Part shown: positions 1 to 43,173 of the stretch, piece by piece
Layout: every line of letters starts with the position of its first letter
Numbering within the stretch: position 1 is the first letter of the stretch
Assembly: GCF_002140155.1 (NCBI RefSeq)
Contig: NZ_NAPR01000003.1
Coordinates: 16,903-60,075, forward strand
Reading direction: 5' to 3'
Length of the DNA: 43,173 nt
Source of the DNA: Micromonospora sp. NBS 11-29
GTDB lineage: Bacteria; Actinomycetota; Actinomycetes; Mycobacteriales; Micromonosporaceae
Position numbers and translations under genes: made by a program
The notes under the pieces: model-generated
What the model was told of the DNA's origin: nothing
The model's database searches: none
The model's input: the letters and a program-made list of their open reading frames with translations, nothing else

Positions 1-1363
1 GCCAGCCGCCCGCCCGGGCGGCGCCGACCAGTTGGTCGAGCTGGCCGTTGACCGCCAGCGGGTTGACCTGCCAGCGGGCGCTGACCACCATCGCGGTGGT
101 GGTGTCCCGCTGCTGGTCGTCCACGTCGGCCCGGCCGACCAGGCGCAGGCAGCCGGCGGCCACGTCGGGTCGACCGGCGGCGAGGGCCTGGGCCGCGGCG
201 TCGTGCAGCACCGACACGGTCCAGCCGGCCTCCGCCCATCCGGCGGCGACCAGATGCTCGGCGACCGCGCCCGGCTCGGCGCCGTGCTCGTGCAGCACCT
301 CGGCGGCCCGCCGGTGCAGGTGGTGCCGTTCGTCGACGGACATGTCGGCCAGGATGGACCGCCGGATCCGCGGGTGGCGCAGCCGGTCCTGGTCCAGCAG
401 GCCGGTGGCGCGCAGCACCCGGACCATCGGCGCGACGGACTCCGGCACCACGTCGAGCAGGTGGCCGAGCAGTTCCGGTGGGCCCGGCCGGTCCAGCACC
501 GCCAGCGCCTGGGCCACCCGGCGTACGCCCGGCTCGTGCCGGTATAGGCAGCCGAGCACGGCCTGGTCGAACGAGTCGCCAAGGATCACGTCCGGGGCCG
601 GTTCCTCGTCCGTGCCGGTCGGTGGCCGCTCGTCGATCAGGGCCCGGGTGAGCAGTGGGTTGCCGCCGGTCATCCGCAGGCACCGCTCGGCGGTCTCCCG
701 GGCGGCCGGCGCGACGTCGTCGTCGACGAGGCGGGCGATCGCCTCGACGGTCAGCGGCGGCAGGGTGATCCGGGTGAAGTGGGGTTGACTGAACAGTTCG
801 GCCCGGAAGTGGGGGTGCGACGGGCGCAGGGTGCGTGCCTCGGCGAGCACCACCATGATCGGGGTGTGCCGCAGCCGCCGGGCGACGTAGAGCAGACAGT
901 GCAGCGACGCCGGGTCGGCGTGGTGGACGTCGTCGACGGTCAGCACGAGCGGTCCCGACTCGGCGAGGTCGAGCAGCGTGTTGAACAGTCCGTGCAGCAC
1001 CGGCGCCCACACCTGGTCGTCGCCGGCGGGGCCGTCCGGGGCGTCGTGTCCGGGCTCGCGCCGGGAGGGCGGCGCGTCGCGCAGCAGGTTCTGCACCCGC
1101 GCGCCGGCCTCGGGGTCCAGCCGGGCGCCCTGCAGGAGTTGGCCGAGCACTCCCAGGTGCAGGCCGCGTTCGGCGCGGGAAGCGGTCGCGCTGAGCACCC
1201 GGCCCCCGGCGCCGGCGGCCCAGTCGCCGAACGACTCCAGCACGCTCGTCTTGCCGCTGCCCACCGCGCCGGTGACGAGTGAGACGTGCCCTCGCCGCTG
1301 CCGTTCGCAGTTCCGGAAGGTCTCCCGGAGCAGGGTGAGTTGTTCCTCTCGCTGTACCAGCAC
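1..1363 (-). CDS. LAL-type LuxR family regulator, N-terminal part (cut by window edge)
   Basis: Large ATP-binding transcription regulator, of which only about the first 450 residues are in the window; the C-terminal LuxR helix-turn-helix expected of the family would lie left of base 1. The minus-strand frame stays open to the edge. It shows a Walker A loop (GAVGSGKTS) and a Walker B stretch (LVLTVDDVHHAD), then winged-helix and tetratricopeptide-like helical sequence as in MalT/LAL proteins. The start is uncertain: GTG at 1363 gives the family-like opening VLVQREEQL, while GTG at 1408 and 1420 are in frame further upstream, the latter behind a GGAG. The motif order closely matches the next gene, so the two are probably paralogues. 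LAL regulators usually activate secondary-metabolite or sugar genes; the target cannot be read from sequence. Confidence 0.88.
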   Translation of the reverse strand, partial: MLVQREEQLTLLRETFRNCERQRRGHVSLVTGAVGSGKTSVLESFGDWAAGAGGRVLSATASRAERGLHLGVLGQLLQGARLDPEAGARVQNLLRDAPPSRREPGHDAPDGPAGDDQVWAPVLHGLFNTLLDLAESGPLVLTVDDVHHADPASLHCLLYVARRLRHTPIMVVLAEARTLRPSHPHFRAELFSQPHFTRITLPPLTVEAIARLVDDDVAPAARETAERCLRMTGGNPLLTRALIDERPPTGTDEEPAPDVILGDSFDQAVLGCLYRHEPGVRRVAQALAVLDRPGPPELLGHLLDVVPESVAPMVRVLRATGLLDQDRLRHPRIRRSILADMSVDERHHLHRRAAEVLHEHGAEPGAVAEHLVAAGWAEAGWTVSVLHDAAAQALAAGRPDVAAGCLRLVGRADVDDQQRDTTTAMVVSARWQVNPLAVNGQLDQLVGAARAGGW

Positions 1364-1833
1364 GTGTCCTGTCAGCCCTTCTCGTCCGCGGTGCCGAAGC
1401 GGGGTCACCGCCGCCGGCACGCCGCTCCGTCCGGTGCCGCGGGCGGCCCCCTCACCACACCCCTCGATGACGCGGGAACAGGGGTGCAGCACTGGCCGCC
1501 GGGCCGGTCGGAGCCGTTCTTCCTTGACCAGAACGTCTCGTCGCCTGAAAATTTCCGACTGCAGGCGAGTCTGGCACCGGCTCTGGCGTGCGACAACGGT
1601 CGCGGGACCCCACCGTTTCGGCGGCAAACCTGCGGTGTCAACCGACGCTTAGGGGTTGCGCGGCTGACCGGAAGGGGGGCGGGGTCGGGCCGGGTGACGG
1701 ACGGGTTTCGCCACGATGGACGGGAGGTGACGTCGATCGAGGTGATGAAAACACATCTCGGCTGGTCGCGCACGCCCGAGTGGCCGGTCGGGGTCGACCG
1801 GTGGGCGGATCGGCGTTGGCCGACCGGGTGGGC
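1364..1833. other. 470-bp intergenic stretch between two LAL regulators
   Basis: No convincing gene. It should carry the promoter of the partial LAL gene on its left, and the end of the second LAL gene lies on its right. The middle (about 1520-1560) is less GC-rich. A 6-bp inverted repeat, CGCCTG at 1542-1547 and CAGGCG at 1562-1567, flanks an AAAATTT core and could be an operator or part of a promoter. Open frames across it lack both codon bias and a ribosome-binding site. Confidence 0.4.
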
Positions 1834-4602
1834 TCAGCGCTCGAAGCGGAGCCGGGCGGCCAGTTCGCTGCGGGAGTTGACGTCGAGCTTGCGGTAGATC
1901 CGGGTCAGGCGCTGCTCGATGGCGCTGACGGTGAGGAACATCCGCTCGGCGATCTCCCGGTTGGTGTGTCCCTGCGCGGCCAGCGCGGCGACCCGCGACT
2001 CGGCGTCGCTGAGACCGGTGAGCAGCACGGCGGAGTCGGCACCGGGGTCGGGCACGGCGGGCCGGCCGGTGGCGGGCCGACCGGTGGCGGTGGCCGGCCG
2101 CAGCACCGGGATCCCGCACTCCTCGGCGAGGTCCCGCGCGGCCCGGGACGTGCTGCGTGCCTGACGCAGATCACCGGCCTGCTGCTGGGCCTGGCTGAGA
2201 TCGCCGAGGGCGTGCGCCAACTCGACCCGGGCGCCGCACTGGCGCAGCAGCCGGACGGCCTCGCGCAGGTGTCGGATCCGCTCCGGACCCCCGCGCAGGG
2301 CGGCGAGCACCCGCAGCGCCGCGCCGCGGTACCGCAGGTCGGTCGGGCGGAGTCGGTCCAACTCCTCCCGCACCAGCTTCTCGGCCTGCTGCGGGCGACC
2401 CAGCCGCAGCAGCGCCCGGGCCGATTCGGTACGCCAGGGAACCAGCGGCGCCAGGTCCAGTCGCCAGGCGGTCATCAGCTGCCCGCACAACTGGAAGTCG
2501 GCGAGTGCCGCCTCGGGCCTGCCGGTCGCGAGCGCGTGCAGCCCTCGGGCGTGCAGGTAGTGCAGCCCGAACGGCGATTCGAACAGGACCTGCGGCACCG
2601 GCGTACGCAGGCAGGCCGCCGCCTCCTCCCACTGTTCGAGCAACGTCAGCGTCAACAGTTGGATGGCCAGCGGTGCGCCGATGGCGACGCCCCAGCCCTT
2701 GGGAGACAGCCGGTGGAGCGCCGACTCGGCCAGTTCCCGGGCCCGGGGCAGGTCGCCGAGCCGGCAGACCGCCGTGGCGGCGACCGAGGCGAGCAGGGCG
2801 CGCGGCGTACGGTGCTGGCGCTCGGCGGCGATGCGGTCCAGCCGTTCGCACCAGTCGGCGGCCAAGTCCAGGCGGTCGGCGTAGATCATGGCGATCACCG
2901 CGCAGACGGCGCTCCACATGCTCGGCTCGTCGTCCAGCCGCAGCGTGCCGAGGGTGCGCTCGGCGTTCTCGACCGCGCCGAGGTCGCCGCGTTCGAGCAC
3001 GGTGCCGAGCAGGAGCACCCCGCGCAGCCGGTGCCGGACCCGGGCCAGGACGAGCGGGTCCCGGGTGGTGCCCGGCGGGGTGGGCCCGTCGATCGGCAGT
3101 CCCGGGTAGAGGGTGATCATCCAGCCTTTGATGATGAACAGGTCGGCGGCCGAGTTCCCGTCCAGGTCGGTGCGTTCGCCGAGGTGGTGGATGAGGTCGA
3201 GGGCCCGGCCGATCTGGCCGTGCCAGAGCAGGTACTGGATGGCCCCGGCGGCCTGCCGGGTCCCGAGGTGTCCGGCGCGTACGGCGGTGGCGACGTCGAG
3301 CATGTGGGGGACGGCGCCCTGCGGGTCCAGCCGCCACTCGGCGCGGGCCAGGGCGGACCGGATCCGCGCCCGCAGGCACTCACCCGTGGCTTCCCGGTTG
3401 GCCCGACGCAGGTAGCGCAGTGCGGCGTCCACGTCGCCGTCGCTCAACGCCTGCCCACCCGCGTCGAGCAGGGTCTGCGCCATCCAGGGCTCGGTCAGTT
3501 CGTCGGTGGTCAGCAGGTGCGGGGCGACCCGGGACGGCGAGGCACCGTCGTCGTGCAGCAGGTGCGCGGCGGCGCGGTGCAGCCGGGCGCGTTCGGCCAC
3601 GGTCATGCCGTCGAGCACCGCCCGGCGTACCGCCGGGTGCCGCAGCCCGTCGGCGGTGACGAGGCCACCGCTGGTGGACGCGTCGACCGCGTGCAGGTTC
3701 AGCGCGGAGGGCAGGTCGATCAGGTGCGGAACGGTCGGGCCGTGCAGTGGCTCGTCGGTCACCGCGAGCACCCGCGCGGTCTTCAGCACCAGGTGTTCAC
3801 AGCGGTAGAGGCAGCTCAGCACCGCCTCCCGGAACGCCTCACCGGGCATCGGCGAGTCGGCGCCGGCGGGGTGGTCGTCGGCCAGGGCGTGCACCAGCAG
3901 CGGGTTGCCGCCGCTGACCAGGTACGCCTCGTCGGTGATGCGGCGCGCGACCGGCACGCCCAGCCGGTCGGCCAGGATCTGGTACGTCCCGTCCGCGGAG
4001 AGCAGGGGGAGCCGGACCCGGTGCAGCCGGGCCGGTTGGAGCAGTTCGGCGTAGGCGGTGGGGTGCCACGGCCGGGTGCGCGGCGCCTCGGTGAGCACGA
4101 TCAGCACGGGCAGACCGGTGATCCGCCGGGCCAGGTGGTCGAGGCAGTGCAGGGACGGCGCGTCGGCGTGCTGGACGTCGTCGACCGCCACCACCACGGG
4201 GGCGCGTGTGGCGAGTTCCAGCAGCTCACCGCCGATCGCGGCGGTGAGGGGGGCGAGCGCTTCCTCGTCGACGGACTCGCTCCAGTGCAGTACGGCGCGG
4301 TCCAGCAGCCGGCCGACGCGGTCCCGGTCGTCGTCGGTCATGGTGGCACGGCGGACGATCTGCCGGATCACCTCCAGCGGGACGGTGCGTTCGCTGCGGG
4401 ACGCGCTCGCGCCGAGGAAGGCGACCCCGGCTTCGGCGCACCGGTGGGCGAAGGAGCGCAGCAGGGTCGTCTTGCCGGCGCCGACCGGCCCGCTGATCAG
4501 GGTGATCGGATTCGAGACAGGGGTGGGGGCGTCCGGGCGGAGCAGATCGCCGAGCCGATCGGTCAGGACGTCGAGCTGCCGGTCCCGTTCGGCTGTCGTC
4601 AT
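1834..4602 (-). CDS. LAL-type LuxR family transcriptional regulator
   Basis: Full-length (922 aa) large ATP-binding LuxR regulator. Domains in order: AAA/STAND ATPase with Walker A GPVGAGKT (about residues 38-45) and Walker B VVVAVDDVQHAD (about 136-147), a long helical repeat region, and a C-terminal LuxR helix-turn-helix beginning at LSDAESRVAALAAQGHTNRE and ending in RSELAARLRF. I prefer ATG at 4602, with GGAGG eight bases upstream, over an in-frame GTG at 4665 that has no clear ribosome-binding site. The family senses small molecules or proteins through the helical region and activates transcription when ATP-bound. It lies in tandem with a second LAL gene, about 1.2 kb from the matB/PPTase block, which is a possible but unproven target. 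Confidence 0.93.
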   Translation of the reverse strand: MTTAERDRQLDVLTDRLGDLLRPDAPTPVSNPITLISGPVGAGKTTLLRSFAHRCAEAGVAFLGASASRSERTVPLEVIRQIVRRATMTDDDRDRVGRLLDRAVLHWSESVDEEALAPLTAAIGGELLELATRAPVVVAVDDVQHADAPSLHCLDHLARRITGLPVLIVLTEAPRTRPWHPTAYAELLQPARLHRVRLPLLSADGTYQILADRLGVPVARRITDEAYLVSGGNPLLVHALADDHPAGADSPMPGEAFREAVLSCLYRCEHLVLKTARVLAVTDEPLHGPTVPHLIDLPSALNLHAVDASTSGGLVTADGLRHPAVRRAVLDGMTVAERARLHRAAAHLLHDDGASPSRVAPHLLTTDELTEPWMAQTLLDAGGQALSDGDVDAALRYLRRANREATGECLRARIRSALARAEWRLDPQGAVPHMLDVATAVRAGHLGTRQAAGAIQYLLWHGQIGRALDLIHHLGERTDLDGNSAADLFIIKGWMITLYPGLPIDGPTPPGTTRDPLVLARVRHRLRGVLLLGTVLERGDLGAVENAERTLGTLRLDDEPSMWSAVCAVIAMIYADRLDLAADWCERLDRIAAERQHRTPRALLASVAATAVCRLGDLPRARELAESALHRLSPKGWGVAIGAPLAIQLLTLTLLEQWEEAAACLRTPVPQVLFESPFGLHYLHARGLHALATGRPEAALADFQLCGQLMTAWRLDLAPLVPWRTESARALLRLGRPQQAEKLVREELDRLRPTDLRYRGAALRVLAALRGGPERIRHLREAVRLLRQCGARVELAHALGDLSQAQQQAGDLRQARSTSRAARDLAEECGIPVLRPATATGRPATGRPAVPDPGADSAVLLTGLSDAESRVAALAAQGHTNREIAERMFLTVSAIEQRLTRIYRKLDVNSRSELAARLRFER

Positions 4603-4898
4603 CGGGCGGGCCTCCGCCCGACCCCGGCCTGCGGGTGAGCGGGTCGCCGTGGTCTCCGGTGACACCCGACCCAGTCAGAGACCCACAAATCCTCGACCCA
4701 TTCCATTGGCGAATACCGACAACGATGGTACGGCGTGGACGATTCATCGAACGTCGCACCCGGTCTTGTGCGCCTAATCCGCCTCGCTGCTGTCCCACTA
4801 TTCGGGGCGGACCGGCACGGTCCGCCACGATCAATCCCGATTCATGGGGTGGAGTATGTCAGCCCGGCAATTGGGCGGCAAGTCGGAGGATGTAAAGG

Positions 4899-4964
4899 AT
4901 GAGCAAACATGGCACCTCCCGGACGCCGGACGCCGGACGCCGCAACGGAAAGTCATCTGACTGA
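4899..4964 (+). CDS. Possible 21-codon small ORF (leader or small peptide)
   Basis: ATG at 4899 is preceded by GGAGGA eight bases upstream and opens a 21-residue basic, hydrophilic peptide starting MSKHGTSRTPD, ending at TGA 4962-4964. The ribosome-binding site is the best in this gap. The peptide has no recognisable family and its middle is encoded by a 7-bp tandem repeat, so it may be chance. It could be a leader peptide or a small unannotated protein. Confidence 0.2.
   Translation: MSKHGTSRTPDAGRRNGKSSD
4921..4941 (+). repeat. Three tandem copies of a 7-bp unit (GGACGCC)
   Basis: Three perfect head-to-tail copies of GGACGCC within the intergenic gap, inside the possible 21-codon ORF. The unit length is not a multiple of three, so copy-number change would shift any reading frame through it. 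Confidence 0.8.
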
Positions 4965-5350
4965 TCCGGAACGTGACCGCCGCCGTCCCATCGGCCGTTT
5001 GGTAACGTTTTCCACGCTTGCCGGTAATGAGTGGGGACGAACGGGTCGGCGAGCGAGCGCGCGGATCTCCGGGAAACCGCCCGCTGTCGATGCTTGGGCG
5101 TAGGTGAGAGAGCGTTCTCCCTGTTCACCGGCGAATAGCGGGAGCGGGTGCCATCGGACCGACCGGTCGGGCCCGGCGCGTGGCTGATGGGCCGGTTTCC
5201 CGCCGATCGGCACACCGGCGTCCGGGTGGCGGCGGCCGGCGGCGGGCGGCAGGTGCATTGGCGGATTGTCACGTCGAGGCGTCGGTGCCGATTCCCACGC
5301 GCCGTCGAGCCGTTTCAGCCCCGCGTCCCACTTGCCCGTTTAGATCCGTC

Positions 5351-5364
5351 TGGAAGCGCTTTGC
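5351..5364. promoter_or_regulatory. LacI/cre-like motif
   Basis: TGGAAGCGCTTTGC has the AAGCGCTT core of LacI/GalR-family operators and resembles the sites upstream of the LacI gene in this same window (34701-34727), but the outer bases are only partly symmetric. It lies about 450 bp before the MatB-like gene. Chance occurrence is quite possible. Confidence 0.2.
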
Positions 5365-5810
5365 TGCAACTTGTAGTTAAAGAAGAAGAAATTCGCCGCG
5401 CGATGGTTCGTGAAACGGTGAACTTCGCGAGAGAAGTGCCGTAGGTAACTGTGCGGAAACGAATCGCAAATCACATTAGCCGGCGCCTGGGAGGCCCATT
5501 GCCGGCGGGCTCCACAATGATTAGCCCATCGATTATCACCCGGACGGGCCGGTTACCCGCCGGAACGTGATGATCAACAGGAGGTTTCCCCGTCCGTCGC
5601 GCGTCCTCCCGTCCACGACCTGCCGCTGCGGCCACACCCGCAGCTCGCGGGCGGGTTCGGCCGCGCCATAATCCGGGCACTGGTAGGGGTTGTCCACCCC
5701 CCGGCCGGCGGCCTAATTTCGGACTGTCCGCCGTTGCCTGCGGAGGACAATCCGCCGCACCGACGGGGAGAGCGGCCAAGGGCCGCGTACGCCCGGGACG
5801 TGAAGGGTTC

Positions 5811-7244
5811 GTGCGTGATCTGCCAACCACCGCCGAGATTCCGGGACCAGGTCGGATGAGGCTCCTGCCCGGGCTGCGGGGAACCGGGGCGGACCGCTCC
5901 GACGCGCTCCGGGTCGCCGACCGTACCCTCTCCGCCGAAGCACTGCTGGGTTGCGCCAACGCGGTCGCCGGCCGGATCCGTGGCGCGCGGGCGGTCGCGG
6001 TCGAGGCCGGGCCCAGCCTGGAGGCCATGGTGGGGATCGTGGGCGCGGTGCAGGCCGGTGTGCCGTTGGTGCCACTGCCCCCCGGCGCCGAGCCGGGCGA
6101 GTGCAGCCGGATCCTGCGCGAGTCCCGGGCCGACGTCGTACTCGGACGCGCCACCGCCGGCTGCGACCTGCCGGTCGTCCCGGTGGACCTGCGGCAGCGC
6201 TCCTGGACCACCCATCCCGAGCCGCCGCCGGCCGCCGACGCGGTGATCCTCTACACCGGCGGCGTCGGTGGGCTCTCCCGTGGCGTACGCATCTCGCATC
6301 GCGCCATCGCCGCCGACCTGGACCTGCTCGCCGCCGCATGGTGCTGGACCGCCGAGGACGTCCTGGTCCAGGGCGCGCCGCTGTTCCGGGCGTACGGGCT
6401 GGTGGTCGGGCTGCTCGGCGCGTTGCGCGTGGGCAGCCGCTTCGTCCACCTGGACCGGCACGCGACCGCCGGCCCGGCCGGCACCATCTACCTGGCGCTG
6501 CCCGAGCAGTGGGCGCGCATCGCCCGGGACACGGCGCGGGCGCGCACCCTGGCCGGGGCGCGCATGCTGGTCTCCGGCGACGCGCCGCTCGCCCCCGCGG
6601 TGGGGGAGCGGCTGCGGTTGCTCACCTCGCACCGCCCGGTGGACGGGTACGGCACCACCGAGACGCTCGTGGTGCTGACCGGTCCGGCCGGCGCCGCCGG
6701 CGCCGTGCTGCCCGGCGTGCAGACCCGGGTGCTCGGTCAGGACGGCCGGCCGGTGCCCGCCGACGGCGACTCGGTGGGCGAGTTGAGCGTGCGGAGCCCG
6801 ACGCTGTTCAGCGGCTACGTCGACCGGCCCGGGTCGGCGCCGCCCGCCGACGGCTGGCACCCCACCGGGGACCTGGCCACCGTGGACCCGGCCGGCGGCC
6901 ACCGGATCCTCGGCCGCGGCGGCACCCACGTGGTGCGCTGCGGCGGTCGCCCGGTGCCCGCCCACCAGGTCGAGGAGGTGCTGCTCACCCACCCCGGGGT
7001 GCACGAGGCGGCGGTGGTCGGCGCCCCGCACCGCACGCGCGGCGAGCAGGTCGTGGCATACGTCGTCGCGGCGGCCGGGCTCACCGCGCAGGCGCTCATC
7101 GACCATGTGGGCCGGTTGCTCTCGGCGGCGGCGCGTCCCCGACGGGTGCACTTCGTCGACGAACTGCCGCGCAGCGCGCAGGGGCGGGTCCGCAGGTCGC
7201 TGCTGATCCGACGCAGCGCGCACACCCCCCTGCGCGACCCCTGA
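5811..7244 (+). CDS. MatB-like AMP-binding protein with degenerate catalytic motifs (pseudo-acyl-CoA synthetase)
   Basis: 477-aa member of the acyl-adenylate/acyl-CoA synthetase superfamily, clearly paralogous to the intact matB downstream. Its fold motifs survive: GYGTTE (279-284) and the TGD of A7 (352-354). Every key reactive position is changed. The phosphate loop YTSGTTGAPKG of matB is here YTGGVGGLSRG (148-158). The HVHGL substrate motif is RAYGL (193-197). The A8 lysine is Arg376. The C-terminal GKVQK is GRVRR (458-462). I find no lysine anywhere in the protein. The frame is intact with normal codon bias, so it looks maintained rather than a decaying pseudogene. The start is GTG 5811, with ATG 5856 as an alternative. 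It sits 52 bp before a PPTase on the same strand. It may have a non-catalytic role, or a changed one; function unknown. Confidence 0.85.
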   Translation: MRDLPTTAEIPGPGRMRLLPGLRGTGADRSDALRVADRTLSAEALLGCANAVAGRIRGARAVAVEAGPSLEAMVGIVGAVQAGVPLVPLPPGAEPGECSRILRESRADVVLGRATAGCDLPVVPVDLRQRSWTTHPEPPPAADAVILYTGGVGGLSRGVRISHRAIAADLDLLAAAWCWTAEDVLVQGAPLFRAYGLVVGLLGALRVGSRFVHLDRHATAGPAGTIYLALPEQWARIARDTARARTLAGARMLVSGDAPLAPAVGERLRLLTSHRPVDGYGTTETLVVLTGPAGAAGAVLPGVQTRVLGQDGRPVPADGDSVGELSVRSPTLFSGYVDRPGSAPPADGWHPTGDLATVDPAGGHRILGRGGTHVVRCGGRPVPAHQVEEVLLTHPGVHEAAVVGAPHRTRGEQVVAYVVAAAGLTAQALIDHVGRLLSAAARPRRVHFVDELPRSAQGRVRRSLLIRRSAHTPLRDP

Positions 7245-7296
7245 CGACGGGCCGCCGGCCGGACACACCGGTGCCGCACGCCCTAGCATCCCGGAT

Positions 7297-7959
7297 GTGA
7301 TCGAACGGATCCTGCCGCCGGCCGTGGTGGTGGAGGAGTGCTTCACCGACCCGGCCGGGCTGCGCCTGCACCCCGAGGAGGAGCGGGTCGTCGCCAACTC
7401 GGTGGCGAAACGCCGCCAGGAGTTCACCACCGTCCGGCACTGCGCCCGGCGGGCGCTGGCCCGGCTCGGCCTGCCGCCGGCGGCGATCCTGCCCGGCGTC
7501 CGCGGTGCGCCGTCCTGGCCGACCGGCGTCGTCGGCAGCATGACCCACTGCGACGGCTACCGGGGCGCCGTACTGGCCCGGGCCGGGGCGGTCGGCGGCG
7601 TCGGGGTGGACGCCGAACCACACGCGCCGCTGCCCGACGGGGTGCTGGACGCGATCGCCCTGCCCGCCGAGCGGGCCCGCATCGCGGCGTTGCGCGCCAC
7701 CCACCCGGAGGTCTGCTGGGACCGGCTGCTGTTCAGCGCCAAGGAGTCGGTCTACAAGGCATGGTTCCCGCTGACCGGGCGTTGGCTGGACTTCGCCGAG
7801 GCGGACATCGTGGTCGACCCGGCCGGCACGTTCGCCGCCCGGCTGCTGGTGCCCGGGCCGCGCCTCGGCGGCGTGGAGCTGACCGGCTTCGACGGCCGGT
7901 TCCTGGTGGAGCGGGGGCTGGTGCTCACCGCGATCACCGTCCCGGCGCCGGAAGCCTAG
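7297..7959 (+). CDS. Sfp/EntD-type 4'-phosphopantetheinyl transferase
   Basis: 220-aa PPTase that moves phosphopantetheine from CoA to a serine of carrier proteins (PKS, NRPS or fatty-acid type). The three family motifs are visible: SMTHCDGY (about 81-88), the magnesium-binding GVDAE (Asp105, Glu107), and LLFSAKESVYKAW, with Lys149-Glu150 and Lys154. Length and motifs fit the EntD-like actinobacterial group that modifies secondary-metabolite carriers. GTG at 7297 opens the frame directly after the upstream pseudo-MatB gene, suggesting co-transcription. Its TAG stop lies in a CTAG palindrome that also supplies the stop of the convergent matB gene. No carrier protein is encoded in the window, so its substrate is elsewhere. 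Confidence 0.95.
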   Translation: MIERILPPAVVVEECFTDPAGLRLHPEEERVVANSVAKRRQEFTTVRHCARRALARLGLPPAAILPGVRGAPSWPTGVVGSMTHCDGYRGAVLARAGAVGGVGVDAEPHAPLPDGVLDAIALPAERARIAALRATHPEVCWDRLLFSAKESVYKAWFPLTGRWLDFAEADIVVDPAGTFAARLLVPGPRLGGVELTGFDGRFLVERGLVLTAITVPAPEA

Positions 7960-9359
7960 GTCAACCGGCTCTTCTGCACCTTGCCCATGGCGTTGCGCGG
8001 CAGCGCGTCGACCAGCCGCACCTGCCGGGGCCGCTTGTGCACGGAGAGCTGCCGAGCCACGAAGTCGATCAGCTCGGCCTCGCCCAGCCCGTCGCCGACC
8101 ACGTACGCGGTGACCTGCTGCCCCAGGTCGGGGTGGGGGGTGCCGACCACCGCCGCCTCCCGGACCCCGGGGTGGGCCAGCAACGCGTCCTCCACCTCAC
8201 CCGCGCCGATCCGGTACCCACCGCTCTTGATCAGGTCGGTGGCCGCCCGGCCGACGATCCGGTGCCAGCCGTCCGGGCCGACGGTCGCCACGTCACCGGT
8301 GCGGAACCAGCCGTCCGCCGTCCGGGTGGCCGCGTCGGCGTCCGGCCGGTTCAGGTAGCCGTCGAAAAGCGTGTCGCCGCGCACCTGCAGCTCGCCCATC
8401 GCCTCGCCGTCGGCGGGCAGCGGTGCGCCCTGCTCGTCGACCACCCGGGTGCGCACGCCGGGCAACGGCACGCCCACGGTGCCCGGTCGTCGGGGCCCGT
8501 CCGCCCGGGCGCTGACGGTGATCAGCGTCTCGGTCATCCCGTACCGCTCGACCGGCCGGTGGCCGGTCAGCTCGGCGAGCGCGGCGAAGACCGGCTCGGG
8601 GAGCGCGGCGCTGCCCGACACCAGCAGGCGGGCCCCGCGCAGGGCCCGCGCCGCCGCCGGCTCCGCCGCGATCCGCGACCAGATCGTGGGTACGCCGAAG
8701 TAGAGCGAGCCGGCCGCGGCCGCGTACCGGTCGGGGCGGGGCCGGCCGACGTGGCGCAGCCGGCTGCCGATGCGCAGCGGGCCGAGCACGCCGAGCACCA
8801 GCCCGTGCACGTGGAACAGCGGCAGCCCGTGCGCCAGCACGTCGTCCGGTGTCCACGCCCAGGCGTCGGCGAGCCCGTCCAGGCAGGCGGCCACCGCGTC
8901 CCGGGACAGCACGGCGCCCTTCGGCGCACCCGTGGTGCCGCTGGTGTAGAGGATGAGCGCGGTGGCCGCCGGGTCGGGCTCGGGATGCCGGGTGTCCGAG
9001 CGCCGGGCCGGGTCGACGGGCACGACCGGTGGTCCGGCCGGAGCGTCGACCGGCCGGTCGCCGGTCGTCGCCAGCAGCACCTCAGCGCCGGAGTCGCGCA
9101 GGATGTGGTCGCGTTCCACCGGCCCGGCGTCCGGCGGCACGGGCACCACCGCGGCACCGGCCAGCAGGCCGCCGACCACGCCGACCACGGTTTCCAGGCT
9201 GGCCGTGGCGGGCACCGCCACCCGGGCCGCCCCGTTCAGGTCGTCGGCGACCGCGGCGGCCGCGCGGCGCAGCTCCGTCCAGGACATCGACCGCCCGTCG
9301 ACCCGGATCGCGTCCGGACGCTCGTCGGTGGACTCGACGAGCCAGCTCAGCAGCGGCAC
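7956..9359 (-). CDS. matB: Malonyl-CoA synthetase (MatB)
   Basis: 467-aa cytosolic acyl-CoA synthetase that activates malonate, and often methylmalonate, with ATP and CoA, giving extender units for fatty-acid or polyketide synthesis. Motifs are intact: phosphate loop YTSGTTGAPKG (138-148), the MatB-type PLFHVHGL (180-187), RYGMTE, DLIKSGGYRIGAGE of A8, and the C-terminal catalytic lysine in GKVQK (459-463). Overall sequence strongly resembles Streptomyces MatB. The GTG start at 9359 was chosen because a GAGAGGGG lies just upstream and the family N-terminus begins here; the frame remains open much further upstream but without coding character. It converges on the PPTase, sharing CTAG at the stops, and is the active counterpart of the degenerate paralogue at 5811-7244. 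Confidence 0.93.
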   Translation of the reverse strand: MPLLSWLVESTDERPDAIRVDGRSMSWTELRRAAAAVADDLNGAARVAVPATASLETVVGVVGGLLAGAAVVPVPPDAGPVERDHILRDSGAEVLLATTGDRPVDAPAGPPVVPVDPARRSDTRHPEPDPAATALILYTSGTTGAPKGAVLSRDAVAACLDGLADAWAWTPDDVLAHGLPLFHVHGLVLGVLGPLRIGSRLRHVGRPRPDRYAAAAGSLYFGVPTIWSRIAAEPAAARALRGARLLVSGSAALPEPVFAALAELTGHRPVERYGMTETLITVSARADGPRRPGTVGVPLPGVRTRVVDEQGAPLPADGEAMGELQVRGDTLFDGYLNRPDADAATRTADGWFRTGDVATVGPDGWHRIVGRAATDLIKSGGYRIGAGEVEDALLAHPGVREAAVVGTPHPDLGQQVTAYVVGDGLGEAELIDFVARQLSVHKRPRQVRLVDALPRNAMGKVQKSRLT

Positions 9360-9678
9360 GGGCGCCCCTCTCGCGTCGGGCCGTCGCCGGCCCGCGAGGC
9401 ACGTCCGGCGTCCCGACCGTAACCGGGCCGTCGCACAGCGGCCACCCCTACCGCCGGGTACGGCGCGTCGCCGGCCGCCCCGACACGCCCGGTGACCGGC
9501 CGACACCCCTGGTGGGCGGCGACGCCCCCGATTCATCGGCCGTCGGGTTGAACCGGCCCCCGGTTGCCCGGATGATGGGGCGGCGTCGACCCGCGGGTGC
9601 GGGCGGCGCGTTCCCGCACCTGACGCCGCGACACCCCGAGGGCCCGGCGGCACCCGTACGTGACGGAGGAACCCGCCG
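9360..9678. other. Divergent intergenic region between matB and ABC exporter
   Basis: About 320 bp of GC-rich DNA expected to hold the matB promoter (leftward) and the exporter promoter (rightward). I see no clear -10/-35 pair, strong palindrome or small gene. Confidence 0.4.
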
Positions 9679-10605
9679 ATGCCGGTCATCGAGGTCGAAC
9701 ACCTGCACAAGAGATACGGCGACAAGGTGGCCGTCGACGACGTCTCCTTCACGGTCGAACAGGGCGAGATCTTCGGCGTGCTCGGCCGCAACGGCGCCGG
9801 CAAGACCACGACGGTCGAGTGTGTGCAGGGTCTGCGGCGGGCCGACCGCGGCACCGTGCGGGTGCTCGGCCTCGACCCGGTGCGTGACCGCACCGAGGTG
9901 CGCCAGCGGGTCGGTGCCCAGTTGCAGGAGAGCCAGCTCCCGGACAAGCTGCGGGTACGCGAGGCGCTCGACCTCTACCGGTCGTTCTACCGCAACCGCG
10001 CCGACATCGACGAGCTGCTGACCGACCTGGGCCTGGCCGAGCAGCGCAACACCGCGTTCCACAAGCTCTCCGGCGGTCAGAAGCAACGCCTGTCGGTGGC
10101 GTTGGCGCTGGTCGGCCGGCCGGAGATCGCCGTCCTCGACGAGCTGACCACCGGGCTGGACCCGAAGGGTCGGCGGGACACCTGGGACCTGGTCGAGCGG
10201 ATCCGCGACCGGGGTGTGACGGTCGTGCTGGTGACCCACTTCATGGCCGAGGCGGAGCGGCTCTGCGACCGGCTCGCCCTGATCGACGCCGGCCGGGTGG
10301 TGGCCATCGACACGCCGTCCGGCCTGATGTCCCGGGTGGACGCCGAGCACCGGGTGCACTTCCGCCCGCTCGATGAGTTCGACGACGCGGTGCTGTCCGT
10401 CCTGCCCGAGGTCGGCTCGGTCCGGCGGGACGGCGACGAGGTCACCGTCACCGGTCCCGAGGAGGTGCTCCAGGCGGTGCTGTCGACGCTCGCCGAGCAG
10501 AAGATCCGCTATTCCGGCCTGCGGGTCGAGCAGCCCACCCTGGACGACGCCTTCGTCTCCCTCACCGGTCACCCCGGCACGCCGTCCGACGGAAGGTCAT
10601 CGTGA
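9679..10605 (+). CDS. ABC transporter ATP-binding protein, DrrA-like exporter type
   Basis: 308-aa ATPase of a two-gene ABC-2 exporter, acting at the inner face of the membrane. Walker A GRNGAGKT (36-43), signature LSGGQ (130-134), Walker B AVLDEL (151-156) and the switch histidine in VTHFM (His187) are all present. The extra C-terminal domain (about residues 220-300, ending in LDDAFVSLTG) is typical of DrrA/CcmA-like exporters. The ATG start follows GGAGGA by eight bases. The stop overlaps the permease start as GTGA, so the two are translationally coupled. Substrate unknown; such pairs export antibiotics, lipids or drugs. Nearby regulators and a PPTase do not prove a link. Confidence 0.95.
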   Translation: MPVIEVEHLHKRYGDKVAVDDVSFTVEQGEIFGVLGRNGAGKTTTVECVQGLRRADRGTVRVLGLDPVRDRTEVRQRVGAQLQESQLPDKLRVREALDLYRSFYRNRADIDELLTDLGLAEQRNTAFHKLSGGQKQRLSVALALVGRPEIAVLDELTTGLDPKGRRDTWDLVERIRDRGVTVVLVTHFMAEAERLCDRLALIDAGRVVAIDTPSGLMSRVDAEHRVHFRPLDEFDDAVLSVLPEVGSVRRDGDEVTVTGPEEVLQAVLSTLAEQKIRYSGLRVEQPTLDDAFVSLTGHPGTPSDGRSS

Positions 10606-11342
10606 ACGCCCTGTCCAAGCTCGTCGCCGTCGAGGCCAAGCTGTTCCTGCGCGAGCCGGTCTCGCTGTTCTTCGTCTTCGCCCTGCCGCTGGGCCTGATG
10701 CTGGTGTTCGGGCTGCCGCAACGCGGCGCCGACCCGGGGGCGGCCACCGGGCAGCACGGCGAGCAGACGTTCCTGCCGTCGATCGCGTTGTCCCTGACCA
10801 TCGGCATGCTCGCGCTGTTCACGCTCCCCATGGCGCTGGGCATCTACCGCGAACGCAAGGTGCTGCGGCGGTTGGCCACCACCCCGGTCAGCCCGGCGCT
10901 GCTGCTCATCGCCCAGGTCGTGGTCAACCTGGTCATGGGCGTGGCCGGCGCGGTGGTCACCGCGCTGGGCGTACGCCTGCTGCTGGACCAGCCGGCGCCG
11001 GCCAACGTCGCCGGTTTCGTGGTGGCGTTCCTGCTCGGGGTGGCCTGCCTGTTCGCGATCGGCCTGCTGATCGCGGCGCTCGCCCCGTCCGCGCGGTCGG
11101 CGCAGTCGATCGGGCCGACGCTGTTCTTCCCGCTGCTCTTCCTGGCCGGCGCCTGGCTGCCGCGCGACCAGATGCCCACGGTGCTGGCCCGGATCGGCGA
11201 GTACTCGCCGCTGGGCGCGACCGTGGACACCATCTCGGCGGCGTGGGCGGGGCAGAACCCCGCCGTGCCGCAGTTGCTGGTGCTGGCCGGCACCGCCGTC
11301 GTGGGCTGCCTGCTCGCCGCCCGTCTCTTCCGCTGGGAGTAG
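10602..11342 (+). CDS. ABC-2 type permease
   Basis: 246-aa integral membrane partner of the preceding ATPase. An N-terminal segment with FVFALPLGLMLVFG is followed by about five more hydrophobic segments, including LFFPLLFLAGAWLP, the usual ABC-2 pattern. It starts at GTG 10602, overlapping the ATPase stop by four bases. The C-terminus ends in ARLFRWE, as in many actinobacterial members. With the ATPase it forms a complete exporter. Confidence 0.93.
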   Translation: MNALSKLVAVEAKLFLREPVSLFFVFALPLGLMLVFGLPQRGADPGAATGQHGEQTFLPSIALSLTIGMLALFTLPMALGIYRERKVLRRLATTPVSPALLLIAQVVVNLVMGVAGAVVTALGVRLLLDQPAPANVAGFVVAFLLGVACLFAIGLLIAALAPSARSAQSIGPTLFFPLLFLAGAWLPRDQMPTVLARIGEYSPLGATVDTISAAWAGQNPAVPQLLVLAGTAVVGCLLAARLFRWE

Positions 11343-11366
11343 GCCCGACCAGCGGGTCCGGCAACG

Positions 11367-11382
11367 GGCGGCACTGGCCGCC
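11367..11382. terminator. Short hairpin between convergent genes
   Basis: GGCGGC-ACTG-GCCGCC, a perfect 6-bp GC stem with a 4-base loop in the 63-bp gap between the convergent ABC permease and the GT-C gene. There is no T-run, which is usual in actinobacteria. A bidirectional terminator is plausible. Confidence 0.45.
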
Positions 11383-11405
11383 GACAACAAACCCACCGCT
11401 GATGG

Positions 11406-13124
11406 TCAGGGGCGTAGCAGGTAGATCCGCCAGTTGGCGACGATGACCACATCGAGCGCTCCGGGTTCGGGGCCGAGCTGCTGGTCGAGCCGGGCAGCCA
11501 TCGGTGAGCCGACCGGCGCGACCCAGACCGCGCCGGGATCGGCCGCCACTGCGCGGCGGTACAAGGGCAACCGGTCGAATCCTGGGCGTAGCTCGTCGTC
11601 GACGACTGCGCAGAGCACGTTCTCCCGGGTGGCGAAGGCAAGGCGGTTGCAGGTCCAGTAGCCACCGTGCACGCGCCGTATACCCAACTCGCGGAGGGTG
11701 GCGACGAGTGCGCGATGCTGCTTGGCCTCGGCGTGGGTGGCCGGCACGGTGCGGAACGCCGCGACGGTCGCCGCCCCGGCTGTGCCGAGGACTGCCGCTA
11801 GGACGGCGGTCGCCGCCACGCGAAGGATGCCGGCGGGCTGGCGGGCCATCCGCCACAGTGGCCAGAACAGGGCGGGGACGGCGACGGCGAGGCAAGAAAG
11901 GTATCGGGAGCTTTCCACCGGCGTCCGTGCGGCCGCGCTGCTGACGCCATATGCGACCAGAACCCCCGCCGATCCGGCTAGCAGCGCCAATCGTACCGCC
12001 GCCTGTACCCGCCGCTCTTCCCCGGCCGCGAGATGCGCGGATGTCGGGCGGTCGTCGTTGTCACGCTCGACCCACAAGGGTCCGGGAGCTGCGGCGAGTG
12101 CACCCGCCGCGGGCGCGGGGATCAGGGACGTGCGGTGTGACGCGGGCGGCTTCCACGTACGAAGGGTGCGCCAGGCGGCGGCTGCCGCGAGGAGCAACAG
12201 GATCGGGAAGGCGAGTGCCCACCAGAGCTGCCAGGTACCGCAGTGGCTCGGCGAGCAGAAGCCCATCCCGAGTGGCGGCCCCAACACCAGGCCGCCGTAG
12301 AGCCGCTCACCCCAGCCTGCCGGCGAATCACCACCGCTGGCGGCCATGACCGCGGCAATGGGGTTTCGGCCGTGCCGGAGGCTGTCCAGAAGCATCGGGG
12401 CTGCGCCGAGCAACAGCGCACCAGCTACAACCAGCCCCGCCTGGCCGGCAAACTCTCGCCGCCGTCGGACCACGAGCACCGTGCCGGTCGACAGGACGTA
12501 CGGCAGCAGCAGCGGATCGACCCAGAGCATCAGCCCGGAGATCAGACCCCAGGTAGCCCACAGGGGCAGCCTCACGCCTGACCCACCGGCGCACAACCCA
12601 ACGGTGAGCAGCGCGAGCGCCACTGCGGCCGGGTTCAGCTCGGGGTAGCCACCTGCGGCGATGAGCTGGTTTTTGATCACCCGATCCGAGCCGAACGCGA
12701 GGAAGCCGACGACCAGCAGGGCGAACCAGCGATCTCCGCCGAGCCGGCGGGTGAGCCGCCAGGACAGGACGAGGAACAGTGCGTACAGCGCGAGGGCGGG
12801 CAGCCGCAACGCCAGCACCGACGGCCCAGCCAGCGCGAACAGCGGCGCAGCCAGATACGCCTCGAGCGTGCCCATGTACGCCTGCCCATAGAACCAGACC
12901 GGGAAATCCTCCCCACGGGCAATATGAAGGGCGGCCAGTCCCATGGTGGCCTCGTCGCTGTTGGTGGGCGGGGCGTCGGCGAGCAACAGCATCAGCCGGT
13001 ACCCGACAGCGGCCAGCCCGACAAGCAGGGCGAGCAGCACCGGCAGGCGGAGACGCCAGGGCGCATACGCGTCGGCGTCTCTGCGTGAGTCCCGGCGCAC
13101 CTCGACGGTCATGTTTGTGATCAT
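11406..13124 (-). CDS. GT-C/PMT-like polytopic membrane glycosyltransferase (putative)
   Basis: About 572 aa with roughly ten hydrophobic segments and a C-terminal soluble part. After the first transmembrane segment comes NSDEAT (55-60), the acidic first-loop motif expected of GT-C enzymes that use polyprenyl-phosphate sugars (PMT/ArnT/GT39 relatives); WFYGQAYMGTLEAYLAAP follows, also typical. I infer transfer of a sugar to a protein, lipid or wall polymer on the outer face; donor and acceptor are unknown. Start choice is uncertain: ATG 13124 and ATG 13112 are both possible, and a TTG at 13142 is in frame. It diverges from the DUF5988 gene. Third-position GC is slightly lower than in its neighbours. 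Confidence 0.75.
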   Translation of the reverse strand: MITNMTVEVRRDSRRDADAYAPWRLRLPVLLALLVGLAAVGYRLMLLLADAPPTNSDEATMGLAALHIARGEDFPVWFYGQAYMGTLEAYLAAPLFALAGPSVLALRLPALALYALFLVLSWRLTRRLGGDRWFALLVVGFLAFGSDRVIKNQLIAAGGYPELNPAAVALALLTVGLCAGGSGVRLPLWATWGLISGLMLWVDPLLLPYVLSTGTVLVVRRRREFAGQAGLVVAGALLLGAAPMLLDSLRHGRNPIAAVMAASGGDSPAGWGERLYGGLVLGPPLGMGFCSPSHCGTWQLWWALAFPILLLLAAAAAWRTLRTWKPPASHRTSLIPAPAAGALAAAPGPLWVERDNDDRPTSAHLAAGEERRVQAAVRLALLAGSAGVLVAYGVSSAAARTPVESSRYLSCLAVAVPALFWPLWRMARQPAGILRVAATAVLAAVLGTAGAATVAAFRTVPATHAEAKQHRALVATLRELGIRRVHGGYWTCNRLAFATRENVLCAVVDDELRPGFDRLPLYRRAVAADPGAVWVAPVGSPMAARLDQQLGPEPGALDVVIVANWRIYLLRP

Positions 13125-13158
13125 TGCACTCGGTGACGTCAACGAACTGAACGGCAGG

Positions 13159-13194
13159 CCCTAAGCGGGCCGCCCGGTAGGGGGCGGCTAAGGG
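13159..13194. promoter_or_regulatory. Hairpin in divergent promoter region
   Basis: GCCGCCC at 13169-13175 pairs with GGGCGGC at 13182-13188 around a 6-base loop, and flanking CCCTAAG/CTAAGGG bases extend the stem with one mismatch. It lies between the divergent GT-C and DUF5988 genes, so it may be an operator or attenuating structure rather than a simple terminator. Confidence 0.35.
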
Positions 13195-13300
13195 TTCATC
13201 GGAAGTGTGAGCTGGATTACGTTCGGATCGCACGGCAGGTGGCGCGGCGAACGTGTCGCGCACCTGGCCAGGCGGAACGACGAGCGACGGAGGTCGTGCC

Positions 13301-13567
13301 ATGACAGCTTCTTCCGATCCCGCCCCGACCGTTGCGCCGGTGACGGCGATGGGCGCGGATGCCATCGGCATCGTCGAGGCGGTGCTGGAAGGCGGGCCGG
13401 CGACGCTGCCGGTCGAGCTGCGCAGCCACCGGGTGTCCCCGGTGGAATCCAAGATCAAGGTACGCCACTACGGGGGCTACGAGCACTTCGAGCGGGACAC
13501 CGTCGGGGCCGCGGACGACGCGCCCGCGGTGTTCCGCTGGACCGGCCGTACCCGGATAGCGGAGTGA
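13301..13567 (+). CDS. DUF5988 family small protein
   Basis: 88-aa protein of unknown function. The core, with VLEGGPATLP, KIKVRHYGGYEHFER and a C-terminal FRWTGRTRIAE, matches my recollection of DUF5988, a small actinobacterial family. No signal peptide or membrane segment. ATG 13301 lies seven bases after GGAGG, which decides the start over upstream in-frame codons. The VOC gene follows 18 bp downstream, probably in the same transcript. Confidence 0.8.
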   Translation: MTASSDPAPTVAPVTAMGADAIGIVEAVLEGGPATLPVELRSHRVSPVESKIKVRHYGGYEHFERDTVGAADDAPAVFRWTGRTRIAE

Positions 13568-13585
13568 ACGAGAGGCGGTAGCGCG

Positions 13586-13951
13586 ATGGGCGGCGGCGAT
13601 CCGCGCGACGATGCGCACCTGACGGTGACCGACGTGGCCACGGTGACCGCGTTCTACGCGGAGGTCTTCGAGGCCCTGCCGGTGCAGCGGGAGTGTCTGC
13701 TGGACGGCCGGGTCCTGCACGCCGAGCTGCTGGTCGGCGGTCACCGGCTCACGGTCAGCGAGTGGTCCGACCGACCGGCCGACCCGGGCGGCCCACCCGC
13801 ACCACTGGCGCTCACCCCGGCCGACCCGGACCTGCTGGTGCGGCGGGCGCTGGCCGCCGGCGCGACGATCGAGCCGACCGACGGCGGCCCGCCGACGGGC
13901 GTGGTGTTCCGGGACCCGGCCGGCCTGCGCTGGGCGGTGCCGGGGGCGTAG
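13586..13951 (+). CDS. VOC (glyoxalase/PhnB-like) family protein
   Basis: 121-aa single-domain protein of the vicinal oxygen chelate fold. HLTVTDVATVTAFYAEVF is the usual first beta-alpha unit, and VVFRDPAGLRWAVPGA is the typical end (D-P-x-G-x-x-W). Similar proteins include dioxygenases, glyoxalases and antibiotic-binding proteins. The usual metal ligands are not clearly conserved, so it could be a binding protein instead. Co-oriented with the DUF5988 gene and followed by a strong terminator. Confidence 0.75.
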   Translation: MGGGDPRDDAHLTVTDVATVTAFYAEVFEALPVQRECLLDGRVLHAELLVGGHRLTVSEWSDRPADPGGPPAPLALTPADPDLLVRRALAAGATIEPTDGGPPTGVVFRDPAGLRWAVPGA

Positions 13952-13965
13952 GCCGACAGACGACG

Positions 13966-14002
13966 AACGGCCCCGCCACCGACGAACGGTGGCGGGGCCG
14001 TT
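13966..14002. terminator. Perfect 16-bp stem-loop, bidirectional terminator
   Basis: AACGGCCCCGCCACCG (13966-13981) and its exact reverse complement (13987-14002) flank a 5-base loop ACGAA. It lies between the convergent VOC and GT8 genes, giving TT at one end and AA at the other, so it can end transcripts from both sides. Confidence 0.9.
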
Positions 14003-14025
14003 CCGCGTTCCGCGCGCGGTGCCGG

Positions 14026-14862
14026 TCAGCGCCGCAGCGTCGAGCCGAGGCCGCCGCCGCTGCGCCGCCGGTGCTGCCAGTAGAGTTCCCGCCGGGCGCC
14101 CTGGGGGAAGCCGGGCTGCCAGGGCTTGACCGGGCCGGCGGTGTGGAGGATCGCCGAGTCGCTGAGCTTGCCGCCGAACTCCGGCTCCCGCCGCCAGGCC
14201 ATCAGGTCGTTCCACCGGTGCGACAGCCGAAGCCAGTTGCCGTGCACGGCGAAGTTGAGCGCGTCCTGGTCCGGGTAGCGGGACTCGTGCGCGTGCCGAT
14301 GCAGGTACGCCAGCGACACCTCGGTGACCTCACACTCCTTCCACCGCGGGACGTCGATCAGCAGCACCCCGGAGTTGAAGTAGTGCGCGTACGGGTCGAG
14401 GTGGTCGTAGCCGGCCAGGCCGGGAATGCCGCCCATGTCCAGCAGGCGGCGGTTGAACGGGTCACGCACCCCGCCGAGCGGCACCCCGCCCATGTCCACG
14501 TCGAACAGCGGTCGCAGGCTGTTCACCACCAGCGTGTCGCAGTCCAGGTAGAGCAGCCGGCGCACGTCCGCCGGCAGCGCGGCCGGCACCAGCAGCCGCA
14601 GGTACATCGCCGGCGACAGGTACGCCATCAGCGGGTCGCTGCCCTTGGACAGGTTCACCTGGGTGGCGTCCACCCGCAGGTACTCCACCGTCGCCCGCGG
14701 CCCGGCGATCCGGGTCAGCGTGGCGCGGGCGCTCGCCGGCACGTCATCGGCGGCGACCAGCCAGTACCGGAGCTCCTCGCCCGGGTTCGACTCGGCGACG
14801 GTCGACATGACGACGGCGGCGTGCGCCGCGTACGTGTTGTCGAAGGTCAGGGTGAGGTCCAC
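14026..14862 (-). CDS. Glycosyltransferase family 8 protein
   Basis: 278-aa GT-A fold glycosyltransferase. It opens with VDLTLTFDNTYAAHAAVVMS, the GT8 nucleotide-sugar entry strand. It carries the metal-binding DxD as YLDCDT (Asp107, Asp109), then YFNSGVLLIDVPRWKE, YPDQDALN and a C-terminal HTAGPVKPW, all characteristic of GT8 (LgtC/glycogenin-like). The donor is probably a UDP-hexose; the acceptor is unknown. GTG 14862 was chosen because GGAGAG lies just upstream; the in-frame stretch further upstream looks non-coding. Cytosolic, no membrane segment. Confidence 0.88.
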   Translation of the reverse strand: MDLTLTFDNTYAAHAAVVMSTVAESNPGEELRYWLVAADDVPASARATLTRIAGPRATVEYLRVDATQVNLSKGSDPLMAYLSPAMYLRLLVPAALPADVRRLLYLDCDTLVVNSLRPLFDVDMGGVPLGGVRDPFNRRLLDMGGIPGLAGYDHLDPYAHYFNSGVLLIDVPRWKECEVTEVSLAYLHRHAHESRYPDQDALNFAVHGNWLRLSHRWNDLMAWRREPEFGGKLSDSAILHTAGPVKPWQPGFPQGARRELYWQHRRRSGGGLGSTLRR

Positions 14863-14949
14863 GGGTGCTCTCCTTCGCGGCGGTGCGTGAGCGCAACGTC
14901 CAGAAAAGTAGCCGCGGATTTGTCGGGCCGGCAAGGAATGCCAATTCGC

Positions 14950-14977
14950 TCAGGGGTTTGGCAAAAGAAACCCCTGA
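14950..14977. terminator. 10-bp perfect inverted repeat upstream of GT8
   Basis: TCAGGGGTTT (14950-14959) and AAACCCCTGA (14968-14977) pair perfectly around an 8-base A-rich loop, in an unusually AT-rich gap. It lies downstream of the ASCH gene and upstream of GT8 on the same strand. It may terminate the ASCH transcript or act as an operator for GT8. Confidence 0.5.
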
Positions 14978-15038
14978 ATATGCCCCTCACTTCAAACGAG
15001 ATCGGCGGCGCCTGCCGTTCCCCTGACGCGGGCGGCGC

Positions 15039-15455
15039 TCAGAGCGGCTCGACGAGCCGGAAGCGTTCCAGCACCGCGAGGGTGTCGTCATCGACGGTGA
15101 ACTCCGGATCGCCGAGCCATCCGCGATAGTCCGGGCCGTGCCAGTAGTCCTCGTGGCCGGTCCGCCAGGCGGCGACCGTCACGTGTCCTTCGCCCTCGTC
15201 CCGGGCGTGGTCGAGGTCCACGTCGCCGAGGCGGGCCACCCGGACCTCGACCAGTTCGATCACGGCCACCGGCCGGCCGGCGGAGTCGACCACCGCGAAC
15301 CGGGCGCCGACCGTCGGCAGCGGCTCACCCTCGATGTCGTAGTCCTGCCGCAGCCCGGTGGTGCTGGTCTTGCTGCCGTCGAGCACGGCGGCGACCAGCC
15401 GGTCACGCAGCGGGCCGGGAAAGGCGAACTCGTAGGTTGGCAGCTCGGCGGTCAT
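15039..15455 (-). CDS. ASCH domain protein
   Basis: 138-aa protein with the ASCH (PUA-like) fold. The AVLDGSKTSTTGL segment and the central beta strands with VIELVEVRVARLGDVD match the YqfB/ASCH group, thought to bind RNA or nucleotides; a few members are amidohydrolases acting on modified nucleosides. The C-terminal HEDYWHG...FTVDDDTLAVLERFRLV is also typical. ATG 15455 is chosen because homology begins there rather than at upstream in-frame codons. Exact role unknown. Confidence 0.8.
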   Translation of the reverse strand: MTAELPTYEFAFPGPLRDRLVAAVLDGSKTSTTGLRQDYDIEGEPLPTVGARFAVVDSAGRPVAVIELVEVRVARLGDVDLDHARDEGEGHVTVAAWRTGHEDYWHGPDYRGWLGDPEFTVDDDTLAVLERFRLVEPL

Positions 15456-15562
15456 GCCGGGCAGCGTAGTCGCGGCAGTGCCGGAGCATCGGGTCACGCC
15501 CGGCCGGCTTCGGCATCCTGCGTACGCTGTCCCGGTACGCCGCCGCGACCGTGGAGAGCCCG

Positions 15563-16099
15563 ATGACCAGCCCCGAAACCCGTACCGTCCGGGTCGCCCG
15601 GCCCGCCGACGTGGCCGCCCTGGTCGACCTGATCGAGTCGGCCTACCGGGGTGACCGCGCCCGGGCGGGCTGGACGCACGAGGCGGACCTGCTCGACGGG
15701 CAGCGCACCGACCCGGAGATGGTGGCCGCGGCGGTCACCGGCGACGACGGCGTGGTGCTGGTGGTGGAGCGCGACGGCGAGCTGCTCGCCTGCTGCCAGT
15801 TGGAGCGCCGCGACGACCACGCGTACTTCGGCATGTTCGCGGTCTCCCCGGCCCGGCAGGGCGGCGGCCTGGGCCGGGAGCTGCTGGCCGAGGCCGAGCG
15901 GTACGCCCGCGAGCGCTGGCACGCCGGTGAGCTGCGGATGACCGTGATCGTCCAGCGGGCGGACCTGATCGCCTGGTACGAGCGGCGTGGCTACGCCCGC
16001 ACCGGCGAGTTGAGCCCGTTCCCCTACGGCGACGAGCGCTTCGGGGTGCCGCGCCGGCCGGACCTGGCGTTCGAGACGCTGCGCCGCAAGCTCGGTTGA
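15563..16099 (+). CDS. GNAT family N-acetyltransferase
   Basis: 178-aa acetyl-CoA-dependent acyltransferase. The acetyl-CoA loop RQGGGLGRELL (about 98-108) follows the strand AYFGMFAVSP, and the C-terminal LIAWYERRGYARTGE is the classic motif B of the family. ATG 15563 follows GGAGAG closely; an in-frame GTG sits four codons upstream. Substrate unknown. It converges with the MmcQ/YjbR gene, leaving 7 bp between stops. Confidence 0.9.
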   Translation: MTSPETRTVRVARPADVAALVDLIESAYRGDRARAGWTHEADLLDGQRTDPEMVAAAVTGDDGVVLVVERDGELLACCQLERRDDHAYFGMFAVSPARQGGGLGRELLAEAERYARERWHAGELRMTVIVQRADLIAWYERRGYARTGELSPFPYGDERFGVPRRPDLAFETLRRKLG

Positions 16100-16106
16100 A
16101 CGCGCC

Positions 16107-16517
16107 TCACCCCGGCCGGTCGACGAGCGTGACCAGCTTCTTCGGGGCCAGCACGCAGTAGCTCTCGGTGAGCAGCTCGGCGACCTCGGCCCAGTCGGTC
16201 GCGTCGTCGAGCATCAGCCCGACCACGTCGGCGCCCCAGTCCGGCTTGAAGAAGTGCGGGCCGGCGGCGAGCAGCCCGGCGATCTCGTCGCCGGGGGAGC
16301 GGAACGTCAGCACGCAGATCGGCTCGTCGGTGGCGGCGGCCCGCGCGTACGCCACCTGGTGGTCGGGGTCGACGGTGAGCACATGGGCGAACGTGCGCTT
16401 GCGGACCCGCCAGCGGGTGCCCACCCAGGCCGCCTCCTCGTAGGTCTCCGGCAGGCCGAGGCAGATCGGCCGCAGGCGGTCGAGGTGGGCGGGCGGGACG
16501 TCCGCGGGACCGGTCAT
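16107..16517 (-). CDS. MmcQ/YjbR family protein
   Basis: 136-aa MmcQ/YjbR (CyaY-like fold) protein. Recognised from LGLPETYEEAAWVGTRWRVRKRTFAHV, split here as LGLPETYEEA and WRVRKRTFAH, with a central FRSPGDE and the C-terminal LLTESYCVLAPKKL. Members are described as putative DNA-binding proteins but function is poorly defined. Cytosolic and monocistronic. Confidence 0.85.
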   Translation of the reverse strand: MTGPADVPPAHLDRLRPICLGLPETYEEAAWVGTRWRVRKRTFAHVLTVDPDHQVAYARAAATDEPICVLTFRSPGDEIAGLLAAGPHFFKPDWGADVVGLMLDDATDWAEVAELLTESYCVLAPKKLVTLVDRPG

Positions 16518-16597
16518 GCGCGCAGGCTAGCGCCCCCCACCGACATTCCCTGGTGGCCGGCGCGGCGTCCTTGCCGCGGCCGGCGCGGACGCCGATT

Positions 16598-16618
16598 GTC
16601 GTACCCGGGGAGTACGAC
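16598..16618. promoter_or_regulatory. Perfect 7-7-7 inverted repeat upstream of the propeller/MoaD operon
   Basis: GTCGTAC (16598-16604) and GTACGAC (16612-16618) are exact reverse complements around CCGGGGA. The site lies about 70 bp before the ATG of the beta-propeller gene, where an operator would act. No regulator gene is adjacent. Confidence 0.5.
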
Positions 16619-16686
16619 CACAGCGATGAGTCCCGGCCCGGTGCGCGGTCAGACCCGGTGCAGCTTCGGACGAAGGATGAGGACAC

Positions 16687-17802
16687 ATGAGCGCAGTACG
16701 AGTACTCGTCGGCACGCGCAAGGGCGCGTTCACCCTGACGTCGGACGGCCGCCGCGGCGACTGGACGGTCGACGGCCCCCACTTCGGCGGTTGGGAGATC
16801 TACCACCTGACCGGTTCGCCGGTCGACCCGGATCGGCTCTACGCCTCCCAGTCCGGTGGCTGGTTCGGGCAGCTCATCCAGCGCTCGGACGACGGCGGCC
16901 GGAGCTGGACGACGGCCGGCAACGACTTCGCCTACGCCGGCGACGTCGGGGAGCACCTCTGGTTCGACGGCACCCCCCGCCCGTGGGAGTTCAAGCGCAT
17001 CTGGCACCTCGAGCCGTCGCGGCACGACCCCGACACGCTGTACGCGGGCGCGGAGGACGCCGCCCTCTTCGTCTCCACCGACGGCGGTCAGAAGTGGTCG
17101 GAGCTGTCCGCCCTGCGCCAGCACCCGAGCGGCGGGGCCTGGCAGCCCGGCGCGGGCGGGATGTGCCTGCACACGATCATCCTGGATCCGGCGAACCGCG
17201 ACCGGATCTTCGTCGCGATCTCCGCGGCCGGGGCGTTCCGCAGCGACGACGGCGGGGCGAGTTGGCTGCCGATCAACAAGGGCCTGCGCTCGGGGGAGAT
17301 CCCGGACACCGACTCCGAGGTCGGCCACTGCGTGCACCGTCTCGCCCAGCACCCGTCCCGGCCGGACACGCTCTTCATGCAGAAGCACTGGGACGTGATG
17401 CGCAGCGACGACGCCGGTGGTAGCTGGCGGGAGGTCAGCGGCAACCTCCCGTCGGACTTCGGCTTCCCGATCGCGGTGCACGCGCACGAGCCGGAGACCA
17501 TCTACGTGGTGCCGATCACCAGCGACTCGATGCACTACCCGCCGGAGGGCAGGCTGCGCGTCTACCGCAGCCGCACCGGCGGCGAGCACTGGGAGCCGCT
17601 GACCGAGGGCCTGCCGCAGTCGCACTGCTACGTCAACGTGCTGCGCGACGCGATGGCGGTCGACACGCTGGACCCGTGCGGCATCTACTTCGGCACCACC
17701 GGCGGTCAGGTCTACCACTCGGCGGACGGCGGTGACAGTTGGGCGCCGATCGTGCGGGACCTGCCGGCGGTGCTCTCCGTCGAGGTCCAGGTGCTGCCGT
17801 GA
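16687..17802 (+). CDS. Asp-box (BNR/sortilin-like) beta-propeller protein
   Basis: 371-aa protein with six Asp-box repeats of the form S-x-D-x-G-x-x-W: [40 protein letters not shown] and SADGGDSW. These mark the blades of a sialidase/sortilin-type beta-propeller. There is no signal peptide ([15 protein letters not shown]), so it is cytosolic and unlikely to be a real sialidase; annotation as exo-alpha-sialidase would rest only on the repeats. Its stop overlaps the start of the MoaD-like gene as GTGA, indicating translational coupling. Function unknown; a scaffold or enzyme partner of the small protein is the likeliest reading. Confidence 0.88.
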
Positions 17803-18095
17803 TCCGGGTGGTGCTGCCGGCCCACCTGAAGACCCTGGCGCACGTCACCGGCGAGGTACGCGTCGAGGTGGCCGGGCCGCCCACCCAGCGCGAGGTGCTC
17901 GACGCGCTGGAGACCGCGTACCCGATGTTGCGGGGCACGATCCGTGACCGCCGCAGCGGCCAGCGCCGCGCGTTCGTCCGCTTCTACGCCTGCGAGCGGG
18001 ACCTGTCCCACGAGCCGCCGGACGCGCCGCTGCCCGAGGAGGTGGTCGCCGGCCGGGAGCCGTTCATCGTGCTCGGCGCGATGGCCGGCGGCTGA
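17799..18095 (+). CDS. MoaD/ThiS (ubiquitin-like) family protein with C-terminal GG
   Basis: 98-aa beta-grasp protein. It begins [15 protein letters not shown] and ends IVLGAMAGG, the diglycine tail that E1-like enzymes adenylate and thiocarboxylate in MoaD, ThiS and ubiquitin. The central [14 protein letters not shown] matches the MoaD strand before the acidic loop. GTG 17799 overlaps the upstream propeller stop by four bases. No MoeB/ThiF-like activator, MoaE or other molybdopterin gene is nearby, so its job is probably not ordinary molybdopterin synthesis. It could be a sulfur carrier or a protein modifier. Confidence 0.88.
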
Positions 18096-18141
18096 CGCCG
18101 GCCGTGGGAACCGTGCCCGGGGCGGGCGCGTCTGACGCTCC

Positions 18142-20070
18142 ATGACAGGTCGCCGATCCCGCGCCGTCGGCTGGACGATGGTCGCCGCGCTGACGCTCGC
18201 CGGTTGCACCGCCCGACCACCCGCCCCGCCGCCGCGGGATCCGGGGGTGCCGGCCGGGGCGCTGCGGTTGGTCGCGTTCGACTCCTGCGACGAGGCGTTG
18301 CGCCAGCTCAGGGCCGCTACGAAGGCGTCGGTCGGTCCCTGGGGCCTGGGGCCGGACGGTGACATCGTGCCGCTCGCGGCCGCCGAGCGGGCCCCGGTCG
18401 GTGCCGTCGCCAAGGACGCGGGGGCCTCCCCGGCGGGCTTTTCCGGCACCACGGTGCACGAGGCCGGCGTGGACGAACCGGACCTGGTCAAGACCGACGG
18501 GCGGCGGATCGTCACGGTGGCCCGGGGTGTGCTCTCCGTGGTGGACCCGGCGAGCCGCCGCCTGACCGGCCGGCTGGTCCTCGACGCCACGGCGCGCGGC
18601 GGCGCGGCCAACCTGCTGCTGCACGGTGACCGCGCGCTCGTGCTGCTGCCGACGCGGTGGGACACCGCACCCTCCGTGCCGAAGGGGCGGGTGGCGCCGG
18701 CGGTCGCCGAGGCCCGGCTGGTCCTGGTCGACCTCGGCGGGGCTCCGACGGTCATCGGCGAGTACCGGATCGACGGCCGTCTGGTGGACGCGCGTCAGGT
18801 CGGGGCGACCGTCCGCGTGGTGGTCCGTTCCGCGCCCCGGCTGGCCTTCCCGCAGCCGGCCCGGGCCACCGACGCGCAGCGGATCGCCGCCAACCGGGCG
18901 GTCGTCGACCGGGCCACGCTCGACGACTGGCTGCCCCGCTACGAGGTGCGGGAAGGCGGCCGGAGGACCACCGGGCGGGTCGACTGCGGACGGGTCAGCC
19001 GGCCGGCCGGCTACTCCGGCGCCGCCCTGGTGAGCGTGCTCAGCTTCGACCTCGGCGCGAGCACCCTCGGCGCGGGCGACCCGGTCACCGTGGTGGCCGA
19101 CGGCGAGACCGTCTACAGCAGCGGCCCGCGGCTCTACCTCGCCAACGACCGTCGGTGGCGGCCCCGGTCGGCCACCGGGTCGCCGGACGACACCACCGAG
19201 ATCTACCAGTTCGACACCGCGGCGGGTACGCCGCGCTACGTCGCCGCCGGGTCCGTGCCCGGCTGGCTGGTCAACCAGTACGCGCTGTCGGAGTGGAACG
19301 GTCACCTGCGGGTGGCCACCACCACCGGTGACCCGTGGGCGGGCGGGCGGCGGTCCAGCTCCGGGGTGTACGTGCTGCGTGCCGACGGCGCGACGCTCAC
19401 CCGGGTCGGCGCGGTCACCGGGCTGGGCCGGGGCGAGCGGATCTTCGCCGTGCGCTTCCTCGGCGGCACCGGGTACGTGGTGACGTTCCGGCAGACCGAT
19501 CCGCTGTACACGGTGGACCTGCGGGACCCGGCCGCGCCCCGGGTGACCGGCGAGCTGAAGATCAACGGCTACTCGTCGTACCTGCACCCGGCCGGGGACG
19601 GCCGGCTGCTCGGGGTCGGGCAGGAGGCGACCGACCGGGGGCGGGTCCAGGGCACCCAGGTGTCGTTGTTCGACGTCGTCGACCCGACCCGGCCGACCCG
19701 GCTCGCCCAGCATCATGTGCCGCAGGGCTGGTCCGACGCGGAAGGGGACCCGCACGCGTTCCTCTACTGGGCGCCGGAGCGGCTGGTGGTGATCCCGGTG
19801 AACCGGCCCGGCGTGGCCACCGACCGGGCCGGCGCCGAGGGGACCCGGGGTGCGCCGGGCAGTGGGCTGCTGGCCCTGCGGGTCGGCGACGGCGGGTTCA
19901 CCGTGGCCGGCACGGTCGAACACCCGCCGGCCCTGGCCGACGGGGCCGAGTGGACGCCGATCAACCGGTCGCTGGTGGTCGACGGTGTGCTCTGGACGGT
20001 CTCCGACGCCGGCCTGAAGGCGACCGCCCTGGCCGGCTGGCGGACGCTGGCCTGGGTGCCCACGACCTGA
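18142..20070 (+). CDS. Secreted beta-propeller lipoprotein (Beta_propel family)
   Basis: 642-aa lipoprotein. A basic N-terminus and hydrophobic core end in the lipobox LAGC (Cys22), so it should be anchored outside the membrane. [12 protein letters not shown] (110-121) is the hallmark of the actinobacterial/archaeal Beta_propel family (secreted proteins with a C-terminal propeller distantly related to WD-40). Repeated blades follow, such as [20 protein letters not shown] and [12 protein letters not shown]. Function in the family is unknown. It stands 46 bp after the MoaD-like gene and 41 bp before manD on the same strand; co-transcription is possible. Confidence 0.9.
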
Positions 20071-20111
20071 CCGACGGGCTGCATCGACACCCGTCTGTTA
20101 AGGTCGGCGCG

Positions 20112-21320
20112 GTGAGGATCGTCGACGCCCGAACCATCGTGACCTGCCCCGGCCGCAACTTCGTCACCCTCAAGATCGTCACCGACGAGGGCGTCACCGG
20201 CGTCGGCGACGCCACGCTCAACGGCCGGGAGCTGGCCGTCGCGTCGTACCTGCGCGACCACGTCGTGCCGCTGCTGATCGGGCGCGACCCGGCCCGGATC
20301 GAGGACACCTGGCAATACCTCTACCAGGGGTCGTACTGGCGGCGCGGCCCGGTGACGATGAGCGCGATCGCCGCCGTGGACACCGCGCTCTGGGACATCA
20401 AGGGCAAGGTCGCCGGGCTGCCGGTCTACCAACTGCTCGGCGGCCGCTCCCGGGACGGTGTGACCGTCTACGGGCACGCCAACGGCGAGACCGTCGAGGA
20501 GGTGCTGACCGAGGTCGCCCGCTTCGTCGACCTCGGCTACCGCGCGGTGCGCGTGCAGAGCGGCGTGCCCGGCCTGCCCCGCACGTACGGCGTCAGCGCC
20601 GACAAGATGTTCTACGAACCCGCCGACGCGGCGCTGCCCAGCGAGACCACCTGGTCGACGGAGGCCTACCTGGCCCATGTGCCGGGCGTGTTCGCCCGGG
20701 TCCGCGACGAGTTCGGCCCCACCCTGCGGCTGCTGCACGACGTGCACCACCGGCTCACCCCGATCGAGGCCGCCCGGCTCGGCAAGAGCCTGGAACCGTA
20801 CGCGCTGACCTGGATGGAGGATCCGGTGCCGGCGGACCTGCCGGAGGCGTTCCGGCTGATCCGGCAGCACACCACCACCCCGATCGCCGTCGGTGAGGTC
20901 TTCAGCAGCGTCTTCGACGCCGCCCAGCTCATCCGGGAACAGCTCATCGACTACATCCGGACCACGGTGGTCCACGCCGGCGGGCTCACCCACCTGCGAC
21001 GCATCTTCGACCTGGCGGCGCTGCACCACGTCCGCAGCGGCTCGCACGGCGCCACCGACCTGTCCCCGGTCTGCATGGCCGCCGCGCTCCACCTCGACCT
21101 CGCCATCCCGAACTTCGGCCTCCAGGAGTACATGCGTCACACCGAGGCCACCGACGAGGTCTTCCCGCACGGCTACCACTTCGCCGACGGCTACCTGCAC
21201 CCCGCCGAGACCCCCGGCCTCGGGGTGGACATCGACGAGGAGGCGGCGGCCCGCTTCCCGTACGCGCCCGCCTACCTGCCGGTCAACCGGCTGACCGACG
21301 GCACGGTGCACCCGTGGTGA
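20112..21320 (+). CDS. manD: D-mannonate dehydratase, enolase superfamily (ManD/RspA)
   Basis: 402-aa enolase-superfamily enzyme that dehydrates D-mannonate to 2-keto-3-deoxygluconate on the glucuronate route. With GTG 20112 as residue 1, the key residues fall exactly at the numbers known for characterised ManD: Arg147 and Tyr159 (general base pair), Asp210, Glu236 and Glu262 (magnesium ligands; LLHD, WMED, VGEV) and His212 (VHH). This supports both the function and the start. [19 protein letters not shown] and [10 protein letters not shown] complete the signature. RspA-like members can have low activity or act on D-gluconate, so specificity needs an assay. It faces the GH67 gene (10 bp between stops), fitting glucuronate catabolism from xylan side chains. 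Confidence 0.93.
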
Positions 21321-21330
21321 GCGCGCCGGG

Positions 21331-23439
21331 TCAGTGGATGCGCCGCCCGCGCGCGTCCGGCACCCCCGACTTGCGGAAGAAGTACGCGTTGACCTGGTCC
21401 CGCCACTCGGTGGCACAGCGGAACTGCTCATCGAGCCGGTCGGCCACCCGCTCGTACACACCCGGGTCGAGCAGGCCGGCGAGCGTGCGCCACCGCTCGC
21501 GCATCGCCGCCACCTGCTCGACGCCGGCGAAGTGCGTGTCGTAGATGTGCTGGATCACGGTGCTGCCGCTGTGCAGGACGTGGTCGTAGGGGACATGGTG
21601 GAAGAAGAGCAGCAGCTCGTCCGGGCACCGCTCGCGTGACTCGTACCGCTCCGCCCACGGCGACGGGTACTGGCCGGTGAAGCCGGTCCCGGTGGCCCGG
21701 GTGCGGTCCACCCCGACGCCGTCGCGGTCGGCGAAGTGGTACGTGCCCCAGGCGGTGTACTCGTAGCCGTCCACGTCGGGCCCGTAGTGGTGCCCGGGTC
21801 GCACCATGAAACCCACACCCAGCGGCGCGGTGTAACGCTCGTAGGTGCGCCACGAGTCGTCCATGACCTCGTGCAGCGTCCGCCGCACCCGCTCCGGGTC
21901 GCCGCTCGTCGGCAGCCAGGTCAGCTCGATCCACTCGTCGAGGACCGTGGCGGGGTCCAGGCCGGGGTCCCAGGCGAGCCGGCCGAAGGCGTACAGGTTG
22001 GCCTGGGCCAGCGGGTGCCCGGTCCAGAACGGGTCGTCGCCGGTGTTGGCGACGCCGACCAGGCCGCCGCCCGTCGCCCCGGCGACCACGTCGGCGATCG
22101 TGCCGCGCCCCTCGCCCCGGGGCGCGAACCGCAGCACCTCGCTCCACCAGGGACCGAGCCAGCAGACGTGCCGCTGCTGGCCGGTGTACTCCTGGGTCAC
22201 CTGCACCTCCACCGCCAGGCAGGTGGCCGGCATCGCCGCGAGCAGCGGCGACACCGGCTCGCGTACCTGGAAGTCCACCGGGCCGAACTTCACCTGGAGG
22301 ACCACGCCGTCGGCGAACCGCCCGTCCAGGGGGACGAAGTGGTCGTGGGCGGCCCGGGCCCGGTCGGTCGTGCGGTCCCGCCAGTCCTGGTGGTGGTCGT
22401 AGACGAAGGCCCGCCAGTGCACCACGCCGCCGTGCGGGGCGAGCGCACCGGCGAGCAGGTTCGCGCCGTCGGCGTGGTCGCGCCCGTACGTGAACGGTCC
22501 GGGTTGACCCTCGGAGTCGGCCTTCACCAGATAGCCGCCGAAGTCCGGGATGCGCTCGTACACCCGCCGGGTGGCGCCGTCCCACCAGGCCCGCACCCGG
22601 TCGTCGCGCGGATCGGCGGTGGGCAGGCCACCGAGGACCACCGGGGCGGCGAACGTCACCGCCAGGTGCACCCGGACACCGTACGGGCGCAGCACGTCCG
22701 CGATCTCCGCCACGTCGTCCAGCCGGTCGGTCAGCAGCCGCGCCTCGGTGGCGTGCACGTTGACGTTGTTCACCGCGACCGCGTTGACCCCGCAGGCGGC
22801 GAGCAGCCGTCCGTAGTCGCGGATCCGGGCCACGTCCCGGCGGGCGACGCCGTCCCGCCAGAAGATCGAGCCGCCGGCATACCCCCGCTCGATCTGACCG
22901 GAGACCGGGTGCACGGCCACGTTGTCCCAGTGGTCGAGCATGCGCCGGGTCAGCGCCGGGGCGTCCCGCCGCGCCGGCCGGTCGACGCCGAAGGCCGCCG
23001 CGCCGAGCCGGACCACGTGGAACAGCCCGTACAGCAGCCCGGCCGGCGTGTCGGCCAGCACCACCGTCACGCCGGCCTGCCGGGCGGTCAGGAACCCCTC
23101 CGCGCCGAGGGACCCGTCGGTGCGCCCGTTCACCGCCGTCGTCGCGGCGAGGCGGACGGTCTCCGCCGTCGCGTTCGCCAGCGGCCCGGCGTCGCGCAGC
23201 GCGAGCACCAGGTCGGCGTCGACGTCCCAGGACGGGGAGCGCCACACCCGCCCGCCGTACCGGGCGCAGGCCCGCGTCACCTCGTCCAGCACGGTGTCCA
23301 CGAGCAGGCCGTGGCCGTGCACCAGGACGCTGCGGGCGCCGATGGCCCGGAACGCCTCCGGCGGCAGCCAGGCGGCGTGCCAGGCCGGCTCGTCGACCCC
23401 GACCGACGCGGGGCAGCCGAGCGGTTCGATGCCGGTCAC
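21331..23439 (-). CDS. aguA: GH67 alpha-glucuronidase
   Basis: 702-aa intracellular enzyme (no signal peptide) that removes (4-O-methyl-)glucuronic acid from the end of xylo-oligosaccharides. The general acid is in VKADSEGQPGP (Glu310). The paired base residues are in GPVDFQVREPV (Asp389) and QVTQEYTG (Glu417), with the same 28-residue spacing as in characterised GH67 enzymes. Length is normal. The annotated GTG start 23439 has no good ribosome-binding site. A 15-codon ORF with a strong one ends exactly at this GTG (see 23436-23483), so translation is probably coupled, or the true N-terminus is shifted by an indel. Last gene of the importer operon. Confidence 0.94.
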   Translation of the reverse strand: MTGIEPLGCPASVGVDEPAWHAAWLPPEAFRAIGARSVLVHGHGLLVDTVLDEVTRACARYGGRVWRSPSWDVDADLVLALRDAGPLANATAETVRLAATTAVNGRTDGSLGAEGFLTARQAGVTVVLADTPAGLLYGLFHVVRLGAAAFGVDRPARRDAPALTRRMLDHWDNVAVHPVSGQIERGYAGGSIFWRDGVARRDVARIRDYGRLLAACGVNAVAVNNVNVHATEARLLTDRLDDVAEIADVLRPYGVRVHLAVTFAAPVVLGGLPTADPRDDRVRAWWDGATRRVYERIPDFGGYLVKADSEGQPGPFTYGRDHADGANLLAGALAPHGGVVHWRAFVYDHHQDWRDRTTDRARAAHDHFVPLDGRFADGVVLQVKFGPVDFQVREPVSPLLAAMPATCLAVEVQVTQEYTGQQRHVCWLGPWWSEVLRFAPRGEGRGTIADVVAGATGGGLVGVANTGDDPFWTGHPLAQANLYAFGRLAWDPGLDPATVLDEWIELTWLPTSGDPERVRRTLHEVMDDSWRTYERYTAPLGVGFMVRPGHHYGPDVDGYEYTAWGTYHFADRDGVGVDRTRATGTGFTGQYPSPWAERYESRERCPDELLLFFHHVPYDHVLHSGSTVIQHIYDTHFAGVEQVAAMRERWRTLAGLLDPGVYERVADRLDEQFRCATEWRDQVNAYFFRKSGVPDARGRRIH

Positions 23440-23483
23440 CGGCCCGCCCGCCGCGCCGGGTCCCCGATGTCCCCTGTGCTCAT
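23436..23483 (-). CDS. 15-codon bridging ORF between DUF624 and GH67 genes
   Basis: ATG 23483 overlaps the DUF624 stop (ATGA) and is preceded by AAGGAG at eight bases. It encodes MSTGDIGDPARRAGR and stops at TGA 23436-23438, which overlaps the GTG of GH67 (GTGA). So ribosomes could pass DUF624 to mini-ORF to GH67 without leaving the message. The alternative is that this ATG is the original GH67 start and a one-base indel separates it from the GH67 frame. Confidence 0.35.
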   Translation of the reverse strand: MSTGDIGDPARRAGR

Positions 23484-24169
23484 GCGGTGAACTCCTTCCG
23501 GATCACGCCGATCATCGGTTCGCCGATCCGCAGCAGCGCCAGCACGAAGACCACGGCCAGGAGTGCGAGCGCCGCCTCGGAGAAGACGGCGGTGACGCCG
23601 ACGGCGGCGGCCAGCAGCAGGGCGTTGCCGACCGTGACGCCCGGCGTGCGCACCAGGAAGTACACGGCGAGGCGGGCCACGTCGCGGGTGCGGAAGGTGA
23701 ACAGCGAGACGATCACCAGCGCGTTCGCCCCGGCCAGCACGACCCCCGCACCGACCAGCGCCAACGGCACCGCCCACCAGGACGGTACGGCCGCGGCGGG
23801 CAGGTGGGCGAGGTTCACCGCGACGACGGTCAGCCACAGCAGCGTCGGCCCCCACACCCGCAGCACGCCCGGCAGGTTGGCCCGGTAGGCCCGTCGGAAC
23901 GCGCGGGCCGGCCGCAGGTCCGTCGGGTCGGGCCGCTGGTGGCGCAGGGTGTGCAGCGCGGCCGAGACGGCCGGGCCGACCGGCAGCAGGCAGAGCGCGA
24001 CCAGCGGCAGGTTGCTGGCGTCGCGGTCGAGCAGCACCAGCGCGGCCAGCACGGGCACGGTGGTGAGCAGGAGGAACAGTTCGACGACGAGCAGGATGTG
24101 CACGGCCGCGGCGGCCCGCGACAGCAGCCCGTCGCCGAACTCCCGCCGGCGCTGCGCGGTGCCGTTCAC
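23480..24169 (-). CDS. YesL/DUF624 family membrane protein
   Basis: 229-aa protein with about five hydrophobic segments (HILLVVELFLLLTTVPVLAA, LLWLTVVAVNLAHL, ALVGAGVVLAGANALVIVSL and two near the C-terminus). The family (YesL in Bacillus) is found almost only beside LplB/YtcP-type sugar ABC importers and is thought to be an accessory of these transporters. GTG 24169 overlaps the GH39 stop as GTGA, so it is coupled within the operon. Confidence 0.85.
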   Translation of the reverse strand: MNGTAQRRREFGDGLLSRAAAAVHILLVVELFLLLTTVPVLAALVLLDRDASNLPLVALCLLPVGPAVSAALHTLRHQRPDPTDLRPARAFRRAYRANLPGVLRVWGPTLLWLTVVAVNLAHLPAAAVPSWWAVPLALVGAGVVLAGANALVIVSLFTFRTRDVARLAVYFLVRTPGVTVGNALLLAAAVGVTAVFSEAALALLAVVFVLALLRIGEPMIGVIRKEFTA

Positions 24170-25716
24170 GACTGCCCCGGCGGGTCCGCCGGCGCCGTGT
24201 CGTCGGGCCCGTCGAGCAGCCGGTCGTCGTCGCCCCACGGCGGCGTCTCGTCCACCACCGGGGTCAGCTCGACCAGGGTCACCTCGTGCCGGGCGAGGGT
24301 GAGGTCGACGTCGATCCGGCCGGCGGTGACCGGCAGGGCGCGGTGGGTCCGGGCCGGCTCGGCGGCCTCCCGCAACGCGTCGAGCTGCCGGGGCCGGGGG
24401 GAGTGCGGGCTGCCCATCTCCCGCCAGGCCGCCCGGACGTTGCCGGCGTCCTCGCTCACCGACGACCGGAGCTGGAACGCCGAGGTGGTGCCCGGCGGGC
24501 CGAGCGGGACCGACAGCGCCAGGGTGTGCCGCTCGGGTGTCGGCTCCCGCCCGGTGACGTCCACCGGGGCCCAGGCCAGCACTGCGACCCGGCCGTCCGG
24601 GTGACGGGTGACCAGGTGGTCCGGCCCGCGGGCGAGCACGTCGTCGCCGAGCCGGGCCATGAACGCGTACAGGTGGTAGGTGGGTTTCTTGAGCTGCCGG
24701 TGGGCGAGCAGGCCGAAGCCGCCGTGCAGCGGCGCGGTCGGCACCCCGACCTCCTCGAACACGTCGCTGAAGGTCCAGTACGAGAACGAGTCGACCAGGT
24801 CACCGCCGCCGGCCAGCACCGGGGCGAGGTAGGCGGCGTGGAACGCGGTGTCGTGGATCGGGTTGTCCGGCCGGTAGGAGGAGTTGAACTCGGTGATGTG
24901 CACCGGCAGGTCCGCGAGCGCGGTGCCGGCCAGGTGGCGGCGCGGCGCGGCGAACTGGTCCAGCAGCTCCGCCGCCGGGGCCAGGCTCTGCCGGGTGCCG
25001 AACGGCACCTGCCGGGCCGGCCCCGAGGTGTACGCGTGGCGGCTGACGAAGTCCACCGGCACGTCCCGCGCGGCGACGAACTCGGCGAACGGGGCCAACC
25101 ACTCGTCCGCGCCGGGGGAGATGGCCGGGCCGCCCACCTGGAGTGCCGCGTCGACGTCCTTGACCGCGTGCGCCGACACCTCGTACAGGCGGTGGTAGGC
25201 GTCCCGGTCGGCGTCGCGCCAGAACGCGGTCAGGTTCGGTTCGTTCCACACCTCGATCGGCCAGCCGCGCACCTCGTCGAGGCCGTACCGGTCGACCAGG
25301 TGGGCCACCGTGGCCCGGACCAGGTCGGCCCATTCGGAATGGGAGCGCGGCGGGGTGACGTTGCCCCGCCACCAGAAGACGGTCTGGTCGCCGGAGGCGA
25401 GTTCCGAGGGCATGAAGCCCAGCTCCACGAAGGGCCGGATGCCCAGGTCGAGGTAGGCGTCGACGACCTGGTCGACGTACGTGAAGGCGTGCCGCACCCG
25501 GCGTTCGCCCCGGTGCTCGTACGGTCGGTGCACGCCGACGCCATCGCTGAGCAGCCCGTGGCCGCGGATGTGCCGGAAGCCGACGTCCCGCTGCACCAGC
25601 GCCAGCGAGTCCTGGTAGTCCCGGCGCAGGGCCAGGTCGAACCGCCCGGTGCCCACGCAGGTGCGCCAGGCGTCGGTCAGCCGGCCGGTGGGCCGGTCGT
25701 CCACGGTGATGCGCAT
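24166..25716 (-). CDS. GH39 beta-xylosidase
   Basis: 516-aa GH39 enzyme that trims xylose from xylo-oligosaccharides. The acid/base is Glu159 in EVWNEPN and the nucleophile Glu276 in HITEFNSSY, one residue from the positions (160 and 277) in the characterised Thermoanaerobacterium xylosidase. The core runs to about residue 420 and is followed by a small beta-sandwich ending in ARHEVTLVELTPV. The acidic tail of about 30 residues is probably disordered. No signal peptide, so it acts on imported oligosaccharides. It starts 6 bp after the binding-protein stop, in the same operon. Confidence 0.93.
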   Translation of the reverse strand: MRITVDDRPTGRLTDAWRTCVGTGRFDLALRRDYQDSLALVQRDVGFRHIRGHGLLSDGVGVHRPYEHRGERRVRHAFTYVDQVVDAYLDLGIRPFVELGFMPSELASGDQTVFWWRGNVTPPRSHSEWADLVRATVAHLVDRYGLDEVRGWPIEVWNEPNLTAFWRDADRDAYHRLYEVSAHAVKDVDAALQVGGPAISPGADEWLAPFAEFVAARDVPVDFVSRHAYTSGPARQVPFGTRQSLAPAAELLDQFAAPRRHLAGTALADLPVHITEFNSSYRPDNPIHDTAFHAAYLAPVLAGGGDLVDSFSYWTFSDVFEEVGVPTAPLHGGFGLLAHRQLKKPTYHLYAFMARLGDDVLARGPDHLVTRHPDGRVAVLAWAPVDVTGREPTPERHTLALSVPLGPPGTTSAFQLRSSVSEDAGNVRAAWREMGSPHSPRPRQLDALREAAEPARTHRALPVTAGRIDVDLTLARHEVTLVELTPVVDETPPWGDDDRLLDGPDDTAPADPPGQS

Positions 25717-25722
25717 CGCCGG

Positions 25723-27366
25723 TCAGCCGTGGTTCTTCCGGTACCGCTCGTACGCCTTGTTGACCAGATCGGTGTACGCCTGCGCGTTCTTGCCCTTCAG
25801 TTCGGTGACGTAGGCGTCCCACTCGCTCAGCGGGCGCTGGCCCAGGGCGAACTTGAGGGTGTTCTGCGTGACGTAGTCCTTCAGCGCCGTGGCCCACAGC
25901 GTGGTCTGCTCGCGCTCATCGTCGGTGAGCGGCGCGGGCGGCGGCGTCACCCAGGGCGCCGCCTGGCGGCCGTTCATCTCCCGCTGGAACTCCATCTCCT
26001 CGGGCGAGAAGAACGACTGCACCAGGTCCAGCTTGCCGCCGTAGGCGAACACGCCGTTGGCGAAGCCGAAGTCCTTCTGGAGGTGCTTGGTGCCCTTGGG
26101 GTTGAGCCCGACGATGTTCACGTCCGGGGCGAGCGTGCGCTTGCCAGCGCCGTCCCTGGTGTAGGTGGTGCCCTCGACGCCCCACTTGGCGAACTCCTGG
26201 CCGGCGTCGGAATACCAGAGCCAGTCGATGAACTGCATCATGGCCACGAAGTTTTTGCCCTCGCGGGCCTTGCTGGAGATCATCACGCCGTTCTCCAGGC
26301 GGCTCGCCGGGTTGACCGGGCCGGCCGGGCCGATCGGGAACATGATCTTTTTCAGCCGGGCGTTCGGGTTGATCTTCGCGATGTCCGGCCGGTAGTCGTT
26401 GACCAGGGTCTGCGCGTTGGTGCTGATCACGAACGACTTGCCGCTGGCGAGCTTCTGCCGGGCCTGGTCGTCGGTCTGGGTGAACGTCTCCGGGTCGAGC
26501 AGCCCCTCGGCGACCAGCTTGTGGAGGAACTCCACCACCTGCCGGTACTGCGGCGAGGCCGCGGTGAAGACGTACTTTCCGGCGCCGGAGTCCCAGCTCG
26601 TGGCGTGGTAGTTCCAGCCGGCGCCCCCGAGCCCGTACGACAGGGCGAGCATGTTCAGCAGGTTCCCGGCGGGGTTGGGCTTGCCGAACCGGTCGGAGAA
26701 CGGATAGACGTCCGGGTGGGCCGCCTTCATCGCCTTGAGCATGGCGTACACCTCGTCCCAGGTGGTCGGGGACGCGATGTTCAACTGCTCCAGGATGTCG
26801 GTGCGCACCGCCAGCGTGTACTCCTGCCACGGCTTCTCGTGCAGGCCGGGCAGCAGGTAGAACTTGCCGTCCTCCTGCCGCAGCGTGTCCATCTCCGGCC
26901 CGAGGTTCCACTTCTCGATCTTGTCCTTGAAGTGCGGCATCAGGTCGAGGTAGTCGCTGACCGGCAGGATGGCGCCGGAGGAGACGTACGCGTCCTCCTG
27001 CGGGTGGTAGGTCTTCGGAATGATCAGCGGGGCGTCGCCGGAACCGACGAGCACGCTGCGCTTCTGCTCGTAGTCGCTGAGCGGGACCGCGACCGGGTCC
27101 AGCTTGACGTTGGTCCGCTTCGCCAACTCCGACCAGAACAGCCACTCCGGCTTGAGCGGGTAGTTCGGGTGGTTGTTGTAGAGGATCGAGAAGGTGACCG
27201 GCGCGGTGGCGGTGAACTGGTCGCCGACGCCGTACTTCTCCATCGCGCCGTCGCGGTTGCGGTCGAGGTCCTTCTTGTCGGGGGTGTCGTCGCCGCAGCC
27301 GGCCAGCGAGACGACGGCGGCCGCGCCGGTGGCGAACAGCACCTGGCGGCGGGACATCTGGACCAT
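25723..27366 (-). CDS. Sugar (aldouronate-type) ABC transporter substrate-binding lipoprotein
   Basis: 547-aa extracytoplasmic binding protein. MSRRQVLFATGAAAVVSLAGC gives a Tat-like or Sec lipoprotein signal, with lipobox LAGC (Cys24). The large size and DKDL...KYGVGDQF start match the LplA/LipO group that works with LplB and YtcP permeases, known in Paenibacillus for aldouronate uptake. ATG 27366 follows GAGAGGAAG. More lysine-rich than its cytosolic neighbours, as usual for exported binding proteins. The neighbours GH39, GH67 and YesL point to methylglucuronoxylan fragments as ligand. Confidence 0.9.
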   Translation of the reverse strand: MVQMSRRQVLFATGAAAVVSLAGCGDDTPDKKDLDRNRDGAMEKYGVGDQFTATAPVTFSILYNNHPNYPLKPEWLFWSELAKRTNVKLDPVAVPLSDYEQKRSVLVGSGDAPLIIPKTYHPQEDAYVSSGAILPVSDYLDLMPHFKDKIEKWNLGPEMDTLRQEDGKFYLLPGLHEKPWQEYTLAVRTDILEQLNIASPTTWDEVYAMLKAMKAAHPDVYPFSDRFGKPNPAGNLLNMLALSYGLGGAGWNYHATSWDSGAGKYVFTAASPQYRQVVEFLHKLVAEGLLDPETFTQTDDQARQKLASGKSFVISTNAQTLVNDYRPDIAKINPNARLKKIMFPIGPAGPVNPASRLENGVMISSKAREGKNFVAMMQFIDWLWYSDAGQEFAKWGVEGTTYTRDGAGKRTLAPDVNIVGLNPKGTKHLQKDFGFANGVFAYGGKLDLVQSFFSPEEMEFQREMNGRQAAPWVTPPPAPLTDDEREQTTLWATALKDYVTQNTLKFALGQRPLSEWDAYVTELKGKNAQAYTDLVNKAYERYRKNHG

Positions 27367-27405
27367 GGGGCTTCCTCTCGGTGGTGGGTGGTGGCGCGGG
27401 CGCGG

Positions 27406-28302
27406 CTATCCCTTCACGGAGCCGAGCAGGATTCCGGAGACGAAGTAGCGCTGGATGAAGGGATAGACCGCGAGGATCGGCAGGACCGTGAGCACGATGG
27501 TCACGGACTGGATGGTCGCGGCGGACTGCACGACGTCGTCGGCGCCGAGGCCGCCGCCGGTCTGGGTGGCGTCGGTCGCGCCCACGATGAGGTTGCGCAG
27601 GTAGACCGTCACCGGGAGCAGGTCCTGCCGGTCCATGTAGAGGAACGCGGCGAACCAGGAGTTCCAGAACGACACGGCGTAGAACAGCACCATCGTGGCG
27701 ACCATCGCCTTGGACAGCGGCAGGACGACCCGCAGCAACGTCCCGTACGTGTCCAACCCGTCGACCGCGGCGGCCTCCTCCAACTCGACCGGCAGGCTCT
27801 CGAAGAACGCCTTCATGACCAGCAGGTTGAACACGTTGATGGCGTTGGGCAGCGCGATCGCCCAGACGGTGTTCTTCAGGCCCAGGCTGGTGACCAGGAC
27901 GTAGTTGGGGATCAGCCCGCCGGTGAAGAACATGGTGAACACCGCGATCCCCACCAGCGCGGTCCGGCCCCGCAGGTGCCGTTTCGACAGCACGTACGCG
28001 TAGCAGGTGGTCAGCACGATGGAGACGATCGTGGCGACGACCGTGTAGACGACGGTGTTGCGGTAGCTGGTCCAGAACGCCGGGTCGGACGTCACCACCC
28101 GGTACGCGGTGAGGTTGAACCCGCGCGGCACCAGGTTGACCTTCCCGGCGACGATGTACGCGTTGTCGCTGAGCGAGCGGGCCACGATGGTGAGGAACGG
28201 GTACACCGTCACCACCACCACGCCGGTCAGGACGACGGCGTTGACCGCCTGGAAGATCCGGTAGCCGCGGCTGGGCCGCACCCCGCGCGCCCGGGTGGTC
28301 AC
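27406..28302 (-). CDS. Carbohydrate ABC transporter permease (YtcP/MalG-type)
   Basis: 298-aa permease with six membrane segments. The EAA loop, which contacts the ATPase, is visible as LEEAAAVDGLDTYGTLLRVVLPL (EAAAVDGLD core). It ends in RYFVSGILLGSVKG, the typical YtcP tail. GTG 28302 overlaps the stop of the upstream permease as GTGA; GTG 28305 is equally possible. Pairs with the next permease to form the importer channel. Confidence 0.92.
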   Translation of the reverse strand: MTTRARGVRPSRGYRIFQAVNAVVLTGVVVVTVYPFLTIVARSLSDNAYIVAGKVNLVPRGFNLTAYRVVTSDPAFWTSYRNTVVYTVVATIVSIVLTTCYAYVLSKRHLRGRTALVGIAVFTMFFTGGLIPNYVLVTSLGLKNTVWAIALPNAINVFNLLVMKAFFESLPVELEEAAAVDGLDTYGTLLRVVLPLSKAMVATMVLFYAVSFWNSWFAAFLYMDRQDLLPVTVYLRNLIVGATDATQTGGGLGADDVVQSAATIQSVTIVLTVLPILAVYPFIQRYFVSGILLGSVKG

Positions 28303-29225
28303 CACAGGCTCGTTCCCACCGTGCGCCGGGAGATCGCGTTCGCCGACAGCACCAGCGTCAACCCGATCACGGCCTCGAACAGGCCGATCGCCGCGCCGTA
28401 GCTGAGGTTTCCGGAGACGATGCCCACCCGGTACAGATAGGTGGAGATCACGTCCGCGGTCGGATAGGTGAGCGGGTTGTAGAGCAGCAGGATCTTCTCG
28501 AAGCCGACGGCCATGAACGTGCCGATGTTGAGGATCAGCAGCGTCATCATGGTCGGCCGGATCCCGGGCAGCGTGACGTGCCAGGTCTGCCGCCACCGGT
28601 TGGCACCGTCGATCCGGGCCGCCTCGTACAGGTCACCGTCGATGGTGGTGAGCGCGGCGAGGTAGAGGATGGTGCCCCAGCCGACGGTCTGCCACACCTC
28701 GGACGAGACGTAGATCGACCGGAACCAGCCGGCCTCCTGGATGAACGGAACCGGCTCCGCGCCGACGGCGCCGATGAGCTGGTTCACCGTGCCGTCCACG
28801 GACACCAGTTGCATGACCATCGCGGCCACGATCACGATCGACAGGAAGTGCGGCAGGTAGGACACCGACTGCACGAACCGCTTGAGGACGCGGCTGCGGA
28901 CCTCGTTGAGCAGCAACGCGAGCACGATCGGCAGCGGGAAGCAGAACAGCAGCGTCAGCGCGCCCAGCACCAGGGTGTTGGTGAAGACGTCCCAGAACGT
29001 GGGGTCGGTGAAGAACAGCCGGAAGTAGCGCAGCCCGGTCCAGTACTCGCCGAAGATGCTGCCGCCGGGCTGGAAGCGCCGGAACGCGATCACGTTGCCC
29101 AGCATCGGCAGGTAGCGGAAGACCAGGAAGAACAGCAGCGGCAGGACGGCCAGTGAGTAGAGCTGCCAGTCCCGGCGCAGGGCCCGACGCCAGGGGCGGC
29201 GGCGTCCTGCGGTCTGGGTCGTCAT
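28299..29225 (-). CDS. Carbohydrate ABC transporter permease (LplB/MalF-type)
   Basis: 308-aa permease and first gene of the importer/xylan operon. Six hydrophobic segments; an LLFFLVFRYLPMLGNVIAF start and YEAARIDGANRWRQTWHVTLP (EAA loop, EAARIDGAN core) are standard for LplB. ATG 29225 is chosen; an in-frame GTG at 29270 would overlap the putative operator region and is less likely. No ATPase gene lies in the operon, so a shared MsiK-type ATPase must energise it. Confidence 0.92.
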   Translation of the reverse strand: MTTQTAGRRRPWRRALRRDWQLYSLAVLPLLFFLVFRYLPMLGNVIAFRRFQPGGSIFGEYWTGLRYFRLFFTDPTFWDVFTNTLVLGALTLLFCFPLPIVLALLLNEVRSRVLKRFVQSVSYLPHFLSIVIVAAMVMQLVSVDGTVNQLIGAVGAEPVPFIQEAGWFRSIYVSSEVWQTVGWGTILYLAALTTIDGDLYEAARIDGANRWRQTWHVTLPGIRPTMMTLLILNIGTFMAVGFEKILLLYNPLTYPTADVISTYLYRVGIVSGNLSYGAAIGLFEAVIGLTLVLSANAISRRTVGTSLW

Positions 29226-29252
29226 CCTCGCCCCCACCGTGGCCGTCGAAAA

Positions 29253-29283
29253 CTTCCGGTAACGCTCCACAAGCTTTCCGGAA
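29253..29283. promoter_or_regulatory. Direct repeats TTCCGGTAA / TTCCGGAAA in the divergent xylan promoter region
   Basis: TTCCGGTAA (29253-29261) and TTCCGGAAA (29275-29283) lie 22 bp apart, about two helical turns, on the same face. The second sits in the palindrome TTTCCGGAAA. They lie in an AT-rich 121-bp gap between the importer operon (leftward) and the CE7 esterase (rightward), where one regulator could control both sides. The flanking GAAAACTTCC and GCTTTCC bases recall xylan-regulator half-sites (GAAA-N-TTTC) of actinomycetes only loosely. Confidence 0.5.
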
Positions 29284-29346
29284 ATTTATGGTGATCGCTA
29301 GAACAATGTCAAGGAGATCGATGCACCATCCCGCCCTGGAGGATCC

Positions 29347-30327
29347 ATGCCCTTCGCCGACCTTCCTCTCGACCAGCTCCGGTGCTACCGGCCCGCCGTC
29401 GCCGAACCCGCCGACTTCGACCGGTTCTGGCGCACCACACTCGCCGCCGCGGCGGCCGCTCCGGTGCTCCTCGACGTCCGGCCCGAGCCCACCGACCTGC
29501 GGCTGGTGCAGTCGTGGGACGTGACGTACGCCGGCTTCGACGGCGAACCGGTGCGGGCCTGGTACACCCGCCCCACCGACGTGGCCGAGCCCCTGCCGGC
29601 GGTGGTGGAGTTCGCCGGCTACGGCCGCGGCCGGGGACTACCGGGTGAGCGGCTGACCTGGCCCGTCGCCGGCTACGCCCACCTGCTGATGGACAACCGG
29701 GGCCAGGGCGGGCTGTACGCCCCCGGCGACACCCCGGACCCGCACGGCGCGCCGGGCGGCCCGAGCCCCGCGACCCGGGGCATCCTGGATCCGGAGAGCT
29801 ACCACTACCGCCGCCTGATCACCGACGCGGTCCGCGCGGTCGACGCCGCCCGCGCCCTGCCCGGGGTCGACGCGACCCGCGTCGTCGCGGCGGGCAACAG
29901 CCAGGGCGGCGGGCTCGCCCTCGCGGTGGCCGGCCTCGTCGACGACCTCGCCGCGCTGCTGGTCACCGCACCGTTCCTGTGCCACATGGCGCGGGGCGTG
30001 GCCCTCTCCGACGCCTCACCGTACGGCGAGATCGCCCGCTACCTGGCGGTGCACCGGGAGGCGGAGGAGGCGGTGTGGCACACGCTCTCCCACGTCGACG
30101 GGGTCGCCTTCGCCCGCCGGGCGAGCGCCCCGGCGCACTTCGGGATCGGCCTGCGCGACGACGTGTGCCCGCCGAGCACCGGCTTCGCCGCCTACAACCA
30201 GTACGGCGCCGCGACCGGCCGGCCGGTCGACCGGCAGATGCACACCTACCCGTTCAACGGTCACGAGGGCGGCGAGGCGGTCCACGTCCGGCGTCAACTG
30301 AGCTGGCTGGACGCCCTCCTCACCTAG
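29347..30327 (+). CDS. CE7 acetyl-xylan esterase / cephalosporin-C deacetylase
   Basis: 326-aa alpha/beta hydrolase that removes acetyl groups from xylo-oligosaccharides. The nucleophile is in GNSQGGG (Ser185), the acid in LRDDVCPP (Asp271) and the base in NGHEGG (His306), all at positions expected for CE7. The RGQGG motif (residues 118-122) that shapes the oxyanion region is present. No signal peptide, so it acts inside on imported substrates, as the GH39 and GH67 enzymes do. ATG 29347 follows GGAGG. It diverges from the importer operon and converges with the SGNH gene, whose stop it overlaps by 8 bp. Confidence 0.94.
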   Translation: MPFADLPLDQLRCYRPAVAEPADFDRFWRTTLAAAAAAPVLLDVRPEPTDLRLVQSWDVTYAGFDGEPVRAWYTRPTDVAEPLPAVVEFAGYGRGRGLPGERLTWPVAGYAHLLMDNRGQGGLYAPGDTPDPHGAPGGPSPATRGILDPESYHYRRLITDAVRAVDAARALPGVDATRVVAAGNSQGGGLALAVAGLVDDLAALLVTAPFLCHMARGVALSDASPYGEIARYLAVHREAEEAVWHTLSHVDGVAFARRASAPAHFGIGLRDDVCPPSTGFAAYNQYGAATGRPVDRQMHTYPFNGHEGGEAVHVRRQLSWLDALLT

Positions 30328-31483
30328 AGCCGAACGGGCCGTCGGGGCCGAACGCCAGCGCGGCGAAGCGCTCGCCGATGCGGCGGTCCGCGACCGGGTC
30401 GGGGTGCAACTGGTCGGGCAGGGGCAGCTCGGCGAAGTCCGCCTCGCCGTAGAGCGCCAACCCGTCCAGGTAGTGCAGGTGCGGGTCCTCGGCGGCCCGC
30501 GCGGCCACGATCCGGGCCAGCTCGGCGCGGATCACCCGCAGGGTGAGCTTCCCGGCGGCCTGCTCGGCCGGGTCGCCGGTGGCCCGGAACTGCACCGTGC
30601 CGGTGCTGAAGTCGACGGCACCCGGGCCGGGCGTGTCCTCCTGGATCGGGCAGAGAATGGGCGACACGACCAGCAGTGGTGTGTCCGGGTGCCCGTCGCG
30701 CAGCGTGTCGAGGAAGCCGTGCACCGCCGGGGTGAACGCGCGCAGCCGCATCGCGTCGCTGTTCACCAGGTTGATGCCGATCTTCACGCTGATCAGGTCC
30801 GCCGGGGTGTCCCGCATCGCTCGCGCGGTGAACGGGTCGAGCAGCGCGCTGCCGCTGAACCCGAGGTTGACCAGCTCCACCCCGGCGAGACCGGCGGCGA
30901 CCGCCGGCCAGGTGCCGGTGGGGCTCTCCGCGTCCGAGCCGTGGCTGATCGAGCTGCCGTGGTGCAGCCACACCCGCCGGCCCCGGTCGCCGAGCGGTTC
31001 GACCGGCGCGTCGGTGCGCAACGCCACCAGCTCGGTGATCTCCCGCTGCGGCAGCCAGATCTCCACCTCCTTGTCGGTGGCGGGCAGGTCGGCGAAGCGG
31101 ACCGCGGCGACCGGCCCCAGCGCGGTGGTGGTCGCGCCGGTGGTCAGGTCGATGGTGAGCACCTTGCCGCCGCCGGCCGTGCCCTGCCCGGCGAGACGGC
31201 CGTCGACCAGCAGGTCGTAGCGGCCGTCCGGGCGCGGCGGCGCGCCCGGGTAGACCATCTTGGTGGCGAGCACGTCCAGCTCGACGGCGGTGGCCCGGGT
31301 GCGGAACACCAGCCGTACGCCCGAGGGCATCGCCTCCGCCGTCGCCACCTGCGGATCGGTGTTCTGCGCCCGGGCCCGCGCGGGCAGCCGGTGCGGCAGC
31401 ACCCCGTGCGCGGTGCGTTCCAGGTCGAGCGCGCCGCGCAGCAGGTCGGGGGTGATCGGGGTGGTGATCGAGGCGGACGTCAT
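30320..31483 (-). CDS. SGNH/GDSL-family hydrolase
   Basis: 387-aa esterase-like protein with an N-terminal beta-sandwich (about residues 1-160) and a C-terminal SGNH domain. The nucleophile block is HHGSSISHGSD, the block II glycine NLGFSGSA, block III KIGINLVNSD, and the catalytic Asp-His pair DQLHPDP. The layout recalls CE2-like carbohydrate esterases. No signal peptide. It lies 51 bp after the isomerase gene at the end of the Gfo/Idh-DUF993 operon, suggesting it removes an acyl group from the sugar handled there. The substrate is unknown. Confidence 0.85.
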   Translation of the reverse strand: MTSASITTPITPDLLRGALDLERTAHGVLPHRLPARARAQNTDPQVATAEAMPSGVRLVFRTRATAVELDVLATKMVYPGAPPRPDGRYDLLVDGRLAGQGTAGGGKVLTIDLTTGATTTALGPVAAVRFADLPATDKEVEIWLPQREITELVALRTDAPVEPLGDRGRRVWLHHGSSISHGSDAESPTGTWPAVAAGLAGVELVNLGFSGSALLDPFTARAMRDTPADLISVKIGINLVNSDAMRLRAFTPAVHGFLDTLRDGHPDTPLLVVSPILCPIQEDTPGPGAVDFSTGTVQFRATGDPAEQAAGKLTLRVIRAELARIVAARAAEDPHLHYLDGLALYGEADFAELPLPDQLHPDPVADRRIGERFAALAFGPDGPFGSR

Positions 31484-31534
31484 GATCCGATCCTGCCCCG
31501 GTCGTCGGCCCGGCGGCCACCCGATTCGCCGCCG

Positions 31535-32374
31535 TCAGTCGGCCAGCACCAGCTCGACGTAGCGGGCGACCATGGTGGCGAGGACGCGGTCCGGGTCGGT
31601 CGCCCACACCTCGGCGTTGAAGATCTCCACCTCGGTGTCGCCGGTGTAGCCGGCCGCCTCCACGGCGCGGCGCAGCGGCGGGAAGTCGATGTGCCCGTCG
31701 CCCATCATGCCGCGGCCGAGCAGCACGTCGGCCGGCAGCGGGGTGAGGAAGTCACAGACCTGGAAGCTGGCGATGCGGGCCCCGGCGCGGGCGATCTGCC
31801 GCCACACGTCCGGGTCCCACCAGACGTGGAACGCGTCCACCACGACGCCGACCTGCGCCACCGGGAACGCCTCGGCCAGGTCGAGCGCCTGCCCGAGCGT
31901 GGACAGCACCGCCCGGTCGACGCAGTACATCGGGTGCAGCGGCTCCAGCGCCAGGCGCACGCCGCGCTCGCCCGCGTACGGGGCCAGTTCGGCCAGCGCG
32001 TCGGCGACCCGTCGCCGCGCGCCGGGCAGGTCGCGGGAGCCGGGCGGCAGGCCGCCGACGACCAGCACCAGGCAGTCGGTGCCGAGACCGGCGGCCTCGT
32101 CGATGGCGCGTCGGTTGTCGGCCAGCGCCTCGGCCCGCCCGGCGTCGTCGGCGGCGGTGAGGAACCCGCCCCGGCACAGCGACGACACCCGCAGCCCGGC
32201 GTCGGCGACGAGCTTCGCCGCGGCCGGCACCCCGATCTCGGCGACCGGCTCGCGCCACAGCCCGATCGCCGGGATACCGGCCCGCACGCAACCGTCGACC
32301 GCCTCCCGCACCGACCAGCGCTCGGTGGTGCGCTGGTTGAGCGAGAGCTTCGCCAGCCGGGGGTCGGCGGTCAT
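31535..32374 (-). CDS. Sugar phosphate isomerase/epimerase family TIM barrel
   Basis: 279-aa TIM-barrel protein of the xylose-isomerase-like AP-endonuclease-2 superfamily. LALEPLHP (metal-binding Glu), VGVVVDAFHVWWDPD and FQVCDF are the usual strand-end ligands, and EVEIFNAEVW carries the final Glu. The family includes isomerases, epimerases and 3-keto-glycoside or C-glycoside lyases. The ATG overlaps the DUF993 stop (ATGA), so the two are translated together. Reaction unknown. Confidence 0.88.
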   Translation of the reverse strand: MTADPRLAKLSLNQRTTERWSVREAVDGCVRAGIPAIGLWREPVAEIGVPAAAKLVADAGLRVSSLCRGGFLTAADDAGRAEALADNRRAIDEAAGLGTDCLVLVVGGLPPGSRDLPGARRRVADALAELAPYAGERGVRLALEPLHPMYCVDRAVLSTLGQALDLAEAFPVAQVGVVVDAFHVWWDPDVWRQIARAGARIASFQVCDFLTPLPADVLLGRGMMGDGHIDFPPLRRAVEAAGYTGDTEVEIFNAEVWATDPDRVLATMVARYVELVLAD

Positions 32375-33534
32375 CCGGTCACCCCCGCCACGGCCAGGTA
32401 GCCGCGCATCCGGTCGGCCGCCAGCTCCGGGTCGAGCAGCAGCCCGGCGGCGTCGGCCAGCCGGAACGCCTCGACCAGGTGCGGGACGCTGCGCCCGCCG
32501 TGCAGGCCGCCGACCATGGTGAAGCCGGGTTGCCGCCCGTTGAGCCAGGACAGGAACGCGATGCCGGTCTTGTAGTACGGCGTCGGCGGGGCGAACAGGT
32601 GCCGGGACAGCGGCACGGTCGGGTCGAGGACCGCCCGGAATCCGGCCGGGTCGCCGTCGTCGAGCCGGCGCAGCGCCGCCGACGCGGCCGGGGCGATGGC
32701 CGCGAACGCGCCGAGCAGCGCGTGGCTGGACCGGGTGCCGTCGCCGGCGATCAGCTCCGGGTAGTGGTAGTCGTCGCCGGTGTAGACCTTCACGGTCGGC
32801 GGCAGCAGCTCACGCAGCCGCACCTCCCGTCTAGCGTCCAGCAGGGAGACCTTCACCCCGTCGATCACGTCGGCGTGGGCGTGCACCAGCGCGACGAACG
32901 TGGTGGTGGCCTCGTCCAGGTCGGTCGAGCCCCAGTAGCCCGCCAGCGCCGGGTCGAACATGTCGCCGAGCCAGTGCAGCACCACCGGCGCGTCGGCGGA
33001 CCGCAGCACCCGGTCGTAGACGCGCCGGTAGTCGTCGGCTCCGGCGGCGAGCGCGGCGAGCTGCCGGCTGGCCATCACCACCGCGACCGCGCCGCACCCC
33101 TGCACGAACGCGACCTGCTCGGCGTACGCGGCGGCGACCTCGTCGAGCGTGTCGGGCACGCCGGTGAGCTGGTCGGTGGCCGCCCCGGCGACGATGCGCC
33201 CACCGCAGGCGGCGGCCTCGGCGGCGCTGCGCCGGATCAGCTCCCGGGTGGCCGCCCAGTCCAGCCCCATGCCGCGCTGCGCGGTGTCCATCGCCTCGGC
33301 CACACCGAGCCCCCAGGACCAGAGGTCGCGCCGTACCGCGAGCGTGGCGTCCCAGTCCAGCCGCGCCGGAGCGCCGGGGGCGTTGTCCGCGTGCGGGTCG
33401 GCGACGACGTGCGCCGCCGCGTACGCGATCCGGCTGGTCGGTGGCGCGGACGGCCGCTGCCATCCGGCCGGCTCGCGCAGGGTCAGCGCCTCGGTGCCGC
33501 CGCCCGGGACGGGCAGGGTGATCCGTGCGGTCAC
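32371..33534 (-). CDS. DUF993 family protein (aldolase-like barrel)
   Basis: 387-aa DUF993 protein, distantly related to dihydrodipicolinate synthase/N-acetylneuraminate lyase barrels. Seen in the sequence: RIVAGAATDQLTG, APVVLHWLGDMFDP, GVKVSLLDARREV with a lysine in the barrel position expected for a Schiff base (inference), and VKVYTGDDYHYPEL. The family has no established reaction to my knowledge. GTG 33534 overlaps the oxidoreductase stop as GTGA and its own stop overlaps the isomerase start as ATGA, so it is locked in a three-gene cassette. Confidence 0.85.
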   Translation of the reverse strand: MTARITLPVPGGGTEALTLREPAGWQRPSAPPTSRIAYAAAHVVADPHADNAPGAPARLDWDATLAVRRDLWSWGLGVAEAMDTAQRGMGLDWAATRELIRRSAAEAAACGGRIVAGAATDQLTGVPDTLDEVAAAYAEQVAFVQGCGAVAVVMASRQLAALAAGADDYRRVYDRVLRSADAPVVLHWLGDMFDPALAGYWGSTDLDEATTTFVALVHAHADVIDGVKVSLLDARREVRLRELLPPTVKVYTGDDYHYPELIAGDGTRSSHALLGAFAAIAPAASAALRRLDDGDPAGFRAVLDPTVPLSRHLFAPPTPYYKTGIAFLSWLNGRQPGFTMVGGLHGGRSVPHLVEAFRLADAAGLLLDPELAADRMRGYLAVAGVTG

Positions 33535-34682
33535 CGGTCGATCTCCTCGATGGCGACCCGCCGGCCCTCGCGGGCGGAGCGCAACCCGGCCTCGGCGAGC
33601 TGCACGCCGCGCGCCCCGGCCAGGAAGTCCCACGGGAACGGCTCGTCGTCGACGACGTGCCGCAGGAACGCCTCCCACTGCACCTTGAAGCCGTTGTCGT
33701 AGTCGGCGTTGTCCGGCACGGTCTGCCACTGCGCCCGGAACGGCTCGGTGACCGGCAGGTCCGGGTTCCACACCGGCATCGGGGTGGTGCCTCGGTGCTG
33801 GATGCGGCACTCGCGCAGCCCGGCGACCGCGCTGCCGTGCGTGCCGTCGACCTGGAACTCGACCAGCTCGTCCCGGTACACCCGGACCGCCCAGGAGGAG
33901 TTGATCTGGGCGATGACACCGCCGGCCAGCTCGAAGATGCCGTACACCGCGTCGTCGGCGGTGGCCGGATAGGCGACACCGGCCTCGTCGACCCGCTCGG
34001 GGATGTGCGTGGCGGTGACCGCGGTGACGGCGGCGACCCGCCCGAAGATCTGCTCCAGCACGTAGTGCCAGTGCGGGAACATGTCGACGGTGATCCCGCC
34101 GCCGTCCTCGGCGCGGTAGTTCCAGCTCGGCCGCTGCGCGGCCTGCCAGTCGCCCTCGAACACCCAGTAGCCGAACTCGCCGCGCACCGACAGGATCCGG
34201 CCGAAGAAACCGCCGTCGACCAGCCGCTTGAGCTTGCGCAGCCCGGGCAGGAACAGCTTGTCCTGCACCACGCCGTGCTTGACGCCCTTGACGGCGGCGA
34301 GCCGGGCCAGCTCCAACGACCCGGCCAGCCCTTCGGCGAGCGGCTTCTCGGTGTAGACGTGCTTGCCGGCCTCGATCGCGGCCCGGACCGCCTTCTCCCG
34401 CTGCGCGGTCACCTGGGCGTCGAAGTAGACCTGGTGGGCGTCGTCGGCGAGCGCCGCGGCCAGGTCGGTGGTGTAGGACGTCAGCCCGTGCCGGGCGGCG
34501 ATCTCGGCGAGCCGGGCCTCGTTGCGGCCCACCAGGGTCAGCTCCGGCCAGATGCGACTGCCGTCGCGGGCGGGCAGTCCACCCTGCTCGCGCAGGGCGA
34601 GCAGGGACCGGACGAGGTGCTGCCGGTATCCCATTCGCCCGGTCACGCCGTTGAGGATGATCCCGACCGTTGTGCGCTCCAC
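33531..34682 (-). CDS. Gfo/Idh/MocA family oxidoreductase
   Basis: 383-aa NAD(P)-dependent sugar dehydrogenase-like protein. The N-terminal Rossmann fold has an unusual GIILNGVTGRMG in place of the plain GxGxxG, and the family motif EKPLAEG (Glu112-Lys113-Pro114). The C-terminal domain holds GGGITVDMFPHWHYVLE, with the catalytic His region. GTG 34682 lies five bases after GGGAGGGG. First gene of the operon, 19 bp from the LacI-type operator pair. Probable oxidation of a sugar or inositol hydroxyl; substrate unknown. Confidence 0.9.
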   Translation of the reverse strand: MERTTVGIILNGVTGRMGYRQHLVRSLLALREQGGLPARDGSRIWPELTLVGRNEARLAEIAARHGLTSYTTDLAAALADDAHQVYFDAQVTAQREKAVRAAIEAGKHVYTEKPLAEGLAGSLELARLAAVKGVKHGVVQDKLFLPGLRKLKRLVDGGFFGRILSVRGEFGYWVFEGDWQAAQRPSWNYRAEDGGGITVDMFPHWHYVLEQIFGRVAAVTAVTATHIPERVDEAGVAYPATADDAVYGIFELAGGVIAQINSSWAVRVYRDELVEFQVDGTHGSAVAGLRECRIQHRGTTPMPVWNPDLPVTEPFRAQWQTVPDNADYDNGFKVQWEAFLRHVVDDEPFPWDFLAGARGVQLAEAGLRSAREGRRVAIEEIDR

Positions 34683-34700
34683 GTGTGCCCCTCCCGGCCC

Positions 34701-34727
34701 TGAATGCGCTTTCAGTAAGCGCTTTCA
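34701..34727. promoter_or_regulatory. Two tandem LacI-type operators
   Basis: TGAATGCGCTTTCA (34701-34714) and AGTAAGCGCTTTCA (34714-34727) share one base and both contain the GCGCTTTCA half of the classic palindrome TGAAAGCGCTTTCA. The first matches its own reverse complement at 12 of 14 positions. They lie between the divergent oxidoreductase and LacI genes. One regulator probably represses both. Confidence 0.75.
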
Positions 34728-34788
34728 GAATGTTACGGTAGCCACGCCCGCACACCGGGTCAAGACGTTCGGCGGGGGAGACACATCG

Positions 34789-35823
34789 ATGCAGTCACGC
34801 ACGCACGTGACGTTGGAGGACGTGGCCAGGGCGGCCGACGTCTCGCTGGCCACGGCCTCCCGGGCGCTCAACGGCATGCGGGTCACCCCGCAGCTGCGCG
34901 ACCGCGTCCTCGCCGCCGCCGCGCGGCTCGCGTACACCCCGAACGCCCACGCCCGCGCGCTGGCCGGCGCCTCCCACCGCACCGTCGGCGTGATCTGCCA
35001 CGACGTCACCGACCCCTACTTCGCCGCCGTCGCCGGCGGCGTCATGCGGGTCGCCGGCGCCAACGACCTCCTGGTCATGCTGGGCAGCACGTTCCGCGAC
35101 CCGGAACGGGAGATCGCGTACGTGTCGATGCTGCGCGCCGAGCGCGCCCCGGCCATCCTGCTCATCGGCTCCGGCTTCGAGGACCCGCGCTGGGAGCGGG
35201 CCCTGGAGGCCGAGCTGAAGCCCTACCTCGACGGTGGCGGCCGGGTCGCCGTCGTCAGCCGGCACCGCAGCCTCAAGGTCGACAGCGTGCTGCCGGAGAA
35301 CCGGGCCGGCGCCGCGGCCCTGGCCCGCGCGCTGCTCGGCCTGGGCCACCGCCGCTTCGCGGTGCTCGCCGGCCCCCGGGCGCTCACCACCGTCACCGAC
35401 CGGTTCGGCGGCTTCCGCGACGAGCTGGCCGCCGCCGGTGTCACGCTCGACCCCGCCCAGGTGGTCGAGGGCCCGTTCACCCGCGACGGCGGCTACCAGG
35501 CCATGACCGCGCTGCTCACCCGCGGCCTCGACGCCACCTGCGTGTTCGCGCTGACCGACGTGATGGCCATCGGCGCCTGCGCGGCGCTGCGCGACCACGG
35601 GCTCGCCGTGCCCGATGACGTCTCCGTCGCCGGCTTCGACGACATCCCGATCGTCCGCGACCTCACCCCGGCGCTGAGCACCGTGGCGCTGCCGCTGCAC
35701 CAGCTCGGCGAGAAGGCGATGGAGATGGCGCTGACCGAGAACACCGGCCGACGCCGGCGGATCCTGCGCATGAGCGGCGAGGTGGTGCTGCGCGGCAGCA
35801 CCGCCAAAGTGGACGCGCGCTGA
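34789..35823 (+). CDS. LacI family transcriptional regulator
   Basis: 344-aa regulator. The helix-turn-helix is TLEDVARAADVSLATASRAL (about 8-27), followed by the hinge helix (ALAGASHRTVG) and a periplasmic-binding-protein-like effector domain ending in VVLRGSTAKVDAR. ATG 34789 lies nine bases after a GGGGGA. It diverges from the Gfo/Idh operon with the paired operators between, so it likely represses that operon and itself until its sugar ligand is present. It may also act on the isomerase-like gene downstream. Confidence 0.95.
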   Translation: MQSRTHVTLEDVARAADVSLATASRALNGMRVTPQLRDRVLAAAARLAYTPNAHARALAGASHRTVGVICHDVTDPYFAAVAGGVMRVAGANDLLVMLGSTFRDPEREIAYVSMLRAERAPAILLIGSGFEDPRWERALEAELKPYLDGGGRVAVVSRHRSLKVDSVLPENRAGAAALARALLGLGHRRFAVLAGPRALTTVTDRFGGFRDELAAAGVTLDPAQVVEGPFTRDGGYQAMTALLTRGLDATCVFALTDVMAIGACAALRDHGLAVPDDVSVAGFDDIPIVRDLTPALSTVALPLHQLGEKAMEMALTENTGRRRRILRMSGEVVLRGSTAKVDAR

Positions 35824-35838
35824 CCCGCCGCCGCCCTG

Positions 35839-36798
35839 TCAGTAGGTCAGGTGGCGCAGGTAGCGGTAGCCGACGGCGGCGGTCTGCTGCGGGGTCACGT
35901 CGGGGGTGTCGTTCTCCACGATGTACTCCCGCACCGGATGGGCGCGGAAGATCCGCGCGAAGTCGATCGTCCCGGTGCCCAGGTCGGCCATGTCGCCGGT
36001 GGCCGGGTCGCGATCCTTGACGTGGTACTGCAGGACCCGCTGCGGCGCGGACCGGATCACGTCGAGCGTGAAGCCCTCCGGGTCCCGCGCACCGTCGCCC
36101 GAGGTGATGCCGCCGGTGACCGCCCAGTAGATGTCGATCTCCAGATGGACCAGCCGGGGGTCGAGTTCCTCGATCAACACGTCCCACGGCCGCCGGCCGT
36201 TGCCGAGGTCGGTGGTGAACTCGTGCGCGTGATTGTGGTAGCCGTACCGCAGGCCGGCCTGGCGCGCGGCGGCGGCCTCCACGTTCATCTGCTCCGCCCA
36301 GCGCTTCCAGTCGTCCTCACGCTCGGAATTCAGGTAGGGCACCACCAGGAACCGCTGGCCCAGCGTACGGGCGTTCTCGATCTTCTGAGCCAGCCCGGCG
36401 GCGTCGGCGGCGATCCCGTCGTGGCTGGAGCTGGCCCGGATGCCGATGCCGTCGAGGAAGCGGCGTAGCTGTCGCGCGGTGCGGCCGAAGTAGCCGAGCG
36501 CCAACTCCACCCTCGGATAGCCGATCCGGGCCAGGTGGGCCAGCGTCGCATCGTAGCCGGGGGAGCCGTTGAGCGCGTCGCGGACCGTCCAGAGCTGGAG
36601 GCTGATCAGCTCCTTCGGCACATGCCGCCGGCCGTGTGGGTGCCCGCCGCCGGCCTGGGCCGCGGTCGCGCCGAGCCCGGTCGCGCCGAGCCCCGCCGCC
36701 AGCCCGACGCCGGCCAGCGCCGCCAGCGAGCCGCGCAGCAGGTCGCGCCGGTCGAGGGACCGCCGTAGCGCGGCCTCGCCGTCGAATCCGTAGCACAT
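35839..36798 (-). CDS. Tat-exported sugar phosphate isomerase/epimerase-like protein
   Basis: 319-aa protein with a twin-arginine signal: LDRRDLLRGSLAALAG (RR at 17-18), hydrophobic stretch and AQA near residue 48. The mature part is a xylose-isomerase-like TIM barrel: ISLQLWTVRDAL, GIRASSSHDGI, YHNHAHEF (metal-type His and Glu) and VHLEIDIYWAVTGG are visible. Export folded by Tat fits a metal cofactor. It acts outside the cell, so a phosphate sugar is an unlikely substrate; recent work assigns some such proteins to keto-glycoside chemistry. ATG 36798 follows AAAGGAG. It converges with LacI (15-bp gap). Confidence 0.87.
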   Translation of the reverse strand: MCYGFDGEAALRRSLDRRDLLRGSLAALAGVGLAAGLGATGLGATAAQAGGGHPHGRRHVPKELISLQLWTVRDALNGSPGYDATLAHLARIGYPRVELALGYFGRTARQLRRFLDGIGIRASSSHDGIAADAAGLAQKIENARTLGQRFLVVPYLNSEREDDWKRWAEQMNVEAAAARQAGLRYGYHNHAHEFTTDLGNGRRPWDVLIEELDPRLVHLEIDIYWAVTGGITSGDGARDPEGFTLDVIRSAPQRVLQYHVKDRDPATGDMADLGTGTIDFARIFRAHPVREYIVENDTPDVTPQQTAAVGYRYLRHLTY

Positions 36799-37009
36799 GA
36801 CGGTGCTCCTTTCGCCGGATGCTGCGCCGACGCTACAAAAGACATGTCGATACGTCTATGCCTTTCGGTGTGTCGGTACGGACTTTCGACGCCAATGGCG
36901 GAAAGTGCGGTCGGTCATGGCTGCTCGTCCTGACCGGCCGGTAGGTGGCGTGGATGGTCGCTGTCGAGCTGACAGCACGAACAACTCACGCGCGCACCCG
37001 GCGCCGTCG

Positions 37010-37741
37010 TCAGCGCACGACCAGCAGGTCCAACGCGTCCACCACCGGCCCGGTCTCGACGCGGGCGGCCCCGCGCAGGCGCGCGACGCCGGCGGCGTAC
37101 TCCTCGTCGGTGATCAACTGGAGCGGCGTGTGCGCCTCCCGGCGCAGCTCGACCGCCGCTTCCCGCAGCGACGCCGCGGTGACCTGCGGAACCGGCTCGA
37201 CCGTCGAGGTGGCGAAACCGGCCTCGGCGAACGCGGCCGAAACCTCGTCGACGCCGGGATAGGTGTCGAGCACGCGGACGGCCTCCGGGAAGTAGCGGAA
37301 CAGCGTGATCCCCGCGTGCCGCCCGGCGAACGCCGACCGGATCAGCACTGGAGCGCCGGGCCGCACCACCCGGCGCAGCTCCCGCGCCGCGGCGGCCAGG
37401 TCCGGCACGTGGTGGATCACCGTGGACAGCCACGCCCCGTCGACGCTGCCGTTCCGGAGCGGAAGGTGTCCGGCGTCGCCGGCCAGGACCGGCCGGAACG
37501 TGGCGCGGGCGCGCATGGCCGCCGACGGCTCCACCGCTACGACGTCCAGGCCGGGGAACCAGGCGGTGAACGCTTGGGCCCAGCTTCCGGTGCCGGCGCC
37601 CAGGTCCAACAGGCGCCGACCCGGCCCGGGGACGAGGTGCCGGGCGACGGCGGCCCGCCAGGCGGTCAGCCCGTCGTCGGTGAGGTGGCGGGTCGCGGCG
37701 AACGCTTCCGCGTCGGTGTCGTCGTACGCGATGCGAGCCAT
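37010..37741 (-). CDS. Class I SAM-dependent methyltransferase
   Basis: 243-aa methyltransferase with motif I LLDLGAGTGSWA (44-55), VVAVEPSAAM for the ribose-binding acidic residue, and GDAGHLPLRNGSVDGAW as motif II (DAGHLPL core). It resembles UbiE/Methyltransf_11 proteins acting on small molecules. Substrate unknown. On the same strand as, and 46 bp after, the nuclease-helicase gene, but with no sign that it belongs to that pair. Confidence 0.9.
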   Translation of the reverse strand: MARIAYDDTDAEAFAATRHLTDDGLTAWRAAVARHLVPGPGRRLLDLGAGTGSWAQAFTAWFPGLDVVAVEPSAAMRARATFRPVLAGDAGHLPLRNGSVDGAWLSTVIHHVPDLAAAARELRRVVRPGAPVLIRSAFAGRHAGITLFRYFPEAVRVLDTYPGVDEVSAAFAEAGFATSTVEPVPQVTAASLREAAVELRREAHTPLQLITDEEYAAGVARLRGAARVETGPVVDALDLLVVR

Positions 37742-37787
37742 GCAGATGAGCCAACTACCAGGCGGAGTCGTCGTGCAAGGGCATGCG

Positions 37788-39674
37788 TCACCCTTCGTAC
37801 ACGGTCTCCAGACCTCGCCGCACCCGGACCAGCGACCTGAGCCAGTGTCGCGTCTCCGCGTCGGTGGAGTAGAGGATGGTGCCGCGCATCCCTCGGGTCA
37901 GCAGCACCTTGTAGGTGTTGCGGATCAGACGGTCGGCCTCAGCATCGTCGAGCGACTTACGGCTGCGGAAGGCCGGGTCCTTCGACTCCGTCCGCTGGGT
38001 GACCAGCCGTCCATCCCGAGCGACCAGGTCCGGTCCCAGGATCACGCCGGACCACTCGTACTCGAAGCCCTGCGCGGTGTACACGCACCCGACCTGCCCG
38101 AACCCGTCGGGGTCGGTGGCCCAGAACGCGCTGCCGGGAGCGTCGCCGACGCTGCGGTCGCTCTTGACGTTCCACGGCCGCGCCCAACTGCCGATCCGCA
38201 CATCCCGCACCAGGGACTCGTCCGGTAGCGGATCGCTCCAGGGCCAGCAGTAGCCGGCCGACATGCGGGCCGTCTCCCCGGCAGCCTGCCTCGCGGCGAG
38301 GAACGTCTCCATCTCTTCCGGCGACTCGGCCAACCGCAGGTCGAAACGTCCGTCGCCGGTCCAAACGGAGGGCTGACCACCGTCGAGGCCGAGCAGGTCG
38401 AGGACCCATTCCTCGTACGCCTCACTGCCGCCGCACCGGAACTGGTCGTGCAGCGACACCACTTCGACGTCCAGGTTGAGTTGCTTCGCGTACGCGGAGA
38501 TGACCTCGACGTTGCCCAGCTCGCCCGGCTTGACCACCTGGTGTTCGTCGAGCAGGAAGACCGGCACCCGGGCGGCGGCGATCAGCTCGTCGATCTGCGG
38601 GCGGGCCCGCTCCCGCTTCGCCTTGGGGGTGAACCGGTTGACCGACGTCTCGCGGATGCGGTGTGCCTCGTCGCAGATCAGCACGTCGAGGCCGTTGCGC
38701 TCGGCGGTCATGAAGCTGTTGAAGTAGCCGAAGAGGCTTTTCAGGCGGGTCGAGCCCTTGCCCGCGTAACGACGGAGCGTCTGCGTGAACGACCGTGAGC
38801 CGGTGGCGTGCATGACCGAACGTTGTTGCCGGGCGAGTTCACCGAGTACCGACAGTGCGATCACACTCTTGCCGCTGCCCGGCCCGCCCGAGACGACCAC
38901 GACCGACTTGCGATCCGCGCTCCGCGAACGCTCCACGGCGTGCAGCACCAGTTCGTACGCCAATCGCTGCTCGCCCAGCAGCGTGAAGTGGGACCGTTCC
39001 TTCAGCTCCGCCGCCGCGTACGACAGCAGGTGCCTGCTCGGCCGGACCGAGCTGGTGAGGAAGCGGTCGGCGGCGGCCGCCCCGGACGTCGCAGCGAGGT
39101 GGCTGCGCAGGTAGTCGAGGAACTGACCCCGGCGCTGTTTGGTGAAGAGCCGGCTCTGCTCCGTCGGCCGCCGCAGAAGGAGGTCGGACACGTCTCGGTC
39201 GACCGCGTTGTGCAGGTATGCGGCACCGGCGATCGGGTTGCGGGCGTGCGCGAGCACGCCGAGGAAATCGGCGAGGTATTCGCAGTAGTCCGCGACCTGC
39301 ACGCCGGGATGCAGCCGGGGGCCCGGGGCGTGCTCGACCAGGACGAGGCGGTCTGAGTCCTCGTACGACTCGGCTCGGGACCACTGCTTCAGCTCGACCA
39401 CCACGTAGGAGTCCTCGCCGGTCCTCGGGTGTGTGCCGGCGAGGACCACGTCGATCCGCTTGCTGGTCAGCGGGAGTTGGTACTCCACCAGCATCTCGAC
39501 CTGCCCGAGGCCGGCGTCCGCCAGGTCCTGCCCGAGCACGGGCAGGCTGCGCTCCCAGGACCGGCGTTCGGCTGGGCTCACATGATGTCCGATGTGCTCC
39601 GCGATCCGGTCGGCCAGGCCGCCGCCGGTCGCGTAGCGCAGTAGACCATCGGCGGAGGTGCGGAACGCTGACAA
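37788..39674 (-). CDS. PD-(D/E)XK nuclease-DUF2075 helicase fusion (candidate defence effector)
   Basis: 628-aa protein. The N-terminal region has a PD-(D/E)XK-like core: Glu64 (MLVEY), Asp75 (KRIDVV), Glu94 and Lys96 (VVVELKQW). The rest is a superfamily-1 DUF2075 (Schlafen group 3-like) ATPase: Walker A GGPGSGKS (263-270), Walker B VLICDEAH (331-338), QFRCGGS, YTAQGFEYEW (motif V) and VLLTRGMRGTILY (motif VI). I infer DNA or RNA cleavage coupled to ATP-driven movement. The start is an unusual TTG 39674 behind GGGGGC, because no ATG or GTG precedes the homology. The MazG-like gene lies 128 bp upstream on the same strand. DUF2075 genes are frequent in bacterial defence islands. Confidence 0.88.
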   Translation of the reverse strand: MSAFRTSADGLLRYATGGGLADRIAEHIGHHVSPAERRSWERSLPVLGQDLADAGLGQVEMLVEYQLPLTSKRIDVVLAGTHPRTGEDSYVVVELKQWSRAESYEDSDRLVLVEHAPGPRLHPGVQVADYCEYLADFLGVLAHARNPIAGAAYLHNAVDRDVSDLLLRRPTEQSRLFTKQRRGQFLDYLRSHLAATSGAAAADRFLTSSVRPSRHLLSYAAAELKERSHFTLLGEQRLAYELVLHAVERSRSADRKSVVVVSGGPGSGKSVIALSVLGELARQQRSVMHATGSRSFTQTLRRYAGKGSTRLKSLFGYFNSFMTAERNGLDVLICDEAHRIRETSVNRFTPKAKRERARPQIDELIAAARVPVFLLDEHQVVKPGELGNVEVISAYAKQLNLDVEVVSLHDQFRCGGSEAYEEWVLDLLGLDGGQPSVWTGDGRFDLRLAESPEEMETFLAARQAAGETARMSAGYCWPWSDPLPDESLVRDVRIGSWARPWNVKSDRSVGDAPGSAFWATDPDGFGQVGCVYTAQGFEYEWSGVILGPDLVARDGRLVTQRTESKDPAFRSRKSLDDAEADRLIRNTYKVLLTRGMRGTILYSTDAETRHWLRSLVRVRRGLETVYEG

Positions 39675-39802
39675 GACTTGCCCCCGGGCAGCACGAAGTG
39701 ATCGTGCGCATGGGGGGCATGTCCGGCCGCGACCGGAAGCCCGTCGTTACGCGCCTGTACGGGTGGGACTGTAGCGAAGAGATCAACTCTCCGCACGCTC
39801 CG

Positions 39803-40138
39803 CTACCGCTTGGCTGCGGAGCCGCGGACCTTCTCGGCCGGATAGCGGACGGCGACCTCGGTCAACTTGGCCAGGGCCGCCTCCTCCAGATCGATGTCGA
39901 GGACGTCCGCCAACCGGGTCAGGTAGATCATGACGTCGCCGATCTCCGCCCGGACCCGGGCGCCAGCCTCGGCGTCGTCCATCACCGCACCCGCCTGCTC
40001 AGGCGTCAGCCACTGGAACTCGGCGACCAGCTCGCCGACCTCGCCGGCAAGCGCCATGACGAGATTCTTCGGCTTGTGGAACTGCTGCCAGTCACGTTCC
40101 TCGGCGAACGCTCGTACCCGAGCCGTCAGGTCGTTCAT
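39803..40138 (-). CDS. MazG/DCTPP1-like nucleotide pyrophosphohydrolase
   Basis: 111-aa single all-alpha NTP pyrophosphatase that cleaves (d)NTPs to monophosphates. The metal-binding pattern is complete: EVGELVAEF (Glu33, Glu36, Glu40) and EIGDV (Glu65, Asp68). HKPKNLVMAL precedes it, as in DCTPP1/RS21-C6. Length is normal for the short family. ATG 40138 is preferred since homology begins at MNDLTARVRAF. It is directly upstream of the nuclease-helicase gene; nucleotide depletion by an NTP pyrophosphatase is an established antiphage strategy, which makes the pairing meaningful but not proof. Confidence 0.9.
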   Translation of the reverse strand: MNDLTARVRAFAEERDWQQFHKPKNLVMALAGEVGELVAEFQWLTPEQAGAVMDDAEAGARVRAEIGDVMIYLTRLADVLDIDLEEAALAKLTEVAVRYPAEKVRGSAAKR

Positions 40139-40188
40139 CCCCGCAGTCTGGCACGGGCGAGACGAACGACCTGACGGGAAGCGGCCTG

Positions 40189-40962
40189 TCACAGGGTCAC
40201 GACGGCGTCCTTGGCGAGTGTGAAGAGACCGGCGTCGAAGGTGATCGTCTTCAGCTTTGTCCCCTTCGGTACGTCAAAGAAGACATTCGCCTTCACGGAG
40301 TTGCCGGGGTTGATCTCATCGAGGAAACCGCTGCCGTCCTTGTTCCCGTAGATGCCGGCCTCGCCATCGGCGCTGTACTTCCGGCCACTGGCATCCTGTG
40401 CCGTGATCGTTCCGTCAGCATGGAACAGGTGCGGGGACTTCGTCACGTTCTTCACCGTGATGGTGATCCGGCAGAAACTACCCTGCGCCTTCTGGTTCAG
40501 GAACGAATCACCGACCTGGCTGATCCCGCACTTCAGCCCGTTCACCGTGAACTCGAAGTCGCCGCCACGAACCTTGTCGCCGATCCCGTAGGCCTTGGGT
40601 CCGGCCACGGAGGGCTTTGACGGTGCTGCCTTGCCAGGAGGGGCTGCACTGCTTTCCGGCGCGACCGTGGAGGACGTCGTCGAGTCGGGTGAGCCTTTTG
40701 CCGCCTGCGCCTCCGCCACCTGGTTGGACGTCTTGTCGGTTGGTGCTGAATCCCCTGTGACGGCACCAACCACGCCCAGCCCGCAGCAGAGAGCGACCAT
40801 GGCTCCCGCGCCGACAAGAACGGGGATCAGCCAGACCGGTCGACGGGGAGCCGTCGGTGCGGCGGAGGGCGGCATCATCGGAGGCGCGCCGACAAGCGGC
40901 GGTGGCCCCCCGGGTGGTGGCCCGTACGGTTGATTCTGGCTCGGTTGGCCAGGAAAGGTCAT
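40189..40962 (-). CDS. Membrane-anchored DUF4352 domain protein
   Basis: 257-aa protein. A proline/glycine-rich cytosolic N-terminus (MTFPGQPSQNQPYGPPPGG) precedes one transmembrane segment (about 43-69), a low-complexity linker rich in S, T, P and A, and an outer immunoglobulin-like DUF4352 domain (DFEFTVNGLKCG, SFCRITITVKNV, NPGNSVKANVFFDVPKGTKL). The family is a cell-surface domain of unknown function (telomere-like naming is misleading). ATG 40962 is chosen as start of the proline-rich region. It lies 50 bp upstream of the MazG gene on the same strand; a link is not obvious. Confidence 0.82.
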   Translation of the reverse strand: MTFPGQPSQNQPYGPPPGGPPPLVGAPPMMPPSAAPTAPRRPVWLIPVLVGAGAMVALCCGLGVVGAVTGDSAPTDKTSNQVAEAQAAKGSPDSTTSSTVAPESSAAPPGKAAPSKPSVAGPKAYGIGDKVRGGDFEFTVNGLKCGISQVGDSFLNQKAQGSFCRITITVKNVTKSPHLFHADGTITAQDASGRKYSADGEAGIYGNKDGSGFLDEINPGNSVKANVFFDVPKGTKLKTITFDAGLFTLAKDAVVTL

Positions 40963-41305
40963 GATGAGATCCCCACAAGTCGCCTGCGACACCGTGCCGC
41001 GAGTCCCGTCGACGGTATTGGCCGTGCGGGCCTCGTAACCGGCCTTGTCAGGTTGGAGACAAGGGTCAGGGTCGGAACTGTCTTCATGGGCAGATCGCAT
41101 TCCTGCGGAAGTGGCGGCGTGACCGCCGATCGGCCGGCTGGACAGCCGTGCTGATCACCCGATGCGAACCGGGAGGGCATCGCCTGCCGACTGCCGTGCC
41201 TCGTCCACGGGCAGACCGGCCTACCTCGTGTAGCAATGTGGAAGAACTCGCCAGGCGGAGCGGGGGAGGACATCGTCGCTGGCCCGGGTTGGCGTGCTGG
41301 AACGC
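40963..41305. other. 343-bp intergenic region upstream of the DUF4352 gene
   Basis: No gene seen. It contains a perfect 7-bp inverted repeat, CCTTGTC (41043-41049) and GACAAGG (41058-41064), around 8 bases, which could be the terminator of the AlpA/GntR transcript or an operator for the DUF4352 gene. The rest is unremarkable. Confidence 0.4.
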
Positions 41306-41506
41306 CTACTTCGAGCCGTCTTGAAGGTCGGGGCGGTGGTCGCGGATCCACCGTTTTACGTCCTCGGTCAGCCAGATGCGGCCGACGGACAGCACTGCCA
41401 CCGGATCGGGGAACGTCTTCGAGTTGGTGATCTGGTAGGCGCGCGTACGTGAGACGCCAAGCATGTTCTGCACCTCTTGGCTCGCCACCAGCGAAAGTAT
41501 CTCCAC
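41306..41506 (-). CDS. AlpA/excisionase-like small helix-turn-helix protein
   Basis: 66-aa winged-helix protein of the MerR/AlpA/Xis type: VASQEVQNMLGVSRTRAYQI (HTH), FPDPVAVLSVGRIWL and the DVKRWI recognition end. Such proteins activate integrase genes or act as excisionases in integrative elements. GTG 41506 lies 10 bp after the GntR stop, in the same transcript. No integrase or attachment site is in the window, so it may be a stranded part or a normal regulator. Confidence 0.82.
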   Translation of the reverse strand: MEILSLVASQEVQNMLGVSRTRAYQITNSKTFPDPVAVLSVGRIWLTEDVKRWIRDHRPDLQDGSK

Positions 41507-41516
41507 GGGCAGAGGC

Positions 41517-41753
41517 CTACGGCCTCTGTCCCGTACTGCCGGCGACGAAGACGCCGATGCCCTGTCGGCCCTCCAGGACGCCCGACTCGATCAGGATGTC
41601 GATGGCCTTTCTGACGGTCACGCCCGAGGTGTCGTACTGCTCAGCAAGCTCCCTGGTCGTCGGCAGTTTGTCGCCGGGCTTGAGGAGTCCGGCATCGATC
41701 CGGTCCAGGATGTCCTGCCGGATTCTTCGCCACAGCGGCACGTACGGCACCAT
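41517..41753 (-). CDS. Small GntR-family DNA-binding protein (no effector domain)
   Basis: 78-aa protein that is only the winged helix: VPLWRRIRQDILDRIDAGLL, GDKLPTTRELAEQYDTSGVT and VRKAIDILIESGVLEGRQGI. GntR regulators usually add a 100-150 residue ligand domain, absent here; the stop is clean and followed by the AlpA-like gene, so it looks like a natural short type (as KorSA-like or YtrA-like), not a truncation. ATG 41753 follows GGAG. Direct repeats lie just upstream of it. Confidence 0.85.
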   Translation of the reverse strand: MVPYVPLWRRIRQDILDRIDAGLLKPGDKLPTTRELAEQYDTSGVTVRKAIDILIESGVLEGRQGIGVFVAGSTGQRP

Positions 41754-41791
41754 GCGCCGACTCCACCACAGCCAACACGACGTCATGCAAC

Positions 41792-41822
41792 CTATGCCAT
41801 GTTTAAAGTCTATAGCATGTTT
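41792..41822. promoter_or_regulatory. 13-bp direct repeats in AT-rich promoter of the GntR gene
   Basis: CTATGCCATGTTT (41792-41804) and CTATAGCATGTTT (41810-41822) differ at two of 13 positions and are 18 bp apart. They lie 39-69 bp upstream of the GntR start in a strikingly AT-rich patch (about 41790-41840). Position and repetition suggest GntR autoregulation sites. The rest of the 41754-42072 gap shows no gene. Confidence 0.65.
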
Positions 41823-42072
41823 GACTTGTTTAATTGTAAAGTGGCCCGAGGTGGATGGTCGTGGAAGGGCGCCGTCGAGGCGGCGGGGCCTGCCGTACCC
41901 GAAGAGATCGTGACCTCGCGGTGCGACGGTGCGGAGGTCTACCAGCGGGCCGAGCGGTCATTGGCGGCTGCGGCGCGCAACCAGCGTGTGGACCGCTATC
42001 GCCCGCGGGCGTCCCGCAGGCGGCCCGGCGGATCGTGCCGGGGGAGTGGTCCGGCCGAGGGGAGGCGTGCGG

Positions 42073-42954
42073 ATGGCTGAGCTGGCGGGCTCGTCGGTGC
42101 CGCGCCGGGCGCTCGGGCGGACGGTGCGGGAGCTGCGCACCGAGGCACGGATGACGCTGGACGGCGCGGCGGCGGCGTTGGAGTGCAGCCGGCAGAAGGT
42201 GTGGCGGATCGAGAGCGGCCTCGGCGTGGTGCGCGGGGTCGACGTGCGAGCCATGTGCGAGCTGTACGACGCGCGGCCCGAACTGACCGCCGGACTCGTC
42301 GCCCTGGCCGGGGAGACGCGGGGAAAGGGTTGGTGGCACGCGTACGGCGAACCCGTACCCGAGTGGTTCGACCTCTACGGCGGCCTGGAGTCCGCCGCAT
42401 GCCGGCTGCGCGAGCACGCCGGGGCGCTGGTCCCCGCACTGTTGCAGACCCGGGGGTACGCTGCCGCGACCCACCCGCCCCACCCCGACGCGACCGGCGA
42501 GGAGCGGGAACGGCTGCTCGAGGCGCGGCTGCGCCGGCAGGACCTGCTCCGGCGGCGGCTGCCCCGACCGCCCCGGTTCGAGGTGATGCTCTGCGAGGCG
42601 GTGCTGCTGCGGCAGGTGGGCGACATGGCGACCATGGCCGGGCAGCTCCGGCACCTGGCCGACGCGGGCCGGCTGCGGCACGTGTCGATCCGGGTGCTGC
42701 CGCTCGCCGCCGGTGGGCACGCCGGGGCGGTCGCCGGCCCGTTCGTGCTGCTGGACTTCCCGCCGGGGCTGCGCGTCGACCCCGACCCGCCGGTGGTCTA
42801 CCGCGAGTCGTTGACCGGGGCGCTCTATCTCGACCGGCCGGCGGAGTGGGCCGCGTACGAGCGGGCCTGGGCCAGCCTGGATGCGCTGGCGCTGAGTGAG
42901 GAGGAGTCGCGCCGACTGATCCTCAAGACGGCCGAGGAGCTGCACCCCGGTTGA
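42073..42954 (+). CDS. XRE-family helix-turn-helix regulator with DUF5753
   Basis: 293-aa regulator: an N-terminal XRE DNA-binding domain (ALGRTVRELRTEARMTLDGA, with RQKVWRIESG, about residues 13-60) and a C-terminal DUF5753 (WFDLYGGLESAA, ALVPALLQTRGYAAA, FEVMLCEAVLLRQVGD and GPFVLLDF). Very common and multi-copy in actinomycetes, usually followed by a DUF397 partner. ATG 42073 lies seven bases after GGGAGG. No DUF397 gene follows here. Divergent from the GntR/AlpA pair. Confidence 0.93.
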   Translation: MAELAGSSVPRRALGRTVRELRTEARMTLDGAAAALECSRQKVWRIESGLGVVRGVDVRAMCELYDARPELTAGLVALAGETRGKGWWHAYGEPVPEWFDLYGGLESAACRLREHAGALVPALLQTRGYAAATHPPHPDATGEERERLLEARLRRQDLLRRRLPRPPRFEVMLCEAVLLRQVGDMATMAGQLRHLADAGRLRHVSIRVLPLAAGGHAGAVAGPFVLLDFPPGLRVDPDPPVVYRESLTGALYLDRPAEWAAYERAWASLDALALSEEESRRLILKTAEELHPG

Positions 42955-42995
42955 GAGGAGGAACCGCGAGCCCGTTGCTACCGGCCGATCCGGGC

Positions 42996-43173
42996 TCACA
43001 ACGTCTGCTCGACCTCGCGCGTTTCCTCACGCACCAGGTAGTCGCTCGGATCCAGGCCGAGCGTCTTGCGGCGCTCCGAGGCCCAGTAGGCGGCGTTCGC
43101 CTCCTCGAACGACTCGGGCCCGTCGTAGGAGATCACCCAGATGTGCTGGCTGCGCGCGTGGTCCTTCCGCGAG
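42996..43173 (-). CDS. NIPSNAP-like protein, C-terminal part (cut by window edge)
   Basis: The last 58 codons of a gene that runs off the right edge. The visible part reads HIWVISYDGPESFEEANAAY and continues with ASERRKTLGLDPSDYLV, ending REVEQTL. The order F-x-W/V-x-x-Y-D-G-P then A-x-Y-x-A-S-x-x-R recalls the C-terminal half of actinobacterial NIPSNAP-family stress-responsive domains. Only partly visible, so the family call is tentative. Confidence 0.6.
   Translation of the reverse strand, partial: SRKDHARSQHIWVISYDGPESFEEANAAYWASERRKTLGLDPSDYLVREETREVEQTL

Follow-up and report, generated by a model that had tools for sequence, protein, structure and literature searches.

The window examined here is a stretch of 43,173 nucleotides from Micromonospora sp. 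NBS 11-29, and it carries a MatB-derived gene that is a candidate for a pseudoenzyme (positions 5856..7244, plus strand). This paralogue of MatB is followed by the gene for a PptT-like 4'-phosphopantetheinyl transferase (PPTase; 7297..7959, plus strand), whose GTG start codon lies 52 nt after the stop codon of the paralogue, and by matB itself, which encodes an intact malonyl-CoA synthetase of 467 aa and is convergent with the PPTase gene (7956..9359, minus strand). On the other side lie the genes of LAL2, a large AAA ATPase/LuxR-type regulator of 943 aa that serves as a cluster marker in what follows (1834..4665, minus strand), and of a second LAL regulator, LAL1, which starts at about 1627, runs off the left end of the window (1..1627, minus strand) and was grouped with LAL2 by BLAST only. 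A DrrA-like ABC transporter ATPase (9679..10605) and a DrrB-like ABC-2 permease (10602..11342), both encoded on the plus strand, flank the locus. The paralogue is preceded by a conserved promoter-like element (5684..5719, plus strand) of the form TAGGGGTTGT-N19-CTAATTT, whose box also precedes polyketide synthase (PKS) genes of quinolidomicin-type clusters, and by a partly conserved leader that runs from the -10-like element to the start codon (5720..5855, plus strand). A short upstream open reading frame in this leader, present in several orthologues, was dropped because other orthologues lack its start codon or have lost its frame.

The open reading frame 5811-7244 on the plus strand is uninterrupted and gives 477 aa when read from GTG 5811. 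As the original prediction had stated, its product aligns over its full length with the protein encoded at 7956-9359 (234/467 residues identical, 50%, E 1e-119). The start given there has been corrected, since ATG 5856 (462 aa) is the more likely start codon, the residues MTLLP or MRLLP being conserved at that point across the orthologues and matching the start of MatB itself. The paralogue passes the cut-offs of both Pfam models, PF00501 (130.4 bits, cut-off 29.9) and PF13193 (74.9 bits, cut-off 24.5), and its best sequence match in the PDB is 3nyq (E 1.4e-81). Its score against the NCBIfam model NF005858 is 464.4 bits, below the curated cut-off of 575, while the adjoining MatB reaches 739.3. 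As that model is named 'acyl-CoA synthetase', the label MatB is our own; the window's MatB does not reach the threshold of NF005702, named 'malonyl-CoA synthase' (338 against 558), and the protein of 7956-9359 is called MatB because it keeps the sites that match Arg283, His189 and Ser261 of the Streptomyces coelicolor enzyme (ScMatB), as do all linked copies (25/25). Annotators should be warned that the general models used here score the paralogue as an acyl-CoA synthetase.

A profile built from six orthologues identified the paralogue in 26 of 160 Micromonospora genomes, with every match at E 4.5e-241 or better; MatBs come next, at E 2.5e-153 or worse. Across the family, matches at 1e-160 come from 27 of 354 genomes, of which one (G354) lies outside Micromonospora, and an even draw of 397 genomes from the order yields nine matches at 1e-155, all in Micromonospora. 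A named collection scanned with two peptide patterns gave 18 loci, of which nine, at 67-87% identity, all belong to Micromonospora (sp. RP3T, M. rubida, sp. MW-13, M. okii, M. haikouensis, M. marina, sp. C31, M. chalcea and M. halophytica), and the other nine are unrelated, at 25-35% identity. All 26 Micromonospora carriers have an open frame of 457-467 aa. Median pairwise dN/dS, by the Nei-Gojobori method with paralogue pairs at dS 0.1-1.2, is 0.35 for the paralogue, 0.23 for MatB and 0.36 for the PPTase (319, 292 and 317 pairs, respectively), ratios that in such GC-rich genes serve only for comparison with MatB and the PPTase.

In a midpoint-rooted tree all 26 paralogues stand on one side of a single branch (support 100/100), with a long stem (0.93); given that stem and that root, the tree is compatible with a split either before or within the MatBs of Micromonospora. 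The AF2 model has the two-domain ANL fold (pLDDT 88.9, pTM 0.88), and it rests partly on MatBs, since these are included in its alignment of 26 sequences; a model built from ten close orthologues only was poor (pLDDT 46.9) and was not used. The best solved match of the model is 3nyq, the MatB of S. coelicolor (Z 44.1, rmsd 2.1 over 354 residues by VIA-align), and 4fut is matched at Z 40.3 over 456 residues. MatB, as represented by S. coelicolor 3NYQ, Rhodopseudomonas palustris 4FUQ and the NF005858/PRK07787 models, is thus the closest relative of the paralogue in both sequence and fold.

The motifs of MatB are altered throughout the paralogue of the window. The A3 motif YTSGTTGAPKG reads YTGGVGGLSRG, so that the first Thr and three glycines are retained and the Ser, both later Thr and the Lys are lost; HVHGL reads RAYGL, ERYGMTET reads DGYGTTET, DLIKSGG in A8 reads HVVRCGG, and NAMGK in A10 reads SAQGR. 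The motif labels A4 and A5 and the designation ribose-side Asp used below are those that we take to apply. When the 26 orthologues are compared with 25 linked MatBs, the A3 Ser is replaced by Gly and the A3 Lys by Arg in 26/26, both columns being invariant in 25/25 MatBs. The same holds for the first His of A4, which becomes Arg (26/26; MatB column invariant in 25/25), and for a pocket Ser that becomes Asp and the A10 Lys that becomes Arg (each 26/26, each column invariant in 25/25). The second His of A4 is Tyr or Phe (26/26), and the malonate-binding Arg is Gly or Ala (26/26). The claim that the reactive motifs are altered is right in substance; the more particular claim that the A8 lysine has become arginine is true of the window protein and fails across the orthologues, where the residue is His in 15, Arg in 10 and Gln in one of the 26. 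Intact motifs occur in none of the 26, and dN/dS is not relaxed to 1, so that the outcome named in the original prediction as refuting it did not appear.

The account of S. coelicolor MatB in PMC6122825 describes His189 as lining the pocket and Ser261 and Arg283 as bonding to the (methyl)malonyl product. The sites that match these three residues, assigned by counting along the 3nyq alignment, are each kept in 0/26 orthologues and in 25/25 linked MatBs. The same paper names five residues, Glu, Gly, Asp, Arg and the A10 Lys, that do not vary among 374 ANL sequences, and in the orthologues these are found as Glu in 26/26, Gly in 25/26, Asp in 26/26, Arg in 23/26 and Lys in 0/26, the last being Arg in all 26. 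The difference from MatB thus comprises the A10 Lys, the A3 Lys and Ser, the A8 Lys and the three ScMatB sites, all lost in 26/26. The Mg Glu and the ribose-side Asp are both kept in 26/26, and the CoA-phosphate contact site that matches Arg236 is Arg or Lys in 24/26 (20 with Arg and 4 with Lys), the other two having Gln and His. With motif windows whose bounds were of our own choice, A3, A4, A5, A7 and A10 together have 39 of 63 columns invariant among the orthologues against 130 of 399 elsewhere (p 1.6e-5), and 22 columns are invariant within both groups, paralogues and MatBs, yet differ between them. In the A8 loop, only 2 of 16 columns are invariant in the paralogue, as against 15 of 16 in MatB. 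Since the same changes recur in all 26 orthologues, these alignments place them beyond chance. On these grounds the protein is read as having retained a nucleotide/CoA pocket that would not support normal turnover, although an Arg fixed at both A3 and A10 would also be compatible with altered chemistry. It belongs to the ANL superfamily by descent and fold and not by its catalytic residues, the A10 Lys being present in 0/26.

The original prediction had also noticed that the window protein has no lysine, which is true of that protein; the absence of lysine is no conserved trait of the family. The lysines K147, K378, K442 and K460 of the window's MatB, which itself has only five, have no lysine counterpart in any of the 26 orthologues, and the lysine at K463 is kept in 25/26 and is Arg in the window protein. 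The other 25 orthologues have one or two lysines each, so the window protein stands one substitution away from the norm. With the mean lysine rate of 19 other genes of the window, two of which (121 and 326 aa) are also lysine-free, the Poisson chance of no lysine in 462 aa is 0.0008. The deficit is mostly the loss of the MatB motif lysines on top of a lysine-poor, high-GC composition. The suggestion that the protein was selected to escape lysine acylation was prompted by the total of zero in the window; it is now barely credible, and as a conserved property it is refuted by the lysine that nearly every orthologue retains.

Wherever it was examined, the paralogue sits on the 3' flank of a giant PKS cluster (type I) of the quinolidomicin (qnm) type. 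The motifs by which modules were counted (KS TACSS, AT HAFH/YASH and the like) are those that we take to mark PKS modules, and of the 13 PKS genes in the complete genome G161, 11 have their domains assigned from such motif counts, Pfam having been run on A13 and A11. In G161, these 13 genes extend over about 185 kb upstream of the paralogue; the first has a CoA-ligase-type motif together with malonyl and methylmalonyl AT motifs, the last is KS-AT-KR-ACP-TE, and between the PKS and the paralogue come the genes of an ABC ATPase and of a UDPGT-type glycosyltransferase, as well as those of two LAL regulators. The number, order and motif-based module counts of these genes match qnmA1-A13 and its orthologues in Table 3 of PMC8698034, except that A3, A8 and A9 each come out one module below the table, so that where the cluster was mapped the paralogue follows a 13-gene PKS with the gene and module order of qnmA1-A13. 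The parts of PMC8698034 available to us, which tabulate the PKS genes, contain no mention of the MatB paralogue in their account of the cluster; they report the qnm orthologue in 34 of 74 Micromonospora strains and in M. okii. That species is also one of the named carriers of the paralogue.

Open reading frames with a ketosynthase motif number 12 at the cluster of G110 and 13 at that of G067, and the contig of the window has ketosynthase matches at its own start, upstream of the window. An A13 orthologue was found upstream of the paralogue in 8/8 further carriers tested, including the genome of the window (72-90% identity over the best pieces); PKS DNA was checked in 9 of the 26 carriers in all, six of them by A13 alone. 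An orthologue of LAL2 (63-84% identity) is present in 27 of the 160 genomes, namely in all 26 carriers and in one of the 134 non-carriers, G023, where no copy of the paralogue was detected in an assembly of about 990 contigs that has LAL2 at a contig end.

A second line of association is the promoter-like element, in which TAGGGGTTGT is followed, 16-20 nt on, by CCTAA(T/C)TT upstream of the paralogue in 26/26 copies. The TAGGGGTTG box precedes the paralogue and the PKS genes A2, A4 and A6 in G161, G110 and G067, with matching places in G354. A second such box in the window (TAGGGGTTGC; 1650..1659, plus strand) lies in the gap between LAL1 and LAL2, a position that it shares with a box in each of G161, G110 and G067. 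In 240 kb of G161, TAGGGGTT occurs five times: one copy each precedes A2, A4, A6 and the paralogue, one lies in the LAL1/LAL2 gap, and every copy is on the coding strand, where a plain shuffle would give 2.25 for both strands. G110 has the same five places, and G067 has the first four, the fifth, before the paralogue, coming from a genome search just past the stretch examined. Genome-wide, the exact 10-mer occurs 4, 6, 5 and 5 times in G161, G110, G067 and G065, with three occurrences in the cluster of each, and the binomial P for this placing is 7e-5 to 3e-4, the cluster span of G065 being assumed from distance. In the genome of the window, three of four box sites belong to the paralogue and to two PKS contigs: on C41 an in-frame ketosynthase start follows the box, and on C6 a ketosynthase begins 238 nt after it. 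The number of boxes is not enriched, with 4, 4, 6, 5 and 5 sites in the window genome, G161, G110, G067 and G065 against 3, 2, 7, 3 and 8 for the reversed pattern in the same five genomes; only the placing of the box is unusual. In G354 four box sites recur with the PKS spacing, and there too only the positions matter, since the 9-mer is rarer genome-wide (29) than its reversed control (59). As for TAGGGG boxes as LAL-binding sites, the matches listed in a search of the LAL literature contained no TAGGGG.

The PPTase gene adjoins the paralogue in 26/26 Micromonospora carriers, shortened in G008, and the convergent matB starts within 4.3 kb of its end in 25/26. The gap to the PPTase gene is no more than 145 nt in 10 of the 26 and at least 618 nt in 15, and in five of six examined genomes with the larger gap a minus-strand gene lies inside it. 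An operon with the PPTase gene as a conserved unit was considered and is ruled out by these gap sizes and by G354, which has no adjoining PPTase.

Seven genomes retain an orthologous PPTase without LAL2, namely G013, G122, G108, G097, G160 and G121, at PPTase identities of at least 72%, and G079, in which the PPTase is broken. In three of them (G122, G097, G079) only a wreck of the paralogue is left, and in the other four (G160, G108, G121, G013) none was detected; the MatB beside the PPTase is intact in G122, G097, G160 and G079 and split in G013. G160 carries, besides, a 41% paralogue of LAL2 and no LAL2 orthologue. Directly before the remnant of the paralogue, G097 has a ketosynthase fragment of 51 aa, 71% identical to A13, which looks like the deletion scar of the PKS, and the deletion itself may have cut the paralogue. 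In G008 the paralogue is intact despite a shortened PPTase and the local absence of MatB. The paralogue thus tracks the PKS cluster, in whose absence the PPTase and MatB can persist.

The copy in another genus, that of G354, is 61% identical over residues 68-465 of the 477-aa form and has the signature of the group (YTGG.TG.PRG, RVYGL, YGTTET and Arg in A10). An A13-type PKS gene and an ABC ATPase come before it there; the genes after it are, by our reading of the sequences, a HAD-like and an ABC gene. No PPTase match was found among the open reading frames of at least 150 aa in 240 kb and no MatB beside the paralogue, the nearest MatB match (82%, covering 107-399 of 467) lying 5.9 Mb off along the contig, or about 2.5 Mb in the opposite direction if the chromosome is circular. 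The cluster has two LAL-type genes nearby, which share no more than 39-43% of their residues with LAL2. The N-terminal frame of the paralogue is broken once, which may be a sequencing error, as the PKS frames of the same assembly are also fragmented; error and decay look alike here.

The sequences establish, for the 26 Micromonospora genomes, that the paralogue is conserved, has lost the residues described and is under purifying selection; it belongs to the cluster where the PKS flank was examined, and its box recurs before three PKS genes in G161, G110 and G067. The first part of the original prediction is thereby borne out: this is an intact MatB paralogue, conserved and under selection, whose active site is broken, with 26/26 frames open, the replacements fixed and dN/dS at 0.35. 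On this basis, the reading for which the chances seem about even is that of a pseudoenzyme dedicated to the PKS, acting as a non-catalytic partner or sensor in quinolidomicin-type clusters. The paralogue would have been recruited into these giant polyketide clusters, would keep the ANL fold and the nucleotide/CoA pocket while making no malonyl-CoA, and would probably be produced together with the assembly line. It could then bind a CoA or adenylate ligand and a protein partner, candidates being MatB, a LAL regulator, the CoA-ligase loading domain and the ACP or AT domains of the PKS, and would most likely tune how (methyl)malonyl-CoA is used in, or supplied to, an assembly line with more than 30 modules. 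A narrower form of this reading, put forward tentatively, is that of a ligand-gated sensor, whose pocket, inherited from MatB and no longer catalytic, would bind (methyl)malonyl-CoA, CoA or an adenylate and report the status of extender units to the PKS or the LALs. The loss of catalytic residues with retention of a binding fold is what the paralogue has in common with pseudoenzymes and acylation-regulated ANL enzymes; a search of the available literature for acyl-CoA synthetase pseudoenzymes in adenylation found none, nor was there an ANL pseudoenzyme tied to a PKS among the matches listed. Several observations sit less easily with a partner or sensor. The lysines of A3 and A10 have given way to Arg everywhere, with no random choice of residue, a pattern that could point to an altered rather than an absent catalysis; the paralogue is lost where the cluster is lost; the LAL2-positive G023, a fragmented assembly, has no copy; the LAL-type genes of G354 are distant from LAL2; and the box is not enriched in number across the genome.

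The first of these leads to the main rival, a possible but less probable one, in which the protein is an ANL ligase re-tooled for a new substrate, with Arg in place of the catalytic Lys and a reaction that may be slow or end at the acyl-adenylate. The Ser-to-Asp change and the loss of the malonate Arg suggest, for example, a neutral or amino-bearing acid as its substrate, and quinolidomicin has an amino group on its quinone, as PMC9054317 reports. The fixed Arg at A3 and A10, the new signature of 22 columns and the universally kept Mg Glu and ribose-side Asp would all suit such an enzyme, but the A10 Lys that it lacks is invariant in the 374 ANL sequences of PMC6122825, its A8 loop has lost its constraint, and the PKS loading module already has a CoA-ligase domain of its own. 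The regulator or partner of the adjoining MatB or PPTase that had originally been proposed fits the constant adjacency of these genes, with the PPTase within 145 nt in ten carriers, and is nevertheless unlikely: conservation with a broken site is supported and the partnership as stated is not, as the paralogue follows the PKS and LAL2. It stays with the PKS in G354 with neither gene beside it and is intact in G008, where MatB is locally absent and the PPTase shortened, and in the seven genomes with a PPTase and no LAL2, where MatB is intact in four and split in one, it is wrecked in three and undetected in four. A functionless gene in decay that is merely carried along by selection on the cluster would account for a dN/dS above that of MatB, for the three wrecked copies and for the frame break of G354. 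Against it stand the intact frames of all 26 carriers, a dN/dS like that of the adjoining PPTase, residues fixed in this lineage, and a box kept in 26/26 and in a second genus, and this explanation is accordingly very improbable.

To our knowledge, little is understood of how giant modular PKSs are supplied with the dozens of extender units that go into each product. A MatB-derived protein that is under selection without its catalytic residues, in two genera and behind a box shared with the PKS genes, points to an accessory or sensor role that has yet to be assigned. It offers a concrete gene for work on quinolidomicin-type compounds, and TAGGGGTTG is a candidate diagnostic box for the regulon of the cluster. 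If the reading as a sensor of extender units is true, an assembly line encoded by nearly 200 kb would run only when its precursors suffice.

The leader of the MatB-derived pseudoenzyme gene (window 5720-5855) is partially conserved, and in several orthologues it holds an open reading frame of approximately 15 codons that terminates beside the ATG of the pseudoenzyme gene, this frame being absent from some other orthologues. Of the 12 genomes compared by clustering, 5 (loci L033, L099, L101, L106, and L112) have a minus-strand gene in the gap between the pseudoenzyme gene and the PPTase gene; its product, judged from the sequences of two genomes, reads like a cold-shock-domain protein.

At L118, in genome G097, a 51-aa ketosynthase fragment lies immediately 5' of a C-terminal remnant of the pseudoenzyme gene. 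A second ANL fragment is located upstream at a distance of about 0.5 kb, and the downstream PPTase and MatB genes are intact; from its sequence, the region at 4126-5852 of this locus is an apparent deletion scar. The MatB gene beside the PPTase gene is in pieces in genome G013 (L042, 5688-6872), where a protein that reads like an NRPS, rather than the PKS, is encoded upstream. In genome G008 (L032), the pseudoenzyme is intact and the PPTase is shortened, and MatB is absent locally, another MatB being encoded elsewhere in that genome.

Between the genes of the LAL-type regulators LAL1 and LAL2, a TAGGGGTTGC box is located on the plus strand (window 1650-1659), antisense to both genes, and its position is matched in 3 other genomes; no -10-like part was seen 3' of it. 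Further along the window, a minus-strand gene at 37788-39674 encodes a Schlafen group 3 helicase-domain protein (PF09848), and the region at 21331-35823 looks like a xylan-use locus, with GH67 domains, GH39, a solute-binding protein, an acetyl xylan esterase, a GDSL lipase, and a LacI-type regulator. The solute-binding protein (window 25723-27366, minus strand) stands out among its lysine-poor neighbours, as 37 of its 547 residues (6.8%) are lysine.
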